Program-made: the position numbers and the translations under genes | Assembly (NCBI GenBank): GCA_030147505.1 | Contig: JASBVG010000005.1 | Span: forward strand, 1-64,000 | Direction of reading: 5' to 3' | Source of the DNA: Tardiphaga sp. | Lineage (GTDB): Bacteria; Pseudomonadota; Alphaproteobacteria; Rhizobiales; Xanthobacteraceae | Length of the DNA: 64,000 nt | Notes under the pieces: generated by a model | The model's input: the letters and a program-made list of their open reading frames with translations, nothing else | What the model was told of the DNA's origin: nothing | Database searches by the model: none | Shown here: positions 1 to 64,000 of the stretch, piece by piece | Layout: each line of letters starts with the position of its first letter | Position numbering within the stretch: the stretch's first letter is position 1

Positions 1-356
1 GACATCTCGGCGACGCAATCGCCGACGATGATATCGTGGGTAAGACGTGACTCGAGTTGTGCGCGGGACGCCCTCAAGGACGCCCCGCTACGCGAACCAA
101 CCATGACTCAATTACTCTGACTCAGGCGACGCTGTCGGCGACGCGGGACTAAACAACCGACTGACCGGTAATGTGAACGGGCAAAGTAAAAATCGACTTA
201 ATTGGTAATGGAATCGCGCTAGGCAAGTTTTGCCGGGCAGGCTAATGCTTATGCTTAACGCGATGGAAAGATTGAGTTGTCTGCGCGTTATGTTCGGCCG
301 ATTGGTTGTCTGGCAATTGGTTCGAATGCCGCGCATTGAAATGAAGGAATTGCCCG
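1..356. other. Left edge and ypfJ upstream region
   Basis: No gene can be called with confidence. Two short frames run off the left edge: a plus frame ending with a TGA at 46-48, and a minus frame that could begin at an ATG at 102-104 and read leftwards. They are mutually exclusive and both too short to identify, and neither has a clear ribosome binding site. The motif TGACTCA occurs twice at about 104-122. From about 170 the sequence is less GC-rich than the genes around it, as expected for the promoter region of the following peptidase gene. Confidence 0.35.
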
Positions 357-1292
357 ATGCGTTACGATGATTTCCGTCGCAGCGATAATATCGACGACCG
401 TCGCGACGACGATGGCGGTGGTTACGGCGGCGGAGGCGGTTTCGGCATTCCCGGCGGAGGCGGCGGTCTCGGCATCGGCACGGTGATCGTGCTCGGGCTT
501 GTCGGCTGGGCGCTCGGCATCGATCCGCGTTTGCTGATATCAGGCGCGGAAATTTTCACCGGTGGCCAGCAGGCGCCGACCTATCAGACCGATCGCCGAT
601 CATCGCCGCCGAAATCTGGCGCGCCCACGGACGAGATGGGCAGCATGATTTCCGGCGTGCTCGGTGAGATCGACGATCGCTGGAGCGAGATTTTTCGGGA
701 GAGCGGGCAGACCTACAAAGGTCCGCAGATCGTCCTGTTTCGCAATGCCACGAACGGCGGCCGCTGCGGCATGGCGCAGTCGGCGATGGGACCGTTTTAC
801 TGTCCGCCGGACCAGAAGATCTATCTCGACACCAGTTTTTTCCGGCAGGTCGAGACGCGCTTCCGTGGCTGCTCGGGCAATGCGTGTAAATTCACCGCTG
901 CCTATATCATCGCGCATGAAGCCGGCCATCACGTGCAGAACCTGCTCGGCATCATTCCGCGCGTGACGCGCGCGCAGCAGCAAGCGTCCAGCAAGGCGGA
1001 AGCCAATAATCTGCAGGTGCGCGTGGAGCTGCAGGCGGACTGCCTGTCCGGCGTCTGGGTCAATCGCGAGGAGAAGAAGCGTCCCGGCTTCCTCGAGCAG
1101 GGCGATATCGACGCAGCCCTACAGACGGCTGCGGCGATCGGCGATGACACGCTGCAGCGCCAGGCGCAGGGCCGCGTGGTTCCTGATTCCTTCACCCACG
1201 GCTCGGCGGCGCAGCGCAAGCGCTGGTTCATGGTCGGTTACCAGCAGGGGACGATTGCAGCCTGCAATACGTTTGGAACGGACCGGCTGTAA
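357..1292 (+). CDS. ypfJ: Neutral zinc metallopeptidase, YpfJ/UPF0042-type (KPN_02809 family)
   Basis: A 311-residue putative neutral zinc metallopeptidase. Seen: a Gly-rich, charged N-terminus, one hydrophobic segment at about residues 38-60 that probably anchors it in the membrane, and the zinc-binding HEAGHH motif in the second half followed by ELQADC, whose Glu is the likely third metal ligand. Length and motif order fit the YpfJ family, whose physiological substrate is not known. The ATG lies after AAGGAATTG, an acceptable ribosome binding site. It is followed by an inverted-repeat spacer and then moaB, with no sign of tight coupling. The catalytic domain should lie on the periplasmic side, which is inferred only. 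Confidence 0.88.
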   Translation: MRYDDFRRSDNIDDRRDDDGGGYGGGGGFGIPGGGGGLGIGTVIVLGLVGWALGIDPRLLISGAEIFTGGQQAPTYQTDRRSSPPKSGAPTDEMGSMISGVLGEIDDRWSEIFRESGQTYKGPQIVLFRNATNGGRCGMAQSAMGPFYCPPDQKIYLDTSFFRQVETRFRGCSGNACKFTAAYIIAHEAGHHVQNLLGIIPRVTRAQQQASSKAEANNLQVRVELQADCLSGVWVNREEKKRPGFLEQGDIDAALQTAAAIGDDTLQRQAQGRVVPDSFTHGSAAQRKRWFMVGYQQGTIAACNTFGTDRL

Positions 1293-1326
1293 CCTGCCGT
1301 GCCACGGACGCGGTGCGGCGTGGAGT

Positions 1327-1393
1327 GCCGCTCCGCAGAGCCGGGGCATACCGAACGCGAGCGCTTGATGCGGTCCCGGTTCTGCGAAGCGGC
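1327..1393. repeat. Imperfect inverted repeat between ypfJ and moaB
   Basis: Two 19-base arms, 1327-1345 (GCCGCTCCGCAGAGCCGGG) and 1375-1393 (CCCGGTTCTGCGAAGCGGC), pair at 17 of 19 positions around a 29-base loop. The two mismatches are transitions, so the hairpin would hold as G-U pairs in at least one strand. The sequence resembles a dispersed palindromic repeat of Bradyrhizobium-type genomes. It could also end ypfJ transcription, although no T-run follows. Confidence 0.6.
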
Positions 1394-1437
1394 GTGAAGG
1401 ACGCGCTTGGCACCCGGGACATGAAAGGACCGAGTTC

Positions 1438-1998
1438 ATGTCCCTCGACGAATCCAAAGCCTTCGTGCCGCTGAATATCGCAGTGCTGACGATTTCCGAC
1501 ACGCGCTCGCTCGGTGACGACAAATCCGGCGCGACGCTGGCTGATCGGCTGACATCCGCGGGGCATGTGCTCGCGAAGCGCGAGATCGTCACTGACGATG
1601 TCGAGGCGATTCGCGCGGTGGTGAAATCATGGATCGCCGATCCCGGCATCGATGCGATCATCACGACGGGCGGCACCGGTTTTACCGGCCGCGATGTGAC
1701 GCCGGAGGCGATCGAGCCTCTGTTCGAAAAGCGTATGGATGGTTTCTCCATCGCGTTTCATATGCTGAGTCACGCCAAGATCGGTGCCTCGACAATCCAG
1801 AGCCGCGCTACTGCGGGCACGGCAGGTGCGACCTTCATCTTCTGCCTGCCGGGGTCGCCGGGGGCATGCCGCGACGGCTGGGATGGGATCCTCAACGCCC
1901 AGCTCGATTACCGTACGCGTCCGTGCAACTTCGTCGAGATCATGCCGCGCCTCGACGAGCATCTCCGGCGGCCGAAGACGAAGGGGGCATCTGCCTAG
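1438..1998 (+). CDS. moaB: Molybdenum cofactor biosynthesis protein MoaB
   Basis: 186 residues, matching the MoaB/MogA fold. The family binds molybdopterin, and MogA-type members adenylylate it during molybdenum cofactor assembly in the cytoplasm. Seen: the N-terminal strand with TISDTRS, and the diagnostic TTGGTGFTGRD loop near residue 80 that binds pterin. Length is typical. The ATG follows AAAGGACCGAGTTC, a good ribosome binding site. The stop codon overlaps the stop of the convergent MarR-GNAT gene by a few bases, so the two transcripts must overlap at their ends. No other moa gene is nearby, as often found in alphaproteobacteria. Confidence 0.92.
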   Translation: MSLDESKAFVPLNIAVLTISDTRSLGDDKSGATLADRLTSAGHVLAKREIVTDDVEAIRAVVKSWIADPGIDAIITTGGTGFTGRDVTPEAIEPLFEKRMDGFSIAFHMLSHAKIGASTIQSRATAGTAGATFIFCLPGSPGACRDGWDGILNAQLDYRTRPCNFVEIMPRLDEHLRRPKTKGASA

Positions 1999-2921
1999 AG
2001 CGCCAGCTCCCAGGTTTCGCCCACCAAATTCTGCCCGAAGCTGCGATGCGGCTCGGTGGCGACGAGGCTGAAGCCGGCGCGCTCATAAATCTTTCGCGCC
2101 GCCAGCAGATTGCTCTGCGTCCACAGCGTGATTTTCCGATAGCCGCATTGTCGTGCAAAGCCGATGGCTTCGGCGACCAGCCGATGCCCGAGGCCTTGGC
2201 CGCGGCCGGCGGGATCGATGATCAGCAGGCGGATTTTCGCGACGTCGTCCGATCCCTTGACGAGAAAGATCGAGCCGACCTGCCTGCCATCCATGTCGGC
2301 AATCCAGCAGCGCTCGCGCGACGAATCGAAGCTCGCGAGATATTTCGCGACGATGTCGGCCACCAATCCTTCAAACGAGGAATCGAAACCGTATTCCGAT
2401 GCATAGAGTGCGCCGTGGCTCTGCACGACCCAACCCATGTCGCCAGGGTGTGGGCTGCGCAGTGTTGCGACGGGGGGCGGAATGTCAGCCGTACCCAGCA
2501 ATTTCTCGATGGTCGTCATTGCCTGTACGACGCGGGGGGCATTGGCGCCGAGTCCATCCAGCATGGCCTCGACATGGTCGTGCGATCCGCGGTTGAGGCG
2601 GCCAAAGGCGAGACGGCCCTTGGCGGTGAGGCTCAATTGGTGAAGGCGCCGATCTTTGGCCGAGGGTCTTCGCGAGATCAGGCCTTTTTCCGTGAAGCCT
2701 TTCAGGATGCGGCTGAGATAACCGGCGTCGAGGCCGAGTGTGTCGCCGATCTCGCGCGCCGACAGGCTGTCTTTGTGCGCGAGTTCATACAGCATCCGCG
2801 CTTCCGTGAGCGAATAGGGGCTCTCTAGCAACTGCTGATCCAGCACGCCGAGCTTGCGCGTGTAGAAACGATTGAAGGCACGAACGGCCGCGACGGGATC
2901 GATGGCGGGAAGACTGGACAT
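1995..2921 (-). CDS. MarR-type regulator fused to GNAT acetyltransferase
   Basis: A 308-residue two-domain protein. Residues about 1-150 form a MarR winged helix (SLTEARMLYEL, LDAGYLSRILKGF recognition region, RRPSAKDRR wing). Residues about 160-308 form a GNAT acetyltransferase with the acetyl-CoA loop GRGQGLGHRL and the following LWTQSNLLAARKIYERAGF segment. The fusion occurs widely in proteobacteria; its acceptor substrate is usually unknown. The ATG is 16 bases from a nested palindrome at 2938-2971, a likely autoregulatory operator. Convergent with moaB. Confidence 0.88.
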   Translation of the reverse strand: MSSLPAIDPVAAVRAFNRFYTRKLGVLDQQLLESPYSLTEARMLYELAHKDSLSAREIGDTLGLDAGYLSRILKGFTEKGLISRRPSAKDRRLHQLSLTAKGRLAFGRLNRGSHDHVEAMLDGLGANAPRVVQAMTTIEKLLGTADIPPPVATLRSPHPGDMGWVVQSHGALYASEYGFDSSFEGLVADIVAKYLASFDSSRERCWIADMDGRQVGSIFLVKGSDDVAKIRLLIIDPAGRGQGLGHRLVAEAIGFARQCGYRKITLWTQSNLLAARKIYERAGFSLVATEPHRSFGQNLVGETWELAL

Positions 2922-2937
2922 GGCGGCACCTCAATAA

Positions 2938-2971
2938 TTGCCAGTGTCAAGCAACTGGTTGCCTTTGGCAA
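2938..2971. promoter_or_regulatory. Candidate MarR operator (nested palindromes)
   Basis: Just upstream of the MarR-GNAT start lie TTGCCA (2938-2943), GCAACTGGTTGC (2951-2962) and the overlapping TTGCCTTTGGCAA (2959-2971). Each of the last two is a perfect inverted repeat, and the outer TTGCCA/TGGCAA pair encloses them. Position and dyad symmetry fit an autoregulated MarR operator. This is inferred from symmetry only. Confidence 0.5.
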
Positions 2972-3077
2972 GTATTCTTGTGGCCGTCGCCAGCATGCGC
3001 AGGGCGACATGCGGTGACCGCATAGGGTGGTGAGACGCCTAGGATGTCGTTTCGTTTACGGGGCGGACCAGGGCGGT

Positions 3078-3647
3078 CTACGCCACCATCATGATCCGGC
3101 TGCGCAGCATGGTGCGCGAAGAGCGGCCGAGCAGGCGCAGCAGCCGGGCCTCGGAGCGGCGGGCATCGGGATGGCCGCCGAGACGCTCGTAATGGTCGCG
3201 GGCGATGAGGAGGCCCTGATCGGCCCTGGGGCCGCCGATGGACCGCAGCAGATGTCGTACTCCGTCACCAAAACTCGTCTCATCGTAAGGCGAGCGGGCA
3301 TACCGGAAAATCCCGGCGCGCGGGCGGTCGCTTGCGCCGACACGCTGTATGAATTGCTGAGTCTCCTCGATCCAGCCATGGTCCAGCACCGCGCCGGCAT
3401 GAAGGAACATCAGCCAGGGCGAACTTGCAGCTTTTGCGCCGGCAGCCATCGCCGCTGCGCGCGAGCCGGTCGATGTGAGGAAATCGCAGCCGGCGACATC
3501 GGCGACACGCTCGATCACGTCGGTCCCGGCCCGATCGACCAGCAGCACCTCGCGGATCACGCCGGCTGCGGCACCCGGCACCAGCGCCGCCAGCGTGGCG
3601 ACTGCGGGCTGCTCTACTCCGTCGGTGGGGATGATCACGCTCAGCAT
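3078..3647 (-). CDS. Short glycosyltransferase-2-like protein, metal motif altered
   Basis: 189 residues, starting MLSVIIPTDG as family 2 glycosyltransferases do, with an early EVLLVDRA strand. The segment PWLMFLHAGAVLDHGW (residues about 77-92) aligns with the usual FLHADT/FLDADD metal-binding segment, but the Asp is Gly here (HAG at 83-85). The protein is shorter than typical members (about 220-300) and ends in a basic tail. It may be a non-catalytic or diverged transferase. It is on the same strand as the MarR-GNAT gene, 156 bases upstream, and divergent from the radical SAM gene. The ATG at 3645-3647 is the only good start. Confidence 0.65.
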   Translation of the reverse strand: MLSVIIPTDGVEQPAVATLAALVPGAAAGVIREVLLVDRAGTDVIERVADVAGCDFLTSTGSRAAAMAAGAKAASSPWLMFLHAGAVLDHGWIEETQQFIQRVGASDRPRAGIFRYARSPYDETSFGDGVRHLLRSIGGPRADQGLLIARDHYERLGGHPDARRSEARLLRLLGRSSRTMLRSRIMMVA

Positions 3648-3805
3648 GGATGTGGATAATACCTCAAAGGCCGCGTGCTTGCGTTATCATTTCGTCATAC
3701 TGAAAGCAGCGGTAGATGCTATCCTTGCTTAATGCGTGCTGTGGGCGACGCATCCAGCTTCTCTTTTGTTCTTGATATGTTCCTTGGAGCTGGTAGCCTA
3801 GCTTC

Positions 3806-4966
3806 ATGAATCAGAACGCCGCAGCCCTCCAGATGCCGACTGCTTCCGCGCCGTCCGAGATCGCGGGATTGCCATCGCCGTTTCCGGCGATCGAGGTTGC
3901 GATCGACCGCCAGAGGCGGCGCGGTCGCGGCGCCCAAACCAATGACAGCGGCCGTTATGAGAAGGAGGCACGCGTTGCCTTCGATGATGGCTGGCAGAGC
4001 CTCGACGATTTGCCGCCGTTCAAGACAACGGTGGCGACCGATACAGCGCGAAAGGTGATCACGCGCAACGAGTCGCCCGATATCGGCTTCGACCGATCGA
4101 TCAATCCCTATCGCGGCTGCGAGCATGGCTGCATCTACTGCTTCGCACGGCCGACCCATGCCTATCTCGGCCTGTCGCCGGGGCTGGATTTCGAATCCAA
4201 GCTGTTCGTGAAGCCGGATGCGCCGGCGTTGCTGGAGAAGGAGCTGTCGGCGGCGGAATACGAGCCGAAGATGATCGCAATCGGCACGAATACCGATCCG
4301 TATCAGCCGATCGAGCGCGAGCGAAAGGTGATGCGCGGCATTCTCGAAGTGCTGGAGAAGACCGGGCATCCGGTTGGCATCGTGACGAAGTCGGCGCTTG
4401 TGGTGCGTGACATCGACATCCTTGCCCGCATGGCCAGGCGCAATCTCGCCAAGGTGGCGCTGTCGGTGACCTCGCTTGATCCGAAGCTGGCGCGTGCCAT
4501 GGAGCCGCGCGCGTCGACGCCGCCGAAACGCCTGGAGGCGTTGAAGCTGCTCTCCGAAGCGGGCATTCCGACCACGGTGATGGTGGCGCCTGTCATCCCC
4601 GCGCTGAACGATAGCGAGATCGAACGCATTCTCGATGCTGCCGCCCATGCGGGCGTGAAGGAAGCCAGTTATGTGCTGCTGCGCCTGCCTCTCGAGGTGC
4701 GTGATCTCTTTCGTGAGTGGCTGATGGCCAATTACCCGGATCGCTATCGTCATGTCTTCACGCTGATCCGAGAGATGCGCGACGGTCGCGATTACGATTC
4801 GCAATGGGGCACGCGCATGAAAGGGACCGGGCCGATGGCCTGGATGATCGGTCGCCGTTTCGAGGTCGCCTGCGCCAAGCTCGGCCTCAACAAGAAGCGG
4901 TCGAAGCTGACGCTCGACCATTTCGAGAAGCCAGCCGGTGCCGGGCAGCAACTGAATTTGTTCTAA
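3806..4966 (+). CDS. PA0069 family radical SAM protein
   Basis: 386 residues, SplB-like radical SAM protein. The cluster ligands are C105, C109 and C112 in CEHGCIYCFARP, the CxxxCxxC motif of the superfamily, followed by TNTDPYQP and a SALVVRD barrel strand typical of the PA0069 group. The N-terminal 80 residues are an extension without recognisable domain. The enzyme should make a 5'-deoxyadenosyl radical; the substrate of this family is not established. A strong terminator follows at 5006, so it is probably transcribed alone, divergently from the glycosyltransferase-like gene. Confidence 0.9.
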   Translation: MNQNAAALQMPTASAPSEIAGLPSPFPAIEVAIDRQRRRGRGAQTNDSGRYEKEARVAFDDGWQSLDDLPPFKTTVATDTARKVITRNESPDIGFDRSINPYRGCEHGCIYCFARPTHAYLGLSPGLDFESKLFVKPDAPALLEKELSAAEYEPKMIAIGTNTDPYQPIERERKVMRGILEVLEKTGHPVGIVTKSALVVRDIDILARMARRNLAKVALSVTSLDPKLARAMEPRASTPPKRLEALKLLSEAGIPTTVMVAPVIPALNDSEIERILDAAAHAGVKEASYVLLRLPLEVRDLFREWLMANYPDRYRHVFTLIREMRDGRDYDSQWGTRMKGTGPMAWMIGRRFEVACAKLGLNKKRSKLTLDHFEKPAGAGQQLNLF

Positions 4967-5005
4967 CTCCTGAAGGTCTCGCAGTCTTGGGAGCAACTCG
5001 GGGGA

Positions 5006-5056
5006 GGGGCGCCGGCCGGAAACCAGAGCCGGCCGGCGACCCCTTCTCCGCTTTTT
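5006..5056 (+). terminator. Rho-independent terminator after the radical SAM gene
   Basis: Arms 5006-5019 and 5029-5043 pair over about 14 bases with one mismatch (GCCGGCCGG against CCGGCCGGC as core) around a 9-base loop, followed by TTCTCCGCTTTTTA. Stem strength and T-run on the plus strand make this a convincing intrinsic terminator for the gene ending at 4966. Confidence 0.85.
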
Positions 5057-5083
5057 ATTTCGAGTAGAATGAAGGACGCCGAG

Positions 5084-5542
5084 ATGACGAGCAGCGATCG
5101 ACCCAAACTGGTGCCGCGGCTGACCGCCGTGACCCTTGGCACCCACGATATCCGACGCAGCATCGCCTTTTACGAGGCACTCGGTTTCGAGCGAAAAGCC
5201 AAGGAAACCGGGGAGGCCATCGCTTTCTTCGACACCGGCGCCAGTCTGCTGGCGCTTTTCCCATGGGATCAACTGGCCGATGACGCCAAGCTGCCCGATC
5301 AGCCGCGCCCGCAGGCGTTTCGTGGCACGACGCTGGCATGGAACTGCCGCTCGCCTGAAGAGGTCGAGGAGGTGCTGGAATTCGCCGTCTCTTGCGGAGC
5401 GACTCTGATTAAGCCGGCGCATAAGACCGATTACGGCGGCTATTCCGGCTATTTCGCCGATCCCGACGGGCATGCCTGGGATGTTGTGACGGCGCCCGGC
5501 ATCGAGGTTGGTGACGACCGACGGGTGTATCTGGCCGACTAG
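5084..5542 (+). CDS. VOC family (glyoxalase/bleomycin-resistance fold) protein
   Basis: 152 residues with the vicinal-oxygen-chelate pattern: two beta-alpha-beta repeats, an early [17 protein letters not shown], and a late [13 protein letters not shown] containing the usual C-terminal metal-ligand region. Substrate cannot be predicted. I prefer the ATG at 5084, which has AAGGA eight bases upstream; an in-frame ATG at 5069 would add five residues but has a weak binding site. It lies between the terminator at 5006 and rnhB, 44 bases before the latter, so the two may be co-transcribed. Confidence 0.82.
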
Positions 5543-5586
5543 GCGGCCGGGATAGCGGGCATGGTTTCGGGTTCCCGGTTGCGCCC

Positions 5587-6372
5587 GTGAAGCAGGATGC
5601 GCACGATCCGCCGATGATTCGGGATATCAAGACCAAACCGGCCAAGATGGCGGCGCCGAAGGCTGCGACTGCCAAGCCTCGCAGGCCGATCGTCGTAACT
5701 GGACCGCCAAGCTTCAAGCGCGAGCGAGCGCTGTTGAAACAGGGTATCTGGCCGGTGGCCGGTTGTGATGAGGCCGGCCGCGGGCCGCTGGCCGGCCCAG
5801 TGGTTGCTGCCGCAGTTGTCTTGGACCCAAAGCGCATTCCCAAGGGCCTCGACGATTCCAAGAAGCTGACCGAAGCCAGGCGCGACGCGCTGTTCGAGGA
5901 AATCTGCGCGACCTCTTGCTTTGCTGTCGCCTATGCCTCGCCGGAGCGGATCGATCGCGACAACATTTTGCGCGCCTCGCTCTGGGCACTGGCGCGCGCC
6001 GTCGCCTCGCTTCCGGAGGCGCCGAAGCATGTGTTTGTCGATGGCCGCGACAAGATCGATACATCGGCGACCTGCGAAGCCGTGATCGGCGGCGATGCGC
6101 AGGTACTGTCCATCGCCGCCGCTTCGATCATCGCAAAAGTCTCGCGTGACCGGCTGATGTGCCGGCTCGCCGAAGAATGCCCCGGCTACGGTTTCGAGGT
6201 CCACAAGGGCTATGGCGTGCCGCAGCACCTCAAGGCGCTGAACGAACTCGGCCCCAGCATCCATCATCGCAGCCTGTTTGCTCCGGTGGTCGCGGCACGC
6301 GCCCGGCACGAGGGCATCGTGACCGAGACCGAGATCGTGGCGGTACAGGTAACCCTCGACCTTTCCGCCTGA
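5587..6372 (+). CDS. rnhB: Ribonuclease HII
   Basis: 261 residues. RNase HII cuts the RNA strand of RNA-DNA hybrids and starts removal of misincorporated ribonucleotides. Seen: the signature [19 protein letters not shown] with catalytic Asp-Glu near residues 60-61, DSKKL, and later Asp residues in FVDGRDKI. The N-terminal ~50 residues are a basic, Lys/Ala/Pro-rich extension, longer than in E. coli (198 residues). GTG at 5587 gives the longest form; ATG at 5614 is an alternative start. Followed 74 bases later by a membrane glycosyltransferase gene. Confidence 0.93.
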
Positions 6373-6446
6373 TCGGCTGCGGTTGCCTCAAGGGGCCGCC
6401 CGCCGTATCACCTTCTTCTGTCATTCGCGGGCCGGCCCGGACGTTC

Positions 6447-7952
6447 ATGCGCTTCACTTCCCTGATCGTCGAACTGATCCGTGCCCGACCGCGGCTGGTT
6501 TTCTGGATCGTGGTGCTGTGCCAGGCTCTGCTGTGGCTGGCGGTGCCGCTGTTGCTCTATCGCGGCCCGCCCGACGATCTCGCCACCGTGCTGGCCTATG
6601 GCCGGGAATATCAGGTCGGCACAGAATACGGGCCGCCGCTGGCCTATTGGCTCGCCGACATCGCCTTCCGCGCCGCCGGCAATCACATCTTCGGCGTTTA
6701 TCTGCTGGCGCAGGTCTGCGCTGTTCTGATGTTTCGCGCCGTCTATCAGCTTGGTTGCCAGATCGTCGGTGGCCCGCAGGCGGTGATCGCGGTGTTGCTC
6801 ACCATGACGGTGACGGCCTTCAGCACACCGGGCATTGAATTCGGGCCGCTGGTTCTGGCACGCCCGTTATGGGCGATGTTTCTGCTCCATGCCTGGCTGG
6901 CGATCGGGCAGGGGCGCCGCAGCGCCTGGTTCGCGCTGTCCATCGAAGCCGGCCTGTTGCTGCTGACCACACCGCACGCGATGTGGCTGTTGCCACTGCC
7001 ACTGCTCTTTGGCCTCGCCACGATGCGTGGACGGCGCAATCTCGCCTCGTTCGATCCGTTCTTCGCGCTGATTGTCGTTGCTGTATTGGCGCTGCCTTAT
7101 GCAGTCTGGGTGATCCGTTCGGGCGTGAGCGTGCTGCCGCCAGCGCCGGTGCTCACCGATCTCGTTGGGACGGCCGAGCGGTGGGGCATCCTGCTGGCCT
7201 GGCTCGTTGCCGCCACTGCAGGTGTGTTCGCGCTCACGGCGATGAACTGGCGCCGTCTCGTGCCTGATGGCGAGGATGCGCCGGTGATCTTCCGCCCGTC
7301 GGTCGATGCGACGGCGCGGGCCTATGTGTACTTCTTCGCATTCGCGCCGGCACTGCTCGGCAGCTTGTTTGCCGCGCTCTATGGCCGCGACAATGTCGTC
7401 GGCGGCACCGGGATTGCACTCGTGATGTCCGGCCTCGCCGTGGTGGTCGCCTCGGGCAACCTCATTGCGCTCCGGCGTCAGCGGGTGCTTCGCAAGGTGT
7501 GGGCTGCTGCGATCGCCCTTCCGGCAATCGCAGTGCTGATCAATGTCGTGGTGTTTCCGTGGATCGACGGGCCGGAGGATCGCACCGCACTGCCGGCGCG
7601 CGAGATCGGCAGATTCTTTGGCGAAAATTTTGAGCGCCGCACCGGGCAGAAACTCGCTGCAGTCGCCGGCGATCCGCAGCTCGCGGCGCTGGTCGGCATG
7701 AGCGCCTCGCGCCCGCATGTGCTGAACGATGCGCAGCCCGAGCGTACGCCATGGATGACGCCGGCGAAATTCATGGAGGCCGGCGGCGTGGTCATCTGGC
7801 GCGCGACGGACACGATCGGCACGCCGCCTGCCGATCTCGCCCAGCGCTTTCCGGGTCTTGTCCCGGAGGTCCCGCGCGCTTTCGACCGGCTGATCAATGG
7901 CAGCCGCCCGGTTCTGCGGGTGGGCTGGGCGATCGTGCGGCCGAAGGGGTAG
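6447..7952 (+). CDS. PMT/ArnT-type membrane glycosyltransferase (family 39-like)
   Basis: 501 residues from the ATG at 6447; the open frame extends upstream into rnhB but that part is Arg/Pro-rich and not protein-like. About ten hydrophobic segments in the N-terminal two thirds, with a conserved YGREYQVGTEYGPPLAYWL loop carrying acidic residues, as in dolichyl-phosphate-mannose and ArnT-like transferases. These use polyprenyl-linked sugars on the periplasmic side. The C-terminal ~130 residues form a soluble domain. The acceptor (lipid A, protein or polysaccharide) cannot be told. Its stop is 5 bases from the convergent uracil-DNA glycosylase gene. Confidence 0.82.
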   Translation: MRFTSLIVELIRARPRLVFWIVVLCQALLWLAVPLLLYRGPPDDLATVLAYGREYQVGTEYGPPLAYWLADIAFRAAGNHIFGVYLLAQVCAVLMFRAVYQLGCQIVGGPQAVIAVLLTMTVTAFSTPGIEFGPLVLARPLWAMFLLHAWLAIGQGRRSAWFALSIEAGLLLLTTPHAMWLLPLPLLFGLATMRGRRNLASFDPFFALIVVAVLALPYAVWVIRSGVSVLPPAPVLTDLVGTAERWGILLAWLVAATAGVFALTAMNWRRLVPDGEDAPVIFRPSVDATARAYVYFFAFAPALLGSLFAALYGRDNVVGGTGIALVMSGLAVVVASGNLIALRRQRVLRKVWAAAIALPAIAVLINVVVFPWIDGPEDRTALPAREIGRFFGENFERRTGQKLAAVAGDPQLAALVGMSASRPHVLNDAQPERTPWMTPAKFMEAGGVVIWRATDTIGTPPADLAQRFPGLVPEVPRAFDRLINGSRPVLRVGWAIVRPKG

Positions 7953-7957
7953 TGCGC

Positions 7958-8779
7958 CTACTTCGCCATTTCCAGCGCCTTCGCCACCGCGCGCAGATCC
8001 ATCCAGGTCAGCCGCTTGTAGGAGGGCGAGCGCAGCAGATAGGCCGGATGGAAGGTCGCGATCGCGCGAATTTTTCGCGTCCCCGTGTCGTACTCAGCCC
8101 AGCGGCCGCGTGACTTCATGATGCCGTCGCGGGTCCGGAGCAGCGTCTGGGTCGAGGGATTGCCCAGTGTCACCAGGATGTCTGGGTTCACCAGCTCGAT
8201 CTGGCGCTGGATGAAGGGCAGGCAGATCTGCGTCTCCTGCGGCGTCGGGGTGCGATTGCCGGGCGGCCGCCACGGGATGACATTGGCGATATAGGCGGTG
8301 GTGCGGTCGAGCCCGATCGCCTTCAGCATCAGGTCGAGCAGCTTGCCGGAGCGGCCGACGAACGGCAGGCCTTCGATATCCTCGTCGCGGCCGGGGGCCT
8401 CGCCGACAAACATAATGCGCGCCCGGGGATTGCCATCGGCAAACACCAGCCGGGTCGCGGTGCCCTTGAGCGCGCAGCCGTCAAAACTCTCCAGCATTCC
8501 GCGCAACGCCTCCAGTGTCGGGGCGGTGCGCGCGGCCGCGCGGGCGGCGGCCACGGCGACGTCGGGGGCGACTTCGGTCTTGGTCGGCGCCGGCCTCGGC
8601 GCAGCAGCTGGCATGCCAGTCAGCGGAGGGCGCTTCGGCGCCGTCTCGGCGGGCGCGTGCAGGCCGATATCCTCGTCCAGCAGCCGGTTGACCGGCTCGT
8701 CCATGAGTGCGCAGTCGACCCCGGCCTCCAGATAGAAGGCGAGCAATTGCGCAACGGTGGGGGCGGGTTCGAGCATCAT
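7958..8779 (-). CDS. Uracil-DNA glycosylase, family 4-like
   Basis: 273 residues. The C-terminal ~190 residues carry family 4/5 motifs: VGEAPG with RDEDIEGLPFVGRSG, ANVIPWRPPGNRTPT, and the late FHPAYLLRSP. The enzyme removes uracil from DNA. Family 4 usually has four Cys for a 4Fe-4S cluster; here only the Cys of DGCALKG and of TQICLPF are in place, so cluster binding is doubtful. The N-terminal ~85 residues are Ala/Pro-rich. Start chosen at the ATG pair at 8774-8779; a longer form to 8881 is possible but its extra sequence is not protein-like. Divergent from the ETF-QO gene. Confidence 0.85.
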   Translation of the reverse strand: MMLEPAPTVAQLLAFYLEAGVDCALMDEPVNRLLDEDIGLHAPAETAPKRPPLTGMPAAAPRPAPTKTEVAPDVAVAAARAAARTAPTLEALRGMLESFDGCALKGTATRLVFADGNPRARIMFVGEAPGRDEDIEGLPFVGRSGKLLDLMLKAIGLDRTTAYIANVIPWRPPGNRTPTPQETQICLPFIQRQIELVNPDILVTLGNPSTQTLLRTRDGIMKSRGRWAEYDTGTRKIRAIATFHPAYLLRSPSYKRLTWMDLRAVAKALEMAK

Positions 8780-8932
8780 GGCCACGGGGACAGATATGCC
8801 AGCATCCGGCCGGGATCGCCACCCGTGGAAGTGGCCCCTGTGCATTTCGGTGGTTGTTCTTCCGCGAAAAATCGGAAACAAGAACCATTAGAAGCGTTCT
8901 GAACGGGTTGGAAACGGGTCCGAGACGAAATT

Positions 8933-10591
8933 ATGAGCACTGAAGAACTTCCGCCGCGCGAAAGTATGGAATTCGACGTCGTGATCGTCGGCGCCGGCCC
9001 GTCCGGCCTGTCGGCCGCGATCCGGCTGAAGCAGCTCAATGCGGACCTGTCCATCGTCGTGGTGGAAAAGGGTTCCGAAGTCGGTGCCCATATCCTGTCG
9101 GGTGCCGTGATCGATCCGGTCAATCTCGACAAGCTGATCCCCGATTGGCGCGAGGATGCGGATTGTCCGCTGAAGACCCAGGTCAAGGACGACGAGTTCT
9201 ACTTCATGACCAAGACTGGCGGGTTCAAGCTGCCGAACTTCCTGATGCCGCCGCTGATGAACAATCATCACTGCTACATCACCTCGCTTGGCATGGTCAC
9301 GCGCTGGCTCGGCGCCAAGGCAGAAGCGCTCGGCGTTGAAATCTATCCGGGCTTCGCGGCCGCCGAAACACTCTATGACGAGAATGGCGCCGTGCGCGGC
9401 ATCGCGACAGGTGACATGGGCATTGGCCGCGATGGCAAGCCGAAGGACAGCTTCACCCGTGGCATGGAGCTGCTCGGCAAATACACGCTGTTCGCGGAAG
9501 GCGCGCGTGGTTCGCTGACCAAGCAGCTCATCGCCAAGTTTCAGCTCGACAAGGATTGTGAGCCGCCGAAATTTGGTATCGGTCTCAAGGAAGTCTGGCA
9601 GATCGATCCAGCCAAGCACAAGAAGGGCACCGTCAAGCACTCCTTCGGCTGGCCGCTGGATAACGATGTCGGCGGCGGCACCTTCCTGTATCACTATGAC
9701 GACAACCTCGTGGCGGTCGGCTTCGTGCTGCATCTGAACTACGAGAATCCTTATCTCTATCCGTTCGAGGAATTCCAGCGCTTCAAGATGCATCCGCTGA
9801 TCCGCGACACGTTCGAAGGCGGCAAGCGCCTCGCTTACGGCTCCCGCGCCATCACCGAAGGCGGCTATCAGTCGGTGCCGAAGCTCTCCTTCCCGGGCGG
9901 CGTGCTGATCGGCTGCGCCGCAGGTTTCGTCAATGTGCCGCGCATCAAGGGCGTCCACAACGCCATGGGCTCGGGCATGCTTGCCGCCGAGCATCTGGCC
10001 GCGGCGCTCGAGGCCGGCCGCGCCAACGACGAACTGATCGACTACGAGAATGCGTGGCGCTCATCCTCGATCGGCAAGGATCTCTATCCTGTCCGTAACG
10101 CCAAGCCGCTGTGGTCGAAATTCGGTACCATCATCGGCAATGCGCTGGGTGGCTTCGACATGTGGTGCAACACCCTCGGTTTCTCGCTGTTCGGCACGCA
10201 GAAGCATGAGAAGCCGGACCGCAAGGCGCTCAAGCCCGCCAAGCAATATCAGCCGATCGCCTATCCGAAACCGGACGGCAAGATCACCTTCGATCGTCTG
10301 TCCTCGGTGTTTCTGTCGAACACCAATCATGAGGAAGACCAGCCGATCCATCTGAAGGTCGCCGACATGGCGCTGCAGAAGTCGTCGGAACATGACGTCT
10401 TCGCCGGCCCGTCGAACCGCTATTGCCCGGCCGGCGTGTATGAGTGGGTTGGCGAGGGTCAGGAGCCACGCTTCCAGATCAATGCGCAGAACTGCGTCCA
10501 CTGCAAAACCTGCGACATCAAGGATCCGAACGGCAACATCACCTGGGTCCCGCCGGAAGGCGGCGGCGGCCCGAACTACGAAGCGATGTAG
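8933..10591 (+). CDS. Electron transfer flavoprotein-ubiquinone oxidoreductase
   Basis: 552 residues, the length of ETF-QO (mitochondrial ETFDH type). It passes electrons from ETF, reduced by acyl-CoA and other dehydrogenases, to ubiquinone at the membrane. Seen: FAD-binding VIVGAGPSGLSAA at residues ~15-28, a central ubiquinone/membrane region, and a C-terminal 4Fe-4S domain with CPAGVYEW and NCVHCKTCDIKDP. Too long for FixC (about 435). It would serve the acyl-CoA dehydrogenase and other flavoenzymes encoded later in this window. ATG at 8933, monocistronic by context. Confidence 0.95.
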   Translation: MSTEELPPRESMEFDVVIVGAGPSGLSAAIRLKQLNADLSIVVVEKGSEVGAHILSGAVIDPVNLDKLIPDWREDADCPLKTQVKDDEFYFMTKTGGFKLPNFLMPPLMNNHHCYITSLGMVTRWLGAKAEALGVEIYPGFAAAETLYDENGAVRGIATGDMGIGRDGKPKDSFTRGMELLGKYTLFAEGARGSLTKQLIAKFQLDKDCEPPKFGIGLKEVWQIDPAKHKKGTVKHSFGWPLDNDVGGGTFLYHYDDNLVAVGFVLHLNYENPYLYPFEEFQRFKMHPLIRDTFEGGKRLAYGSRAITEGGYQSVPKLSFPGGVLIGCAAGFVNVPRIKGVHNAMGSGMLAAEHLAAALEAGRANDELIDYENAWRSSSIGKDLYPVRNAKPLWSKFGTIIGNALGGFDMWCNTLGFSLFGTQKHEKPDRKALKPAKQYQPIAYPKPDGKITFDRLSSVFLSNTNHEEDQPIHLKVADMALQKSSEHDVFAGPSNRYCPAGVYEWVGEGQEPRFQINAQNCVHCKTCDIKDPNGNITWVPPEGGGGPNYEAM

Positions 10592-10900
10592 GTTCAGATT
10601 CGCTTTTAGGCACAAAGTCGTGAGCGGGGCGCCGGGCCAACGGCGTCCCTGTTGCTTGCAGCGTCACGATCCCGCCACACTGAGAGCGTTTGCAGGCGTA
10701 TATGGCGCAATTCGGTCGCCCGAACCTGACAGGCTCCCCTGGTGCATCTGCGCCCCCGATCCTTGCGAATGCCGGCCAAAAGCGGCATTGTCGCGCCGCA
10801 CTATGTTGCCGGGTCGGCAGCGCATTCGGGCCCGTCTCGCATTTTAGATCGCGTTTGTGCTCGAACTCCCGCCCCTGATTTTTGGAGCTAGGCGAACTTG
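10592..10900. other. Intergenic region between ETF-QO and the TPR gene
   Basis: 309 bases without a convincing gene. An imperfect hairpin at 10626-10649 (GGGGCGCCG against CGGCGTCCC, loop of 6) may end the ETF-QO transcript, though no T-run follows. A second small inverted repeat, AATGCCG/CGGCATT, lies at about 10768-10790. The remainder presumably holds the promoter of the TPR-ispE pair; no clear -35/-10 is visible. Confidence 0.4.
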
Positions 10901-12724
10901 ATGTCCTCCCGTTTCAACCGCTTGACGCTCGCTGCCGCCACGCTCGCCGTTCTGGCGATGCCCGCGCAATCCTTCGCCCAGACCCCGGATCATCTCGCCG
11001 ACAATTCGGCGACCTTCCCGACGGCGAAGGATCTGCGTCAGATGACGACTGCCGGCAGCTACCTGGCCGCGCGTCACGCTAGCGTGGAACGTGACGCCTC
11101 GTCGGCTGCGGCGTTTTACCGCTCCGCCCTGCGCACCGATCCCAAGAATAACGAACTGCTCGATCGCGCCTTCATCTCCTCGCTGGCCGATGGCGATATC
11201 GACGAGGCGGTGAAGCTCGCCGAGCGCATCCTGGTCATCGACAAGTCGAATCGCGTGGCCCGTCTCGTGGTCGGCGTGCGCGATCTCAAAGCCAAGAAAT
11301 ACGCGGCTGCGCAGACCAACATCAATCAGTCGGTGCGTGGCCCGATCACCGATCTGGTGGCGACGCTGCTCGGCGCATGGGCGAGCTACGGCGCCGGCGA
11401 TACCAAGGCCGCCATTGCCAATATCGACAAGCTGGCCGGCCCGGAATGGTATCCGATCTTCAAGGATCTGCATGCCGGCCTGATCTTCGATCTCGCCAAC
11501 AAGCAGAAGGATGCCGGCACCCGCTATGAGCGCGCCTTCAAGCTCGACGATTCCGCGTTGCGTGTGGTCGATGCCTATGGCCGCTGGACGTCACGCAACA
11601 AGGACGATGCTGCAGCGCTCGCCATCTATGAGAATTTCAACAAGAAGCTGGCGCGCCATCCGCTGGTGCTGGAAGGCATCCGCGAGACCAGGGCCGGCAA
11701 GAAGTTGCCGGCGCTGGTGGACAGCCCGCAGGCCGGCGCTTCCGAAGCGCTGTACGGCATCGGCGCCTCGCTGACCCGCCGCGGTGGCGAAGACCTCGCG
11801 CTCGTCTATCTGCAGCTCGCACTCTACCTCAAGCCTGATCACGCGCTGGCGCTGCTGTCGCTCGCGGATCTTTATGAGTCCGTGAAGAAGCCGGCCATGG
11901 CCATCAAGGTCTATGAGCGCATGCCGGCAAATTCTGCGTTGAAGCGCAATGCGATGATCCAGCAGGCCACCAATCTCGACGCCGCCGATCGCAGCGACGA
12001 GGGCATCAAGATCCTGAAGGATGTCACTGCCAGCGATCCGAAGGACCTCGAAGCCATCATGGCGCTCGGCAATATCGAGCGTGGCCGCAAGAAGTTCGCC
12101 GATTGTGCCGAGACCTATACCAAGGGCATCGATGTCGTCGCTGCGAACCAGGACAAGCCGAACTGGGTCTACTACTATTTCCGCGGCATCTGCCTCGAAC
12201 GCTCCAAGCAGTGGGCCAAGGCTGAAGTCGATATGAAGAAGGCGCTCGAATTGCAGCCGGAACAGCCGCATGTGCTGAACTATCTCGGCTATTCATGGAT
12301 CGACCAGGGCATCAATCTCGACGACGCCATGAAAATGATCAGGCGCGCGGTCGAGCAGCGTCCGGATGACGGTTACATCGTCGATTCGCTCGGCTGGGCC
12401 TATTACCGCATCGGTAACTTCGAGGATGCCACCAAGCAGCTCGAACGCGCCATCGATCTGAAGCCGGAAGATCCGACCATCAACGATCATCTCGGCGACG
12501 CCTATTGGCGCGTCGGCCGCAAGCTCGAAGCCCGCTTCCAGTGGCAGCACGCCAAGGACCTGAAGCCGGAAGCCGAAGAGCTGCCGAAGATCGAGGCCAA
12601 GATGCAGAAATGCGTGCCCGATGGCGGCGAGAAACCGGAAGGTTGCAGCTTGAACGAAACGGCCCCGGCCGCTGCTTCGGCCGACAAGCCGGAGCAGAAG
12701 AAAGACAACGACAAAGGCGGCTGA
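10901..12724 (+). CDS. Secreted tetratricopeptide-repeat protein
   Basis: 607 residues from the ATG at 10901 (a TTG directly before it is also in frame). An N-terminal signal peptide (LTLAAATLAVLAMPAQSFAQ) ends at about residue 27, then most of the protein is helical TPR repeats; the clearest are near residues 400-540, for example LNYLGYSWIDQG and VDSLGWAYYRIGNFEDA. The C-terminus is Lys/Glu/Ala-rich and disordered. The repeat pattern resembles outer-membrane-associated TPR proteins of alphaproteobacteria; role unknown, probably a periplasmic scaffold. The ribosome binding site is GGAG. The ispE gene starts 4 bases after its stop, so they form one operon. Confidence 0.85.
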   Translation: MSSRFNRLTLAAATLAVLAMPAQSFAQTPDHLADNSATFPTAKDLRQMTTAGSYLAARHASVERDASSAAAFYRSALRTDPKNNELLDRAFISSLADGDIDEAVKLAERILVIDKSNRVARLVVGVRDLKAKKYAAAQTNINQSVRGPITDLVATLLGAWASYGAGDTKAAIANIDKLAGPEWYPIFKDLHAGLIFDLANKQKDAGTRYERAFKLDDSALRVVDAYGRWTSRNKDDAAALAIYENFNKKLARHPLVLEGIRETRAGKKLPALVDSPQAGASEALYGIGASLTRRGGEDLALVYLQLALYLKPDHALALLSLADLYESVKKPAMAIKVYERMPANSALKRNAMIQQATNLDAADRSDEGIKILKDVTASDPKDLEAIMALGNIERGRKKFADCAETYTKGIDVVAANQDKPNWVYYYFRGICLERSKQWAKAEVDMKKALELQPEQPHVLNYLGYSWIDQGINLDDAMKMIRRAVEQRPDDGYIVDSLGWAYYRIGNFEDATKQLERAIDLKPEDPTINDHLGDAYWRVGRKLEARFQWQHAKDLKPEAEELPKIEAKMQKCVPDGGEKPEGCSLNETAPAAASADKPEQKKDNDKGG

Positions 12725-12728
12725 TCGT

Positions 12729-13640
12729 ATGACGGGGGTATCGGCGGGCATTGGGCAGCCTGTCCTGGAAGAGGCTGCACGCGCAAAGGTCAATCTGACC
12801 CTTCGCGTCATCGGGCGGCGCGCAGACGGCTATCATGATCTCGAAAGCGTGGTGGTGTTCGCCGATTGCGCCGACAGGCTGACGTTCGCGCTGGGTGGCG
12901 ATCTCGCGCTGACGGCCACCGGGCCGCGCGCCGCCGAATGCGGCGACAATGCCGACAATCTGGTGATCAAGGCGGCGCGGCTGCTCGGCGAGCAGGTCGA
13001 GGGCCTGACCTTCGGCACTTTCGCGCTCGACAAGCATCTGCCTGTAGCTGCCGGTATTGGCGGAGGTTCGGCGGATGCCGCGGCGGCGCTCCGCCTTCTG
13101 GTGCGTGCCAACAATCTCGAACTCGACGATCCTCGCGTGATGGAAGTTGCACGTCTGACCGGCGCCGATGTGCCGGTCTGCGTGCAGTCCCATGCCTGCG
13201 TGATGACGGGCGTCGGCGAAAACCTGCTGCAGCTCAGCCTGCCGCGTTTGCCTTGCGTGATGGTCAACCCGCGCGTGCCGGTGGCGACCAAGGATGTGTT
13301 TCAGGAGCTCGGCCTGAAAAACGGCCAGCTCCGTGTCGGTCCCGGCGATGTATTGCGCGCGCCGTCGTGGCCGAGCGAAGGTGCGTCGGTCGACGACTGG
13401 ATCGCCGCCGTCAGTGCCGGCACCAATGATCTTGAGGCGCCGGCACTGAAGGTCGAGCCGATCATCGGCGATGTGCTGGCCGCGCTCGGTGCGACCGAAG
13501 GCGTTCGCCTGGCTCGCATGTCGGGCTCGGGCGCGACATGCTTCGCGCTGTTCGACAATGACACCGATGCGCAGCGCGCTGCGCATGCCATCCAGCTGGC
13601 GCATCCCATATGGTGGGTCCATGCCGGCGCGTTGAGCTAG
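12729..13640 (+). CDS. ispE: 4-diphosphocytidyl-2-C-methyl-D-erythritol kinase
   Basis: 303 residues, GHMP kinase family. IspE phosphorylates the 2-hydroxyl of CDP-methylerythritol in the MEP isoprenoid pathway. Seen: N-terminal ARAKVNLTLRVIGRRADGYHDLESV, the ATP-binding PVAAGIGGGSADAAAALR near residue 102, and the C-terminal MSGSGATCFALF. Typical length. It follows the TPR gene by 4 bases and shares its transcript, a pairing seen in related genomes. Convergent with the following SDR gene, 3 bases apart. Confidence 0.95.
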   Translation: MTGVSAGIGQPVLEEAARAKVNLTLRVIGRRADGYHDLESVVVFADCADRLTFALGGDLALTATGPRAAECGDNADNLVIKAARLLGEQVEGLTFGTFALDKHLPVAAGIGGGSADAAAALRLLVRANNLELDDPRVMEVARLTGADVPVCVQSHACVMTGVGENLLQLSLPRLPCVMVNPRVPVATKDVFQELGLKNGQLRVGPGDVLRAPSWPSEGASVDDWIAAVSAGTNDLEAPALKVEPIIGDVLAALGATEGVRLARMSGSGATCFALFDNDTDAQRAAHAIQLAHPIWWVHAGALS

Positions 13641-13643
13641 GTC

Positions 13644-14417
13644 TCACCAGCCGGCGCTGTAACCGCCATCCACCGTATAGATCACGCCCGACGTGTATCC
13701 CGCCCGATCCGAGGCCAGAAACGCCATGAGGTCGGCGATCTCGCGCGGCTTGGCCGCGCGGCCGAGCGGAAGATTCTTCTCCAGCTCGCGATAGCGGCTC
13801 TCGTCGCCGAATTGTGCCCGCGCTGCGGCCCGCATCCGCGTGACATTGCGATCGGTGGCCACCGGGCCTGGATTGATGCCGACAACGCGGATATTGTCCT
13901 TCAGGCTCTTGCCGCCGAGCGCGCGGGTAAAGGCCATCAGCGCCGCATTGCCGGCGCTCCCGCAGATGTAGTTGGCGTCGAATTTCTCGCCGGCCGCACC
14001 GATGTCGTTAATGATCGCGCCGCCGCCACGCGCCTTCATCTGCGCATAGACCAGTCGTGTCAGATTGATGAAGCCGAACACCTTCAGTTCCCAGGCATGT
14101 CTCCAGGTCGGCTCGTCCACCTTCTCCAGCGTACCGCCGGGAATGTCGCCGGCATTGTTGACGAGGATGTCGATATCCGCCGATGCGGCCGCCAGCGCGG
14201 CCAGATCCTCGGCATTGCGCAGGTCGGTGCCATGAACGGTGACATCGATCTGGTGGCGTGATCGCAGGCGTTCCGCAAGCGCCTGCATCTTCTCGACATT
14301 GCGGGCGGCTAGGCGGAGGTTGGCGCCTTCTTCGGCAAAGGCTTCAGCCGCAGCCGCGCCGATGCCCTTCGAAGCGCCGGTGACCAGAACGCGCTTGCCG
14401 CGCAGGTGAAGATCCAT
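13644..14417 (-). CDS. SDR family protein with degenerate active site
   Basis: 257 residues. The Rossmann motif TGASKGIG (residues 13-20) and NNAG (87-90) are intact, so dinucleotide binding is likely. The catalytic part is not: the Ser strand reads INDIGAAG (136-143) and the YxxxK position reads GSAGNAAL, with Asn157 where Lys is expected. The C-terminal GINPGPVATDR and VDGGYSAGW are typical of the family. It may act on an unusual substrate or bind NAD(P) without reduction. ATG at 14415-14417 chosen because it places the Rossmann strand at the usual distance. It is divergent from the tartrate dehydrogenase gene. Confidence 0.85.
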   Translation of the reverse strand: MDLHLRGKRVLVTGASKGIGAAAAEAFAEEGANLRLAARNVEKMQALAERLRSRHQIDVTVHGTDLRNAEDLAALAAASADIDILVNNAGDIPGGTLEKVDEPTWRHAWELKVFGFINLTRLVYAQMKARGGGAIINDIGAAGEKFDANYICGSAGNAALMAFTRALGGKSLKDNIRVVGINPGPVATDRNVTRMRAAARAQFGDESRYRELEKNLPLGRAAKPREIADLMAFLASDRAGYTSGVIYTVDGGYSAGW

Positions 14418-14552
14418 GGAATGCCTCCGGCTCGCAATGACAGCCGAGTTAGGCCGCCGCACCAAATGCGGTCAACATTGCACTGCAGCGTTGATCGCGC
14501 GCCGGCTTTGGTCCAAACCTGCCGGCAATCCAAACGGTGAAGGAAACCGCTC

Positions 14553-15623
14553 GTGAGCAAAGAATATCGGATTGCAGTCATTCCCGGCGACGGCATCGGC
14601 AAGGAAGTAGTGCCGGAAGGCCTGCGCGTGCTCGAGGCGGTAGCCAAGAAGCACCGCGTGAAGGTGAAATTCGACCACTACGACTTCTCGTCCTACGACT
14701 ATTACGAGAAGCACGGCCAGATGATGCCGGACGACTGGAAGACCCAGATCGGCAAGCATGATGCGATCTATTTCGGCGCTGTCGGCCTGCCGGCGAAGAT
14801 TCCGGATCACATCTCGCTGTGGGGCTCGCTGATCAAGTTCCGTCGCGAATTCGATCAATACGTCAATCTGCGCCCGGTGCGCCTGATGCCTGGCGTCCCG
14901 TGCCCGCTCGTCGGCCGAAAGCCGGGCGATATCGATTTCTGGGTGGTGCGTGAAAACACCGAAGGCGAATATTCGGCGGTCGGCGGCCGCAGCTTCCCGG
15001 ACACGGATCGTGAATTTGTCACCCAGCAGACGGTGATGACCCGCACTGGTGTGGATCGCATTTTGAAGTTCGCCTTCGATCTCGCCCAGTCGCGACCGAA
15101 GAAGCACCTCACCTCGGCGACCAAGTCCAACGGCATTGCGATTACCATGCCGTATTGGGACGAGCGCGTGAAGGCGATGGGCGCGAACTATCCCGACGTG
15201 AAGTGGGACCAGTATCACATCGACATTCTCACCGCGCATTTCGTCATGAACCCCGACCGCTTCGACGTGGTGGTGGCGTCCAACCTGTTCGGCGACATCC
15301 TGTCGGATCTCGGCCCGGCCTGCACCGGCACCATCGGCATCGCGCCGTCGGGCAATATCAACCCGGCCGGCGATTTCCCGTCGGTGTTCGAGCCCGTGCA
15401 TGGTTCGGCGCCGGATATCGCAGGGCAGGGCATTGCCAACCCGATCGGCATGATCTGGTCGGGCGCCATGATGCTGGAGCATCTCGGCGAGAAGGAAGCG
15501 GCGGACTCCATCGTCAAGGCGATCGAGCGCACGCTGGCCGAACGTACACTGCGCACGCGCGACCTCGGCGGCCAGGCGGACACGACCGCTTGCGGCAAGG
15601 CTGTTGCCGAGATGATCGAGTAA
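14553..15623 (+). CDS. Tartrate/D-malate dehydrogenase (isopropylmalate dehydrogenase family)
   Basis: 356 residues of the beta-decarboxylating dehydrogenase family. Seen: IPGDGIGKEVVPEG at the N-terminus, the substrate Arg residues in LRPVRLMPG, WVVRENTEGEYS, the Mg-binding ASNLFGDILSDLGP and EPVHGSAPDIAG. The motif FGAVG with DHISLWGSLIKFRR matches tartrate dehydrogenase / D-malate dehydrogenase (TtuC/DmlA) rather than LeuB. It oxidises tartrate or D-malate with NAD+. The start is GTG with GAAGGA upstream. Ends in a strong terminator. Confidence 0.88.
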   Translation: MSKEYRIAVIPGDGIGKEVVPEGLRVLEAVAKKHRVKVKFDHYDFSSYDYYEKHGQMMPDDWKTQIGKHDAIYFGAVGLPAKIPDHISLWGSLIKFRREFDQYVNLRPVRLMPGVPCPLVGRKPGDIDFWVVRENTEGEYSAVGGRSFPDTDREFVTQQTVMTRTGVDRILKFAFDLAQSRPKKHLTSATKSNGIAITMPYWDERVKAMGANYPDVKWDQYHIDILTAHFVMNPDRFDVVVASNLFGDILSDLGPACTGTIGIAPSGNINPAGDFPSVFEPVHGSAPDIAGQGIANPIGMIWSGAMMLEHLGEKEAADSIVKAIERTLAERTLRTRDLGGQADTTACGKAVAEMIE

Positions 15624-15645
15624 CCGCAATCAGCACGCACTAACA

Positions 15646-15680
15646 AAAATGCCCGGCTCAGAGCCGGGCATTTTCATTTT
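15646..15680. terminator. Bidirectional intrinsic terminator
   Basis: Arms AAAATGCCCGGCTC (15646-15659) and GAGCCGGGCATTTT (15661-15674) are perfectly complementary with a minimal loop, flanked by A-run and TTTTCATTTT. It serves the tartrate dehydrogenase gene on plus and the hydroxyacid dehydrogenase gene, which ends at 15696, on minus. Confidence 0.92.
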
Positions 15681-15695
15681 GGAGGTTCGTCACGT

Positions 15696-16604
15696 TTAAC
15701 CCGCGATCCGCCGGCAGTGCTTCCACGCCGCATCAATCAGATTGATGCTCGCTTCCGGCGTCCGGAAGGCGGAGTGTGACGATAGCGTCACGTTCCGGAT
15801 CGTGGTCAGCACATGGCCGGCCGGCAGCGGCTCGATCTCGAACACGTCGAGGCCGGCGTGGCGCAGATGGCCCGAGCGCAGCGCGTCGATCATCGCGGCC
15901 TGATCCACGATCGCGCCGCGCGCGGTGTTGACCAGGATTGCGCCCTTTTTCATCTGGCCGATGCGCTCGCGGGTGATCATGCCGCGGGTCTCGTCATTCA
16001 GCAGCAGATGGATCGAGACCACGTCGCTCTCGGCCAGCACCGTCTTCATGTCGGTGAACTCGACGCCGGGATAGCTCTTCGGCGAGCGATTCCAGGCCAG
16101 CACCTTCATGCCCGAGCCGAGCGTAATGCGTGCGACCTCTGCCGCGATGCCGCCGAAGCCGATCAGGCCGATGGTTTTGCCGGTCAGCTCCATGCCTTCA
16201 TCGCGCAGCCAGTTGCCGGCCCGCATTTCACGATCCTGCTCGGCGAGGCCGCGAGCTGCAGCCCACATATGCGCGATGGCGCATTCGGCGACGGCGGTGT
16301 CGCCATAGCCGCGGATCAGATGCACTTCGATGCCGAGTTCAGCGAGCTCATCCGGGTTCATGTAGCTGCGCGCGCCGGTACCGAGAAACACGATATGCTT
16401 CAGGCCGGCGCACTGCTTGGCCACATCGGTGGGCACATAGGTGTGATCGACGATGGCGATCTCGGCACCGTCCAGCACTTTTGGCAGGTCGGTGGACTTG
16501 ATGTCCTCATCGCGATTGATCCTGATCGCGCTGTCGCCCGGCTGCGTGAGCCGTTCGAGGATGGAAGCCAGTTCTTCACTCGCATCGACGAATACGCCGC
16601 GCAT
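15696..16604 (-). CDS. D-2-hydroxyacid dehydrogenase (NAD-dependent)
   Basis: 302 residues, D-isomer-specific 2-hydroxyacid dehydrogenase family. Seen: the NAD-binding GLIGFGGIAAEVAR at about residue 145, the NTARGAIVDQAA segment with its conserved Arg, GLDVFEIEPLP with the Glu, and SSHSAFRT with the catalytic His. It should interconvert a 2-oxoacid and a D-2-hydroxyacid in the cytoplasm. Lies 15 bases downstream of the M20 hydrolase gene on the same strand and probably shares its transcript and LysR control. Substrate unknown. Confidence 0.9.
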   Translation of the reverse strand: MRGVFVDASEELASILERLTQPGDSAIRINRDEDIKSTDLPKVLDGAEIAIVDHTYVPTDVAKQCAGLKHIVFLGTGARSYMNPDELAELGIEVHLIRGYGDTAVAECAIAHMWAAARGLAEQDREMRAGNWLRDEGMELTGKTIGLIGFGGIAAEVARITLGSGMKVLAWNRSPKSYPGVEFTDMKTVLAESDVVSIHLLLNDETRGMITRERIGQMKKGAILVNTARGAIVDQAAMIDALRSGHLRHAGLDVFEIEPLPAGHVLTTIRNVTLSSHSAFRTPEASINLIDAAWKHCRRIAG

Positions 16605-16619
16605 GGACGATCCCTCCGC

Positions 16620-17867
16620 TTACCTGGACGAAAGGCCGGCGAGCGCCAGCACGGTATGCATCAGGACATTGGCGCCGGCGGCGCAATCGTCCTGCGTCGA
16701 GCTTTCGAGCTCGTTGTGGCTGATGCCGTCCTTGCTCGGAATGAACACCATCGCCGTCGGCATGATGTTGTTGAGATTGCAGGCATCGTGGCCGGCGCCC
16801 GAGGTGATGCGGCGATGCGAGTAGCCAAGCTGCTCTGCGGCGTTCTCGACGGCGTTGACGAAGTCCTTGTTGAAGTGGGTCGGCGGCTTGTGCCAGACCT
16901 TGTCGAAGGCGACTTCGACCTTGCGCTTCGCAGCGATTGCGGTGATGGCCTCGCGCACGCCCTTCTCGATGGCGTCCAGCTTGCCTTCATCCGCGCTGCG
17001 CAGATCCATGGTGAAGGCGATCTCGCCGGGGATCACGTTGCGCGAGGGATTGGCGATCACCGCTTCGCCGATGGTGCCGAGGGCGCCGATCTCGGTGACC
17101 ACGCGTTCGGTCGCCAGCACGATCTCGGACAGCGTGCCCAGCGCATCCTTGCGCAGCGGCATCGGCGTCGAACCGGCGTGACTTTCGAAACCGGTGATCT
17201 TGCCGTCGAACCACAGCACGCCCTGGCCGGCTTCGACCACGCCGATGGTCTTGCTTTCTGCCTCCAGGATTGGGCCCTGTTCGATATGCAGCTCGACGAA
17301 GCCGGAGAACTTCTGCGTACCGACAGCCACATCGCCGCGATAGCCGATGCTGTCGAGCGCCTCGCCGACGGTGACGCCGTCATGATCTTTGCGCGAGAGA
17401 ATGTCGTCGGTGGTGAAATCGCCGACATAGGCGGCCGAGGCCATCATCGCCGGGGCGAAGCGCGAGCCTTCTTCGTTGGTCCAGTTGGCGATGCAGATCG
17501 GCGCGTCGGTCTCGATGCCAGCGTCGTTCAGCGTGCGCACAACTTCCAGCGCGCCGAGCACGCCGAGGATGCCGTCGAACTTGCCACCGGTCGGCTGGGT
17601 GTCGAGATGCGAGCCGATGCCGATCGGCGCCTTCGACATGTCGCGGCCCTTGCGCAGCGCGAACATCGAGCCGAGCGCATCGACCTTCACTTCGAGGCCA
17701 GCCTCTTCGCATGCCTTGCGAAACCAGTCGCGCACCTGCTTGTCCTCGGGTCCAAGGGTCAGGCGGCGCACGCCGCCTTTCGGCGTACCGCCGAACTTGG
17801 CGGTTTCGTTGATCGCGTCCCATAGCCGTGCGGAATTGATCTTGAGATTGTCGCCAAGCTTGGTCAT
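16620..17867 (-). CDS. M20 family Zn-dependent hydrolase (N-carbamoyl-L-amino acid hydrolase / allantoate amidohydrolase type)
   Basis: 415 residues. Seen: the metal-binding GIGSHLDTQPTGGKFDG with His and Asp ligands near residue 80, TNEEGSRFAPAM with the catalytic Glu pair, the central dimerisation domain, and C-terminal SGAGHDACN. These are the hallmarks of the HyuC/AllC subfamily, which removes carbamoyl or ureido groups from amino acids or allantoate, releasing ammonia. The exact substrate cannot be read. It stands between LysR and the hydroxyacid dehydrogenase gene on the same strand, suggesting a three-gene unit. Confidence 0.88.
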   Translation of the reverse strand: MTKLGDNLKINSARLWDAINETAKFGGTPKGGVRRLTLGPEDKQVRDWFRKACEEAGLEVKVDALGSMFALRKGRDMSKAPIGIGSHLDTQPTGGKFDGILGVLGALEVVRTLNDAGIETDAPICIANWTNEEGSRFAPAMMASAAYVGDFTTDDILSRKDHDGVTVGEALDSIGYRGDVAVGTQKFSGFVELHIEQGPILEAESKTIGVVEAGQGVLWFDGKITGFESHAGSTPMPLRKDALGTLSEIVLATERVVTEIGALGTIGEAVIANPSRNVIPGEIAFTMDLRSADEGKLDAIEKGVREAITAIAAKRKVEVAFDKVWHKPPTHFNKDFVNAVENAAEQLGYSHRRITSGAGHDACNLNNIMPTAMVFIPSKDGISHNELESSTQDDCAAGANVLMHTVLALAGLSSR

Positions 17868-17910
17868 GCGGTTCGTCCTGGGAGTTTCGCGTGGTGGAAT
17901 GCGGTGTGCT

Positions 17911-18858
17911 TCAATGACCCGCCGGCGCCATCACGTCAACCAAGGGGCTGATATGCGGCGTCATGCATGATGCCGCACTCTGCTGAGCGAGCTGCGCGGC
18001 GAGTCCGGCAACGAGCTCGATGGCGACGGTGTCGGGTGAGGACAGCCAGCTCGCCGCGAAAGTCAGTGGCTGGATCGGCACATTGGTGCTCAGCAGTTGC
18101 AGCCGGCCATCGGCGAGTTCGTTCTGCACGATGGCCGTTGGGATTACCGCGATGCCGAGACCCTCGATCGCCATATGGATGACGGTGGCGAGCGACGCGC
18201 TGGCATGCAGCCTGATCGGCGGCAGCGATGGCAGGTTGAAGATCGAGCGCACGATCTCATAGGGCCGTGTCTTGCGCGGGAAAGTGATGATCGGATGCTT
18301 TGCCAGGTCCTCGACGGACAACGTTTCATCGCCGAGCCCGAGCGATGGGCTGGCGAGGAAGCCGATCTGATAGTCGCACAGAATCTTGTTCTGGACGTCC
18401 GATGCCGCAAGCGGGCCGACCACAAAAGCAAGTTCGATTTCCTGTGCCAGCAGTCGCGCACGCAGGTTCGGCGTGATGTCGACCTCGATCTCCAGCGACA
18501 GATTTGGGTAGGCGTCGTTCACCTGCTTGATCAGCTTCGAAAGCCAGGTGTGAACGATGGTTTCGGCAACGCCGAGTCTGAGAACGCCGCGCATGGCCGA
18601 ACGGTCGCCAACCGCGGCCATCATCTCCGAGCGCAGCCCGATCAGCTTCTCCGCATAAACAAGCATCTGCCGGCCTGCGGGAGTGGGGGAGGCGATGCGA
18701 CGATCGCGTTGCAGCAAGCGAACACCAACCTCGTGTTCAAGCTGTGCAATGCGCTGAGAGATGGCTGGCTGGGTCGTGTGGAGCTTCTGCGCTGCACCGC
18801 GAAAGCTGCCGAGATTGACCACCCAGAGAAACGTTTCCAGCGCCTTGAAGTCCGCCAT
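17911..18858 (-). CDS. LysR family transcriptional regulator
   Basis: 315 residues: N-terminal winged helix (residues 1-60, with FRGAAQKLHTTQPAISQRI as helix-turn-helix) and a periplasmic-binding-like effector domain. It is placed to control the catabolic gene pairs on both sides: the M20 hydrolase and hydroxyacid dehydrogenase behind it and the divergent DUF1445-HAAT genes. The intergenic region holds a T-N11-A dyad at 18880-18894, a typical LysR binding site. The effector is unknown but should be linked to the imported compound. Confidence 0.92.
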   Translation of the reverse strand: MADFKALETFLWVVNLGSFRGAAQKLHTTQPAISQRIAQLEHEVGVRLLQRDRRIASPTPAGRQMLVYAEKLIGLRSEMMAAVGDRSAMRGVLRLGVAETIVHTWLSKLIKQVNDAYPNLSLEIEVDITPNLRARLLAQEIELAFVVGPLAASDVQNKILCDYQIGFLASPSLGLGDETLSVEDLAKHPIITFPRKTRPYEIVRSIFNLPSLPPIRLHASASLATVIHMAIEGLGIAVIPTAIVQNELADGRLQLLSTNVPIQPLTFAASWLSSPDTVAIELVAGLAAQLAQQSAASCMTPHISPLVDVMAPAGH

Positions 18859-18879
18859 CTCGCTGTGTCGTCCCTTTAG

Positions 18880-18894
18880 ATAACTTTGATTTAT
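18880..18894. promoter_or_regulatory. Candidate LysR box (T-N11-A)
   Basis: ATAACTTTGATTTAT is an ATAA-N7-TTAT dyad carrying the T-N11-A motif. It sits 22 bases upstream of the lysR start and about 100 bases upstream of the divergent DUF1445 start, the usual geometry for autoregulation plus divergent activation. Inferred from symmetry and position. Confidence 0.5.
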
Positions 18895-18993
18895 CGGAGG
18901 CGATCAGAAAACACGATTAGACATTATCCTAGCGCTATGTCCCACTAAGTCGAGGCTAAAACGCAGGCAAGTCGATAATTGAGGCAGGTGGCT

Positions 18994-19812
18994 ATGAGCA
19001 ATCTGGCGAAGCTCGATCGTGATGAGGCCCATACGGGCGACCTGCCAAGTGCAGTCGCGCGCCGCGAATATCGTGCCGGCAAATACGGAAGTACCGCCGG
19101 CGTGGCGCCGGGCTACGTGCAGGGTAATCTCGTTATCCTGCCGGAAGCACAAGCATCCGCGTTCCATCGTTTTTGCCAGCTCAATCCAAAGCCATGCCCG
19201 ATCATCGGCATGTCCGATCCCGGCGATTCCCGTATTCCTGCTCTTGGCCTCGATCTCGATATCCGCACTGACATTCCGCAATATGTCGTCTGGAAGGATG
19301 GCGAGGCGATCGATCGTCCGGCCGAAGTGACGAAGTACTGGCGTGACGATCTCGTTTCCTTCGTGATCGGCTGCTCCTATTCCTTCGAGGAGCCGATGAT
19401 GGCGGAGGACCTGCCGATCCGTCATATCGAGCAGAATACCCTGGTGCCGATGTATCGCACCAGTATTGCCTGCAAGCCCGCAGGACCCTTTGCCGGCCCG
19501 ATGGTTGTCTCGATGCGGCCGCTGAAGCCGGCCGACGCGATCCGCGCGGTGCAGATCACCTCGCGCTTTCCTTCCGTGCACGGCGCACCGGTGCATCTCG
19601 GCCTGCCGCGATCGATCGGCATCAAGGATATCAGCAAGCCGGATTACGGTGACGCAGTGCACATCAACGATGATGAAATCCCGGTATTCTGGGCCTGCGG
19701 TGTCACGCCGCAAGCTGTCATTGCAGCTGCGAAAGTGCCGTTCGCGATCACGCATGCGCCGGGCGTGATGCTCATTACCGACCTCAAGAATAAGCAACTT
19801 GCTGTTTTATAA
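18994..19812 (+). CDS. Putative hydro-lyase, DUF1445 / D-glutamate cyclase family
   Basis: 272 residues from ATG 18994, which has GAGGCAGG upstream; TTG at 18979 would add five residues. The whole protein matches DUF1445 (UPF0317), with [15 protein letters not shown], the central [26 protein letters not shown] and the C-terminal FWACGVTPQ and [14 protein letters not shown]. Family members are annotated as hydro-lyases, and a mitochondrial relative is a D-glutamate cyclase. It precedes an ABC importer by 82 bases and is divergent from LysR, so it probably acts on the imported compound. Confidence 0.88.
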
Positions 19813-19894
19813 GAAGCAGCTTGCCGATCTTTCGAGCTTTACCGTAACCTCGATTAGTTCCTATCGATAGCTGCCGATCATAAAGGACACCCAG

Positions 19895-21145
19895 ATGACG
19901 ATTTCTCGCCGAGATGTTCTGCTTGGAGGCGCTGCCTCTGCCGCGCTGCTCCCGCTTGCGACGCCGATTCGCGCACAAGCCAAGGAAGTCGTGATCGGCG
20001 TGATCTATCCGCTGTCGGGCGCCAGCGCGCAGATCGGTGTCGATGCGCAGCGCGCATTCGAGACCGCGGCTGATATCGTCAACAAGAACTATGATTTCGA
20101 TCTGCCGATGGCGAAGGGCGAAGGCTTCTCCGGCCTCGGCGGCGCCAAGCTGCGCCTCGTCTTCGCCGACCATCAGGCCGATCCGCAGAAGGGCCGTGCC
20201 GAAGCCGAGCGTCTCATCACGCAGGAGAAGGTCTCGGCCATTGTCGGCACCTATCAGAGCGCCGTCGCCGTCACCGTCAGCCAGATCTGCGAGCGCTACC
20301 AGATCCCTTTCCTGTCGGCCGACAATTCGTCGCCAAGCCTGCATCGTCGCGGTCTGAAATATTACTTCCGCGCCGCGCCGCATGACGAAATGTTCTCGAC
20401 CGCCATGTTCGACTTCTTCGATGCGATGAAGAAGAAGGGTCAGAAGATCGAGACGCTGGCGTTGTTCCACGAAGACACGATCTTCGGCACGGACTCGGCC
20501 AATGCCCAGCTCAAGCTGGCCAGCGAGCGTGGCTACAAGATCGCCGCCGACATCAAGTATCGCGCCAATTCGCCGTCGCTCACTGCCGAAGTGCAGCAGC
20601 TCAAAGCTGCCAATGCCGACGTGCTGATGCCGTCGAGCTACACGACCGACGGCATCCTGCTCATCAAGACGATGGGGGAACTCGGCTACAAGGCCAAGAA
20701 CATCGTGGCTCAGGACGCCGGCTTCTCGGAGAAGGCGCTGTATGACGCCGTCGGCGACAAGATTCCGGGCGTGATCTCGCGCGGCTCGTTCTCGCTCGAC
20801 CTTGCCGCCAAGCGTCCGATGGTCGGCAAGATCAACGAAATGTTCAAGGAAAAGTCCGGCAAGGATTTTAACGACTACTCGTCGCGCCAGTTCATGGGCC
20901 TGATCGTGATGGCGGACGCTATCAACCGCGCCAAGTCCACCGATGGTGAGAAGATCCGCGAAGCGCTGGTGGCTACTAACATGCCGGGCGAGCAGACCAT
21001 CATGCCGTGGAAGCGCGTCAAGTTCGACGAAATGGGGCAGAACAACGACGCCGACCCCGTGCTGCTGCAGTACAATGGTGGCAAGTTCGTCACCGTGTTC
21101 CCGCCGCAGGCCGCGGTCGCGGATGCGGTCTGGCCGATGCCTTAA
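19895..21145 (+). CDS. HAAT-type ABC transporter substrate-binding protein
   Basis: 416 residues. The N-terminus is MTISRRDVLLGGAASAALL, a twin-arginine signal, cut near the AQA at about 28. The mature part is a periplasmic type I binding fold of the branched-chain amino acid group (VVIGVIYPLSGASAQIGVD, FADHQADPQKG, GTYQSAVAVTVS, YFRAAPHDEMFSTAMF). Ligand unknown: HAAT proteins bind amino acids, amides, urea, aromatic acids and others. First gene of a five-gene importer cassette. AAAGGA lies 9 bases before the ATG. Its gene is followed by a hairpin-bearing spacer. Confidence 0.9.
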   Translation: MTISRRDVLLGGAASAALLPLATPIRAQAKEVVIGVIYPLSGASAQIGVDAQRAFETAADIVNKNYDFDLPMAKGEGFSGLGGAKLRLVFADHQADPQKGRAEAERLITQEKVSAIVGTYQSAVAVTVSQICERYQIPFLSADNSSPSLHRRGLKYYFRAAPHDEMFSTAMFDFFDAMKKKGQKIETLALFHEDTIFGTDSANAQLKLASERGYKIAADIKYRANSPSLTAEVQQLKAANADVLMPSSYTTDGILLIKTMGELGYKAKNIVAQDAGFSEKALYDAVGDKIPGVISRGSFSLDLAAKRPMVGKINEMFKEKSGKDFNDYSSRQFMGLIVMADAINRAKSTDGEKIREALVATNMPGEQTIMPWKRVKFDEMGQNNDADPVLLQYNGGKFVTVFPPQAAVADAVWPMP

Positions 21146-21246
21146 CATTCTAGATCGTCCTCGCGAGAGCGAGGACCATACGCACCGACGAATTTGTGCG
21201 ACCTAGCTCCGCCGTCTTCGCGTCATCGCGATGACGGTGGCTGTGG

Positions 21247-21266
21247 GTCCCCGCTTTCGCGGGGAC
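21247..21266. repeat. Short palindromic repeat, copy 1 (GTCCCCGCTTTCGCGGGGAC)
   Basis: A near-perfect 20-base palindrome between the substrate-binding protein gene and livH. The same core, CCCCGCTTTCGCGGGG, recurs at 36256-36275. In this position it can also stabilise the upstream mRNA. It is a dispersed repeat rather than a terminator, since no T-run follows and the downstream genes belong to the same transporter. Confidence 0.75.
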
Positions 21267-21287
21267 GACATCCGAGAGGGGAAGCCT

Positions 21288-22166
21288 TTGACCGCCGCGA
21301 CCATCATCCAGAGCCTTGCCAGCGGATTGCTGATGGGGCTGCTCTACGGCCTCCTGGCCGTCGGCCTCGCGCTGATCTTCGGCCTGATGGACGTCACCAA
21401 CTTCGCCCATGGCGAATTCCTGATGTTGGCGATGTACCTCACTTTCTTCCTCTTCATGTTCTGGGCGGTCGATCCCCTGCTGTCGATCCCCATCGTCGCC
21501 GCCGGGATGTTCGTCTTCGGCGCGGTGATCTATCTCATCATCATACGCTTCGCGATGCGGGCCAAAGCGAATGTAGGCATGGTGCAGATTTTCGCCACCT
21601 TCGGCCTCGCCATCCTGATGCGCGGCCTCGCGCAGTTCTTCTTCACGCCGGACTATCGCAGTATCCCGAACTCGATGCTCGGCGGAAAAACACTCGACGT
21701 GCTCGGCGTGTTCCTGCCGGTGCCGCAGCTTGTCGGTGCGCTGATCTCCATCGCCGCCTTCGGGGCGCTCTACTTCTTCATGAAAAAGACCGACTTCGGC
21801 CGCGCGCTGGAAGCGACGCGTGAGGATGCTGGCGCGGTGGCGCTGGTCGGCATCGACAAGAACAAGGTCTTCGCGCTCGGCTGGGGTCTCGGCTCCGCGC
21901 TGATCGGTCTCGCCGGCGGCGTGATGGCGATCTTCTTCTACATCTATCCCGATGTCGGCGCGTCCTTTGCGCTGATCGCTTACGTCACCGTGGCACTCGG
22001 GGGCTTCGGTAGTGTGTTCGGCGCCTTTGCCGGCGGCATCATCGTCGGTCTGGTCGAGGCGACCACGGCGATGATCCTGCCGCCCTCGCTGAAATCGGTC
22101 GGCATCTATGCCGTCTATCTCCTCGTCGTCTTCATCCGCCCGCGCGGCCTGTTCGGATCGATCTGA
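21288..22166 (+). CDS. livH: HAAT ABC transporter permease (LivH type)
   Basis: 292 residues from TTG at 21288, preceded by GAGAGGGGAAG. A longer frame begins at an ATG at 21231, but its first 19 codons cross the palindromic repeat and are not protein-like. About eight membrane segments; the LivH signature DVTNFAHGEFLML is at residues ~34-46 and the EAA-like cytoplasmic loop in the second half. Forms the heterodimeric channel with LivM. Its stop overlaps the livM start by one base, TGATG. The gene name marks the family, not the ligand. Confidence 0.88.
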   Translation: MTAATIIQSLASGLLMGLLYGLLAVGLALIFGLMDVTNFAHGEFLMLAMYLTFFLFMFWAVDPLLSIPIVAAGMFVFGAVIYLIIIRFAMRAKANVGMVQIFATFGLAILMRGLAQFFFTPDYRSIPNSMLGGKTLDVLGVFLPVPQLVGALISIAAFGALYFFMKKTDFGRALEATREDAGAVALVGIDKNKVFALGWGLGSALIGLAGGVMAIFFYIYPDVGASFALIAYVTVALGGFGSVFGAFAGGIIVGLVEATTAMILPPSLKSVGIYAVYLLVVFIRPRGLFGSI

Positions 22167-23149
22167 TGGACAGCTTCACCCAGCGTCGCCGCCGCGACCT
22201 CATCCTTGCCGGCTTCCTTGCGGCCATCGCTGCCTGCGTGCCGTTCTTCGTCAAGGACGTCTATGTACAGAACATCATGGTTCTGACCCTGATGTATGCG
22301 GCGCTGTCGCAGGCCTGGAACATCCTTAGTGGTTACTGCGGCCAGATCTCCCTCGGCCATGCGCTGTATTTCGGTCTTGGCGCCTATACGACCGCATTGC
22401 TGTTCACCAAATTTGGCGTGCTGCCATGGTTCGGCATGCTGGCCGGCGGTGCGATCTCGTCGGTGATCGCGCTGGCGCTCGGCTATCCCACTTTCCGCCT
22501 GCGCGGCCATTACTTCGTCATCGCCACCATCGTCATCGCCGAGATCGGTTTCCTGTTGTTCCATAACTGGGACTATGCCGGTGCCGCGCTCGGCATCGAC
22601 ATTCCCGTCCGTGGCGATAGCTGGGCAAAGTTCCAGTTCACGCGCAGCAAGCTGCCATTCTACTACTTCGCGCTGGTGTTCTGTTGTGTCGCCTGGCTCA
22701 TCACCTGGTGGCTGGAAGATTCCAAATGGGGCTTCTGGTGGCGCGCGGTGAAGGACAATCCGGATGCGGCCGAGAGCCTTGGCGTGGTCGTGTTCAATTC
22801 CAAGATGGGCGCCGCTGCCGTCTCTGCTTTCCTCACTGCTATCGGCGGCGCTTTCTATGCGCAGTTCGTCTCCTACATCGATCCTGAAAGCGTCATGACC
22901 TTCCAGTTCTCGCTGCTGATGGCTTTGCCTGCAGTGCTCGGCGGTATCGGCACGCTCTGGGGTCCCGTGCTCGGTGCCGTTATCTTGATTCCGATGACCG
23001 AGCTTACACGCTCCTTCATCGGCGGCTCCGGCCGCGGCGTCGATCTCATTCTGTATGGCGCGGTCATCGTCGTGATCTCGCTGGCGCGGCCGGATGGCCT
23101 GATCGGCCTGTTCTCGCGCCGCCCGGCCTCGAAAGGAGTGCCGCAATGA
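22166..23149 (+). CDS. livM: HAAT ABC transporter permease (LivM type)
   Basis: 327 residues, about nine membrane segments. LivM features: LSGYCGQISLGHALYFGLGAY near residue 55, and YPTFRLRGHYFVIAT. The second inner-membrane subunit of the importer, pairing with LivH. Starts one base inside the livH stop and overlaps livG by 4 bases, so translation of the cassette is coupled. Confidence 0.9.
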   Translation: MDSFTQRRRRDLILAGFLAAIAACVPFFVKDVYVQNIMVLTLMYAALSQAWNILSGYCGQISLGHALYFGLGAYTTALLFTKFGVLPWFGMLAGGAISSVIALALGYPTFRLRGHYFVIATIVIAEIGFLLFHNWDYAGAALGIDIPVRGDSWAKFQFTRSKLPFYYFALVFCCVAWLITWWLEDSKWGFWWRAVKDNPDAAESLGVVVFNSKMGAAAVSAFLTAIGGAFYAQFVSYIDPESVMTFQFSLLMALPAVLGGIGTLWGPVLGAVILIPMTELTRSFIGGSGRGVDLILYGAVIVVISLARPDGLIGLFSRRPASKGVPQ

Positions 23150-23880
23150 GCGCGCCTCTCTTGGAAACTCGTGGCGTCTGGCAGCGCTTCGGCGGCCTGA
23201 TTGCCAATTGCGACGTGTCGATTTCCGTTGGCGCTGGTGAGATCGTTGGCCTGATCGGGCCGAACGGCGCCGGTAAGTCGACGCTGTTCAACCTCATCGC
23301 CGGCGTGCTGCCGCCGACGCAGGGCTCGATCTGGTTCGACGGTAAGGATGTCACCCGCATGCCGGCCGCCGAGCGCTGTGCGCTCGGCATCGCGCGTACA
23401 TTCCAGGTGGTGAAGAGTTTTGAAACGATGACCGTCATAGACAATGTCATCGTCGGCGCGCTGATCCGCAACGACAAGATGCGCGACGCCCGGCGCAAGG
23501 CGCATGAGGTGCTCGAGTTTTGCGGTTTGGCGCCGCGGGCCGACAAACTCGCCCGCGAGCTGATCCCATCCGAGAAGCGCCGCCTCGAAGTCGCCCGCGC
23601 GCTCGCCACCGAGCCGAAGCTTCTCATGCTCGACGAATGCCTCACCGGCCTCACGCCGTTGGAGGCGCAGTCCGGTGTCGCTCTGGTGCGCAAGGTGCGC
23701 GAGACCGGGGTCACCGTGCTGATGGTCGAACACGTCATGGAAATCGTGATGCCGCTGGTCGATCGCGCCATCGTGCTCAATCTCGGCAAGAAGCTCGTCG
23801 AGGGCAAACCCGCGGATGTCGTCCGGCATCCAGAAGTCATCAGTGCATATCTCGGGGATCGCCATGCTGTCGGTGCGTGA
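23146..23880 (+). CDS. livG: HAAT ABC transporter ATP-binding protein (LivG type)
   Basis: 244 residues. Walker A GPNGAGKSTLFN near residue 40, the D-loop/Walker B LLMLDECLTGL and switch His in MVEHVME are visible. The ABC signature reads LIPSEKRRLEVARAL, with the canonical LSGGQ replaced by IPSEK, an unusual variant for LivG. One of two ATPase subunits. Overlaps livM by 4 bases. Confidence 0.88.
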   Translation: MSAPLLETRGVWQRFGGLIANCDVSISVGAGEIVGLIGPNGAGKSTLFNLIAGVLPPTQGSIWFDGKDVTRMPAAERCALGIARTFQVVKSFETMTVIDNVIVGALIRNDKMRDARRKAHEVLEFCGLAPRADKLARELIPSEKRRLEVARALATEPKLLMLDECLTGLTPLEAQSGVALVRKVRETGVTVLMVEHVMEIVMPLVDRAIVLNLGKKLVEGKPADVVRHPEVISAYLGDRHAVGA

Positions 23881-24568
23881 CGTCACCACCGCCTATCAGG
23901 GCCTGGTCGCCATCTCGGACGTCACCATTGACGTCGCCAAGGGCGAGGTCGTCGCCGTCTGCGGCGCCAATGGCGCTGGCAAGTCGACGCTCATAAAATC
24001 CATCGCTGGCGCCGAACACCCCCGCTCGGGCACCGTCACATTCGACGGCCAGCAGATCAACGGCTTGGCGCAGCATCTGATCACGGCGCGCGGCATCGCT
24101 TATGTGCCGGAGAACCGCCGGCTGTTTCCGCGCCTGTCGGTCGAGGACAACCTCAAGCTCGGCAGCTACATGTATCGCAGCCAGGCTGATCGCGAGGCGC
24201 CGTTGAAACTCGTGTTCGAGCTGTTTCCGCGCCTGTCGGAGCGCCTCGAGCAGCGCGCCGAGACGCTCTCCGGCGGCGAGCAGCAGATGCTTGCCATCGG
24301 CCGCGCGCTGATGACGCGTCCGCGGCTGTTGATGCTCGACGAGCCCTCGCAGGGCATCATGCCGAAACTGGTGGACGAGATCTTCCAGGCCGTGAAGAAG
24401 ATCCGCGACACTGGCATGACCGTGCTGATCGTCGAGCAGCGCATGGCCGAAGTCCTGGAGATCGCCGACCGCGCCTATATCCTGCAGACCGGCCGCGTGC
24501 TGATGCAGGGCAAGGCATCGGAGATCGCAACGAACCCGGATGTAAGGAAGGCGTATCTGGGGCTGTGA
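23864..24568 (+). CDS. livF: HAAT ABC transporter ATP-binding protein (LivF type)
   Basis: 234 residues from ATG 23864, inside the end of livG (17-base overlap). Walker A GANGAGKSTLIK, signature LSGGEQQMLAIGRALM, Walker B LLMLDEPSQGIMP and the LivF-typical AYVPENRRLFPRLSVEDNL are intact. A longer in-frame start upstream is unlikely because it lies within livG. Last gene of the first importer cassette; convergent with otnC, with a strong hairpin at 24574 between them. Confidence 0.9.
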   Translation: MLSVRDVTTAYQGLVAISDVTIDVAKGEVVAVCGANGAGKSTLIKSIAGAEHPRSGTVTFDGQQINGLAQHLITARGIAYVPENRRLFPRLSVEDNLKLGSYMYRSQADREAPLKLVFELFPRLSERLEQRAETLSGGEQQMLAIGRALMTRPRLLMLDEPSQGIMPKLVDEIFQAVKKIRDTGMTVLIVEQRMAEVLEIADRAYILQTGRVLMQGKASEIATNPDVRKAYLGL

Positions 24569-24573
24569 ATTCA

Positions 24574-24596
24574 GGGCACGATCAGTGATCGTGCCC
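24574..24596. terminator. Perfect 11-bp hairpin between livF and otnC
   Basis: GGGCACGATCA (24574-24584) and TGATCGTGCCC (24586-24596) pair perfectly around one base. It starts 6 bases after the livF stop and covers the otnC stop and last codons. No T-run follows, so it is a terminator-like or 3' end stabilising hairpin serving both convergent transcripts. Confidence 0.6.
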
Positions 24597-25244
24597 GTGC
24601 TCCGGCAGCGTCAACCCGAACGTCTTCACCAGATCGCCGACCTGCTCGGGCGACAGATGCCGCGGGTTCAGACCGCGCAGCAGGAGATACAGTTTCGCTG
24701 TCTCTTCCAGCTCTTCCATCGCATAGACCGCCGCTTCCAGGCTGTCGCCAGCGACCACCGGACCATGATTGGCGAGCAGCACGGATGAATACTTCCCAGC
24801 CAGCCCCCTGATCGCATCGGCCACTGCCGGGTCACCCGGCCGATAATAGGGCACGAGTGCCGTCGCGCCGCATTTCATCATGTAATAGGGCGTCATCGGC
24901 GGCAGCACGGCGCGGGGATTGACCTCGGGCAGCATCGAGACGGCCACAGAATGGGTCGAATGCAGATGCACGATCGCCTGCGATGAAGCGCGCGTTTCGT
25001 AGAGCGCCGTATGCAGCGGCACCTCCTTGGTTGGCTTGTCGCCGGAGATCAAGCGGCCTGCTGCATCCAGCCGCGACAGTTTTGCGGGGTCGAGAAAACC
25101 GAGCGAGGCATTGGTCGGAGTCACCAGCCAGCCGCCATCGGCGCAGCGCACGCTGATATTGCCGGACGAGCCGGGCGTCAGGCCGCGCTCGAACAGCGAG
25201 CGGCCGAGCCGGCAGATGTCGTCACGCAGCCGTATGTCGCTCAT
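24582..25244 (-). CDS. otnC: 3-oxo-tetronate 4-phosphate decarboxylase (class II aldolase family)
   Basis: 220 residues from ATG at 25242-25244. Class II aldolase/adducin fold: LTPGSSGNISVR at residues ~21-32, zinc His residues in HLHSTHSVAV, and the third region ANHGPVVAG. In the Otn pathway this enzyme decarboxylates 3-oxo-tetronate 4-phosphate to dihydroxyacetone phosphate. Assignment rests on the fold plus the neighbouring ltnD, otnI and otnK genes, from which it is divergent. The C-terminus ends in PEHGHDH, giving extra His. Confidence 0.85.
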   Translation of the reverse strand: MSDIRLRDDICRLGRSLFERGLTPGSSGNISVRCADGGWLVTPTNASLGFLDPAKLSRLDAAGRLISGDKPTKEVPLHTALYETRASSQAIVHLHSTHSVAVSMLPEVNPRAVLPPMTPYYMMKCGATALVPYYRPGDPAVADAIRGLAGKYSSVLLANHGPVVAGDSLEAAVYAMEELEETAKLYLLLRGLNPRHLSPEQVGDLVKTFGLTLPEHGHDH

Positions 25245-25356
25245 GGCATTTCCTCTTGCCGGCGTTGTCCCACTCTTTGGCATCGCCGCCAAGCCGTGTT
25301 ACCGAGAAGCAAGGCTGCAGCAAAGCGGCCAGCCAGGAAATCCCGAGGAACTGCCG

Positions 25357-26274
25357 ATGTCACCTGCATCCGACAAACCGCGCATGGCCGTGATTGGCCT
25401 TGGCTCCATGGGGTATGGCATGGCGCTCTCGCTCCTGCGGGAAGGCTTTGCCGTGACGGGATGTGACGTTTCCGCCGATGTCGTGAAGCGCTTTGTCGGC
25501 GAAGGCGGGCAGGGCGCCGCAACCCCGGCTGAAGCTGCCAAAGCAGCTGATGTCGTCGTCAGCGTGGTGGTCAATGCCGCGCAGACCGAGACGATTCTGT
25601 TCGGCAAGGATGGTGTCGCCGAAACTCTCGCCAGGGATGCCGCCTTCATTTCCTCCGCCACCATGGATCCTGACGTTGCGCGCCGTCTCGCCAGGCAGCT
25701 CGAAGCCACCGGCCGCCACTATCTCGATGCCCCGATCTCCGGCGGTGCCCAGCGCGCTGCGCAGGGAGAGCTTACGATCCTCGCCTCCGGCAGTGCTGCC
25801 GCCTTTGCCAAGGCGCGTCCCGCGCTCGATGCGATGTCCGCAAAGCTCTACGAACTCGGCGATGCCGCCGGGCAGGGGGCGGCGTTCAAGATGATCAACC
25901 AGCTGCTTGCCGGCGTGCATATCGCCGCAGCCTCCGAGGCGATTGCCTTCGCCGCCAAGCAGGGGCTCGATATCCGTAAAGTCTACGAGGTTATCACGGC
26001 TTCGGCGGGCAATTCATGGATGTTCGAGAACCGCATGCCGCATGTGCTCGACGGCGATTACACACCGCGCAGCGCAGTCGATATTTTCGTCAAGGATCTC
26101 GGCATCATCCAGGACATGGCGCGCACGGCAAAATTCCCGGTGCCGGTGTCGGCCGCCGCGCTGCAGATGTTCCTGATGACCTCTGCCGCCGGCATGGGCC
26201 GCGACGATGACGCATCGGTGGCACGGATGTACGCGCAAGTGACCGGGACAAAACTTCCCGGTGAGACAAAGTAG
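25357..26274 (+). CDS. ltnD: L-threonate dehydrogenase (beta-hydroxyacid dehydrogenase family)
   Basis: 305 residues from ATG 25357, which has AGGAACTGCCG upstream; the open frame runs further left across the intergenic region but is not coding there. Seen: NAD-binding VIGLGSMGYGMA at residues 12-23, substrate-binding APISGGAQRAAQG at ~125, and catalytic Lys in AAFKMINQLLAG at ~178. Oxidises L-threonate to 2-oxo-tetronate as the first step of the pathway. Followed by otnI 14 bases later and otnK overlapping, one operon. Confidence 0.85.
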   Translation: MSPASDKPRMAVIGLGSMGYGMALSLLREGFAVTGCDVSADVVKRFVGEGGQGAATPAEAAKAADVVVSVVVNAAQTETILFGKDGVAETLARDAAFISSATMDPDVARRLARQLEATGRHYLDAPISGGAQRAAQGELTILASGSAAAFAKARPALDAMSAKLYELGDAAGQGAAFKMINQLLAGVHIAAASEAIAFAAKQGLDIRKVYEVITASAGNSWMFENRMPHVLDGDYTPRSAVDIFVKDLGIIQDMARTAKFPVPVSAAALQMFLMTSAAGMGRDDDASVARMYAQVTGTKLPGETK

Positions 26275-26288
26275 TTCGGAGACCATCG

Positions 26289-27071
26289 ATGCCGCGTTTT
26301 GCCGCCAATCTCAGCATGATGTTCAACGAATACCCGTTCCTCGATCGCTTCGATGCGGCGGCAAAGGCTGGCTTCACGGCCGTCGAATTTCTCTTCCCCT
26401 ACGAACACAAGCCTGAAGACGTGGCCCTGCGTCTGAAGCGCAACGGCCTGAAGCAGGTGCTGTTCAATCTCCCGCCCGGCGACTGGAATGCCGGCGAGAA
26501 GGGCTTTGCCGCGCGTCCGGACAAATTCGACGATCTGCGCCAGAGCCTGCACACGGCGTTGCCTTATGCCGAGGCCACCGGGGTGCGCCGCCTGCACATG
26601 ATGGCAGGCCTTGCCGATCGCCACTATCCCGAAGCCGTCGATGCATTCAAGAGATCGCTCGAATGGGCAGCGGATTTTGTTGGCGATCACGGCATCGACA
26701 TCGTCATCGAGCCGATCAATGGCCGCGACGTGCCCGGCTATTTCCTCAACGATTTTACGTTCGCGCGCGGCATCATCGAGGAACTCGCGATTCCCAATGT
26801 CGGCCTGCAATTCGATATCTATCACTGCCAGATCCTGCATGGCGACGTCACCATGCGCCTGCGCGAGACGATGCCGCTGATCGGCCATATCCAGATCGCC
26901 AGCGTGCCCTCGCGCAACGAGCCTGATGGCGAGGAGCTGAACTATCCATTTCTATTCGCCGAACTGGACCGTCTCGGCTACGACAACTATGTCGGATGCG
27001 AATATCGCCCCGCCGGTGACACGGTCGCCGGCCTCGATTGGTTCAAGCCCTATGCGGGAGTGAAAGTATGA
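26289..27071 (+). CDS. otnI: 2-oxo-tetronate isomerase (hydroxypyruvate isomerase family)
   Basis: 260 residues, the length of Hyi/OtnI TIM barrels. Seen: FAANLSMMFNEYPFLDRF at the start, EFLFPYEHKPEDV, the metal-binding Glu and Asp in DIVIEPING and QFDIYHCQI, and GCEYRPAGDT near the end. It isomerises 2-oxo-tetronate to 3-oxo-tetronate before phosphorylation. Sits between ltnD and otnK with its stop overlapping the otnK start, so co-translated. Confidence 0.87.
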   Translation: MPRFAANLSMMFNEYPFLDRFDAAAKAGFTAVEFLFPYEHKPEDVALRLKRNGLKQVLFNLPPGDWNAGEKGFAARPDKFDDLRQSLHTALPYAEATGVRRLHMMAGLADRHYPEAVDAFKRSLEWAADFVGDHGIDIVIEPINGRDVPGYFLNDFTFARGIIEELAIPNVGLQFDIYHCQILHGDVTMRLRETMPLIGHIQIASVPSRNEPDGEELNYPFLFAELDRLGYDNYVGCEYRPAGDTVAGLDWFKPYAGVKV

Positions 27072-28345
27072 GCCTCGTGCTGGGCTGCATCGCTGACGAC
27101 TACACCGGCGCCTCGGATCTCGCCAATACGCTGACCCGCAACGGGCTGCGCACCGTGCAGACCATCGGCATTCCCGCCGATGATCTGAAGCTGCCTGATG
27201 TCGATGCTGTTGTGATCTCGCTCAAGAGCCGTTCGATCGAAGCAAACGCAGCCGTCGAAAAGTCGCGCGCAGCCGACAAATGGCTGCGTAGCCGCGGCGC
27301 GTTGCATGTGCTCTTCAAGATCTGCTCGACCTTCGATTCCACCGACAAGGGGAATATCGGTCCGGTCATGGATGCGCTGCGCAGCGAGGCCGGTGACAAC
27401 ATCGTGCTGGTCACGCCGGCTTTTCCGGAGACCGGGCGCACCGTCTATCAGGGCAATCTGTTCGTCGGCGCGGCGCCGCTGAACGAGAGCCCGTTGAAGC
27501 ATCACCCGCTCAATCCGATGCATGATTCCAATCTCGTGCGCGTACTGGCGCGGCAGAGCGGGACCAATATCGGTCTGGTCGATCTCGGGATTGTTGCAAG
27601 CGGCGCCGATGTGATGCGCTCGCATCTCGATGGATTGTCGGAGAACGGTTTTGGTGCCGCGATCGTCGATGCCGTATTCGCGAAGGATCTGGAAACCATT
27701 GGGGCTGTTGCGCTCGATCATCGTGTGTCTGTCGGTGCCTCCGGTCTCGGCCTTGGTCTCGCGCGCGGCCTCGTCGCATCGGGCCGTGTGAAGACGGCGA
27801 ACGCCACGTCGATGGCTGACAAGCCGGTCGGCGGTGCGGCCGCATGTCTTGTCGGAAGTTGCTCGCAGGCGACGCTGCAGCAGATTGCGCGTGCGGAGCG
27901 GACGATGCCGGTGCTGCATCTCGATGCCGAACGGGTCATCGCTGACAAGAACGAGGCCCAGCGCGCGATCGCTTGGGCGAAAGAGCATCTCGGCAAAGGC
28001 CCGCTCCTGATCGCCAGCAGCTCCACGCCCGATCAGGTTGCGCAGCTGCAGAAGCGCCATGGGCGCGAGGCTGCCGGGCATGCCATCGAACAGGCCATGG
28101 CCGATCTCGCCGAAGCGTTGGTGGACGCCGGCGTTCGGCGGCTGGTCGTGGCCGGGGGCGAGACGTCCGGCGCCGTGGTGGATCGGCTCGGCATTCCCGG
28201 CTTCCTGGTCCGGGCGGAAATCGCGGCCGGTGTTCCGGTTCTTCGCGCCGTAGGGGCCGCGCAGGGCGAGATGGTGCTCGCGCTCAAGTCGGGAAATTTC
28301 GGGGGGACCGATTTCTTTGCCGATGCGCTCAGGCTGATGCCGTAA
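27068..28345 (+). CDS. otnK: 3-oxo-tetronate kinase (DUF1537 family)
   Basis: 425 residues from ATG 27068, ATGA overlap with otnI. Two-domain DUF1537 kinase: N-terminal CIADDYTGASDLANTL with the substrate-binding Asp residues, ICSTFDSTDKGNIGP, and the C-terminal nucleotide domain with VVAGGETSGAVVDRLG at about residue 362. Phosphorylates 3-oxo-tetronate at the 4-hydroxyl. This family was assigned by the work that defined otnK, otnC, otnI and ltnD, so the order here supports the call. Followed by a 437-base gap. Confidence 0.9.
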   Translation: MSLVLGCIADDYTGASDLANTLTRNGLRTVQTIGIPADDLKLPDVDAVVISLKSRSIEANAAVEKSRAADKWLRSRGALHVLFKICSTFDSTDKGNIGPVMDALRSEAGDNIVLVTPAFPETGRTVYQGNLFVGAAPLNESPLKHHPLNPMHDSNLVRVLARQSGTNIGLVDLGIVASGADVMRSHLDGLSENGFGAAIVDAVFAKDLETIGAVALDHRVSVGASGLGLGLARGLVASGRVKTANATSMADKPVGGAAACLVGSCSQATLQQIARAERTMPVLHLDAERVIADKNEAQRAIAWAKEHLGKGPLLIASSSTPDQVAQLQKRHGREAAGHAIEQAMADLAEALVDAGVRRLVVAGGETSGAVVDRLGIPGFLVRAEIAAGVPVLRAVGAAQGEMVLALKSGNFGGTDFFADALRLMP

Positions 28346-28782
28346 TGCTGTCAGCCCAATCGATGGGCGACAAGGTGCCCGGATAGGCGGATCATCGCCA
28401 CTATCGTGCGCATTACAGATTGTTCATCTTCGAACGTGGCTGCTCATCGCTTAAAATATGTTTGTTGAAGCCTCAAACTGTTGTCGGGCAGCCACGGCAG
28501 CGCCGAATTGTTAACACTATCGGTGAAGTGAAGAGCCGGGAGCCTTGGTTACATAGCCAATTTCATACCGTTGAGGTAAATCGGACCTGTTGGACCAGTG
28601 CTCCGTGGCTGTGTCTGCGCTGGCTGCCCATCGATTGATGAGCCTTCCTCATAAGCCCATCCGGATGTGGCGGGCTAATCGGACAGGGCTCGTCAGGTTA
28701 GACGGGGCGCTTCACGCGGAACAGCAGCAAGGGGCTCGCCTGTGAGAGTGATCGCAGAGAGACTATCGGGGACCGTTAGTTC
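28346..28782. other. Intergenic region upstream of the RND efflux genes
   Basis: 437 bases without a coding frame of protein-like composition. More AT-rich than the genes around it and without a repeat I can recognise. It presumably carries the promoter of the RND pair. Bases 28708-28721 (CGCTTCACGCGGAA) recur exactly at 50733-50746 in another intergenic region. No regulator gene is adjacent to the efflux genes. Confidence 0.5.
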
Positions 28783-31700
28783 ATGATTTCGTTGGTGCGC
28801 ATTGCCCTGACCAAGCCCTACACCTTTGTCGTGTTGGCCTTGCTGCTTCTGATTGTCGGACCGCTCGCCGCACTCCGGACGCCCACAGACATCTTCCCGG
28901 AAATTCGCATCCCCGTCATCGGGGTGGTCTGGTCCTATACGGGCTTGCCGCCGGACCAGATGGCCGGCCGTATCACCACGCCGTTCCAGCGCTCGCTGAC
29001 GACGACTGTGAATGACATCGAGCACATCGTCTCCAATTCCTATAACGGCTTCGGCATCGTCAAAATCTTTTTCCAGCCGAATGTCGATATCCGCACCGCC
29101 AATGCGCAGGTTACCGCGATCTCGCAGACGCTGCTGAGGCAGTTGCCGCCCGGCGCGACGCCGCCGCTGATCATGAACTACTCGGCCTCCACGGTGCCGA
29201 TTATCAATCTCGCACTCTCCGGCGACGGACTGAACGAACAGCAGCTGCAGGATCTTGGCTTCAATCAGCTCCGCACCTCGCTCGTCACCGTGCCCGGTGC
29301 GGCGATCCCGTATCCATTCGGCGGTAAACAGCGTCAGGTCACTATCGATCTTAATCCCGGTGCCCTGCAGGCGCGTGGTCTCTCGGGTCAGGATGTTGCC
29401 AATGCGCTGGCCGCACAGAACCTGATCACGCCGGTCGGCACGCAGAAGATCGGTCAGTTCGAATACACCATCAATCTCAACAACGCGCCGCTGAAGATCG
29501 AGGAACTGGCCAATCTGCCGATCCGGCAGGTCAATGGCGCCATGGTCTATGTCGGCGATGTCGCAACCGTCCGCGACGGCAACTCGCCGCAGACCAATAT
29601 CGTTCATGTCGACGGGAATCGCTCGGTGCTGATGCAGGTGCTGAAGGCAGGTTCGGTCTCCACGCTCGATATCATCGCCGGCCTGAAGAAGAAGGTGGAG
29701 GAGGTGCGTCCCGCGCTGCCGGATGCGCTGAAGATCGCCTATATCGGCGACCAGTCGATGTTCGTCGCCGGCGCGATTTCCGGCGTGGCCCATGAAGGAA
29801 TCATCGCGGCCGCGCTGACCTCGGTGATGATCCTGCTGTTCCTTGGCAGCTGGCGCTCGACGGTGATTATCGCCGTGTCGATCCCGCTGGCGGTGCTTGG
29901 CGCCATCATCATGTTGTCGATGTTCGGTGAGACCTTGAACATCATGACGCTGGGCGGCCTGGCGCTTGCGGTCGGCATTCTCGTCGATGACGCCACGGTG
30001 ACCATCGAGAACATCAATTACCATCTCGAACAGGGCAAGGATGTCGAGACATCGATCATGGATGGTGCGGCGCAGATCGTGACGCCGGCCTTCGTCTCGC
30101 TGCTCTGCATCTGCATCGTCTTCGTGCCGATGTTCTTCCTCAATGGCATCGCCAAGTTCCTGTTCGTGCCGATGGCCATGGCGGTGATGTTTGCCATGAT
30201 CTGGTCGTTCATCCTGTCGCGCACGCTGGTGCCGACCATGGCGAAATATCTGCTCAAGCCGCATGTGCATCATGAGGGCGAAAAGGCGCCGACGCGCAAT
30301 CCGCTGGTCAAGTTCCAGCGCGGCTTCGAAAACCGGTTCGAGAAATTCCGCGCCGGCTATCATGGCCTACTGGAGCTTGCATTGACGCGTCGCCCCATTT
30401 TCGTGATCGGCTTCCTGCTGTTCGTCGGCGCATCTTTCCTGCTGGTGCCGTTCCTCGGTCGCAACTTCTTCCCGCAGGTCGATGCCGGCAGCATCCTGAT
30501 GCATGTGCGCGTGCAGGTCGGCACCCGCGTCGAGGAAACCGCCAATCAGCTCGCGGATATCCAGAAGACGATCCGCAACATCATTCCGCCCCATGAGATC
30601 GAGACCATGACAGACAATATCGGTCTGCCGGTCTCGGGCATCAATCTCACCTATAACAACACCGGCGTGCTCGGCAGCGCGGATGGCGACATCCAGATCA
30701 AGCTGCGCGACGGCCACAGGCCGACCGAGGAATATGTCAAGCTGTTACGTGAGAAACTGCCGCGCGAATTCCCGGGCACCAGCTTCGCTTTTCTACCTGC
30801 CGACATCGTCAGCCAGATCCTGAATTTCGGTGCGCCCGCGCCGATCGACCTGCAGATCCGCGGCAACCGCACGGCCGAGAACTACGCCTATGCCAATAAG
30901 CTGCTGGCAAAAGTGAAGATGATTCCGGGCATCGCCGATGCACGCATCCAGCAATCGCCGAACAATCCCGGCTTCAATATCGATGTGGATCGTACCCGCG
31001 CGCAATATGTCGGTCTTACCGAACGCGATGTCACCAACAGCCTCGTCGTGAATCTGGCCGGTTCCTCGCAGGTGGCGCCGACTTATTATCTCAATCCCGA
31101 AAACGGTATCTCCTACTCCATCGTGATGCAGACGCCGCAATACAAGATGGACTCGCTGAACGCGCTGCAGACGCTGCCGATCACTTCGGCCAGCGCCCAG
31201 GGCTCGCCGATCCTCGGTGGCATCGCCGACATCAAGCGCACCTCCACCAATGCCGTGGTGTCGCAATACGACATCCAGACCATGGTGCAGATCTATGCGA
31301 CGACGCAGGGGCGCGATCTCGGCTCGGTGTCGAACGACATCTACAAGGCCATCGAGGAGACCAAGGCCGAACTGCCGCGCGGTTCTACCGTTGCACTGCT
31401 CGGCCAGGTCGAAACCATGAATTCGTCCTTTGCCGGCCTGTTGTTTGGCCTGCTCGGCGCCGTGGTGCTGATTTATCTGCTGATCGTCGTGAACTTCCAG
31501 TCATGGTCGGATCCGTTCGTGATCATCACTGCGCTACCGGCGGCGCTCGCCGGCATCGTCTGGATGCTGTTCACTACCGAGACGACACTCTCGGTTCCCG
31601 CACTCACCGGCGCGATCATGTGCATGGGCGTCGCCACCGCGAATTCGGTGTTGGTGATATCTTTCGCCCGTGAGCGTTATGCCGTGCATGGCGATCCCAT

Positions 31701-31977
31701 CAAGGCGGCCCTGGAAGCCGGTTTCACCCGGTTCCGCCCGGTGCTGATGACCGCGCTGGCCATGATCATCGGCATGGCGCCCATGGCCTTCGGTCTCGGC
31801 GAAGGTGGCGAGCAGAACGCGCCGCTTGGTCGCGCGGTCATTGGCGGCTTGATTTTTGCTACCATCGCCACATTGATGTTCGTGCCGGTCGTGTTCAGCC
31901 TCGTGCACAAGAAACAACAATCCGACCATCAGACTTCGGCCCATCAGGCCGCTTCGGAGCCGTCCCATGTCCACTGA
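28783..31977 (+). CDS. RND efflux transporter permease subunit (HAE1-like)
   Basis: 1064 residues, the size of AcrB/MexB-type inner-membrane pumps. Twelve membrane segments with two large periplasmic loops. TM4 carries GILVDDATVTIENI with the proton-relay Asp pair; the first loop has ATPPLIMNYSAS. Such pumps export drugs or lipophilic compounds in exchange for protons with an adaptor and an outer-membrane channel. Substrate not predictable. The adaptor gene overlaps by 11 bases downstream; the order permease-adaptor is the reverse of acrAB. Confidence 0.92.
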   Translation: MISLVRIALTKPYTFVVLALLLLIVGPLAALRTPTDIFPEIRIPVIGVVWSYTGLPPDQMAGRITTPFQRSLTTTVNDIEHIVSNSYNGFGIVKIFFQPNVDIRTANAQVTAISQTLLRQLPPGATPPLIMNYSASTVPIINLALSGDGLNEQQLQDLGFNQLRTSLVTVPGAAIPYPFGGKQRQVTIDLNPGALQARGLSGQDVANALAAQNLITPVGTQKIGQFEYTINLNNAPLKIEELANLPIRQVNGAMVYVGDVATVRDGNSPQTNIVHVDGNRSVLMQVLKAGSVSTLDIIAGLKKKVEEVRPALPDALKIAYIGDQSMFVAGAISGVAHEGIIAAALTSVMILLFLGSWRSTVIIAVSIPLAVLGAIIMLSMFGETLNIMTLGGLALAVGILVDDATVTIENINYHLEQGKDVETSIMDGAAQIVTPAFVSLLCICIVFVPMFFLNGIAKFLFVPMAMAVMFAMIWSFILSRTLVPTMAKYLLKPHVHHEGEKAPTRNPLVKFQRGFENRFEKFRAGYHGLLELALTRRPIFVIGFLLFVGASFLLVPFLGRNFFPQVDAGSILMHVRVQVGTRVEETANQLADIQKTIRNIIPPHEIETMTDNIGLPVSGINLTYNNTGVLGSADGDIQIKLRDGHRPTEEYVKLLREKLPREFPGTSFAFLPADIVSQILNFGAPAPIDLQIRGNRTAENYAYANKLLAKVKMIPGIADARIQQSPNNPGFNIDVDRTRAQYVGLTERDVTNSLVVNLAGSSQVAPTYYLNPENGISYSIVMQTPQYKMDSLNALQTLPITSASAQGSPILGGIADIKRTSTNAVVSQYDIQTMVQIYATTQGRDLGSVSNDIYKAIEETKAELPRGSTVALLGQVETMNSSFAGLLFGLLGAVVLIYLLIVVNFQSWSDPFVIITALPAALAGIVWMLFTTETTLSVPALTGAIMCMGVATANSVLVISFARERYAVHGDPIKAALEAGFTRFRPVLMTALAMIIGMAPMAFGLGEGGEQNAPLGRAVIGGLIFATIATLMFVPVVFSLVHKKQQSDHQTSAHQAASEPSHVH

Positions 31978-33184
31978 GAAGCCCACTGAGCAGCCGGCTC
32001 AGATCTCCCGCCGCAAGCTCGGTATTGCCGGGTTGGTCGGCGTCGTCGTTGCCGGCAGTGTGGTCGTTACCGGCATCATGGCCCGTGCCAAGACCGATAC
32101 GGAGCTCAAGGCCTGGACCGCCGAACAGGCGGTCCTCACGGTCGCCGTGGCCACGCCCGGCAGCCGGCCGCTGAAGCCGACGCTGGATCTCCCGGGCCGT
32201 CTGGAAGCCTATTACCGCGCGCCGATCTTCGCTCGCGTCTCCGGCTATCTGAAGAGCTGGCACGCCGATATGGGCGCCCAGGTGAAGGCCGGACAGGTGA
32301 TCGCCGAAATCGATGCGCCCGATCTCGACCAGCAGCTCCTGCAGGCGCGCGCCGATCTCGTCAGCCAGCAGTCCAGCGCCAAGCTGTCGGAAGCGACTCT
32401 GAACCGCCGCAAGACCCTGGTGGCTTCGAATTTCGTCTCCGCCCAGGAGATCGACGAGCGCACTGCCGATCTCAACAACAAGCGCGCCGCCGTGAAATCC
32501 GGCGAGGCCAATGTACAGCGCCTTGAAGCGCTTGCCGATTATAAGAAGATCACGGTGCCGTTCGACGGCATCGTCACCCAGCGCAACACCGACGTCGGGG
32601 CGCTGATCTCCGGCGGCACCGGGACAGGTGCGGCGATGTTCGTGATTTCCGATGTCAGCAAGCTGCGCGTCTATGTGGACGTGCCGCAGAATTTCGCGCC
32701 TGCGGTCCAGATCGGCACTAAGGCCACCATCACCGTGCCGGATCACCCGAACGAGACATTCCAGGCCACAGTGGAGGCTTCCTCCCGCGCCGTCGATGTC
32801 GGTTCCGGCACCACGCGCATGCAACTCCGTCTCGACAATCCCGAGGGCAAGCTGATGCCCGGCGGCTTCGCCAAGGTGAAGCTCGCGCTCGCCGGCAACA
32901 CCGCGCCGATGCATATTCCCGCCAGCGCGCTGATCTTCGACCAGAAGGGCCTTCGCGTGGCGACGGTGACGCCCGACGAACGGATCGCGTTCAAGACGGT
33001 GACCATCGCACGCGATCTCGGTCGCGAGATCGAGATCGGCTCCGGTCTGGCTGCAGATGACCGCATCGTCACCGCGCCGCCGGATGGTCTGAACGATGGC
33101 GACAAGGTCCGCGTCTCCGGCGGCCCCGCCGCCAAGAACGGCAAGCCGACGGCGGAGACGGAGAAGAAGGAAGTAAAGGGGTAA
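31967..33184 (+). CDS. RND efflux periplasmic adaptor subunit
   Basis: 405 residues, membrane fusion protein family. N-terminal cytoplasmic stretch then one hydrophobic segment (IAGLVGVVVAGSVVVTGIMA, residues ~16-35); lipoyl half motifs RAPIFARVSGYLKSWHADMGAQVKAG and KITVPFDGIVTQRNTDVGALIS flank a helical hairpin at about 110-180. It links the permease to an outer-membrane channel. No TolC-like gene is in this window, so the channel must be supplied from elsewhere. Ends in a Lys/Glu-rich tail. Confidence 0.92.
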   Translation: MSTEKPTEQPAQISRRKLGIAGLVGVVVAGSVVVTGIMARAKTDTELKAWTAEQAVLTVAVATPGSRPLKPTLDLPGRLEAYYRAPIFARVSGYLKSWHADMGAQVKAGQVIAEIDAPDLDQQLLQARADLVSQQSSAKLSEATLNRRKTLVASNFVSAQEIDERTADLNNKRAAVKSGEANVQRLEALADYKKITVPFDGIVTQRNTDVGALISGGTGTGAAMFVISDVSKLRVYVDVPQNFAPAVQIGTKATITVPDHPNETFQATVEASSRAVDVGSGTTRMQLRLDNPEGKLMPGGFAKVKLALAGNTAPMHIPASALIFDQKGLRVATVTPDERIAFKTVTIARDLGREIEIGSGLAADDRIVTAPPDGLNDGDKVRVSGGPAAKNGKPTAETEKKEVKG

Positions 33185-33390
33185 GGGGGGCTGATGGTTT
33201 CCCTCCCCGGAGCGAAGCGAATGGGGTCCGACGGACGAATTCGTCCGTCGTAGTCCGCCGATAGGCGGGGGTGGGGTCTATCCCCACGGTAGAACAGAGC
33301 TTGGGGAAGCACCCCCCACCCGTCCTTCGCTACGCTCAGGCCACCCTCCCCACGGCGCCGCTTCGCGGCTTGGGGGAGGGAGAACGGAGC
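33185..33390. repeat. Palindrome-rich intergenic block
   Basis: Contains a perfect 20-base palindrome, GACGGACGAATTCGTCCGTC (33230-33249), and a G/C-rich array with CCCCACCC and GGGGGAGGG segments that can fold back on each other (about 33270-33382). The composition matches dispersed intergenic repeats of Bradyrhizobium relatives. Lies between the convergent adaptor and thiolase-like genes, so it may also end transcription. Confidence 0.55.
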
Positions 33391-34905
33391 CTAGCTCGCC
33401 GCCTTCCACTCCAGCACGCCATCTCCTGCCGTCGAGATCTTCCCCTTCGCGCCCACCGGCGTCCTGTCCTGATCCATCAGCATCGCCAGCGTACCTGCGT
33501 CATTCGTCGGCACCCGCGCCAATGCACGCTCATTCGCGGCCGTGCGCACAATCACCACGCCATGCTCGATCTCGCCGCCGCGGCCATAGATCACCGTAAA
33601 GCTTTCCACCGTCCCGGCACCCGAGGCCTCGGTGACATAGATCGGCACCGGCCCGCGATTGCGATCGGCTTCCGCCTGGACGCTGATGCTTTGCGCGATC
33701 GGCGCGCTCGGCATCTCCCTCGACACTACCAGCGCGTGATGCTTCGTCACGAAGCCGCCCTGCGCATACAGCAGCCCGGTCTTCGTCCCTGCGCGGATCT
33801 TGCGCACCATCGCAACGGCTGCATGCGCCATATAGTCGTTCAGCGGCGCACCGAAGAATGTCAGCCCGCCCGTCACCGTCGGCATCAAGTCATCGCCGAG
33901 GCCGAGCGTACGCCGTGCCATCTTCGGCACGCAGGGGAAGCAGCTATAGAGTTCGATCGCATCGAACGCCTTGCCCGAGCCGCCGACCAGCGCCATCACA
34001 GCCTTCAGCACCGCATTCTGCGCGTGGCTCTCCACATATTGGTCGCGGTCGAGATAATCGCGCGGCTCCTCGGCCGAGGCGCCGCCGACGATATGCACCA
34101 TGCGATCTTCCGGTACGCCCGCCGCGCGCGCCTTGGAGAGGCTGGTGACGAGAATCGCCGCCGACTGGTTCACCATCGGATTGGCCACCATCAGCTTCGT
34201 ATAAGGCCAGGCGATCAGCCGGTTATCGGCCGTCGGCGTGGTGATCTCCTCCGGCGTGAATGCTCTCTTATTCCACGCTTCCGGATTGGTCGCGGCAACG
34301 CTTGCATAGCGCGACCACAGCTCGCCGCTCTCGCGATGTGCCTCGCGCGGCGTCTGACCCCAGTGGGCGGCTGAGGCGGCTTCATAGAATGGATACACCG
34401 TCACCGGCTTGTTGACGCCGAGCTTCACCGCCATCGGCCTCTGATAGGCGGCGCCGCGCAGCGGCTCCGGCGCGTCCTTCGCGAACGGCGTCCAGGGCAG
34501 CTCGACCTTGGCGCGCTCGGCCTTGGTCGCCGTGCCCTGCGATTCCGCACCGGTGACCGCGGCAACCTGGCTCTCACCGCGCGCGATGCGCTGCGCTGCT
34601 TCATGGATGTAGCGGATTGGGCTCTCGCCGCCGACCGGGCCGTAATAAGCATGTTTTGGCGCGATGCCGAGCTTGTCGCTGAGCTGCTTCTCCGGCGCGG
34701 TGTAGCGCCAGCTCAGAAAATTCACGATGTCGAGCGAGTCGATCTCCTTCAGCAGCTTGCCGCCGGCGTCCTGTTCGGCGCGCTTCAGCGCTTCCATCAT
34801 CAGGTCGAGCGGTTCGAGCCCTTGCGTGAGCTCTTTCGGATGGTCGGAGAATTCGCCGACACCGACGATGACGGGAATACGATCTTCAGTTTGCGAAGCT
34901 GCCAT
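33391..34905 (-). CDS. Thiolase-like protein lacking catalytic residues
   Basis: 504 residues, acetyl-CoA acetyltransferase / SCP2-thiolase superfamily. Seen: N-terminal IPVIVGVGEFS, the AAQRIARGESQVAAVTGAES helix and strand, YSCFPCVPK and GGLTFFGAPLND. The nucleophile loop (VGGESP, residues 91-96) has no Cys, the usual GHP has become GAP, and the C-terminal Cys loop reads YAQGGF. All three catalytic residues of a thiolase seem replaced. It may act as a binding or scaffolding protein or use another chemistry. Co-directional with the nitronate monooxygenase-like gene, which lies 17 bases upstream on the same strand. Confidence 0.8.
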   Translation of the reverse strand: MAASQTEDRIPVIVGVGEFSDHPKELTQGLEPLDLMMEALKRAEQDAGGKLLKEIDSLDIVNFLSWRYTAPEKQLSDKLGIAPKHAYYGPVGGESPIRYIHEAAQRIARGESQVAAVTGAESQGTATKAERAKVELPWTPFAKDAPEPLRGAAYQRPMAVKLGVNKPVTVYPFYEAASAAHWGQTPREAHRESGELWSRYASVAATNPEAWNKRAFTPEEITTPTADNRLIAWPYTKLMVANPMVNQSAAILVTSLSKARAAGVPEDRMVHIVGGASAEEPRDYLDRDQYVESHAQNAVLKAVMALVGGSGKAFDAIELYSCFPCVPKMARRTLGLGDDLMPTVTGGLTFFGAPLNDYMAHAAVAMVRKIRAGTKTGLLYAQGGFVTKHHALVVSREMPSAPIAQSISVQAEADRNRGPVPIYVTEASGAGTVESFTVIYGRGGEIEHGVVIVRTAANERALARVPTNDAGTLAMLMDQDRTPVGAKGKISTAGDGVLEWKAAS

Positions 34906-34922
34906 TGTTCTTGCTCTTGCCT

Positions 34923-36062
34923 TTATTCCGAAACCAGCATGGAGAGGTGCTCCGCGGCTTCGGCAAAGTCCTCTTTGAACTCCTGCACGACTGCCCCCGC
35001 TGACTTGACGCTGTCAATCAGCCCGACGCCTTGCCCAACGAAATAGCTGACCAGATCCCGCGCCTGCGCATTGCCCGCGGCGGCGGAACGATCAATCGAT
35101 GCAAAGGCATCGCGGCTGATCAGGCTCTGCAGCGGCATCGGTAGCGCGCCGGGACTGTCAGGCGCGCGATCCCATGCATCGGTCCACACCGAGCGAAGCT
35201 GCCGCGCCGGCTTGCCGGTGCGCCCCTTGGAGCGGATCGCATCGCGCGATGACGCCGCGATCATCTTTTCGCGAAAAATCTCGGACGTCTCGGATTCGCT
35301 TGTTGCCAGCCACACCGAACCCGTCCACACGCCAGCGGCGCCCATCGCCATGCATGCCGCCATCTGCTTGCCTTTCATGATGCCGCCGGCCGCCAGCACC
35401 GGCACATCGCGGATCGGCTTGATGGCCTTGATCACCTCCGGCACCAGCACCATGGTCGAGACCTCGCCGCAATGACCGCCGGCCTCGGTGCCCTGCGCAA
35501 CAAGAATATCGACACCGGCTGCGACCTGCCGGATCGCGTGCTCCTTGGCGCCCACCAGTGCCGCCACCGGCACGTTATGCGCCTTGCCCATCTCGATCAT
35601 CGCCTTTGGCGGCACGCCGAGCGCATTCGCGATCAGGCGGATGGGATGCCGGAACGAGATATCGAGCAAGCGCAGCGCGGTCTCACCATCGAAAGGTTGC
35701 GGCTGATCGGCGGATACTTCGGTGATCCGGAGATCGACGCCGTATTTCTTCAGCAAGCCTCTGGTGAAGTCGCGATGCTCCGGCGTGATGCGGCCTTCCA
35801 GCGATTTCCAGGTGACGTGCTTCTCACCGGCCGTAGAGATGTTTTCAGGAATCAATACGTCGATGCCGTAGGGCTTGCCGTCGACATGATCGTCGATCCA
35901 TTTCAATTCCTGCTCCAGCGTCTCCGGCGAATGTGCTGTCGCGCCAAGCACGCCAAAGCCGCCGGCGCGGCTCACGGCGGCGACGACATCGCGGCAGTGA
36001 CTGAAAGCGAGCAGGGGAAAATCGATTCCCAGCATGTCGCAGATCGGGGATTTCATCGGCAC
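34923..36062 (-). CDS. Nitronate monooxygenase-like flavoprotein
   Basis: 379 residues, FMN-dependent TIM barrel of the 2-nitropropane dioxygenase/FabK family. Seen: N-terminal DMLGIDFPLLAFS, AVSRAGGFGVLGA, the phosphate-binding VLAAGGIMKGKQMAACMAMGAAGVWTGSVWL and GTEAGGH with the catalytic His. Members oxidise alkyl nitronates, but many act on other compounds. It is first in a two-gene unit with the thiolase-like gene. A strong repeat block lies upstream. Confidence 0.88.
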   Translation of the reverse strand: MPMKSPICDMLGIDFPLLAFSHCRDVVAAVSRAGGFGVLGATAHSPETLEQELKWIDDHVDGKPYGIDVLIPENISTAGEKHVTWKSLEGRITPEHRDFTRGLLKKYGVDLRITEVSADQPQPFDGETALRLLDISFRHPIRLIANALGVPPKAMIEMGKAHNVPVAALVGAKEHAIRQVAAGVDILVAQGTEAGGHCGEVSTMVLVPEVIKAIKPIRDVPVLAAGGIMKGKQMAACMAMGAAGVWTGSVWLATSESETSEIFREKMIAASSRDAIRSKGRTGKPARQLRSVWTDAWDRAPDSPGALPMPLQSLISRDAFASIDRSAAAGNAQARDLVSYFVGQGVGLIDSVKSAGAVVQEFKEDFAEAAEHLSMLVSE

Positions 36063-36158
36063 GTCTCCCGGACAATCATAGAAGCCGCTTTATGTGGCGG
36101 CATTGCATGGCGAGGCTAGCGGAAGGGGATGGGGACGCAAGGGCTACTCCACTCTCAC

Positions 36159-36211
36159 TGTCATCACCCGCCCTGGCGCGCTATTGCGCGCTTGGAGCGG
36201 GTGATCCAGTA
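36159..36211. repeat. REP-like palindrome, variant with long loop
   Basis: TGTCATCACCCGC and GCGGGTGATCCAGTA flank a GC-rich loop of about 25 bases. It is the inverted counterpart of the element at 36250-36278, sharing the outer TGTCATC...GATCCAGTA frame. The two face each other, as in paired bacterial interspersed elements. Confidence 0.7.
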
Positions 36212-36249
36212 AACGGCGGCCGTAGTGATGAAACCGCGACTGCGGTGTC

Positions 36250-36278
36250 TACTGGATCCCCGCTTTCGCGGGGATGAC
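36250..36278. repeat. Short palindromic repeat, copy 2 (TACTGGATCCCCGC...GCGGGGATGACA)
   Basis: Core 36256-36275 is a perfect palindrome around CTTTCG, nearly identical to the copy at 21247-21266. It is inverted relative to the element at 36159-36211. Dispersed chromosomal repeat, no gene function. Confidence 0.78.
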
Positions 36279-36403
36279 AAGGGGAGCGTTTCATTCCGCC
36301 TCGCAAAATACGCATGCCGTCACTACCCCATTTCGCTCTTGCGCTTTCGCGTCCTACGGGAAATGCTGCCGGTAACAAGCAAAGCAAAAAATCCGGGAGT
36401 GAA

Positions 36404-38077
36404 ATGATGGCCGCAGCGCAGCCGCAATCTGTCCAGACCCGACGCGCCAGCACAGCACAGACCGATGTGGTCGTCGTCGGCGCCGGCTTCTCCGGTCTCT
36501 ATCTCCTGCACAAGCTCCGTGGTCTCGGTCTTCGCGTAATGGTCTTCGAGCAGGGCGGCGATGTCGGCGGCACCTGGTACTGGAACCGCTATCCCGGCGC
36601 ACGTTGCGATGTGGAGAGCATGCAGTATTCGTTCTCCTTCGATGACGAGTTGCAACAGACTTGGGACTGGAGCGAGCGCTACGCGCCCCAGCCGGAAATC
36701 CTGCGCTATGCCGGCCATGTCGCCGATCGCTACGAATTGCGCCGCGACATCACCTTCAATACCCGGGTCGAATCTGCCGTATTCGATGAAATCAGCAAGC
36801 GCTGGAACGTGACGACATCGGATGGTGCCAGCACCGTTGCTCAATATGTCGTGCTCGCCACCGGCTGCCTGTCCAATGCGCGCTCGCCCGATTTCAAGGG
36901 CCTGAAGGATTTCAGGGGTAAGGTCTATCACACCGGCAGCTGGCCACATGAGGAGGTGGATTTCACCGGCCTGCGCGTTGGCGTCATCGGCACCGGCTCG
37001 TCGGCGATCCAGTCGATTCCGATCATCGCCGATCAGGCGAAGCAACTTTATGTATTCCAGCGCACCGCGAATTTCAGCGTCCCCGCGCGCAACGCGGAGC
37101 TTACCGATGCCGAACGCAAGACGTTTCGTGACAACTATGCGGAGATTCGCCGCATCGCGCGCGAGGAGATGAAGAACGGCATCTATCAGCCGGTGCCCGA
37201 TCGCGGCGCGCTGGATGATCCGGAAGAGATGCGACGCGACAAATACGAAGCGCGCTGGACATCCGGTGGCCTCACCTTCATGGGCGTCTACAACAATCTC
37301 GGTCTCGACCTTGCTGCCAATGACACCGCAGCCGGTTTCATCCGAGAGAAGATCGCTGATATCGTGAAGGACCCGGAAACGGCAAGACTGCTGCAACCGA
37401 ACAGCCATCCCGTCGGCACCAAGCGCATTTGCGTCGATACCGACTACTACACGACCTTCAACCGGCCGAATGTGAAGCTCGTGGATATCAAGACAAACCC
37501 CATCGAGGAAATCACACCGCATGCCGTGCGCACCGGTGGCAATGACCACGAGGTCGATGCCCTCGTTCTCGCCACCGGCTTCGATGCGATGACGGGCTCC
37601 GTCGCGAAGATCGAGATCCGCGGCCGCGATGGCCGGACTCTGAACGACAAATGGGCGGAAGGCCCGCGCACTTATCTCGGCCTGATGAGCGCCGGATTCC
37701 CCAATCTGTTCATTATCACCGGCCCCGGTTCGCCATCGGTGCTCTCCAACATGCTGGTTTCTATCGAGCAGCATGTGGATTGGATAACCGATTGCCTCAA
37801 GGCCATGCGTAGGCGCGGTGCCGAGACCATCGAGGCGACGCGCGTGGCTGAGGACAGATGGGTCGATCACGTCAACGAGGTGGCGTCGGCGACGCTCTAT
37901 CCACAGGCCAACAGCTGGTATATGGGCGCGAACATCCCCGGCAAGCCCCGCATCTTCATGCCCTATATCGGCGGCGTCGGCGTCTATCGAAAGATATGCG
38001 ACGACGTGGCGGCGAAGGACTATGAGGGATTTGAGATGGGGGGGGAGGTGGAGCGAAGGCAAGCAGCAACGGCGTAA
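36404..38077 (+). CDS. Baeyer-Villiger monooxygenase (flavin-binding, type I)
   Basis: 557 residues from ATG 36404; the frame upstream crosses the repeat region. Seen: FAD Rossmann VVGAGFSG at about 23-30, GGDVGGTWYWNRYPGA, the fingerprint FRGKVYHTGSWP (about 170-181, matching FxGxxxHxxxWP), and the NADPH Rossmann GVIGTGSSAIQ at ~188. Such enzymes insert oxygen next to a ketone to give an ester or lactone, using NADPH. The substrate may be cyclic, aliphatic or steroidal. No esterase gene is adjacent. Flanked downstream by inverted REP-like repeats. Confidence 0.9.
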   Translation: MMAAAQPQSVQTRRASTAQTDVVVVGAGFSGLYLLHKLRGLGLRVMVFEQGGDVGGTWYWNRYPGARCDVESMQYSFSFDDELQQTWDWSERYAPQPEILRYAGHVADRYELRRDITFNTRVESAVFDEISKRWNVTTSDGASTVAQYVVLATGCLSNARSPDFKGLKDFRGKVYHTGSWPHEEVDFTGLRVGVIGTGSSAIQSIPIIADQAKQLYVFQRTANFSVPARNAELTDAERKTFRDNYAEIRRIAREEMKNGIYQPVPDRGALDDPEEMRRDKYEARWTSGGLTFMGVYNNLGLDLAANDTAAGFIREKIADIVKDPETARLLQPNSHPVGTKRICVDTDYYTTFNRPNVKLVDIKTNPIEEITPHAVRTGGNDHEVDALVLATGFDAMTGSVAKIEIRGRDGRTLNDKWAEGPRTYLGLMSAGFPNLFIITGPGSPSVLSNMLVSIEQHVDWITDCLKAMRRRGAETIEATRVAEDRWVDHVNEVASATLYPQANSWYMGANIPGKPRIFMPYIGGVGVYRKICDDVAAKDYEGFEMGGEVERRQAATA

Positions 38078-38097
38078 CGACGCGCGGACTTCTCCAT

Positions 38098-38187
38098 CAT
38101 CATGGCTGGGCCTGACCCGGCCATCCATCTTTCTATTCCGGCGTGCCGCAAAACTGGATGCCCGGGTCAGGCCCGGACATGACGGAG
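38098..38187. repeat. Inverted pair of dispersed GGCCGGGTCAGGCCC repeats
   Basis: Segment 38098-38126 is, in reverse complement, nearly identical to 38156-38187 (GGATGcCCGGGTCAGGCCCgGACATGACGG). The two can form a long hairpin around about 30 bases. A related copy lies at 39017-39049 on the other side of the lipoprotein gene. Confidence 0.75.
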
Positions 38188-38265
38188 CGTGTCGCCTCCC
38201 GAATGCGCTCTTGTGCTCAGCTACAAGTTGAGGCAGCGTTGTTTTCGGCTGGGGGAGAGTATCTT

Positions 38266-39003
38266 ATGCGTATTTTAGGAATAGTGGCCCTGTGTCTGGG
38301 CGCAGGTGGCTGTGTGTCGACAGAAACGGTGGCGTTTCGCACGACAAATCCGGCACAACAGGCCGTGATGCGTGATGGCCAGCCAGCGTTGGTCTCACGA
38401 CAGAAGAGTTCGCTGGTTCTGGTTCGTCCGGCGGCGCGACAATTCCAGGCGAATGGCAGGCCTGTATTCGTGGTAGGGATCAACAATATCGGTAAGGGGC
38501 CAGTCGATTTCCGCGTGGCTCAGGTCGAAGCGCTGCAAAAGGTCGGTGAGGCCGAATTTCCGATGCAGGTGATCACCTATGAGACGTTGGTACAGGAAGA
38601 AAAGAGCCGACAGGTCGCTGCCGCGATCATCACCGGACTGGCTGCCGGCGCAAACGCATACGGCGCATCGCAGGCTGGCCACGGTCGATATACGACACCG
38701 AGTGGAAGAACAGGCACATTTTATAGTCCAACCGCTGCTGCGATTGCGCAGAACAACGCTGCTATTCAGAACGAGGCAATGATCGGAGCCACGATCGAGC
38801 AAGGCCAGCGTAACATGGCTGCGTTAGAGCAGGCGGTTATCAAGGATAATACGTTGATGCCCGGCGAATGGTATGGAGGGCAGCTTCACTTATCGCCTCC
38901 AACCACACCTGCGAACGGAAGCCAGAAAGCATATACGATTGTCATCACAGTCGGCGGGGATCGACACGTCGTGGATATTTCGCAAACGCCGACCGGCGCG
39001 TAA
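38266..39003 (+). CDS. Orphan lipoprotein of unknown function
   Basis: 245 residues from ATG 38266, preceded by GGGGGAGAG. A lipoprotein signal peptide is clear: MRILGIVALCLGAGGC with the lipobox LGAGGC, and Cys16 as the lipidated residue. The mature part has a beta-rich stretch to about 110, then a Gly/Ala/Tyr/Ser-rich region (about 130-170) and an Ala/Gln-rich helical stretch. I recognise no domain. Composition is less GC-rich than neighbouring genes. It is flanked on both sides by copies of the same repeat, and the neighbours are unrelated, so it may be a recent arrival. Function unknown. Confidence 0.75.
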   Translation: MRILGIVALCLGAGGCVSTETVAFRTTNPAQQAVMRDGQPALVSRQKSSLVLVRPAARQFQANGRPVFVVGINNIGKGPVDFRVAQVEALQKVGEAEFPMQVITYETLVQEEKSRQVAAAIITGLAAGANAYGASQAGHGRYTTPSGRTGTFYSPTAAAIAQNNAAIQNEAMIGATIEQGQRNMAALEQAVIKDNTLMPGEWYGGQLHLSPPTTPANGSQKAYTIVITVGGDRHVVDISQTPTGA

Positions 39004-39016
39004 ATGCGTGGCGCTG

Positions 39017-39049
39017 GGATTGCCCGGGGCGGGCCCGGGCATGACGGAG
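39017..39049. repeat. Third copy of the CCCGGG...GGGCCCGGGCATGACGG repeat
   Basis: GGATTGCCCGGGGCGGGCCCGGGC then ATGACGGAG, related to 38156-38187 and in the same orientation. It lies 13 bases after the lipoprotein stop. Internal palindrome could act as a 3' hairpin. Confidence 0.65.
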
Positions 39050-39059
39050 TTTGTTGCGG

Positions 39060-39842
39060 TTAGAACGCCGTATAGCCGCCGTCGATCACGAACGTATCAG
39101 CTGTATGATACGACGACGCCTTGCTCATCAAGTACACGGCGATGCCGCCGAAATCCTCGGGCTCGCCAAAACGACGCACTGGAATACGCGGCATCACATT
39201 CGCCACGAATTTATCATTACCCATGATCCCCGCGGTCATGTCGCTCTTGATCCAGCCCGGCAGGATCGCATTCGCCGTGACGCCCTGCCGTGCCAACTCC
39301 ACCGCCAGCGCACGCACCAGCGCGTTGATCGCCGCCTTGGTCGCTGCATAATGCTCGTTACGCGCCGTGCCGAAGATCGAGGCGAGGCTCGATGTCGCCA
39401 CCAGACGGCCGAATTTGTCGCCGGCCTCGGCGCGCTCGGTCATGTGCCGCGCCGCCACCTGGAACGCATGAAAGACGCCGTCCAGATTGGTCGCGAACAT
39501 CGTACGCCACTGTTCTTCGGTGCGATCGATAAAATTGTGCCGGCCGCCACCGCCGATGCCGGCATTGGCGAAACAGCCATCGACGCGGCCGAATGTCTTC
39601 AGCGTCGCCGCCATCGCGGCTTTCACCGAGCTCGTGTCGGTGACGTCGCAGATTTGCGTTTCCACCCTGCCTTTAAGGCCATCCATGCTCGCGGCGGCAG
39701 CCTTGTTCTTCTCGGCGTTGCGGCTCCAGATCGCGACATTGCAACCAGCCGCAGCCAGTGCTTGCGCGATGCCGAGGCCGATACCGCCATTGCCCCCCGT
39801 GACGACGGCTACGCGGCCGCTGAGATCGAAGATGTTGCTCAT
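39060..39842 (-). CDS. SDR family oxidoreductase (FabG/LvaD-like)
   Basis: 260 residues from ATG 39840-39842; a GTG 12 bases further up is possible but the ATG has GGAA at suitable distance. Intact motifs: TGGNGGIGLGIAQAL near residue 15, NAGIGGGG, SSLASIFG with the Ser, and HYAATKAA with Tyr and Lys. End motif VIDGGYTAF. It reduces or oxidises a hydroxy/keto group with NAD(P). Divergent from the hydratase-kinase operon, so it may supply or consume a hydroxyacyl-CoA; LvaD of the levulinate pathway is an SDR of this kind. Confidence 0.88.
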   Translation of the reverse strand: MSNIFDLSGRVAVVTGGNGGIGLGIAQALAAAGCNVAIWSRNAEKNKAAAASMDGLKGRVETQICDVTDTSSVKAAMAATLKTFGRVDGCFANAGIGGGGRHNFIDRTEEQWRTMFATNLDGVFHAFQVAARHMTERAEAGDKFGRLVATSSLASIFGTARNEHYAATKAAINALVRALAVELARQGVTANAILPGWIKSDMTAGIMGNDKFVANVMPRIPVRRFGEPEDFGGIAVYLMSKASSYHTADTFVIDGGYTAF

Positions 39843-40000
39843 ATGCGTTTCCACGTTTGGTGCAGGTTAAGCCTGCATCCTTGGTTGATCAGCTTTCCAA
39901 TCGGAAGCATGGACAAGCGCGTCCGAAAAATCAAATATGGCGACCGACATTCAATCGCGCCCACCGCGCGGAATAAACGCCATCAGCCTGCGAGGAAACC

Positions 40001-40792
40001 ATGCAATTCAAACACGTCACGCTCGATTTCGACGGCCAGGTCGCCATCCTGAAACTCGATCATCAGGAGGTGATGAATGCCGTCTCCATGGACATGCTCG
40101 GCGGCCTCGCCGAAGCGCTGGCGGAGATCGATGAGCGCCGCGACGATGTGCGCTGCCTGGTCATCACCGGCGCTGGCCGCGCTTTCTGCACCGGCGCCAA
40201 TCTGCAGGGCCGCAACAACAGCGTGACCAAGCGTAACGGCGCTGGTGCCTCGCTGGAGACGGCCTTCCATCCGTTCCTGCGCAAGCTGCAGGGACTGCAT
40301 TGCCCGATCATCACTGCGGTGAACGGCCCTGCCGCCGGCGCCGGTATGAGCTTCGCGCTGATGGGTGATCTCATCCTGTGTGCAAAATCATCCTACTTCC
40401 TGCAGGCGTTCCGTCGCATCGGGCTCGTGCCCGATTGCGGTTCGACCTGGATACTGCCGCGCCTGATCGGCAAGGCGCGCTCGGTGGAGCTGTCGCTGCT
40501 CGGCGAAAAGCTGCCGGCCGAGAAGGCGCTCGAATGGGGCCTCGTCAACCGCGTCTATGACGATGCGGTGCTGATGGATGAAGCGATGAAGCTTGCGCAT
40601 GATCTCGCCAGTGGCCCGACGGTCGCGCTGTCGCTGATCCGCACGTTGTATTGGGAAAGCCCGCAGAGCACGTTTGAGGATCAGATCAATCTCGAAGTGA
40701 AGTCGCAGCGCATTGCCGGCAATTCGCCGGACTTCAAGGAAGGCGTGACAGCCTTCCTCGAAAAACGCCCTGCAAAATTCACGGGCAAGTAA
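40001..40792 (+). CDS. Enoyl-CoA hydratase/isomerase, PaaG-like
   Basis: 263 residues, crotonase fold. Oxyanion-hole regions: AFCTGANLQG at ~60 and GPAAGAGMS at ~108. The catalytic region reads FRRIGLVPDCGSTWILPR, with the single Asp where hydratases have Glu; this matches the PaaG-type isomerases. It acts on an unsaturated or epoxy acyl-CoA. The kinase gene follows after 3 bases, so it belongs to the same operon. Confidence 0.88.
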   Translation: MQFKHVTLDFDGQVAILKLDHQEVMNAVSMDMLGGLAEALAEIDERRDDVRCLVITGAGRAFCTGANLQGRNNSVTKRNGAGASLETAFHPFLRKLQGLHCPIITAVNGPAAGAGMSFALMGDLILCAKSSYFLQAFRRIGLVPDCGSTWILPRLIGKARSVELSLLGEKLPAEKALEWGLVNRVYDDAVLMDEAMKLAHDLASGPTVALSLIRTLYWESPQSTFEDQINLEVKSQRIAGNSPDFKEGVTAFLEKRPAKFTGK

Positions 40793-40795
40793 GCC

Positions 40796-41797
40796 TTGAG
40801 CTCGGCCTCGTTCGCTGAGCTGCTCTCACGCAACGTCGCGTCGTGGTGCCACGGCGCCACCGGCGTGACGGATGCGAAGCGTTTGTCCGGTGGCGCCAGT
40901 CAAGAGACGTGGTCGTTCGACATCACGCATCCTGGCGGCACCATCGGTGCGATCCTGCGCCGTGCGCCGCCGGGTTACGGCGCCGCGCCCGGTCGTGCAG
41001 CAGGGCTCGATGCCGAAGCCGTGCTGATGCAACTGGCCTATGACGCAGGTGTGCCATCGCCGAAGGTGCTGCATGTTTTGAATGCAGCGGACGAACTTGG
41101 CACCGGTTTCATCATGCAGCGAGTCGCTGGCGAGACGATCCCTCGCAAAATACTCCGCGATGACGAATTCGCTGCCGTCAGGCCGAAACTGGCGTGGCAG
41201 TGCGGGGAAATTCTAGCGGGCATTCACGGATTGCCTGCCTCCGTGTTGCCGCAGCTGCGCCGCATGGACGCCGCAACAGAAATCGCCGAATTGCAGCAGG
41301 AGATCGACAATTTCGGCTGGCCACGGCCGGTTTTCGAGCTCGCTTTGCGCTGGTTGCGCGACAACAATCCCGGGCCATCCGATCGTATCACGCTGGTGCA
41401 TGGCGATTTCCGCCACGGCAACCTGATGATCGGTGCCGATGGCGTGCGCGCAGTGCTCGACTGGGAGCTCGCGCATCTCGGTGATCCCATGGAGGATCTC
41501 GGCTGGATCTGCGTGAATTCATGGCGCTTTGGCGGGATCGACAAACCTGTCGGTGGGTTTGGTGCTTGTGAGGAGCTCTTTGCAGGCTATGAGGCCGCGA
41601 GCGGAGTCAAGGTCGATGCTGCGCGTGTAAAATTCTGGGAAGTGATGGGCACATTGCGCTGGGGCGTGATGTGCATCGGCATGATGCAGCGCTTTCGTCT
41701 TGGACCGGATCACTCGATGGAGCGGGCGATGATCGGACGGCGCGCATCGGAGACGGAGATCGATCTGCTGAGGCTTCTTGCTCCGCGAGGTGAGTGA
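40796..41797 (+). CDS. Phosphotransferase family acyl-CoA kinase (LvaA/ACAD10-11 kinase-domain type)
   Basis: 333 residues, TTG start 3 bases after the hydratase stop. Aminoglycoside-phosphotransferase fold: RLSGGASQETW at ~30, FIMQRVAGETIPRKIL, the catalytic HGDFRHGNLMIG at ~201 with Asp, and VLDWELAHLGDPMEDLGWIC at ~220. The HGDFRHGN...DWELAHLGDP signature marks the group that includes LvaA and the N-terminal domain of ACAD10/11, which phosphorylates 4-hydroxyacyl-CoA. Antibiotic resistance is unlikely given the context. Overlaps the following small gene. Confidence 0.85.
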   Translation: MSSASFAELLSRNVASWCHGATGVTDAKRLSGGASQETWSFDITHPGGTIGAILRRAPPGYGAAPGRAAGLDAEAVLMQLAYDAGVPSPKVLHVLNAADELGTGFIMQRVAGETIPRKILRDDEFAAVRPKLAWQCGEILAGIHGLPASVLPQLRRMDAATEIAELQQEIDNFGWPRPVFELALRWLRDNNPGPSDRITLVHGDFRHGNLMIGADGVRAVLDWELAHLGDPMEDLGWICVNSWRFGGIDKPVGGFGACEELFAGYEAASGVKVDAARVKFWEVMGTLRWGVMCIGMMQRFRLGPDHSMERAMIGRRASETEIDLLRLLAPRGE

Positions 41798-42159
41798 TGC
41801 AGGACGAACCGAGACCGGGTGAGCTGGTGAAGGCCGTCGCGGATTTTCTCCGCAACGATATCGCGCCGCAGGTTTCCGGACATGCGGGTTTCAAGCTGCG
41901 CGTGGCGATCAATGCGCTCGATCTGGTGACGCGGCAGTTGCTGGATGGCAGCGAGACGGACGAGCTTACGCGGTTGAACGGATTGCTTGGTGAGGGCGGG
42001 CTGAAGGAGCTGAACCAGCTCCTCGCCGATCGCATCCGGAGCGGCGAGATCGATCTCGCCACCCCCGGTGTGCAGGAGCATCTGTGGGAAACGACGCTGG
42101 CGAAGCTCAGCGTCGATCAGCCAGGTTATGCGGCGTATAAGCGCGAGGCCGAAAGATAG
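41797..42159 (+). CDS. DUF6285 small protein (LvaB-like)
   Basis: 120 residues; ATG 41797 overlaps the kinase stop (TGATG), so it is translationally coupled. Mostly helical, with QDEPRPGELVKAVADFLRNDIAPQV at the start and the C-terminal ETTLAKLSVDQPGYAAYKRE. It matches the small proteins (DUF6285) regularly encoded after such kinases. In the levulinate pathway the partner LvaB is needed for LvaA activity; I infer the same role. Convergent with the next hydratase gene, six bases away. Confidence 0.8.
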   Translation: MQDEPRPGELVKAVADFLRNDIAPQVSGHAGFKLRVAINALDLVTRQLLDGSETDELTRLNGLLGEGGLKELNQLLADRIRSGEIDLATPGVQEHLWETTLAKLSVDQPGYAAYKREAER

Positions 42160-42165
42160 TCGAGT

Positions 42166-42945
42166 TTACTTTCCCTTCCAGTTCGGCTTGCGCTTCTCCG
42201 AAAACGCCTTCGGGCCCTCGATGTAGTCCTCCGATGCCGCCATCGCCTTCACGCCGGGATAGTCGCGCTGTTCGGTGATTGCCTGTTCGAGAGAGACCTG
42301 CATGCCCTTCTGGATTGCCTGCTTGGAGGCGCGGATCGACATCGGCGAGTTCTGGCAAATCGTCTCGGCCCAGCGCAGGGCGGCATTCAGCGCTTCGCCC
42401 TGCGGCACCACTTCATTGACGAAACCGAGCTCATAACCTTCCTGTGCCTTCACGTGGCGTGCCGTCAGGATCATGCCCATGGCGCGCTTCATGCCAATCT
42501 GGCGCGGCAGACGCTGCAGGCCGCCGGCGAGCGCGGCGAGGCCGACACGCGGCTCGGGCAGCGCGAAAGTCGCGTTCTCGGCGGCGATGATGAGATCGCA
42601 GGCGAGCGCAATCTCGAAGCCGCCACCCATGGCCACGCCGTTGACGGCGGCGATGATTGGCTTGTCGCAATCGAAGCGCGCGGTGAGGCCGGCAAAGCCC
42701 GATGTGTTCCAGCCGCGCTTGCCGCCGGCTGCCTGCCATTTCAGGTCGTTGCCGGCACAGAAAGCCTTGTCGCCGGCGCCGGTAACGACGGCCACCCACT
42801 GCTCGGGATCGTTGGCGAATTCGTTGAACACCTCGTGCAGTTCGTTATGTGCGTCGGTATGCAGCGCGTTGTAGACCTCCGGCCGCGACAGCGTGACGAT
42901 GGTGATCGGGCCCTTGCGGGTGACGGTGGAGAATTGCAGGGCCAT
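42166..42945 (-). CDS. Enoyl-CoA hydratase, carnitinyl-CoA dehydratase-like
   Basis: 259 residues from ATG at 42943-42945; the frame continues upstream but is not protein-like. Crotonase motifs: AFCAGNDLKW at ~67, GVAMGGGFEIALACDLIIA at ~105, and LPEPRVGLAALAGGLQRLPR with the Glu region at ~130. C-terminal SEKRKPNWKGK is typical. Resembles CaiD-type hydratases of acyl-CoA catabolism. It is divergent from the acyl-CoA dehydrogenase gene, sharing a 137-base promoter region. Confidence 0.87.
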   Translation of the reverse strand: MALQFSTVTRKGPITIVTLSRPEVYNALHTDAHNELHEVFNEFANDPEQWVAVVTGAGDKAFCAGNDLKWQAAGGKRGWNTSGFAGLTARFDCDKPIIAAVNGVAMGGGFEIALACDLIIAAENATFALPEPRVGLAALAGGLQRLPRQIGMKRAMGMILTARHVKAQEGYELGFVNEVVPQGEALNAALRWAETICQNSPMSIRASKQAIQKGMQVSLEQAITEQRDYPGVKAMAASEDYIEGPKAFSEKRKPNWKGK

Positions 42946-43082
42946 CGTGGCCTCCCATTGTTGGTCGCGTTTTTCGCTGGGCAGAATAAGCGGTGCCGTG
43001 CTTGACTTGATCGAACGATGCCATCTTAATCGCCCGATTAACAAGAGCAACAAAGCTCGCACAAAACATCGGGAGCAGCGCC

Positions 43083-44357
43083 GTGGATTTTTCCTTGCCG
43101 GCCGATCTGGTCGCCTATCTCGCAGAACTCGACGCCTTCATCCTTCGTGAGATCAAGCCGCTCGAGGAGAAGGATGACAACATCCGCTTCTTCGATCATC
43201 GCCGCGAATGGGCCCGCACCGATTTCGACAATGGCGGCCTGCCACGTCACGAATGGGAAAAGCTCCTGCGCGAAGCGAAGAATCTCGCCGACGCTGCGGG
43301 GCATTTACGCTTTGCGATTCCCAAGCGCTACGGCGGCAAGGATGGCAGCAATCTCTGGATGGCCGTCATTCGCGAGCACTTTGCGACCAAGGGACTCGGC
43401 CTGCATAACGATTTGCAGAACGAGCACTCCATCGTCGGCAATCTGCCATTGGTCACCATGCTCGATCGCTACGGACGCGACGATCAGAAGGAGATGATCG
43501 AGGGTTCAATCACCGGAAAATATCGCATCACCTTTGGTCTCACGGAGCCGGATCACGGCTCTGACGCGACGCATATGGAGACCACAGCCGTTGAGGCGAC
43601 ACGTGACGGCGTCAAGGGCTGGCTGATCAATGGCGAGAAGATGTGGACCACTGGCATGCATGTGGCCACGCATTGCGCGCTGTTCGCGCGGACGTCCGGT
43701 AACGACGGCGATGCGCGGGGCATTACCTGCTTCCTCGTGCCGGCGAAGACGGCTGGCGTGAAGGTCGAGGAGTATATGTGGACCTTTAACATGCCGACCG
43801 ATCATCCGCGCGTGTCGTTCACGGATGTATTCGTGCCGGAGGACGCGCTGTTCGGTGAGATCGGCCGCGGCCTCTCATTGGCGCAATGTTTCGTCCATGA
43901 AAATCGCATCCGGCAGGCGGCGAGTTCATTGGGCGCGGCAGTCTATTGCATCAATGAGAGCGTGAGATATGCGCGCGAGCGAAAGCCATTCGGCGAGGAG
44001 CTGGCACGCAACCAGGGCATTCAGTTCCCGCTGGTTGAGCTGGCGACGCAGGCGGAGATGCTGCGTCTGCTGATCCGCAAGACCGCGTGGGAGATGGATC
44101 AGCTCACCCAGGCGCAGGTCGAGCACACGCTGTCGGACAAGGTGTCCATGTGTAATTATTGGGCCAACCGGCTGTGCTGCGAGGCGGCTGATCGTGCGAT
44201 GCAGGTGCATGGCGGCATGGGCTATTCACGCCATAAGCCATTCGAACACATCTATCGCCATCATCGTCGCTATCGCATCACCGAAGGCAGTGAGGAGATT
44301 CAGAAGCGCAAGGTGGCGGGATTCCTATTCGGATATATGGGGGCGGGAAAGCATTGA
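43083..44357 (+). CDS. Acyl-CoA dehydrogenase (ACAD11/LvaC-like)
   Basis: 424 residues, GTG start. Seen: the FAD-binding TFGLTEPDHGSDATHMETTA, MWTTGMHVATHCALFART, ASSLGAAVYCINESVRYARERKPFGEELARNQGIQFPL, MQVHGGMGYSRHKPFEHIYRHHRRYRITEGSEEIQKR. The long form and the HIYRHHRRYR segment match the ACAD10/11 and LvaC group, which act on 4-phosphoacyl-CoA. It would release enoyl-CoA after the kinase. Electrons would pass via ETF to ETF-QO, encoded at 8933. Confidence 0.87.
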   Translation: MDFSLPADLVAYLAELDAFILREIKPLEEKDDNIRFFDHRREWARTDFDNGGLPRHEWEKLLREAKNLADAAGHLRFAIPKRYGGKDGSNLWMAVIREHFATKGLGLHNDLQNEHSIVGNLPLVTMLDRYGRDDQKEMIEGSITGKYRITFGLTEPDHGSDATHMETTAVEATRDGVKGWLINGEKMWTTGMHVATHCALFARTSGNDGDARGITCFLVPAKTAGVKVEEYMWTFNMPTDHPRVSFTDVFVPEDALFGEIGRGLSLAQCFVHENRIRQAASSLGAAVYCINESVRYARERKPFGEELARNQGIQFPLVELATQAEMLRLLIRKTAWEMDQLTQAQVEHTLSDKVSMCNYWANRLCCEAADRAMQVHGGMGYSRHKPFEHIYRHHRRYRITEGSEEIQKRKVAGFLFGYMGAGKH

Positions 44358-44361
44358 CGGC

Positions 44362-44457
44362 GTAGATGGGTGGAGCGAAGCGATACCCGATACCTTTTGC
44401 CCAGATGGTGATGGGTTGCGCTCCGGCGCTACCTCGCCTGCGCTCTACCCATCCTAC
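44362..44457. repeat. Long inverted repeat, copy A (GATGGGTAGAGCG family)
   Basis: Arms 44362-44377 and 44441-44457 (CGCTCTACCCATCCTAC) are complementary apart from a bulged G and one mismatch; the interior can pair further. A closely related element is at 47337-47440. Located just after the acyl-CoA dehydrogenase stop. Confidence 0.75.
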
Positions 44458-44466
44458 GGATTGGAG

Positions 44467-45111
44467 CTAGTCGATCAGTGCTGTAATCTCCGCCGGCACC
44501 GCCACCAGATGCTTGGCGCCCGCCTCGGTCAACTCCGTTCGTCCACCATAGCCATAGATCGCACCTATCGCCGCCATGCCGTTATTCGCAGCGCCGATCA
44601 CGTCGTGCTTGCGATCGCCGATCATGATGGCGCGGGCAGGATCCGTCGAGGTTTCATGCAGCGCGTAGCGGAGCAGGTCGCTTTTATCGACGCGAGTGCC
44701 ATCAAGCTCCGAGCCGAACACGCGCGCAAAATATTTGCGCAGCTCGAAGTGATCGATGATGCGATCCGCGAATACGTGCGGCTTGCTGGTGGCAACGTAA
44801 AGCTTGCGACCCGAGCCATGCAGTGCCGCCAGCACCGGGACGATGCCGTCATAGAGCGTGTTTTCGAACAGGCCGATGGTGCCGAAGCGTTCGCGATAGA
44901 GCTCGACACTGCGATCGGCATCCTTCTCGCCGCCGAGCAGCGCCACGAAGCTCGCGCGCAGCGGCGGGCCGATGCACCAGGTTAGTTCGTCCTGCGTCGG
45001 CACGGGGATGTTCAGCTTGCCGAGCGCATACTGGATCGAGCCGGTGATACCGATCTTGGGATCGGTCAGCGTGCCATCGAGATCGAAGAAGATGGTGTCG
45101 ATATTGCGCAT
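44467..45111 (-). CDS. HAD family hydrolase, phosphoglycolate phosphatase-like
   Basis: 214 residues. HAD motif I FFDLDGTLTDPKIG at the start, motif II TSKPHV, motif III Lys in GTRVDKSDLL and motif IV IMIGDRKHDVIGA. Cap domain between about 20 and 85. Gph-like, but the actual phosphate ester is unknown. Shares one base with the following upstream TIGR02301 gene, so co-transcribed. Confidence 0.88.
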   Translation of the reverse strand: MRNIDTIFFDLDGTLTDPKIGITGSIQYALGKLNIPVPTQDELTWCIGPPLRASFVALLGGEKDADRSVELYRERFGTIGLFENTLYDGIVPVLAALHGSGRKLYVATSKPHVFADRIIDHFELRKYFARVFGSELDGTRVDKSDLLRYALHETSTDPARAIMIGDRKHDVIGAANNGMAAIGAIYGYGGRTELTEAGAKHLVAVPAEITALID

Positions 45112-45485
45112 CAGTTGGCATATCTCGCGGTGAGATCGCGCGAGATCCGCGCGCCTTCCTCGACATGGCGGCGGATCGCCGTATTCGCTGCCGGCGTGCA
45201 GGTGCGATAGGTCTGCTGGAAGCCATTATAGCCGCGGTTGAAGGCCGCGATCATACGGCTGCGGCGATCGCCTGACGGTGTCTCCGCATCGACCAGCGCC
45301 TGCATTTCGCTGCGCCACTTGTTGCCTTCGTTGTTGCCGCAGATGCCGCGCAGATAGTGCAGGGCGCCAAGGATTTCGGACATCCGCTGCAATTCGCCAT
45401 CGAACGGCGCCGCGCCATCCTGCGCGAGCACAGGCTGGGAGCCGAGGGCGGCGATGATCAGGAGTGAGAGAAACGGCTTGCGCAT
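45111..45485 (-). CDS. TIGR02301 family secreted protein
   Basis: 124 residues from ATG at 45483-45485. Signal peptide MRKPFLSLLIIAALGSQPVLAQ, then a helical domain with RMSEILGALHYLRGICG, WRSEMQALVDAE, FNRGYNGFQQTYRTCTPAA. This is the TIGR02301 family, found in alphaproteobacteria and of unknown function. The two Cys in GICG and YRTCT may form a disulphide. A longer start at 45524 is out of keeping with the signal peptide. Shares one base with the HAD gene. Confidence 0.88.
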   Translation of the reverse strand: MRKPFLSLLIIAALGSQPVLAQDGAAPFDGELQRMSEILGALHYLRGICGNNEGNKWRSEMQALVDAETPSGDRRSRMIAAFNRGYNGFQQTYRTCTPAANTAIRRHVEEGARISRDLTARYAN

Positions 45486-45563
45486 GTGAGGTCCGGGAAC
45501 CCGGCTGATATGCCTGCTGGACACGGCCGAAGCAAGGCGAAGCGGTCGAGGTGGTAAAGCTGC

Positions 45564-45980
45564 TTAGCCGCCTGCCAGATCCTGCGCCATGGCCAGGATC
45601 GCTGCCAGGCCATCGGTGGTCTTGTATTGGCCGATATCCGCGGGATCGACCCACGCAAAATCGTCCAGTTCGTCGTTAAGTTCAGGCTCGCCTTCCACCC
45701 AGCGGGCTGCAAAGGGCATGACGAGGTAGTGCCCGCCGACGCCGTCTTTCGGCAGCACCTCGCGAAAGCCGGACAGGCCGACGATGTCGATGACGAGGCC
45801 GGTCTCTTCCATCACCTCGCGCGCAAGCGCTTCAGCGAGTGACTCGCCGAATTCCACACGGCCGCCGGGGAGCGAGTAGAGGCCTTTGCCCGGCGGGCGG
45901 GCGCGGCGGACAAGGAGTACCTTGCCGTCACGAAAAATGGCAGCGCTGGTGGCGAGCTGCGGATAACTGGGATGGGACAA
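45564..45980 (-). CDS. Nudix hydrolase
   Basis: 138 residues. Nudix box is complete: GGRVEFGESLAEALAREVMEETGL (residues about 35-58), fitting GX5EX7REUXEEXGU. Hydrolyses a nucleoside diphosphate linked to another group; exact substrate not readable. The hypothetical gene ends 11 bases upstream of it on the same strand. Confidence 0.92.
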   Translation of the reverse strand: MSHPSYPQLATSAAIFRDGKVLLVRRARPPGKGLYSLPGGRVEFGESLAEALAREVMEETGLVIDIVGLSGFREVLPKDGVGGHYLVMPFAARWVEGEPELNDELDDFAWVDPADIGQYKTTDGLAAILAMAQDLAGG

Positions 45981-45991
45981 TGGAACGGGCC

Positions 45992-46516
45992 TTACTGTGC
46001 CATGATGCCGTCGATGTCCGATTGCTCGTCACGGCCGTTGATGATGCCGCCGGCAGTGCCAATCATCGGTTTGACCCAGCCGGCCGCCTGTTCGGCCAGC
46101 TTGGCCCGCGTCGCGCCCTGTTGAACGGTGCGCATGGCGTCGCCGACGGTGGAGAGGATCTGGGTCATCTTGGCGACGATAGCATCGAATTCGGTACGTA
46201 TAGCGAATGGTGCTGCATCGTAAGCTGCGATGGCGAGATCGCGGCCCTTGAAATTCGACCTGATGAAGTGTTCGGCATAGCTGAGCGGCTGCCATTCCAG
46301 AAACAGCTCGTAGCAGTCCGGCATATCCGGAATCAGCTCGAGCAACATGATCGCTTCGTTGAAGTGATTGAGATAGTCGGTGGCGAGGCCGGTGCGCGGA
46401 TTGATATTGGCGGCAGCCAGCGCCTCAGCCGATGCCGGAAGGCCCGTGCTTGCGCTCTCCCAATCGAGGCGATTGTCTTGCGCCGGTTGCCGGGCCGTCA
46501 TGCTCATATTCGCCAC
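45992..46516 (-). CDS. Conserved hypothetical protein
   Basis: 174 residues with a GTG at 46516 as first start; ATG at 46507 or 46501 are also in frame and more likely by type. Seen: a mixed helical protein with SAEALAAANINPRTGLATDYLNHF, LLELIPDMPDCYELFLEWQPLSYAEHFIRSNFKG and an Ala/Gln-rich helix at the end. I recognise no domain. It sits with the Nudix gene on the same strand and is divergent from the SRAP gene, separated by 51 bases. Function unknown. Confidence 0.75.
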   Translation of the reverse strand: MANMSMTARQPAQDNRLDWESASTGLPASAEALAAANINPRTGLATDYLNHFNEAIMLLELIPDMPDCYELFLEWQPLSYAEHFIRSNFKGRDLAIAAYDAAPFAIRTEFDAIVAKMTQILSTVGDAMRTVQQGATRAKLAEQAAGWVKPMIGTAGGIINGRDEQSDIDGIMAQ

Positions 46517-46567
46517 TGTTGGCGTTTCGGGTTAAAACGACCTGAAGACTCAAGGTTGACAATCGGA

Positions 46568-47326
46568 ATGTGCGGACGCTTCGTCATTACATCCACGCCG
46601 GAGGCGATGCGACAGGTATTTGGTTACAACCAACAGCCGAATTTCCCCGCCCGCTATAATATCGCTCCGACTCAGCCTGTGCCTGTGGTCATCGTTGAGA
46701 ATGGTATCCGTCATTTTCGTTTGATGCGCTGGGGCTTCATCCCGTCATGGGTGAAGGACCCGCGCAAGTTTACGCTGCTGATTAATGCACGCGCGGAGAC
46801 GGTGCAAGAAAAGCCGGCCTTCAAAAATGCGATTCGCCGCCGCCGTTGCCTGATTCCGGCGGACGGCTATTACGAATGGCAAAACAGCAGTGGACGCAAA
46901 CAGCCGTATTTTATCTATCCGCGCACAGGTGGCCCGATCGGCTTCGCGGGTCTCGCGGAGACCTGGATGGGGCCGAATGGCGAGGAGATGGACAGCGTGG
47001 CCATCATCACAGCTGAGGCGACCACCGGCATGTCGGTGTTGCACCACCGTGTGCCGGTGACGATTGCTGCTGACCGGTTTGGCCATTGGCTGGATTGTAG
47101 CAGCGACAGCGCGGTGGACGTCATGGAGCTTTTGGCCGCGCCCGCAGACGGTGTGTTCAACTGGCATCCGGTCTCGCCTGTCGTCGGCAGAGTGGCTGTC
47201 GATGAGCCGCAGTTAATCTTGCCGATCTCGGAGGAAGAAATGGCTGCGGCGGCGCGGCCCGTTCGGAAAATCCAGCGTCAGGTGACTGCAGTCCCTGAGG
47301 ATGACGGGCAGGGCTCTCTATTTTGA
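46568..47326 (+). CDS. SOS response-associated peptidase (SRAP/YedK)
   Basis: 252 residues from ATG 46568. Starts MCGRFV, so Cys2 becomes the N-terminal nucleophile after Met removal; other SRAP signatures are YNIAPTQPVPVV, RLMRWGFIPSWVKD, NARAET with the conserved Asn, CLIPADGYYEW with the Glu, and the catalytic His in VLHHRVPVTI. Related to HMCES, which forms covalent crosslinks to abasic sites in single-stranded DNA. Followed by a long inverted repeat. Confidence 0.93.
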   Translation: MCGRFVITSTPEAMRQVFGYNQQPNFPARYNIAPTQPVPVVIVENGIRHFRLMRWGFIPSWVKDPRKFTLLINARAETVQEKPAFKNAIRRRRCLIPADGYYEWQNSSGRKQPYFIYPRTGGPIGFAGLAETWMGPNGEEMDSVAIITAEATTGMSVLHHRVPVTIAADRFGHWLDCSSDSAVDVMELLAAPADGVFNWHPVSPVVGRVAVDEPQLILPISEEEMAAAARPVRKIQRQVTAVPEDDGQGSLF

Positions 47327-47336
47327 ACGGTGAATT

Positions 47337-47440
47337 GTAGGATGGGTAGAGCGCAGGCGCGAAGCGCCGGAGCGAAACCCATCGGCGGAGCTTGCCGCAA
47401 TCACGGAATGATGGGTTTCGCTTCGCTCTACCCATCCTAC
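47337..47440. repeat. Long inverted repeat, copy B (GTAGGATGGGTAGAGCG family)
   Basis: Arms 47337-47353 and 47424-47440 are 17-base perfect inverted repeats; an inner pair, CGAAACCCATC (47383-47393) and GATGGGTTTCG (47410-47420), is also perfect. Nested structure folds into one large hairpin. Related to 44362-44457. Dispersed repeat, located after the SRAP stop and before the convergent GNAT gene. Confidence 0.8.
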
Positions 47441-47452
47441 GGCCGCGGTGTG

Positions 47453-47881
47453 CTACGGAGTCATCGGCCGGCCATCGAGCCACTTGGCGTAGATGACGCG
47501 ATCCTGTTCGACGTAATCGAGCTTCTCATAGAACTTCTGCACTTTGGTATTGTCGCTGCGCACCAGCAGCATCAGTTTTTCGATGCCGCGTGCACGCAGC
47601 CAGTCTTCAGCCGCCGCCATGATGGCACGGCCAAAATCCTTGCCCTGATGACCTGGATCGACGGCGACGTAATAGACCCAGCCGCGATGGCCGTCGTGGC
47701 CGACCAGCACCGACGCGACGATATTGTCGCCGTCGCGGCCGATCAGGATGTCGGAATTCTCGTCGCGGCGCGCGAGCGCGATATCCGCAGCCGAGTCGTT
47801 CCACGGCCTTGCGAGATTGCAGCGCTGCCAGAGATCGATGACGACAGGAATGTCGGCATCGACAATGGGCATGACCTTCAT
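47453..47881 (-). CDS. GNAT acetyltransferase (YpeA-like)
   Basis: 142 residues. GNAT fold with the motif A segment VAVDPGHQGKDFGRAIMAAAEDWLRARG (acetyl-CoA loop QGKDFG) and C-terminal LLVRSDNTKVQKFYEKLDYVEQDRV. Similar to YpeA, whose substrate is not known. The start overlaps the stop of the FAD oxidase gene by 4 bases, so it is translated after it. Confidence 0.88.
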   Translation of the reverse strand: MKVMPIVDADIPVVIDLWQRCNLARPWNDSAADIALARRDENSDILIGRDGDNIVASVLVGHDGHRGWVYYVAVDPGHQGKDFGRAIMAAAEDWLRARGIEKLMLLVRSDNTKVQKFYEKLDYVEQDRVIYAKWLDGRPMTP

Positions 47882-49335
47882 CGCTGCACCGGCAGCAGCA
47901 CCTTGCCGGGATTGAGGATGTTCAGCGGATCGAGCATCGCCTTGAAGCTGCGCATCAGCTCCATGGCGACGGGATCTTTGACGCCGGGTAGATCGGCAGC
48001 CTTGAGCTGGCCGATGCCATGCTCGGCCGAGATCGAGCCACCCATGCGCAGCACCACTTCGAACACGACATCGCTGACGTCGTGCCAGCGCGACAGGAAG
48101 GCTTCGCGACCGGCCGCATCACCGAGCGTCTCGCTGGGCTGGCTGACATTGTAGTGGATGTTGCCATCGCCGAGATGGCCGAACGGAACGGGGCGGGCGC
48201 CCGGCATCACCTTCGCCACGGCGGCATTGGCCTCGGCGATGAAGGCCGGCACGGCGGCGACAGGCACCGAAATGTCGTGTTTGATCGAGCCGCCCTCGGG
48301 CCTCTGCGCCGGCGAGATTTCCTCGCGCAGTTTCCAGAAGGCCTGGCGCTGGCTCATATTCTCCGCGATGACGGCGTCATCGACGATGCCGTCCTCGAAG
48401 CCGCGTTCGAGGATGGACTCCAGCGTGGCGCGGGCGTCGTCGCGGCCGGATGAGAGCTCCATCAGCACGTACCAGTCATGCTTGCTGGTGAGTGGATCGC
48501 GAATGCCGATGCCGTGGCGGACGCTGAAATCCACCGCGATATGGGCGATCAGCTCGAAGCTGGTAAGATTGCCGCCGGCAGCGCCACGCGAGATGTCGAG
48601 CAGCTTGAGGGCATCGGCGGGCGATTTGAGGCCGACAAAGGCCGTCTCTACTGCGCGCGGCTTCGGAAACAGTTTCAGCGTTGCCGCGGTGATGATGCCC
48701 AGCGTGCCTTCCGCGCCGATGAAAATGTTGCGCAGGTCGTAGCCGGTGTTGTCCTTCTTTAGCTTGGACAGGCCGTTGAGGATACGGCCATCGGCGAGCA
48801 CGACTTCGAGGCCGAGCGCCATTTCGCGCGCAATTCCGTAAGCGAGTGCGGTGGTGCCGCCAGCATTGCTGGAGAGGTTGCCGCCGATGGTGCAACTGCC
48901 TTCGGAGCCGAGCGAGAGCGGGAACAGGCGATCCGCATCGGCGGCGCGCTGCTGGGCGATGTGCAGCACGAGGCCGGCCTCGGCGGTCATCGTGTTCGAC
49001 GAGGTGTCGAGATCGCGGATCTTGTCCATGCGTTTCAGCGAGAGCACGACTTCGCCGCCATAAGGCGTCTGGCCGCCGACAAGGCCGGTATTGCCGCCTT
49101 GCGGTACGATGGCGGTCCGGGTTTCGGTGGCGAGCTTGCAGATGGCGGCGACTTCGGCGGTCGAGCCCGGACGCAGCACCAGCGGCGAGGTGCCGGTGAA
49201 CAAATTGCGCTCCTCGGTGACATAGGCATGCACATCAGCGGGATCGGTCAGCGCCTGCTTGTCGCCGACAATGGCGGCGAAGCGGGCAATGGTGTCTGGC
49301 GAGAGCGGCGCCGGCTTCGGGAATACGAAATTCAT
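47878..49335 (-). CDS. FAD-linked oxidase (GlcD / D-2-hydroxyacid dehydrogenase type)
   Basis: 485 residues. FAD-binding 4 domain with VPQGGNTGLVGGQTPYGGEVVLSLKRM at ~78-104 and TIGGNLSSNAGG at ~152; C-terminal FAD-oxidase domain with HLGDGNIHYNVSQP at ~385 and SAEHGIGQLKAADL at ~433. Oxidises a D-2-hydroxyacid such as D-lactate, glycolate or D-2-hydroxyglutarate, passing electrons to the respiratory chain or ETF. Overlaps with the GNAT gene. Confidence 0.88.
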   Translation of the reverse strand: MNFVFPKPAPLSPDTIARFAAIVGDKQALTDPADVHAYVTEERNLFTGTSPLVLRPGSTAEVAAICKLATETRTAIVPQGGNTGLVGGQTPYGGEVVLSLKRMDKIRDLDTSSNTMTAEAGLVLHIAQQRAADADRLFPLSLGSEGSCTIGGNLSSNAGGTTALAYGIAREMALGLEVVLADGRILNGLSKLKKDNTGYDLRNIFIGAEGTLGIITAATLKLFPKPRAVETAFVGLKSPADALKLLDISRGAAGGNLTSFELIAHIAVDFSVRHGIGIRDPLTSKHDWYVLMELSSGRDDARATLESILERGFEDGIVDDAVIAENMSQRQAFWKLREEISPAQRPEGGSIKHDISVPVAAVPAFIAEANAAVAKVMPGARPVPFGHLGDGNIHYNVSQPSETLGDAAGREAFLSRWHDVSDVVFEVVLRMGGSISAEHGIGQLKAADLPGVKDPVAMELMRSFKAMLDPLNILNPGKVLLPVQR

Positions 49336-49372
49336 GGGAGGTCCCTAACGCGTTTCTTGATCTTGCATCCGG

Positions 49373-50362
49373 TTATACCGCGGCGCGGCGCAGCCTGTCA
49401 TTGATGGCTTCGCCGAGGCCATGGGCGGGCACCGGCATCACGGCAATGCCGGCGGCCCCCGAGTCCAAAGCGATGGCATCGAGCGTGCGAAGATAACCGA
49501 AAAGATTGGCGGCGGCTTCCCCGAGATCGCTGCTTTCGGAGAGGTTCATCACAGCCCTAGCATGATCGATTCCCGGCAGCGCAGCCGGGCCGAACGCGAG
49601 CAGGGCCTCGCCGGGCTTCACATCCTCGGCCATCAGCCGCACCCGCGTGCGCGGCGCGTAATGCGAGGCCAGCATACCCGGCGCCAGCGGCTGGTTGGTG
49701 TCGCTTTGCAGCTCCTCGGGCGGGCGCGCCAGCGTCATGCCCAACACCCGCTCGATTGCCTCGCGCGGCAGGCCGCCCGGCCGCAGCAGCATGGGCTGGT
49801 CGAAGCAGCCGACGATGGTGGATTCGACCCCGACCTCCACCGGCCCGCCATCGAGGATCATGTCGATGCGGCCGTCGAGATCAGCCTTCACATGGGCCGC
49901 GGTGGTCGGCGACACATGGCCGGAGATATTGGCGGACGGAGCCACGACGGCGCCGCCGAAGGCAGTGAGCAACGCATGGGCGACCGGATGGTCCGGTACC
50001 CGGATGGCCACCGTATCGAGCCCGGCGGTGGCGAGATCGGAGACGGGGCAGCCATTGGCCTTGGGGAGCACCAGCGTCAGCGGCCCCGGCCAGAACGCTT
50101 CCGCCAGCGCCAGCGCCCGCGAATCGAACCGGGCGATCTGCCGAGCGGCATCGAAATCCGCCACATGAGCGATCAGCGGATTGAAGCTCGGTCGGCCCTT
50201 GGCCTCATAGATGCGCGCCACGGCTCGCGGATTGGCTGCATCGGCGCCGAGCCCGTAGACCGTCTCGGTCGGAAAGGCCACCAGGCGGCCCGCGCGCAAG
50301 CCATCGGCCGCCTCCGCGATGGCGGCGGCATAGACGATCCGGGTGGTGAGGGCCGTGTGCAT
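49373..50362 (-). CDS. L-threonylcarbamoyladenylate synthase (Sua5 type)
   Basis: 329 residues, the length of Sua5 proteins with a C-terminal domain (TsaC is ~190). Seen: GRLVAFPTETVYGLGADA at ~25, RIYEAKGRPSFNPL, APSANISGHVSPTTAAHV, and the C-terminal PGMLASHYAPRTRVRLM linker typical of Sua5. Makes threonylcarbamoyl-AMP for the t6A37 tRNA modification. It starts near the tRNA-Pro gene but on the opposite strand. Confidence 0.92.
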   Translation of the reverse strand: MHTALTTRIVYAAAIAEAADGLRAGRLVAFPTETVYGLGADAANPRAVARIYEAKGRPSFNPLIAHVADFDAARQIARFDSRALALAEAFWPGPLTLVLPKANGCPVSDLATAGLDTVAIRVPDHPVAHALLTAFGGAVVAPSANISGHVSPTTAAHVKADLDGRIDMILDGGPVEVGVESTIVGCFDQPMLLRPGGLPREAIERVLGMTLARPPEELQSDTNQPLAPGMLASHYAPRTRVRLMAEDVKPGEALLAFGPAALPGIDHARAVMNLSESSDLGEAAANLFGYLRTLDAIALDSGAAGIAVMPVPAHGLGEAINDRLRRAAV

Positions 50363-50447
50363 GGCTGGTCCGTAATAAAAATGTCGCCTGCTTCATACAG
50401 GGGTTCTTGCGGTCTGCGAAACCCGTCGCTATACAGCCGGCTCTTGT

Positions 50448-50524
50448 CGGAGTGTGGCTCAGCCCGGTAGAGCACTGCGTTCGGGACGCAGGGGTCGCAG
50501 GTTCGAATCCTGCCACTCCGACCA
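50448..50524 (+). tRNA. tRNA-Pro (anticodon CGG)
   Basis: A full cloverleaf: acceptor CGGAGTG (50448-50454) pairs with CACTCCG (50514-50520), discriminator A, and CCA encoded at 50522-50524. The anticodon stem CTGCG/CGCAG surrounds the loop TTCGGGA, anticodon CGG at 50482-50484, decoding CCG. T-loop GGTTCGAATCC is canonical. No variable-arm anomaly. A T-rich stretch (GATTTTTTGG) follows about 20 bases on. Confidence 0.97.
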
Positions 50525-50754
50525 TGATTTCAAAGATTTAGCTGATTTTTTGGATAGCCGGACAACGATGGATTGACGCCCGCTGCGCTGATCCTGCCGG
50601 CCTTCGCCAAAACCTCTCAGATCGATCAGTTTCAGGCGAGAGCTTGCTGCAGTTTCGTCTTCGAACGAATGCGATTTCGCAGCTCGCTAATCCGAGATTC
50701 AATTCGCCATTCAAGATCAGGGCCCGACCGGACGCTTCACGCGGAATGAGACCG

Positions 50755-50769
50755 TTAACCCCTTGTTAA
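50755..50769. promoter_or_regulatory. CtrA-like box TTAA-N7-TTAA
   Basis: TTAACCCCTTGTTAA is a full-length match to the binding motif of the cell-cycle regulator CtrA. It lies in an intergenic region, and the nearest gene on the minus side is the tRNA side and on the plus side nothing with a good start. Chance match cannot be excluded for a single site. Confidence 0.4.
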
Positions 50770-50892
50770 CCACGTCGGCCCAGCCTGCCGGCTATGCGGT
50801 GGCACCGGAGCCTTATGGCCGGTATCCGACAGAGAGGTCGCTCGGGTTCTCCGGCGGCCTCTTGCCAATTTCGGGATCATGGAAACGAGAAA

Positions 50893-50918
50893 AGCCCGCC
50901 GGAAGATCCAGGCGGGCT
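50893..50918 (-). terminator. Intrinsic terminator of the small membrane protein gene
   Basis: On the minus strand AGCCCGCC, a 10-base loop and GGCGGGCT are followed by TTTCTCG. Arms at 50893-50900 and 50911-50918 pair perfectly. It lies 34 bases after the stop of the 42-residue gene and points the same way, so it fits its 3' end. Confidence 0.8.
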
Positions 50919-50951
50919 CTCGAAGGTCGTGATAAGCTCGCGCGCGGCGTT

Positions 50952-51080
50952 CTAGTGGCGAAATCCGAGATACAAGCCGATCATCGTGACGGCCGATACC
51001 AGCACGAAACCAAACAGGCTCCAGCCGATAATGGTTGCCTCATCCATCCCCTTGCGCGCGGTCTTTCCCTGAACAGTCAA
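50952..51080 (-). CDS. 42-residue single-span membrane protein
   Basis: A small gene: TTG start at 51078-51080 with GGGAG six to seven bases upstream, stop at 50952-50954. The product begins LTVQGKTARKGMDEAT and then has one hydrophobic segment IIGWSLFGFVLVSAVTMIGLYLGF (residues 17-40, Ile-Leu-Val-rich). An N-terminal cytoplasmic stretch, basic then acidic, precedes the span. Downstream is an own intrinsic terminator. I recognise no family; small membrane proteins of this size often modulate larger complexes. The good binding site, terminator and coding composition make it likely real. Function unknown. Confidence 0.65.
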   Translation of the reverse strand: MTVQGKTARKGMDEATIIGWSLFGFVLVSAVTMIGLYLGFRH

Positions 51081-51221
51081 TCGTCTCTCCCAATGTTTGT
51101 TCTTGCACCGGCCTCCAAGGGCGGCGCTTAAGCAAATCGTAACGATGGGAGGTTGCGTGTCTAGACATTATCGATGTTGCGTTGCACGCAATCTATGCCG
51201 CTCCGCAGCGTAGTACGGGTC

Positions 51222-51569
51222 TCAGTCGTGCAGCCGCTTGCGATAGGCGATCGGGTCCATGTCGCGGACATCGACGCTGAGGCTTTTGGTTTGCGGCAGC
51301 AGAGCGGCCATAGTCTCGCGCAGCGACTCGCTGACGGCGATCTTCTGCGCCGGCGTTCGGCCTTCGAGCATGTAGACCGAGACATGGCAAAAACCGTTCT
51401 TCTCCCGCGCCACCAGATAATCTGAAAACGCCGTCGCTCGGACCTTGATGTCCGCCGCTTTCATCGCGCCGGTGTCGGCGGCGGTGTCATGCAGGGCTTC
51501 CATGAGTCTGCTGACGTCGAGCAGGCCGCCATGGCCGTCGCTGGAATATTCGATGACGAGATGCGGCAT
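51222..51569 (-). CDS. 5-carboxymethyl-2-hydroxymuconate isomerase-like protein
   Basis: 115 residues of the CHMI family (HpaF), a small trimeric isomerase related to tautomerases. Pro2 (Pro1 after Met loss) in MPHLVIEYS is the catalytic base; the conserved YMLEGRTPAQK follows. CHMI acts on the homoprotocatechuate ring-cleavage product, so a role in ring-cleavage catabolism is likely, but no ring-cleavage dioxygenase is in the window. Last gene of a minus-strand unit after reductase and IclR. Confidence 0.85.
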   Translation of the reverse strand: MPHLVIEYSSDGHGGLLDVSRLMEALHDTAADTGAMKAADIKVRATAFSDYLVAREKNGFCHVSVYMLEGRTPAQKIAVSESLRETMAALLPQTKSLSVDVRDMDPIAYRKRLHD

Positions 51570-51587
51570 GGACGTTTCCCCGATCGG

Positions 51588-52373
51588 TCAGAGCAGCAGC
51601 GGTTTCACTGTCGCCGCTGCGTCACGCAGCAGCGGCAGGAAGCGGTCGATCATTTCGCCAGTGGACACGCGGTCAACATGGGCGCCCATGTTGATCGCGG
51701 CGACGATGGCGTCATCATAGCGCCGCACCGGCACCGAGATCGAGCGGAAACCCGGCTCGGCCTCGCGATCCACCAGCGAATAACCTTTTTCGCGATCGGT
51801 GATGATAGCGGCCTTGAGCGATTCCCTGTCGGTTACCGTGAACGGCGTCATCGCCGTCAGCGTCATCGTATCGAGAATGTCCGTCAATTCCTCGTTCGAA
51901 TATTTGCCGAGCATCGTGCGGCCGACCGAGGAGCAATAAGCGGGGAGACGATAGCCGAGATCGATGCCGGCTGAAAACACCCGCGCCGGACTCGCGCGCG
52001 CGACGAAGATCACGTCATTGCCTTGCAGCACGGCGAGCGAAGAGATTTCCTGCGCATCGCTGGAGATCTGGTCGAGCACCGGCTGCAGGATGGTGACGAT
52101 CTGGTTGGACGTCATGTAGGAGCCGGCCAGCGCCAGCACCTGCGGCGTCAGCGCGAACAGTTTGCCGTCGCTTGCCACGTAACCGCGATGCTCCAGCGTG
52201 AACAGGATGCGCCGGGCGGTGGCGCGCGGCAGATCCGCGGCCTTGGCGACATCGCTGAGTGTCATCGGTCGCGACTGACCGCCGAACAGTTCGAACACGC
52301 GCAGGCCGCGATCGAGGCTTTCGATGAAGTCGGTATTGCCGCGTTCCTCGTCGGACCGCTTGATCTTGGGCAT
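51588..52373 (-). CDS. IclR family transcriptional regulator (PcaR/PcaU-like)
   Basis: 261 residues. N-terminal winged helix (LDRGLRVFELFGGQSRPMTLSDVAKAADLPRATARRILFTLEHRGYV), then the effector-binding GAF-like domain, with YCSSVGRTMLGKYSNEEL and GYSLVDREAEPGFRSISVPV. The PcaR/PcaU/PobR subfamily responds to aromatic acids. It is between the reductase and CHMI genes and is the only regulator near the Rieske operon, so it most likely controls both. Palindromes in the divergent promoter region are its candidate operators. Confidence 0.9.
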   Translation of the reverse strand: MPKIKRSDEERGNTDFIESLDRGLRVFELFGGQSRPMTLSDVAKAADLPRATARRILFTLEHRGYVASDGKLFALTPQVLALAGSYMTSNQIVTILQPVLDQISSDAQEISSLAVLQGNDVIFVARASPARVFSAGIDLGYRLPAYCSSVGRTMLGKYSNEELTDILDTMTLTAMTPFTVTDRESLKAAIITDREKGYSLVDREAEPGFRSISVPVRRYDDAIVAAINMGAHVDRVSTGEMIDRFLPLLRDAAATVKPLLL

Positions 52374-52384
52374 GCGGTGTCCGC

Positions 52385-53608
52385 CTATTTCCCCGCCTCG
52401 AACTTCTTCAGGTCGAAGCCGAGGTCGGCGGCCTGTTCCGGCGTCGGCGAGAGCGATGCAGTGATCAGGCGACGTGCGATCATCTGGTCGCCCGGTTTGT
52501 TGATGCTGTCCACGGCCGTCAGCTTGCCGTCCCGATAATAGAAGATCGAGAACTTGCCTTCTTTCATGTCACCGCGGACCACCGCTGTATCCGTCGGCGC
52601 GGAGAGACCGACGATCTGCAGCTTGGCGTCGTATTGATCGGACCAGAAGCGTGGCACCGCGTCATAGGCTTCCGGTTTGCCGGCGATCATGCATCCTGCA
52701 GCCTTGCCCTGGTCTGTGGCGTTCTGCACGGCTTCGAGCCGCACGCGGCGGCCGGCAAAGGAGTTGTGGTGATTGCTGACGTCGCCCGCCGCATAGATGT
52801 TCGCTGCCGAGGTGCGGCCGTGCTCATCGACATCGATGCCGTTGGCGCTCGTGATGCCGGCCTGCACGGCAAGCTCGTCATTGGCGATGCCGCCGATGCC
52901 GGCGACGATGAGATCGGCGCGCACGCGCAGGCCGCTGGAGGTGACGACCTCATGCGCGGCGCCAGAGCCTTCGATGGCAACGACGGATTCGTTGAAGCGG
53001 ATATCGACGCCGTGTGCACGATGGATGTCGAGCAGGAATTGCGAGATCAGCGGCGACACCGCGCGCTCCAGCAGGCGCGATTGCGCTTCAATCAGAGTCA
53101 CCTTCTTGCCGGTCTTGGCGGCGGTGGAAGCGACTTCGAGGCCGATGAAGCCGCCGCCGACGATCACGACGTCCTGCGCTGCTCCGAGGCGGGGCTTGAG
53201 CGTCAGCGCGTCATCGAGCGTGCGCAGATAGACAATGCCGTCGCGCTCATGGCCGGGCACGCTGAGGCGCCGCGCGCGCGAACCGGTGGCAATGACGAGC
53301 GAGTCGAACGGCAGACTGTCGCCGCCTTCGAGCTTGATACGACCGGCTGCGCGATCGAGTTCGATAGCGCGATGGCCGAGCACCATCTCGATGCCCTGGC
53401 CCTTGAAGTAATCGTCGCCGCGCAGGAACAGACTGTTATGCGCGAGATCGCCGGACAGGAAGGCCTTCGATAGCGGCGGGCGCTGATAGGGCAAATGAAT
53501 TTCATCCGCGACAATGCGGATCGGCTCCTGATAGCCTTTCTCGCGCGCGCTGATGCCCGCCTGCACGCCTGCGTAGGAGGCGCCGACAATGACGAGGCCA
53601 TTGCTCAT
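52385..53608 (-). CDS. Ferredoxin reductase (FAD-dependent pyridine nucleotide-disulphide oxidoreductase)
   Basis: 407 residues from ATG at 53606-53608. FAD motif VIVGASYAGVQAG at residue ~6, LPYQRPPLSK, the NAD motif VVIVGGGFIGLEVAS at ~150, IYAAGDVSNHHN and a C-terminal reductase_C domain with WSDQYDAKLQIVG. This is the ferredoxin-NAD reductase class (RhoR/HcaD-like) that feeds Rieske oxygenases through a ferredoxin. Probably the electron donor for the oxygenase encoded divergently; no ferredoxin gene is seen in the window. A longer start at 53710 crosses the operator region and is unlikely. Confidence 0.9.
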   Translation of the reverse strand: MSNGLVIVGASYAGVQAGISAREKGYQEPIRIVADEIHLPYQRPPLSKAFLSGDLAHNSLFLRGDDYFKGQGIEMVLGHRAIELDRAAGRIKLEGGDSLPFDSLVIATGSRARRLSVPGHERDGIVYLRTLDDALTLKPRLGAAQDVVIVGGGFIGLEVASTAAKTGKKVTLIEAQSRLLERAVSPLISQFLLDIHRAHGVDIRFNESVVAIEGSGAAHEVVTSSGLRVRADLIVAGIGGIANDELAVQAGITSANGIDVDEHGRTSAANIYAAGDVSNHHNSFAGRRVRLEAVQNATDQGKAAGCMIAGKPEAYDAVPRFWSDQYDAKLQIVGLSAPTDTAVVRGDMKEGKFSIFYYRDGKLTAVDSINKPGDQMIARRLITASLSPTPEQAADLGFDLKKFEAGK

Positions 53609-53912
53609 GGGCGTGCTCCCGCGGGCCGATCGGTCCGCAATTTCAAAGTCTTCGTCATCATCAGCTCCTGATATCTGTCCGTATATTGAACAACTGTTCG
53701 CTCCTCGCAAGATGATCTGGTGAGCGGAAATTGCTGCACATGCTCAATAACCGGGCGATCCAAGCTGCAAAATTCTGCTTGCTTAGAATTAGTCAAACGC
53801 TAAAATTCGTACATAAGTTCAATAGACGAACAAGAGCTGTTCAAAGCTGACTTCGCTCACGAGGTCGAAGCGCTTCGGTCAAATCGAGCACAACGAGGAA
53901 AGGTCCAGCGCC
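53609..53912. promoter_or_regulatory. Divergent promoter region with GAACA/TGTTC palindromes
   Basis: 304 bases, no coding frame with start and binding site. Dyads: GAACA-N2-TGTTC at 53688-53699, GTTC-N7-GAAC at 53817-53831 and GAACA-N5-TGTTC at 53828-53842. The first, in reverse complement, resembles the last two (CGAACA...TGTTCAA). They are placed near both divergent starts, as expected for operators of the IclR regulator next door. The binding protein is inferred, not shown. Confidence 0.5.
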
Positions 53913-55280
53913 ATGATGAGCCAAGAGCAGAACGACCTGATCACCCGCATCGGGCCCAAGGCGCCTGCAGGCAAGCTGATGCGCATGTATTGGCAGCCCG
54001 CTGCGCTCACCGCCGAACTCGAAGGCGAACGCCCGATCCGTCCGGTGCGTCTCCTCGGCGAGGATTTTGTGATTTTCCGCGATGAGCAGGGCCGCTATGG
54101 CCTGCTTGATCGCGACTGCCCGCATCGTGGCGCCGATCTCGCTTTCGGCCGTCTCGAAGGTAGCGGCGTGCGCTGCGCCTTCCATGGCTGGCTGTTCGAT
54201 GTCGAGGGCAAGTGTCTGGAGACGCCGGCCGAACCGAAGAATTCGCGCCTCTGCCAGGGCATCAGGCAGCGCGCTTATCCCGTGGTCGAGAAGGGCGGCA
54301 TCCTGTGGGCCTATCTTGGCGAAGGCGAGCCGCCGGCTTTCCCGGAAATCGACTGCTTTGCTGCGCCCGAACAATACACCTTCGCATTCAAGGGCCTGTT
54401 CGAATGCAACTGGCTGCAGGCGCTGGAGGTCGGCATCGATCCGGCCCATGCCTCGTTCCTGCATCGCTTCTTCGAGGACGAGGACGTCAAGGCATCCTAT
54501 GGCAAGCAATTCCGCGGCGCCTCGGCCGGCACGGAAGTGCCGATGACCAAGATCTTGCGTGAATATGATCGCCCGATCATCAATGTAGAATCCACCGAAT
54601 ACGGCCTGCGCCTGATTGCGCTGCGCGAGCTGGACGAGGAGCGCACCCATGTGCGCGTCACCAATCAGCTCTTCCCGCATGGCTTCGTCATTCCCATGAG
54701 CTCGGAAATGACCATCACCCAGTGGCATGTGCCGCTGGATGACGAGAACTGCTACTGGTATGCGATCTTCACCAGCTACACCAAGCCGGTGGACAAGAAG
54801 AAGATGACTGACCAGCGGCTCGAGCTCTATGAGCTGCCAAACTACACCTCGCGCAAGAACAAACGCAACGATTACGGCTTCGATCCGCACGAGCAGAAAC
54901 ACGAGACCTACACGGGCATGGGTGCCGACATCAATGTCCACGACCAGTGGGCGGTGGAGTCCATGGGCAAGATCCAGGATCGCACCCGCGAGCATCTCGG
55001 ACAGAGCGACAAGGCGATCATCGCCTATCGCAAGCTGCTCCGTGCCGAGATCGAGAAGGTTGCCGGCGGCCAGAAGCCGCTGCTGTTTCTCGACGCGGAC
55101 AGTGCGCGTAGTATTCAGGGGCCGGGCACCATGGACGGCATCGGGCCGAGCAAGGGCTGGGAGACCTACTGGATGGAGGTCGATGTCGCCCGCCGCCGCG
55201 GCGCGCCGTGGATGGCGCCGGTGCCGGCCGATCAGACCGAGCCGGGTTCGAATGTCGTTCATCTGCCGGCAGCAGAGTAA
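53913..55280 (+). CDS. Rieske-type aromatic ring-hydroxylating oxygenase, large subunit
   Basis: 455 residues. Rieske 2Fe-2S ligands are C69/H71 and C88/H91 (DRDCPHRGADLAFG and CAFHGWLFD). The mononuclear iron triad fits D176-x2-H179-x4-H184 in GIDPAHASFLH, with the bridging acidic residue upstream. Length and motif order resemble phthalate 4,5-dioxygenase-type oxygenases. It hydroxylates an aromatic or similar compound with electrons from a ferredoxin/reductase. No small subunit gene follows; such large subunits often act as homotrimers. First gene of the operon; GGAAAGG precedes the ATG. Confidence 0.9.
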   Translation: MMSQEQNDLITRIGPKAPAGKLMRMYWQPAALTAELEGERPIRPVRLLGEDFVIFRDEQGRYGLLDRDCPHRGADLAFGRLEGSGVRCAFHGWLFDVEGKCLETPAEPKNSRLCQGIRQRAYPVVEKGGILWAYLGEGEPPAFPEIDCFAAPEQYTFAFKGLFECNWLQALEVGIDPAHASFLHRFFEDEDVKASYGKQFRGASAGTEVPMTKILREYDRPIINVESTEYGLRLIALRELDEERTHVRVTNQLFPHGFVIPMSSEMTITQWHVPLDDENCYWYAIFTSYTKPVDKKKMTDQRLELYELPNYTSRKNKRNDYGFDPHEQKHETYTGMGADINVHDQWAVESMGKIQDRTREHLGQSDKAIIAYRKLLRAEIEKVAGGQKPLLFLDADSARSIQGPGTMDGIGPSKGWETYWMEVDVARRRGAPWMAPVPADQTEPGSNVVHLPAAE

Positions 55281-55307
55281 GTTTCAAGCGATCCGCGGGA
55301 GAGTGCG

Positions 55308-56744
55308 TTGAGTTTCGTTGAACGTCACGGTTTGTGGTCCGCGGAGCAGAAGGAAGCGGCGAAGCGGTTGCGTGCCATTGTCGAGGAGCAGAAGCTGGAA
55401 GTGATCCGGTTGTCGTTTCCCGACCAGCACGGCATTCTCAGAGGCAAGACGCTGATCGCGAGCGAGGCACTGCGCTGCCTCGAAAGCGGCTGCTCCATCA
55501 CTACGACGATGTTTGCCAAGGACACGTCTCACAAGACCGTGTTTCCGGTGTTCACTGCCGGTGGCGGTTTTGGCATTCCGGAGATGCAGGGCGCAGCCGA
55601 CGTGCTGATGATTCCTGATCCCTCTACTTTCCGCGTGCTACCATGGGCGCCGGAAACGGGCTGGATCCTGTGCGACGTGCATTTCGCCGACGGCCGTCCG
55701 GTGCCTTTCGCGACACGAAACCTGTTCAAGAAGGTGCTCGGCGAGCTCGAAACCCGCGGCTACGATTTCATCGCCGGCCTCGAAGTCGAGTTTCACATCT
55801 TCCGCGTCGAGAACGAGCGGATGCAGCCGGAAGATGCCGGCCAGCCTGGCAATCCTCCCGAAGTCAGCCTGCTCTCGCATGGCTACAATTATCTCACCGA
55901 GCAGCGCTACGATCAGATGGAGCCTGTGCTGGAGATCATCCGGCGGGACGTGCTTGCGCTCAATCTCCCGTTGCGCTCGGTGGAGGTCGAATATGGCCCA
56001 AGCCAGTGCGAATTCACGTTCCAGCCTACGGTTGGCCTGACGCCGGCTGACAGCATGGTCCTGTTCCGCAGTGCTGTGAAGCAGATCGCGCATCGCCACG
56101 GCTATCACGCAACCTTCATGTGTCGGCCGAAGATTCCGAATGTGGTGTCATCAGGCTGGCACCTGCATCAGTCGCTGGTGTCGCGGGCGACCGGGACGAA
56201 TGCCTTTATGGCAACCGAGGGTGTGGACCCGCTGTCGCCTTTCGGCCGTGGCTATCTTGCCGGCCTGCTCGCACATGCGCGCGCGGCGACGGTGTTCACC
56301 ACGCCGACGATCAACGGTTACAAGCGCTATCGCTCGTATTCGCTCGCGCCGGATCGTGCGATCTGGGGCAGGGACAATCGCGGCGCGATGCTGCGCGTGC
56401 TGGGCGGGCCAAATGATCCCGCCACACGTATCGAGAATCGCGTCGGCGAGCCCGCCGCGAATCCGTATCTCTATATGTCGTCGCAGATTCTCTCTGGCCT
56501 TGATGGCGTCGATCGCAAGCTCGATCCCGGCCCTTCCGCCGATACGCCTTACGAGACCAATGCCGATCTGTTGCCGAAGTCGCTGCGTGAGGCGACTTTC
56601 GCACTGAAGGAAGACCCGTTTTTCCGCGAGAAGATGGGTGCGACCATGGTCGACTATTATACGCACATCAAGAATGCTGAAATCGATCGTTTCCAGGCGG
56701 AGGTTTCCGACTGGGAGCAGCGCGAATATTTCGAAATGTTCTGA
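55308..56744 (+). CDS. Glutamine synthetase-like ligase (gamma-glutamylamide synthetase type)
   Basis: 478 residues, TTG start with GGGAGAG upstream. GS-fold motifs: Glu pair in GLEVEFHIF (157-165), EVEYGPSQCEF (226-235), SSGWHLHQSL (281-290, catalytic His), the Arg region in NGYKRYRSYS (336-345) and RIENRVGEPAANPYLYM (374-390). The usual adenylylation Tyr region is absent. Similar proteins glutamylate amines such as aniline or isopropylamine rather than ammonia. The oxygenase gene precedes it, so the substrate is likely an amine-bearing compound. Exact amine unknown. Confidence 0.85.
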   Translation: MSFVERHGLWSAEQKEAAKRLRAIVEEQKLEVIRLSFPDQHGILRGKTLIASEALRCLESGCSITTTMFAKDTSHKTVFPVFTAGGGFGIPEMQGAADVLMIPDPSTFRVLPWAPETGWILCDVHFADGRPVPFATRNLFKKVLGELETRGYDFIAGLEVEFHIFRVENERMQPEDAGQPGNPPEVSLLSHGYNYLTEQRYDQMEPVLEIIRRDVLALNLPLRSVEVEYGPSQCEFTFQPTVGLTPADSMVLFRSAVKQIAHRHGYHATFMCRPKIPNVVSSGWHLHQSLVSRATGTNAFMATEGVDPLSPFGRGYLAGLLAHARAATVFTTPTINGYKRYRSYSLAPDRAIWGRDNRGAMLRVLGGPNDPATRIENRVGEPAANPYLYMSSQILSGLDGVDRKLDPGPSADTPYETNADLLPKSLREATFALKEDPFFREKMGATMVDYYTHIKNAEIDRFQAEVSDWEQREYFEMF

Positions 56745-56850
56745 ACCGCGACGATGGCGCGCACCCGCCGTCGTTGCGGCGATATCCGGCACGTTTATTG
56801 AATGCATAACCGCGACTTCAAGGTTTCGGTCACACAGGGGGACAACCAGA

Positions 56851-58026
56851 ATGACAAGAATGAGCCGTTCGATACTTGCACTGGCAATCATGGGCGCGAT
56901 GACCGGTACCGCATCCGCCGACGTCATCAAGGTCGGCATCATCGGCACCATGTCGGGGCCGTATTCGCTGTTTGGCAAGAACTTCAAGATGGGCATCGAT
57001 GCCTGGATTGCTGAGAACGGCAACAAGGTCGGCAATCACACCGTCGAATTCGTCTATCGCGACGAGGAGGCACCGAATCCGGCGAAGTCGAAGGCGCTGG
57101 CGCAGGAGCTGCTGGTCAAGGACAAGGTGCAATATCTCGCCGGCGTCTATTTTACGCCCAATGCGATGGCCATCGCGCCGCTGCTCGAGGAGTCCAAAAC
57201 GCCGCTGATCGTGATGAACGCAGCGACTTCGGCCATCGTCGAAAAGAGCCCCTATATCGTCCGCACCTCCTTCACCATGTGGCAGAACACGGTGCCGGCG
57301 GCGAAGGTCGCGTTCAAGAATGGCGCGAAGAAAGTCGCAATCGCCGTCAGCGATTACGGCCCGGGCATCGATGCCGAAGCGGCGTTCAAGAAGACCTTTG
57401 AAGGCGAGGGCGGTACCGTCGTCGAGGCGATCCGCATTCCGCTCGCCACCACCGATTTCAGCCCGATCATGCAGCGTATCAAGGACGCCGGCGCCGACAT
57501 GATCTTCACCTTCCTGCCCGCGGGGCCGCCGACCCTCGGTTTCGTGAAGGCCTATATCGACAACGGCCTGAAGGCCGGCGGCGTCAAGCTGATGTCCACG
57601 GGCGACGTGGTCACCGAGCCGGACCTTCCGAATATCGGCGATTCCGGTATCGGCATCCTGTCGACATATCACTATGCAGTCTCGCACGACTCAAAGGAAA
57701 ACGCTGCATTCCTCGCGCAGCTCAAGAAGGGCGGCGCCAGCACGGATGAGGTAACCATGACCTCGGTGGCTGCCTATGACGGCGCCCGCCTGATCTACAA
57801 GATGATCGAGGCTACCGACGGCAAGCGCGATCCGGCCAAGGCCGTGGATGCCGTGAAGGACATGAAGTGGGTGAGCCCGCGTGGTCCGGTGTCGATCGAT
57901 CCGGCCACCCGGCATATCCGCCAGAACGTTTATCTGCGCAGTGTTGCCAAGGTGGACGGCAAGCTGATCAACAAGGAAGAGCAGACCTTTGCCGATCAGC
58001 CTGACTGGGCGCTCAGCAAGCAGTAA
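56851..58026 (+). CDS. HAAT-type ABC transporter substrate-binding protein
   Basis: 391 residues from ATG 56851, preceded by GGGGGAC. Signal peptide MTRMSRSILALAIMGAMTGTASA. Mature part is the type I binding fold (VGIIGTMSGPYSLFGKNFKMG, YRDEEAPNPAKSKALAQELLV, YFTPNAMAIAPLLEES, FSPIMQRIKDAGADMIFTF). Ligand probably resembles the Rieske/GS substrate. It differs in sequence from the protein at 19895. A hairpin follows at 58039-58074 before the amidohydrolase gene. Confidence 0.9.
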   Translation: MTRMSRSILALAIMGAMTGTASADVIKVGIIGTMSGPYSLFGKNFKMGIDAWIAENGNKVGNHTVEFVYRDEEAPNPAKSKALAQELLVKDKVQYLAGVYFTPNAMAIAPLLEESKTPLIVMNAATSAIVEKSPYIVRTSFTMWQNTVPAAKVAFKNGAKKVAIAVSDYGPGIDAEAAFKKTFEGEGGTVVEAIRIPLATTDFSPIMQRIKDAGADMIFTFLPAGPPTLGFVKAYIDNGLKAGGVKLMSTGDVVTEPDLPNIGDSGIGILSTYHYAVSHDSKENAAFLAQLKKGGASTDEVTMTSVAAYDGARLIYKMIEATDGKRDPAKAVDAVKDMKWVSPRGPVSIDPATRHIRQNVYLRSVAKVDGKLINKEEQTFADQPDWALSKQ

Positions 58027-58038
58027 GGCATAGCCACT

Positions 58039-58074
58039 CCGAGGCGCGTACGGCGCCGGCCGCATGCGCCTCGG
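58039..58074 (+). promoter_or_regulatory. Intercistronic hairpin after the substrate-binding protein gene
   Basis: CCGAGGCGC (58039-58047) and GCGCCTCGG (58066-58074) pair perfectly around an 18-base loop. No T-run follows, and the next gene is in the same direction. Such hairpins often protect the 3' end of the binding-protein message so that it is made in excess. Inferred from position. Confidence 0.5.
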
Positions 58075-58097
58075 AATCTCGAAATGTTAAATTCCAT

Positions 58098-59729
58098 ATG
58101 AATCGCGTCGTGCCTTCCATCCTCCTCACCAATGGCCGTATCTATCGTTCCGCCTGGGACGAAGCTCCCGCGGACAGCATTGTCGTCAGCGACGGCAAGG
58201 TGATCTGGACCGGCGCCGCAGATGGCGCTCCGGCTGCCGACGAGACTATTGATCTCGATGGCCGAACGGTCATTCCCGGTCTCACCGACGCACATATTCA
58301 TCTCTTCGCGATCGCCCATGCCCGCCTGCAGGTGCCGGTGACCCCGCGCGATGCACCGACCGTCGGTGCTGTTCTGGCGCTGCTCGTGAAACGCGCCGAC
58401 GACATCCCGGCCGACAAATGGGTGCTTGGCGCAGGCCTCGACGAGAATGGTCTCGCCGAACACCGGCTGCCTACGCGCGCCGAGATCGACGCCGCCATTC
58501 CCGATCATCCCGTGCTGATCCGCCGTTTCTGCGGCCATGTCGCCGTCGTGAACAGCATGGCGCTCAGGCTGCTCGGCATCGATGACAGAATCGCCGATCC
58601 TGAAGGCGGCACCTTTAGCCGTACCGCCGCGGGCGCCCTGGATGGCTGCGCCAAGGAAAGCGCGGCCGAACTGATTTTTCGCGCCGCACCGCCGATGGAT
58701 CGGGGCGAGCTGATCGCCGCCTTGCGGGCGACCATCGCCGATAGCGCGCGGATGGGCCTTGTGGCGGCTGTGGAAGCCGCGGTGGGCTTCACGGTTGGCT
58801 TTGATGACGAATTCGCGATCTGGAACGAGTTGCGTAAAGGCGGCGACGTGCCAATGCGCCTTGGCTTCATGAATCAGCTCGATCCTGATGAAGCCGTCGC
58901 GCGCGGACTCGTGCCATCGCAAGATACCGATTGGCAGTCCATGAGCCTGAAATATTTTGCGGATGGCATCGTCGGCGCACGCACCGCTGCCGTCAGCGAG
59001 GATTATGCGGATATGCCGAGCCGCGGCTTCTTCATGCGCGACGAGGCCGAGCTGCAGCGTGTGATCGGCCAGGCGCAGGCCGCGGGCTGGCAGGTCGCCG
59101 TGCATTGCTGCGGCGACCGTGCCACGGACTGCGTCATCGATGCCTATGAGAAGGCCCAGATTGCGCATCCACGGGCCGATATGCGCCACCGCATCGAGCA
59201 CTATTTCGTCCCGCCGGAAGGCGGACTGATGCGTATGAGGACGCTGGGGGCTCTGGTTGTCACCCAGCCGAGTTTCCTTACCCGCATGCGCCGCTCCATC
59301 GCCGGCGCCTTCGGCGCGCGCGCTGATCGCTGCTATCCCGGTCGCTCGGTGATCGACGCCGGTGTGACCTATATCGCCAGTTCGGATGCGCCGACCGGTT
59401 CGTGGTCTCCATGGGACGGCATCGGGGATGCTGTCGGTCGTGCATCCGATGACGGCCCGGCGATCGGGGAAGGCGAGGCCGTGAACGTGCGTGAGGCGAT
59501 CCACAGCTACACAGTGGGTGGCGCCATCGCTATGAAGCAGGAGCATTGGCGTGGCACGCTGGTGCCCGGCATGGCTGCCGACCTGATCGCGCTCGATCGT
59601 GACCCTTTCAATTCAGATGCCGCTTCGTTGAAATCGATACAGGTGTTACTCACCATGGTGCGTGGTGCCGTCGTCCATGACGCCATGTCGCAGCACGGCG
59701 AATGGCGTCTGGCAGCGCGTTTGGCATAG
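58098..59729 (+). CDS. YtcJ-type metal-dependent amidohydrolase
   Basis: 543 residues, amidohydrolase superfamily of the YtcJ/NfdA group. Metal-binding HxH in GLTDAHIHLFA at ~57, later His in HCCGDR at ~338 and RHRIEHYFV at ~359, and the Asp in SSDAPTGSW at ~434. N-terminal strand ILLTNGRIYRSAW is typical. These enzymes hydrolyse amide or imide bonds (N-substituted formamides, amides) but substrates vary. It may release glutamate or an amine from the pathway intermediate; this is inferred only. Situated between the binding protein and the permeases. Confidence 0.87.
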   Translation: MNRVVPSILLTNGRIYRSAWDEAPADSIVVSDGKVIWTGAADGAPAADETIDLDGRTVIPGLTDAHIHLFAIAHARLQVPVTPRDAPTVGAVLALLVKRADDIPADKWVLGAGLDENGLAEHRLPTRAEIDAAIPDHPVLIRRFCGHVAVVNSMALRLLGIDDRIADPEGGTFSRTAAGALDGCAKESAAELIFRAAPPMDRGELIAALRATIADSARMGLVAAVEAAVGFTVGFDDEFAIWNELRKGGDVPMRLGFMNQLDPDEAVARGLVPSQDTDWQSMSLKYFADGIVGARTAAVSEDYADMPSRGFFMRDEAELQRVIGQAQAAGWQVAVHCCGDRATDCVIDAYEKAQIAHPRADMRHRIEHYFVPPEGGLMRMRTLGALVVTQPSFLTRMRRSIAGAFGARADRCYPGRSVIDAGVTYIASSDAPTGSWSPWDGIGDAVGRASDDGPAIGEGEAVNVREAIHSYTVGGAIAMKQEHWRGTLVPGMAADLIALDRDPFNSDAASLKSIQVLLTMVRGAVVHDAMSQHGEWRLAARLA

Positions 59730-59737
59730 GATCAATC

Positions 59738-60607
59738 ATGCGCACTATTTTCAGCATCATGACCGACGCCGTCGCTTACGGGATGGTGCTGTTCATCATT
59801 TCCATTGGCCTGTCGATCATGATGGGTCTGATGCGCGTGGTGAATCTTGCTCATGGCGCCTTCGCGATGATCGGCGGCTATCTTGCCTCTTATGCGCTCC
59901 GCGATCTCGGTGTGCACTATGGCGTCGCCATTCTGATCGCGGTACTAGGCGCCATCGTTGCCTCGATCCCGTTCGAGCTGCTGCTGTATCGCCGCATCTA
60001 CCGCAAGGCCGATCCCTTGATACAGGTGCTGATGACTATCGGTATCACTTTCCTTATCATTGGCGTGGTCAACGGGATCTTCGGTCCCTCGCTGAAGCCG
60101 ATCCCGCTGCCGCAGACCCTGAGCGGTCCGCTCGATATCGGCTTCCGCATGCTGCCGACGCACCGCGTCTTCGTCATTGCCTGCGGCATTGTGGTGGCGC
60201 TGGCGCTCTGGTTGCTGATCGAGAAGACAGAATTCGGCATCAAGCTGCGTGCGTCCGTCGATCACAGCGGCATGGCCGATGCGCTCGGCATCCGCACCGA
60301 GATCATCTATGCCGCGACCTTCGCCCTCGCCATCGGCCTCGGTGCCTTCGGCGGCGTGGTCGGCGCGGAAATCCTGCCGATCGAACCCTTCTATGCGCTC
60401 CGCTATATGGTGACGTTTCTCGTCGTCGTCTCCGTCGGCGGCGCCGGCTCGATCCTCGGCGCGCTGTCGGCATCGCTGCTGCTCGGCCTGGCGGACACGA
60501 CCGGAAAGTATCTCGCGCCGGAATTTGGCGATTTCTTCTTCTATCTGTCGGTGATCGTCATCGTGTTTCTGTTCCCGCATGGCCTGTTCGGCAAGGCACA
60601 CGCATGA
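59738..60607 (+). CDS. livH: HAAT ABC transporter permease (LivH type)
   Basis: 289 residues from ATG 59738, 8 bases after the amidohydrolase stop. LivH features: MRVVNLAHGAFAMIGGYL near residue 30, and about eight membrane segments. Forms the channel with the LivM-like subunit. The first 12 codons of the longer frame are unlikely because they overlap the amidohydrolase gene. Overlaps livM by 4 bases. Confidence 0.9.
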   Translation: MRTIFSIMTDAVAYGMVLFIISIGLSIMMGLMRVVNLAHGAFAMIGGYLASYALRDLGVHYGVAILIAVLGAIVASIPFELLLYRRIYRKADPLIQVLMTIGITFLIIGVVNGIFGPSLKPIPLPQTLSGPLDIGFRMLPTHRVFVIACGIVVALALWLLIEKTEFGIKLRASVDHSGMADALGIRTEIIYAATFALAIGLGAFGGVVGAEILPIEPFYALRYMVTFLVVVSVGGAGSILGALSASLLLGLADTTGKYLAPEFGDFFFYLSVIVIVFLFPHGLFGKAHA

Positions 60608-61605
60608 GCGAGATCGCTATGACCCATGTTCCGAACAAGCGCAGCGTTCCGTTCGCTCGGGAAGCGGGTGGCGCGCTCGCTATCATGGTACTCGGCGCCA
60701 TCGGCTATTTTCTCTATCCGGATGATCTTGCTTTCCTGACGCGCTTGATCGGGATTGCCTTCCTCGTGCTGTCGCTCGATCTCGTCACCGGCTATTGCGG
60801 CGTTGCCACGCTTGGCCATGCCGCACAGTTCGGCGTCGGCGCCTATGCTGCCGGCATCGCCTGTATCCGTGGCGTCACCGATCCCGTCGCGCTGCTAGCC
60901 ATCGGTCTCGTGGCCGGCACGGTGATGGGTCTCATCTCGGGTGCTTTGATCACGCGCTTTCGCGGGTTGCCGCAGCTCGTACTGTCCATCGCGGTCGGTC
61001 AACTTGTTGCCAGTCTCGCCAACAAACTCTCGTGGCTCACCGGCGGCAGCGACGGCTTGTCGGGCATCGCGCCTGGCAAGGTCTTCGGCATCTTCGGCTT
61101 CGACATGTATAGCCGCACGGCCTTCCTGTTCTCGCTCGGCGTGCTCGTCATCACTTTCGTCGTTCTCCAGCGTTTTGTTCGCTCGCCCTTCGGCCTGATG
61201 TGTCGTGGTATCAAGGATGACGATCTGCGTGCGAAGATGATCGGCGTCTCGATCTATCCGCGTCTTGTCGCGATGTATGGCGTCGCCGGTGCGGTTGCGG
61301 GTATCGGCGGCGCGCTGACGGCGATTTCGACCGGAGTCGTCGGTCTCGACAGTGTCAGCTTCGAGCGTTCCGCCGAAGTGCTGGTGATGCTGGTGCTCGG
61401 TGGCGCCGGTCACCTGTGGGGGGCGCTGGCCGGCACGGTGATCTTCATGATCTTCGAGCATATCGTAGCGGCCGCCAACCCATATCACTGGATGACCCTT
61501 GTTGGTCTTCTGCTCATCCTCATCGTTGTATTCGCACCTCGCGGTCTGGTCGAGCCGGCGCTGTCGCTCTGGGCAAAGTTCAAGCGCAGGGAGGGGCTGG
61601 CATGA
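60604..61605 (+). CDS. livM: HAAT ABC transporter permease (LivM type)
   Basis: 333 residues from ATG 60604 (ATGA overlap with livH). LivM motifs: TGYCGVATLGHAAQFGVGAYAAG near residue 65, and AISTGVVGLDSVSFE in the second half; about nine membrane segments. The N-terminal 25 residues are longer than in the other cassette. Overlaps livG by 4 bases. Confidence 0.9.
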   Translation: MSEIAMTHVPNKRSVPFAREAGGALAIMVLGAIGYFLYPDDLAFLTRLIGIAFLVLSLDLVTGYCGVATLGHAAQFGVGAYAAGIACIRGVTDPVALLAIGLVAGTVMGLISGALITRFRGLPQLVLSIAVGQLVASLANKLSWLTGGSDGLSGIAPGKVFGIFGFDMYSRTAFLFSLGVLVITFVVLQRFVRSPFGLMCRGIKDDDLRAKMIGVSIYPRLVAMYGVAGAVAGIGGALTAISTGVVGLDSVSFERSAEVLVMLVLGGAGHLWGALAGTVIFMIFEHIVAAANPYHWMTLVGLLLILIVVFAPRGLVEPALSLWAKFKRREGLA

Positions 61606-62366
61606 CGGATCTCCTCGAAGCGCGCGCTGTCTCCCGCTCTTTCGGCGGTTTGCACGTGACGCGGGACGTCAATTTCAAGCTCGCCTCCGGCGATCGCGTT
61701 GCGCTGATCGGCCCGAATGGCGCGGGCAAGACGACATTGGTGAACCTGATCACCGGTGACATTGCGCCGAGCGAAGGCCAGTTCTACATGGGTGGTGACG
61801 ATATCACCCGGCTCAGCATCCCGGAGCGTGTTCGTCGCGGTCTCGTGCGCACGTTCCAGACGACGCGGCTGTTTGCCAATCTGACCGTCGCCGACAATGT
61901 TGCGCTGGCGATCATGCAACGCAGACGCATCAGCCGTCGGTTCTTCTCCAGCTCGACGGAGCTGCCTGAAGTGAAGGCCGAATGGAACGAGATTCTCGCC
62001 CATCTCGGCCTCGACCATCTCGCTTATCGCAAGGTGATCGAACTCGCTTATGGCCAGCAACGTCTGATCGAGCTCGCCATCGGTTTGGCGTTACACCCGA
62101 AAGTTTTGCTGCTAGACGAGCCGGCGGCCGGTGTGCCGCATGACGAGGCGCCAAAAATCCTCGATGCCATCAATCGCCTCCCATCCGACATCGCGGTGCT
62201 GATGATCGAGCATGACATGGATCTGGTATTCAAATTCGCCAAGCGCGTGCTGGTGCTGGCCGCCGGTCGGCTGATCTTTGAAGGATCGCCCACCGAGGTC
62301 ACCGCCGATCACGAAGTGCGCCGCGCCTATCTCGGGAGCTATGCCGATGCCCGCCACAGCGCTTGA
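61602..62366 (+). CDS. livG: HAAT ABC transporter ATP-binding protein (LivG type)
   Basis: 254 residues. Walker A GPNGAGKTTLVN at ~37, VRRGLVRTFQTTRLFANLTVADNV, Walker B VLLLDEPAAGVP and switch His in IEHDMDLVF. The ABC signature reads LAYGQQRLIELAIGLAL, with LSGGQ as AYGQQ, as in other LivG proteins. One ATPase of the importer. Overlaps livM and livF. Confidence 0.9.
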   Translation: MTDLLEARAVSRSFGGLHVTRDVNFKLASGDRVALIGPNGAGKTTLVNLITGDIAPSEGQFYMGGDDITRLSIPERVRRGLVRTFQTTRLFANLTVADNVALAIMQRRRISRRFFSSSTELPEVKAEWNEILAHLGLDHLAYRKVIELAYGQQRLIELAIGLALHPKVLLLDEPAAGVPHDEAPKILDAINRLPSDIAVLMIEHDMDLVFKFAKRVLVLAAGRLIFEGSPTEVTADHEVRRAYLGSYADARHSA

Positions 62367-63060
62367 GATCCGGAATCTCCGCGCCGGCTACGGGCCGACG
62401 CGCATCATCGAAGACATCTCGTTCATCATCAGCGCAGGCGACCGCTTGGCCGTGCTCGGCCGCAATGGCATGGGCAAGACCACGCTGCTGGCGACCCTAA
62501 TGGGCCTGACCACTTGCCACGGCGGCGAAATTCGGTTTGGCGATCAGGACATTGCCGGCCGCCGCACGTCGATGCGTGCCGAACTCGGCATCGGTTATGT
62601 GCCGCAGACGCGCGACATCTTCGCTTCGCTGACGGTCGAAGAGAATTTACGCGCCGGGCTCAAGGGGCGGCCGCTCTCGGCGCTGGATGAAGCCTATGCG
62701 ATGTTCCCGCGCCTGCGCGAGCGCCGTGGCAATTTCGGCAAGCAGCTCTCCGGCGGTGAACAGCAGATGCTGTCCATGGCCCGCACGCTGCTCGGCAAGC
62801 CGTCGATCCTGTTACTTGACGAGCCGCTCGAGGGCCTGGCGCCGGTGATCTGCGACGAATTGATGGCCATGCTGGTGAAGCTCGCCGCCACCGGCGAGAT
62901 GACCATCATTCTGGTTGAACAGCAGATCGAACGCGCGCTCGACTTTGCGAACAGCGTCATGGTGATGGAACGCGGGCGCACGAGCTGGACCGGAACGCCC
63001 GAGACGTTGAAGAGCGATCACGGGTTGATCGACCGTCTGGTCGGTGTCGGCATTCATTGA
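62347..63060 (+). CDS. livF: HAAT ABC transporter ATP-binding protein (LivF type)
   Basis: 237 residues from ATG 62347, which has GGGAG eight bases upstream; ATG 62341 is too close to that site. Walker A GRNGMGKTTLLA, signature LSGGEQQMLSMARTLL and Walker B ILLLDEPLEGLAP are intact, and GYVPQTRDIFASLTVEENL fits LivF. Overlaps the livG end by 20 bases. Last gene of the operon. Confidence 0.88.
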   Translation: MPATALEIRNLRAGYGPTRIIEDISFIISAGDRLAVLGRNGMGKTTLLATLMGLTTCHGGEIRFGDQDIAGRRTSMRAELGIGYVPQTRDIFASLTVEENLRAGLKGRPLSALDEAYAMFPRLRERRGNFGKQLSGGEQQMLSMARTLLGKPSILLLDEPLEGLAPVICDELMAMLVKLAATGEMTIILVEQQIERALDFANSVMVMERGRTSWTGTPETLKSDHGLIDRLVGVGIH

Positions 63061-63091
63061 ACGAGGCCGGGATAAGGCCCGAGCGAGCGCC

Positions 63092-63313
63092 TCAGGCCGC
63101 GAGGTCCCAAAGTTTAGGGCTGCCGCGCAGCACGACGGCGCGGCCAATCGTGGTCAAAGACGGCACATCATCCATGATCGCCACCAGGCCCAGCTCGGTC
63201 AGTTGGTCGAGCACATAGCCGTTCAGCTTGCCGACGGGGGCGCCGGTGGGGCGTAGCGCCCGCAGCATATCCCATTGGTTGGCGGTGAGCTGAAAATCCG
63301 TCTCGGTCGACAT
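63092..63313 (-). CDS. Hypothetical small protein, possibly winged-helix
   Basis: 73 residues from ATG at 63311-63313, with AGCAGGAC upstream; a longer frame to 63370 is unlikely. The sequence TANQWDMLRALRPTGAPVGKLNGYVLDQLTELGLVAIMDDVPSLTTIGRAVV has the alternation of helix and wing of a degenerate winged helix, but no DNA-binding family is recognised. Convergent with the transporter operon. Function unknown. Confidence 0.6.
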   Translation of the reverse strand: MSTETDFQLTANQWDMLRALRPTGAPVGKLNGYVLDQLTELGLVAIMDDVPSLTTIGRAVVLRGSPKLWDLAA

Positions 63314-63550
63314 GGTGTCCTGCTTCTGGTCGTGGTTCGCGCATCGCGCTCGTTTGATCGCGAACGCCACTTACGGAGTTCGCATGAATCTCTTGCGACA
63401 GCCTTGCGGCTGAATTTGGAGTGCACCGGTTTATTTGTCGGGTGACGCTCAAGCGCTCATTTTGCGCGGCTGTCATATCGGCGTGTCACATAAACGCGCT
63501 TACTGCGCGCGAATCACGTCGCGCTCATATCTAGAGAAAAGTGGAGCGGC

Positions 63551-64000
63551 GTGCCACCCGTGTTACGAAATATCATCGAGGTGATGCGCCATCGCCTCAC
63601 TTTGCGGCTGCTCGGTATCGCCGTCAGCCTTACGATCGCCGTTATTGCGTTTCTGGCCCTGAGCAAGGCGTTGAAAGGCGTCGATCTGGACAAGGTTCTG
63701 GCTGCGATGCGCATGGTCGAACCCATGGCCATCGCATTATCGCTTGTTTTCGTCGCGATCTCCTATGGCAGCCTCACGCTTTATGACTGGCTGGCGCTGA
63801 AGATGATCGGGCGAGGCGATCTGCCTTATCGCATCGCCGCACTGGCGAATTTCACCAGCTATCCGATCGCCCACGGAACCGGCGCAGTACTGCTGGTGTC
63901 GTCGGCGGTGCGTTATCGTATCTACGCACCGCACGGCATCGGGCCTGGCGGTGTCGCCCGCATCTGCTTCCTCACCGGATTGACGTTCTGGCTCGGAAAT
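63551..64000 (+). CDS. UPF0104 / MprF flippase-domain-like membrane protein (partial)
   Basis: The first 150 residues of a protein that runs past the right edge. GTG start at 63551 with GGAGCGGC upstream; ATG at 63584 is an alternative. Seen: hydrophobic segment LLGIAVSLTIAVIAFLALSKAL at ~19-40, a second one at ~59-75, and the ALKMIGRGDLPYRIAALANFTSYPIAH segment typical of the lysylphosphatidylglycerol synthase transmembrane family. Full members transfer or flip aminoacyl-lipids; whether a synthase domain follows is not visible. Confidence 0.8.
   Translation, partial: MPPVLRNIIEVMRHRLTLRLLGIAVSLTIAVIAFLALSKALKGVDLDKVLAAMRMVEPMAIALSLVFVAISYGSLTLYDWLALKMIGRGDLPYRIAALANFTSYPIAHGTGAVLLVSSAVRYRIYAPHGIGPGGVARICFLTGLTFWLGN

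Follow-up and report, generated by a model that had tools for sequence, protein, structure and literature searches.

A conserved Rieske oxygenase and glutamine-synthetase-like ligase locus with its own importer in Tardiphaga: a candidate pathway for acidic para-amino aromatics, possibly 4-aminobenzoate

Which compound is handled by a locus of Tardiphaga sp. in which a reductase, an IclR-type regulator and a CHMI-like tautomerase stand divergent from a Rieske oxygenase, a glutamine-synthetase-like (GS-like) ligase, an amidohydrolase and a complete HAAT importer? The question arose from a preliminary description of a 64,000-nucleotide stretch of DNA (hereafter the window), and the genes named there proved to be real, with open frames and family support for all of them, which for livH consists of its translation and matches in other loci (Table 1). 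Judged from translations and spacing, several of the listed frames begin too early: the reductase frame extends to 53710, with a likelier start at 53608, and the binding protein more probably starts at 56851 or 56860. As had been described, the locus showed no amidotransferase gene, nor does one neighbor the Rieske-GS pair; a Polaromonas amidotransferase homologue (37%) lies elsewhere in the same genome (C132:30173).

Table 1. Features of the locus, with window coordinates and the evidence for each assignment.
Feature	Coordinates	Strand	Evidence and remarks
CHMI-like tautomerase, 115 aa, begins Met-Pro	51222..51569	-	PF02962 52.9 bits (cut-off 26.5); no NCBIfam match in the family scan
IclR-type regulator, PcaR/PcaU/PobR subfamily, 261 aa	51588..52373	-	TIGR02431 307.6 bits (cut-off 284.75)
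FAD ferredoxin--NAD reductase, AndAa/putidaredoxin-reductase type	52385..53608	-	Pyr_redox_2 and Reductase_C; top NCBIfam match AndAa, under cut-off; top PDB match 3fg2, E 1.5e-94
Operator-like site GTTCAATATACGGAC	53677..53691	-	69 bp before likely reductase start
Operator-like palindrome GTTCAATAGACGAAC	53817..53831	+	before Rieske gene
Rieske oxygenase, alpha subunit only, LigXa/phthalate-dioxygenase type, sadA-like, 455 aa	53913..55280	+	PF00355, PF19301
GS-like ligase, sadB-like, 478 aa, TTG start	55308..56744	+	PF00120 271 bits
HAAT periplasmic binding protein, 4-hydroxybenzoate-binder type	56851..58026	+	83.5% to PDB 4evs, 82.7% to 4f06
YtcJ-type amidohydrolase (Amidohydro_3)	58098..59729	+	PF07969 296.7 bits
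LivH-like permease	59702..60607	+	own translation and matches in other loci; start approximate
LivM-like permease	60604..61605	+	PF02653; start inferred
LivG-like ATPase	61602..62366	+	PF00005, PF12399; start inferred
LivF-like ATPase	62347..63060	+	PF00005; start inferred

The core gene pair of the locus is found in many other bacteria, and there is no consensus on its natural substrate. A gene-neighborhood search, as the preliminary description had proposed, identified the pair as a recurrent module, the Rieske and GS-like genes being adjacent in 109 of 114 loci; among the five exceptions, the GS gene is nearby but non-adjacent in L062, L071 and L074, there is none within the stretch in L046, and L150 is cut by a contig end. 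Residues of the Rieske protein conserved in 97% or more of the 114 aligned sequences include C69, H71, C88, H91, D176, H179 and H184. As to the accompanying genes, a ferredoxin match occurs in 61 of the 114 loci, the order in Polaromonas JS666 is Rieske, GS, ferredoxin, FAD reductase and HAAT importer, and in some relatives the pair lies near box genes (BoxC, benzoate-CoA ligase, BoxA). CHMI-like homologues are near the pair in just 9 of the 114 loci (directly after the GS gene in L055, L061 and L070), which argues for an accessory role.

Contrary to the earlier view that no described pathway fits, the sad operon of Hydrogenophaga intermedia PBC, a 4-aminobenzenesulfonate 3,4-dioxygenase system whose authors suspected an unnamed natural substrate, is a described relative (PMC5632844). 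It likewise combines a Rieske oxygenase with a GS-like gene and, in the available part of its description, no amidotransferase is named, so that the missing amidotransferase of the locus is no mystery. In the window, an alpha-only Rieske gene stands directly before a GS-like gene belonging to the same subgroup, an arrangement that marks the sad type. A separate ferredoxin is described for the sad system, whereas none was seen in the locus, which is thus a variant of the sad type and not the sad operon; the window further differs in having IclR instead of GntR control and its own HAAT importer, CHMI and amidohydrolase (PMC5632844). Candidate ferredoxins are encoded elsewhere in the genome, at C72:47329 (52%) and C30:29463 (45%). 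The literature searched yielded no assigned case in which the pair stands in just this order with such an importer, amidohydrolase and isomerase.

Hydrogenophaga copies among the loci examined are 53-58% identical to the window Rieske protein, and ten Hydrogenophaga-labelled genomes, picked because they hold the copy, each carry one 80-100% identical to that of H. aromaticivorans. The sad-type GS sequences cluster together (33/33) with weak support (0.39). Closer to the window is plasmid pSA3 of the sulfanilate degrader Novosphingobium resinovorum SA1 (Rieske 78%, GS 70% identity), which shares the CHMI after GS, the reductase and a C-terminal fragment of the IclR gene; it differs in having a ferredoxin, a maleylacetate reductase and insertion sequences, and a HAAT importer is absent from the part read. 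Like the window protein, LigXa-type O-demethylases and phthalate dioxygenases are alpha-only and carry the LigXa C-terminal domain, but these PDB matches (best E 1.6e-67) are much more distant than the sad-type relatives, and no GS-like gene was seen beside them in this work.

One informative feature is the ligase pocket. The GS-like ligase has the sequence features of glutamyl-organic-amine synthases (GoaS) and is predicted to glutamylate an amine; its top PDB match is NpaA1 (8wwu, E 1.4e-141), and E226 and E228 align with the amine-binding glutamate pair of NpaA1 (E232, E234). K71 aligns with the NpaA1 amine-tunnel residue F75, a position at which lysine occurs in 108 of 108 sad-type ligases (the window and 107 loci, five loci with shorter GS matches being excluded) versus none of ten other, plasmid-borne ligases (F 8, H 1, V 1). 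The glutamate pair is likewise kept in all 108, and the N-terminal pocket loop aligns without gaps. In the own-genome GS paralogue the match begins past this loop, giving no pocket position to compare, and alignments with solved GS structures are gapped at the loop or begin after it. The pocket lysine suggests acidic para-amino aromatics, best 4-aminobenzoate (PABA).

Equally informative is the importer, whose binding protein resembles PDB entry 4evs, which we take to be the 4-hydroxybenzoate binder RPA0985. Together with livHMGF, the 4evs/4f06-type binding protein places the importer, by sequence, in the 4-hydroxybenzoate type. RPA0985 showed a melting shift of 29.5 C with 4-hydroxybenzoate (PMC3223731), and the ligand of the window protein is predicted from its likeness to binders of this type (PMC3223731, PMC6079105). 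The importer had been taken to point to a polar nitrogen compound; this can be narrowed to a para-substituted benzoate in place of any such compound (4evs/4f06 likeness; PMC3223731). The likeness to 4evs also suggests acidic para-amino aromatics, best PABA. Counting against PABA, the available part of PMC3223731 does not name it as a ligand. 4-Hydroxybenzoate, the known ligand, carries no amine.

The locus is also stable within the genus. All 17 same-genus relatives carry the Rieske gene, with identities of 83-98% (in one, G004, the match is partial), so that chance cannot account for the cluster, and the same gene set recurs in the five same-genus neighborhoods read (L040-L044), except that L044 has no copy of the main amidohydrolase. 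A recent mobile island beside tRNA-Pro (50448-50524) was considered but is disfavored by the presence in all 17 relatives and a base composition like that of the rest of the window. Furthermore, the best 4evs match lies on the same contig as the Rieske gene, about 7 kb or less away, in all 18 genus genomes, the next-best matches there reaching at most 47%.

Co-regulation of the two units, as presupposed earlier, appears likely. The pattern GTTCNATANNCGNAC, which was designed after the region had been seen, has two matches in the 64,000 bases against 0.01 expected, both of them in the gap that separates the divergent units. This placement is consistent with joint control by the IclR regulator. 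This protein belongs by sequence to the PcaR/PcaU/PobR subfamily, and the GTTC-type site, which presumably resembles the PcaR box, is its putative target. In 14 of 20 IclR-linked loci, versus 2 of 94 others, the 350 bp preceding the Rieske gene contain GTTC-N7-GAAC; an operator shared with the pca genes was not seen in the two stretches around pcaH (L160, L161), neither of which contains GTTC-N7-GAAC.

Another line of evidence concerns PABA synthesis. In a post hoc, exploratory comparison of a 61-genome set, with counts made by eye from tables and genomes that are not independent of one another, pabB exceeded the cut-off in none of 27 pair-bearing genomes versus 15 of 34 others (Fisher p 3.6e-5), or 0 of 10 versus 15 of 34 when counted by genus (Fisher p 0.009); the control gene bioB was not depleted by genus (5/10 versus 14/34, p 0.72). 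The equally exploratory counts for a phylum sample of 398 genomes gave pabB in 3 of 21 pair-bearing versus 164 of 377 others (p 0.011), and at least two TrpE/PabB-like matches in 4 of 21 versus 311 of 377 (p 2e-9); these four genomes, of which three pass the pabB cut-off, speak against PABA as the substrate. A family-stratified exact test gave a one-sided p of 0.0008 after exclusion of genus g45 (7 of 9 genomes lacking) and of genus g8, whose genome is incomplete. Pair-bearing genomes thus tend to be without PABA synthase, which suggests PABA as the substrate. The frequent absence of pabB also prompted the idea that the pair makes PABA, but this was dropped in view of the deamination carried out by sad operons and the reported dependence of R. 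palustris on external PABA (PMC6191541).

Altogether, the earlier reading, in which the Rieske-GS pair forms the core of a catabolic-looking locus for a nitrogen-containing aromatic, is supported, and we favor with moderate confidence a sad-type gamma-glutamylation and oxygenation module with its own importer, acting on an acidic para-amino aromatic that is most likely PABA. A para-substituted benzoate would be taken up through the HAAT importer; the ligase, spending ATP, would attach the gamma-carboxyl of glutamate to the amino group of this compound, with K71 holding the acid group of the ring; and the Rieske oxygenase, supplied by the reductase and by a 2Fe-2S ferredoxin whose gene lies elsewhere in the genome, would oxidize the amide-bearing ring carbon and its neighbor, so that the nitrogen leaves with the glutamyl group and a catechol remains. 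With PABA as substrate this product would be protocatechuate, which could enter the beta-ketoadipate pathway, and the PcaR/PobR-like IclR regulator would work at the sites between both units. The window genome has pcaH above cut-off, i.e. a protocatechuate dioxygenase; LigA-type protocatechuate 4,5-dioxygenase gave no match in this genome, a negative without weight since no control genome matched either. Gentisate-pathway genes near many Burkholderiales copies count against PABA, as do the lack of a ferredoxin gene in the cluster and the fact that the scheme gives CHMI and the amidohydrolase no function. A role of the amidohydrolase in freeing PABA from 4-acetamidobenzoate is weakened by the lack of photoheterotrophic growth of R. 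palustris on that compound alone (PMC6191541).

Several other explanations have to be weighed. With the same machinery, the main substrate could be another acidic aromatic amine, such as 4-aminobenzenesulfonate, 3-aminobenzoate, anthranilate or an aminophenylalkanoate, which we regard as unlikely but the most serious competitor: sad operons act on 4-aminobenzenesulfonate (PMC5632844), the pSA3 copy sits in a sulfanilate degrader, and L058 and L059 carry, after the pair, a gene for 3-hydroxyanthranilate dioxygenase, so that other lineages may use other substrates. Against this stand the relationship of the binding protein to 4-hydroxybenzoate binders, the protocatechuate dioxygenase of the window genome, and the genus-wide conservation, which argues for a natural compound over a dye intermediate. 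Considerably less probable is a split in which importer and regulator are devoted to 4-hydroxybenzoate or a related phenolic acid and the Rieske-GS pair is just a neighbor with a job of its own. The strong binding of 4-hydroxybenzoate by RPA0985 (PMC3223731) would fit, as would the different transporters, TRAP or further HAAT sets, that accompany the pair in other lineages and the amidohydrolase, matched beside the pair, among the loci read, in genus loci only; yet binding-protein and Rieske genes keep together in all 18 genus genomes, operator-like sites flank both units, and the pair has a HAAT importer beside it in L051, L065 and L073 as well.

An aniline-type pathway for simple, non-acidic anilines is very improbable and was rejected, even though NpaA1 is the closest solved ligase. 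In the atd, tdn, dca and npa operons for aniline, chloroaniline and 1-naphthylamine, a GS-like ligase glutamylates the amine before a Rieske oxygenase acts (PMC11335346), but these operons have a type 1 amidotransferase and both alpha and beta subunits, whereas the locus has neither amidotransferase nor beta subunit; their reductase, where read (L183 up to beta only), is FNR-type and not ferredoxin-type, and their ligases have F or V at the pocket position occupied by lysine in the window.

Returning to the PABA module, a wider reading can tentatively be proposed, in which the alpha- and betaproteobacterial sad-type pair would be a dedicated pathway for eating the folate precursor PABA, by gamma-glutamylation and then oxidation to protocatechuate, that sulfanilate degraders borrowed, and its keepers would tend to have dropped PABA synthesis and to live on imported PABA, with one transporter for vitamin and food. 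The natural substrate of sad, left open by its authors (PMC5632844), now has a named candidate, and the question is directly testable through a mutable pocket lysine, an importer that has relatives of solved structure, and a candidate operator. If PABA proves to be the substrate, the locus would represent an oxidative sink for a vitamin precursor shared among microbes, situated in organisms reported to need external PABA (R. palustris, PMC6191541; Hydrogenophaga, PMC5632844), and would explain the source of the sulfanilate degraders' enzymes.

In the 6.2 Mb genome holding the window, two divergent units make up a variant locus that works like a sad-type system, the type being named after the sad operon of Hydrogenophaga intermedia PBC. 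The minus-strand unit encodes an FAD ferredoxin reductase, an IclR regulator and a CHMI-like tautomerase, and the plus-strand unit a Rieske oxygenase, a glutamine synthetase (GS)-like ligase, a binding protein, a YtcJ-type amidohydrolase and livHMGF; the preliminary description had listed these genes correctly, though several of its frames begin too early. Its contrast with aniline operons also held: those of pLME1, PBL-H3 and YBL2 contain genes for GS, a type 1 amidotransferase, alpha and beta subunits and an FNR-type reductase. The window's genome has one distant amidotransferase homologue, situated outside the locus, and in Polaromonas JS666 an amidotransferase gene stands at the end of a sad-type cluster.

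Positions of the locus, its sites and neighbouring or related features (L numbers denote loci around the Rieske–GS pair; L066 is a stretch of the window's own genome, G000, on the same contig, C37)
Feature	Location	Positions	Strand
tRNA-Pro (CGG)	window	50448-50524	
Two divergent units	window	51222-63060	
GTTCNATANNCGNAC match	window	53677-53691	
GTTCNATANNCGNAC match	window	53817-53831	
Rieske oxygenase gene	window	53913-55280	+
GS-like ligase gene	window	55308-56744	+
Second livFGMH-like set	L066	6753-9921 (G000:C37 about 66753-69921)	opposite to importer
Second amidohydrolase gene	L041, same-genus genome	10629-12245	
Second amidohydrolase gene	L043, same-genus genome	7630-9237	
3-Hydroxyanthranilate 3,4-dioxygenase gene	L058	7428-7970	
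3-Hydroxyanthranilate 3,4-dioxygenase gene	L059	about 12000-13500	
folP copy and two biotin genes	L070, plasmid pSA3	5726-6556 and 25683-27580	
Rieske and GS genes	L071, Nitratireductor pOM-1	8555-13359	

The tRNA-Pro gene is the only tRNA gene detected in the window and precedes the cluster by about 700 bases; the second livFGMH-like set lies about 4 kb past the importer. In two same-genus genomes (L041, L043), the Rieske and reductase genes are separated by a second amidohydrolase gene, its product 30-31% identical to the window's amidohydrolase. In a further one (L044), no main amidohydrolase was seen in the neighbourhood, and the reductase, binding-protein and LivM matches are each broken into two frames; that cluster may be decaying, or its assembly may contain errors.

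The sad operon, discovered by transposon mutagenesis and assigned to the first deamination step, comprises sadA (4-aminobenzenesulfonate 3,4-dioxygenase), sadB (glutamine synthetase) and sadC (ferredoxin); all Hydrogenophaga genomes reported by then are said to keep it, and the authors suspect that in nature it acts on a compound akin to 4-aminobenzenesulfonate (PMC5632844). All ten Hydrogenophaga-labelled genomes chosen here for carrying the gene have one copy 80-100% identical to the H. aromaticivorans Rieske protein, with an additional copy at 63% in one of them (G458); these loci probably represent the sad operon. Plasmid pSA3 of Novosphingobium resinovorum SA1, a 4-aminobenzenesulfonate degrader (PMC5632844), shares with the window the Rieske (78%), GS (70%), CHMI and reductase genes and also has a ferredoxin gene, whereas the window's cluster lacks one and differs from the sad type in its added importer, regulator, isomerase and amidohydrolase. 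Ferredoxin would be supplied from outside the cluster, with candidates on two other contigs of the genome, C72 or C30. Near the sad-type cluster of pSA3 lie a folP copy and two biotin genes; folP encodes dihydropteroate synthase, which uses 4-aminobenzoate (PABA).

On the structural level, the closest solved relative of the window ligase is NpaA1 (PDB 8wwu, E 1.4e-141), whose amine site comprises E232 and E234 and whose hydrophobic entry loop, V68-M81, has its bottleneck at F75 (PMC11335346). When the window ligase is aligned with 107 ligases from the loci (five with shorter matches excluded), Glu occupies the E232 and E234 positions and Lys the F75 position in 108/108, and 106 have Arg or Lys at position 80. 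Ten other ligases, chosen from 49 plasmid records and including NpaA1, have Phe (8), His (1) or Val (1) at the F75 position, and one further sad-type ligase, from Novosphingobium RL4, has Lys. Judged from sequence, having lysine rather than an aromatic side chain at the amine entry would suit a substrate with an acid group. Sad-type ligases form one group (33/33) in a FastTree tree, with a support of only 0.39.

The importer's binding protein shares 83.5% identity with PDB 4evs, which we take to be RPA0985, and 82.7% with 4f06, both presumably 4-hydroxybenzoate complexes of R. palustris proteins; so close a match makes Rhodopseudomonas the probable genus of the window's genome. PABA carries NH2 in place of the OH of 4-hydroxybenzoate. 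Across 18/18 genus genomes, the best 4evs match (78-85%) shares a contig with the Rieske gene and is within about 7 kb of it, and the next-best matches reach 42-47%. RPA0985 shows a melting shift of 29.5 C with 4-hydroxybenzoate (PMC3223731) and is listed as a proven binder of it (PMC6079105); aminobenzoate terms are absent from the searched main text of PMC3223731.

R. palustris is described as being without enzymes for making 4-aminobenzoate (PMC6191541), and H. intermedia PBC as dependent on PABA (PMC5632844). In an exploratory comparison based on by-eye counts, with statistics that ignore kinship, pabB exceeded its cut-off in 0/27 pair-bearing versus 15/34 other genomes (61-genome set) and in 3/21 versus 164/377 (phylum sample), where a second TrpE/PabB-like match occurred in 4/21 versus 311/377. 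A family-stratified exact test, excluding genera g45 (7/9 genomes lacking) and g8 (incomplete genome), gave a one-sided p of 0.0008 for the pabB association, and the control gene bioB was not depleted in pair-bearing genomes. The scarcity of pabB fits a PABA link without showing one; pair-bearing genomes without pabB may synthesise PABA by another route. In the window's genome, pcaH scores above cut-off and has a pcaG-like gene beside it, which would give protocatechuate an outlet. The locus probably handles an acidic aromatic amine through gamma-glutamylation and Rieske oxygenation, with PABA slightly more likely than not as its main substrate. A search of open-licence PMC papers recognised none assigning PABA catabolism to a Rieske–GS pair, and, in the passages searched, a review of aromatic amine degradation mentions 4-aminobenzoate solely within aniline degradation (PMC4539516).

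The IclR regulator exceeds the threshold set for the PcaR/PcaU/PobR model. The pattern GTTCNATANNCGNAC, devised after viewing the region and drawing also on the PcaR box, matches the window at just two places (0.01 expected). The 350 bp preceding the Rieske gene contain the palindrome GTTC-N7-GAAC in 14/20 IclR-linked loci versus 2/94 others; for L041 and L043, which are among the six exceptions, the site is displaced by the inserted amidohydrolase gene. Together, the site matches and this enrichment favour co-regulation of the two divergent units, as the preliminary description had presupposed.

The Rieske gene is present in 17/17 same-genus relatives at 83-98% identity (one match partial). 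Of the 61 genomes searched, 9 more hold close relatives with E below 1e-170, and 21/398 genomes of the phylum sample give matches at E 1e-120 or better. Neighbourhoods were surveyed in 28 of the 45 pair-bearing genomes besides the window's own, in 6 of 44 matched plasmid records and in the 80 best among the loci, at least 544 in number, that were retrieved by an aligned set of four proteins, mostly from betaproteobacteria. A GS-like gene directly follows the Rieske gene in 109/114 loci, a proportion valid for this set rather than for all bacteria because the set was picked by Rieske matches and is Burkholderiales-heavy; it is nearby in three (L062, L071, L074), was not seen in the neighbourhood of L046, and L150 stops at a contig edge. 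Other matches among the 114 include 2Fe-2S ferredoxin (61), GntR (36), IclR (20) and CHMI (9). L071 encodes a Rieske protein with 81% identity to the window's, but its GS reaches only 52% and belongs to a divergent unit, which hints at partner exchange.

Box genes accompany the pair in four loci of genus g45 and BoxA does so in L045, gentisate genes lie nearby in a number of Burkholderiales loci, and TRAP transporters occur in relatives. A 3-hydroxyanthranilate 3,4-dioxygenase gene adjoins the sad-type GS gene in L058 (NF009763, 276 bits; TRAP transporter genes come next) and L059, a lineage that may use a different substrate. Since the neighbours of the pair differ between relatives, its substrate may vary by lineage.
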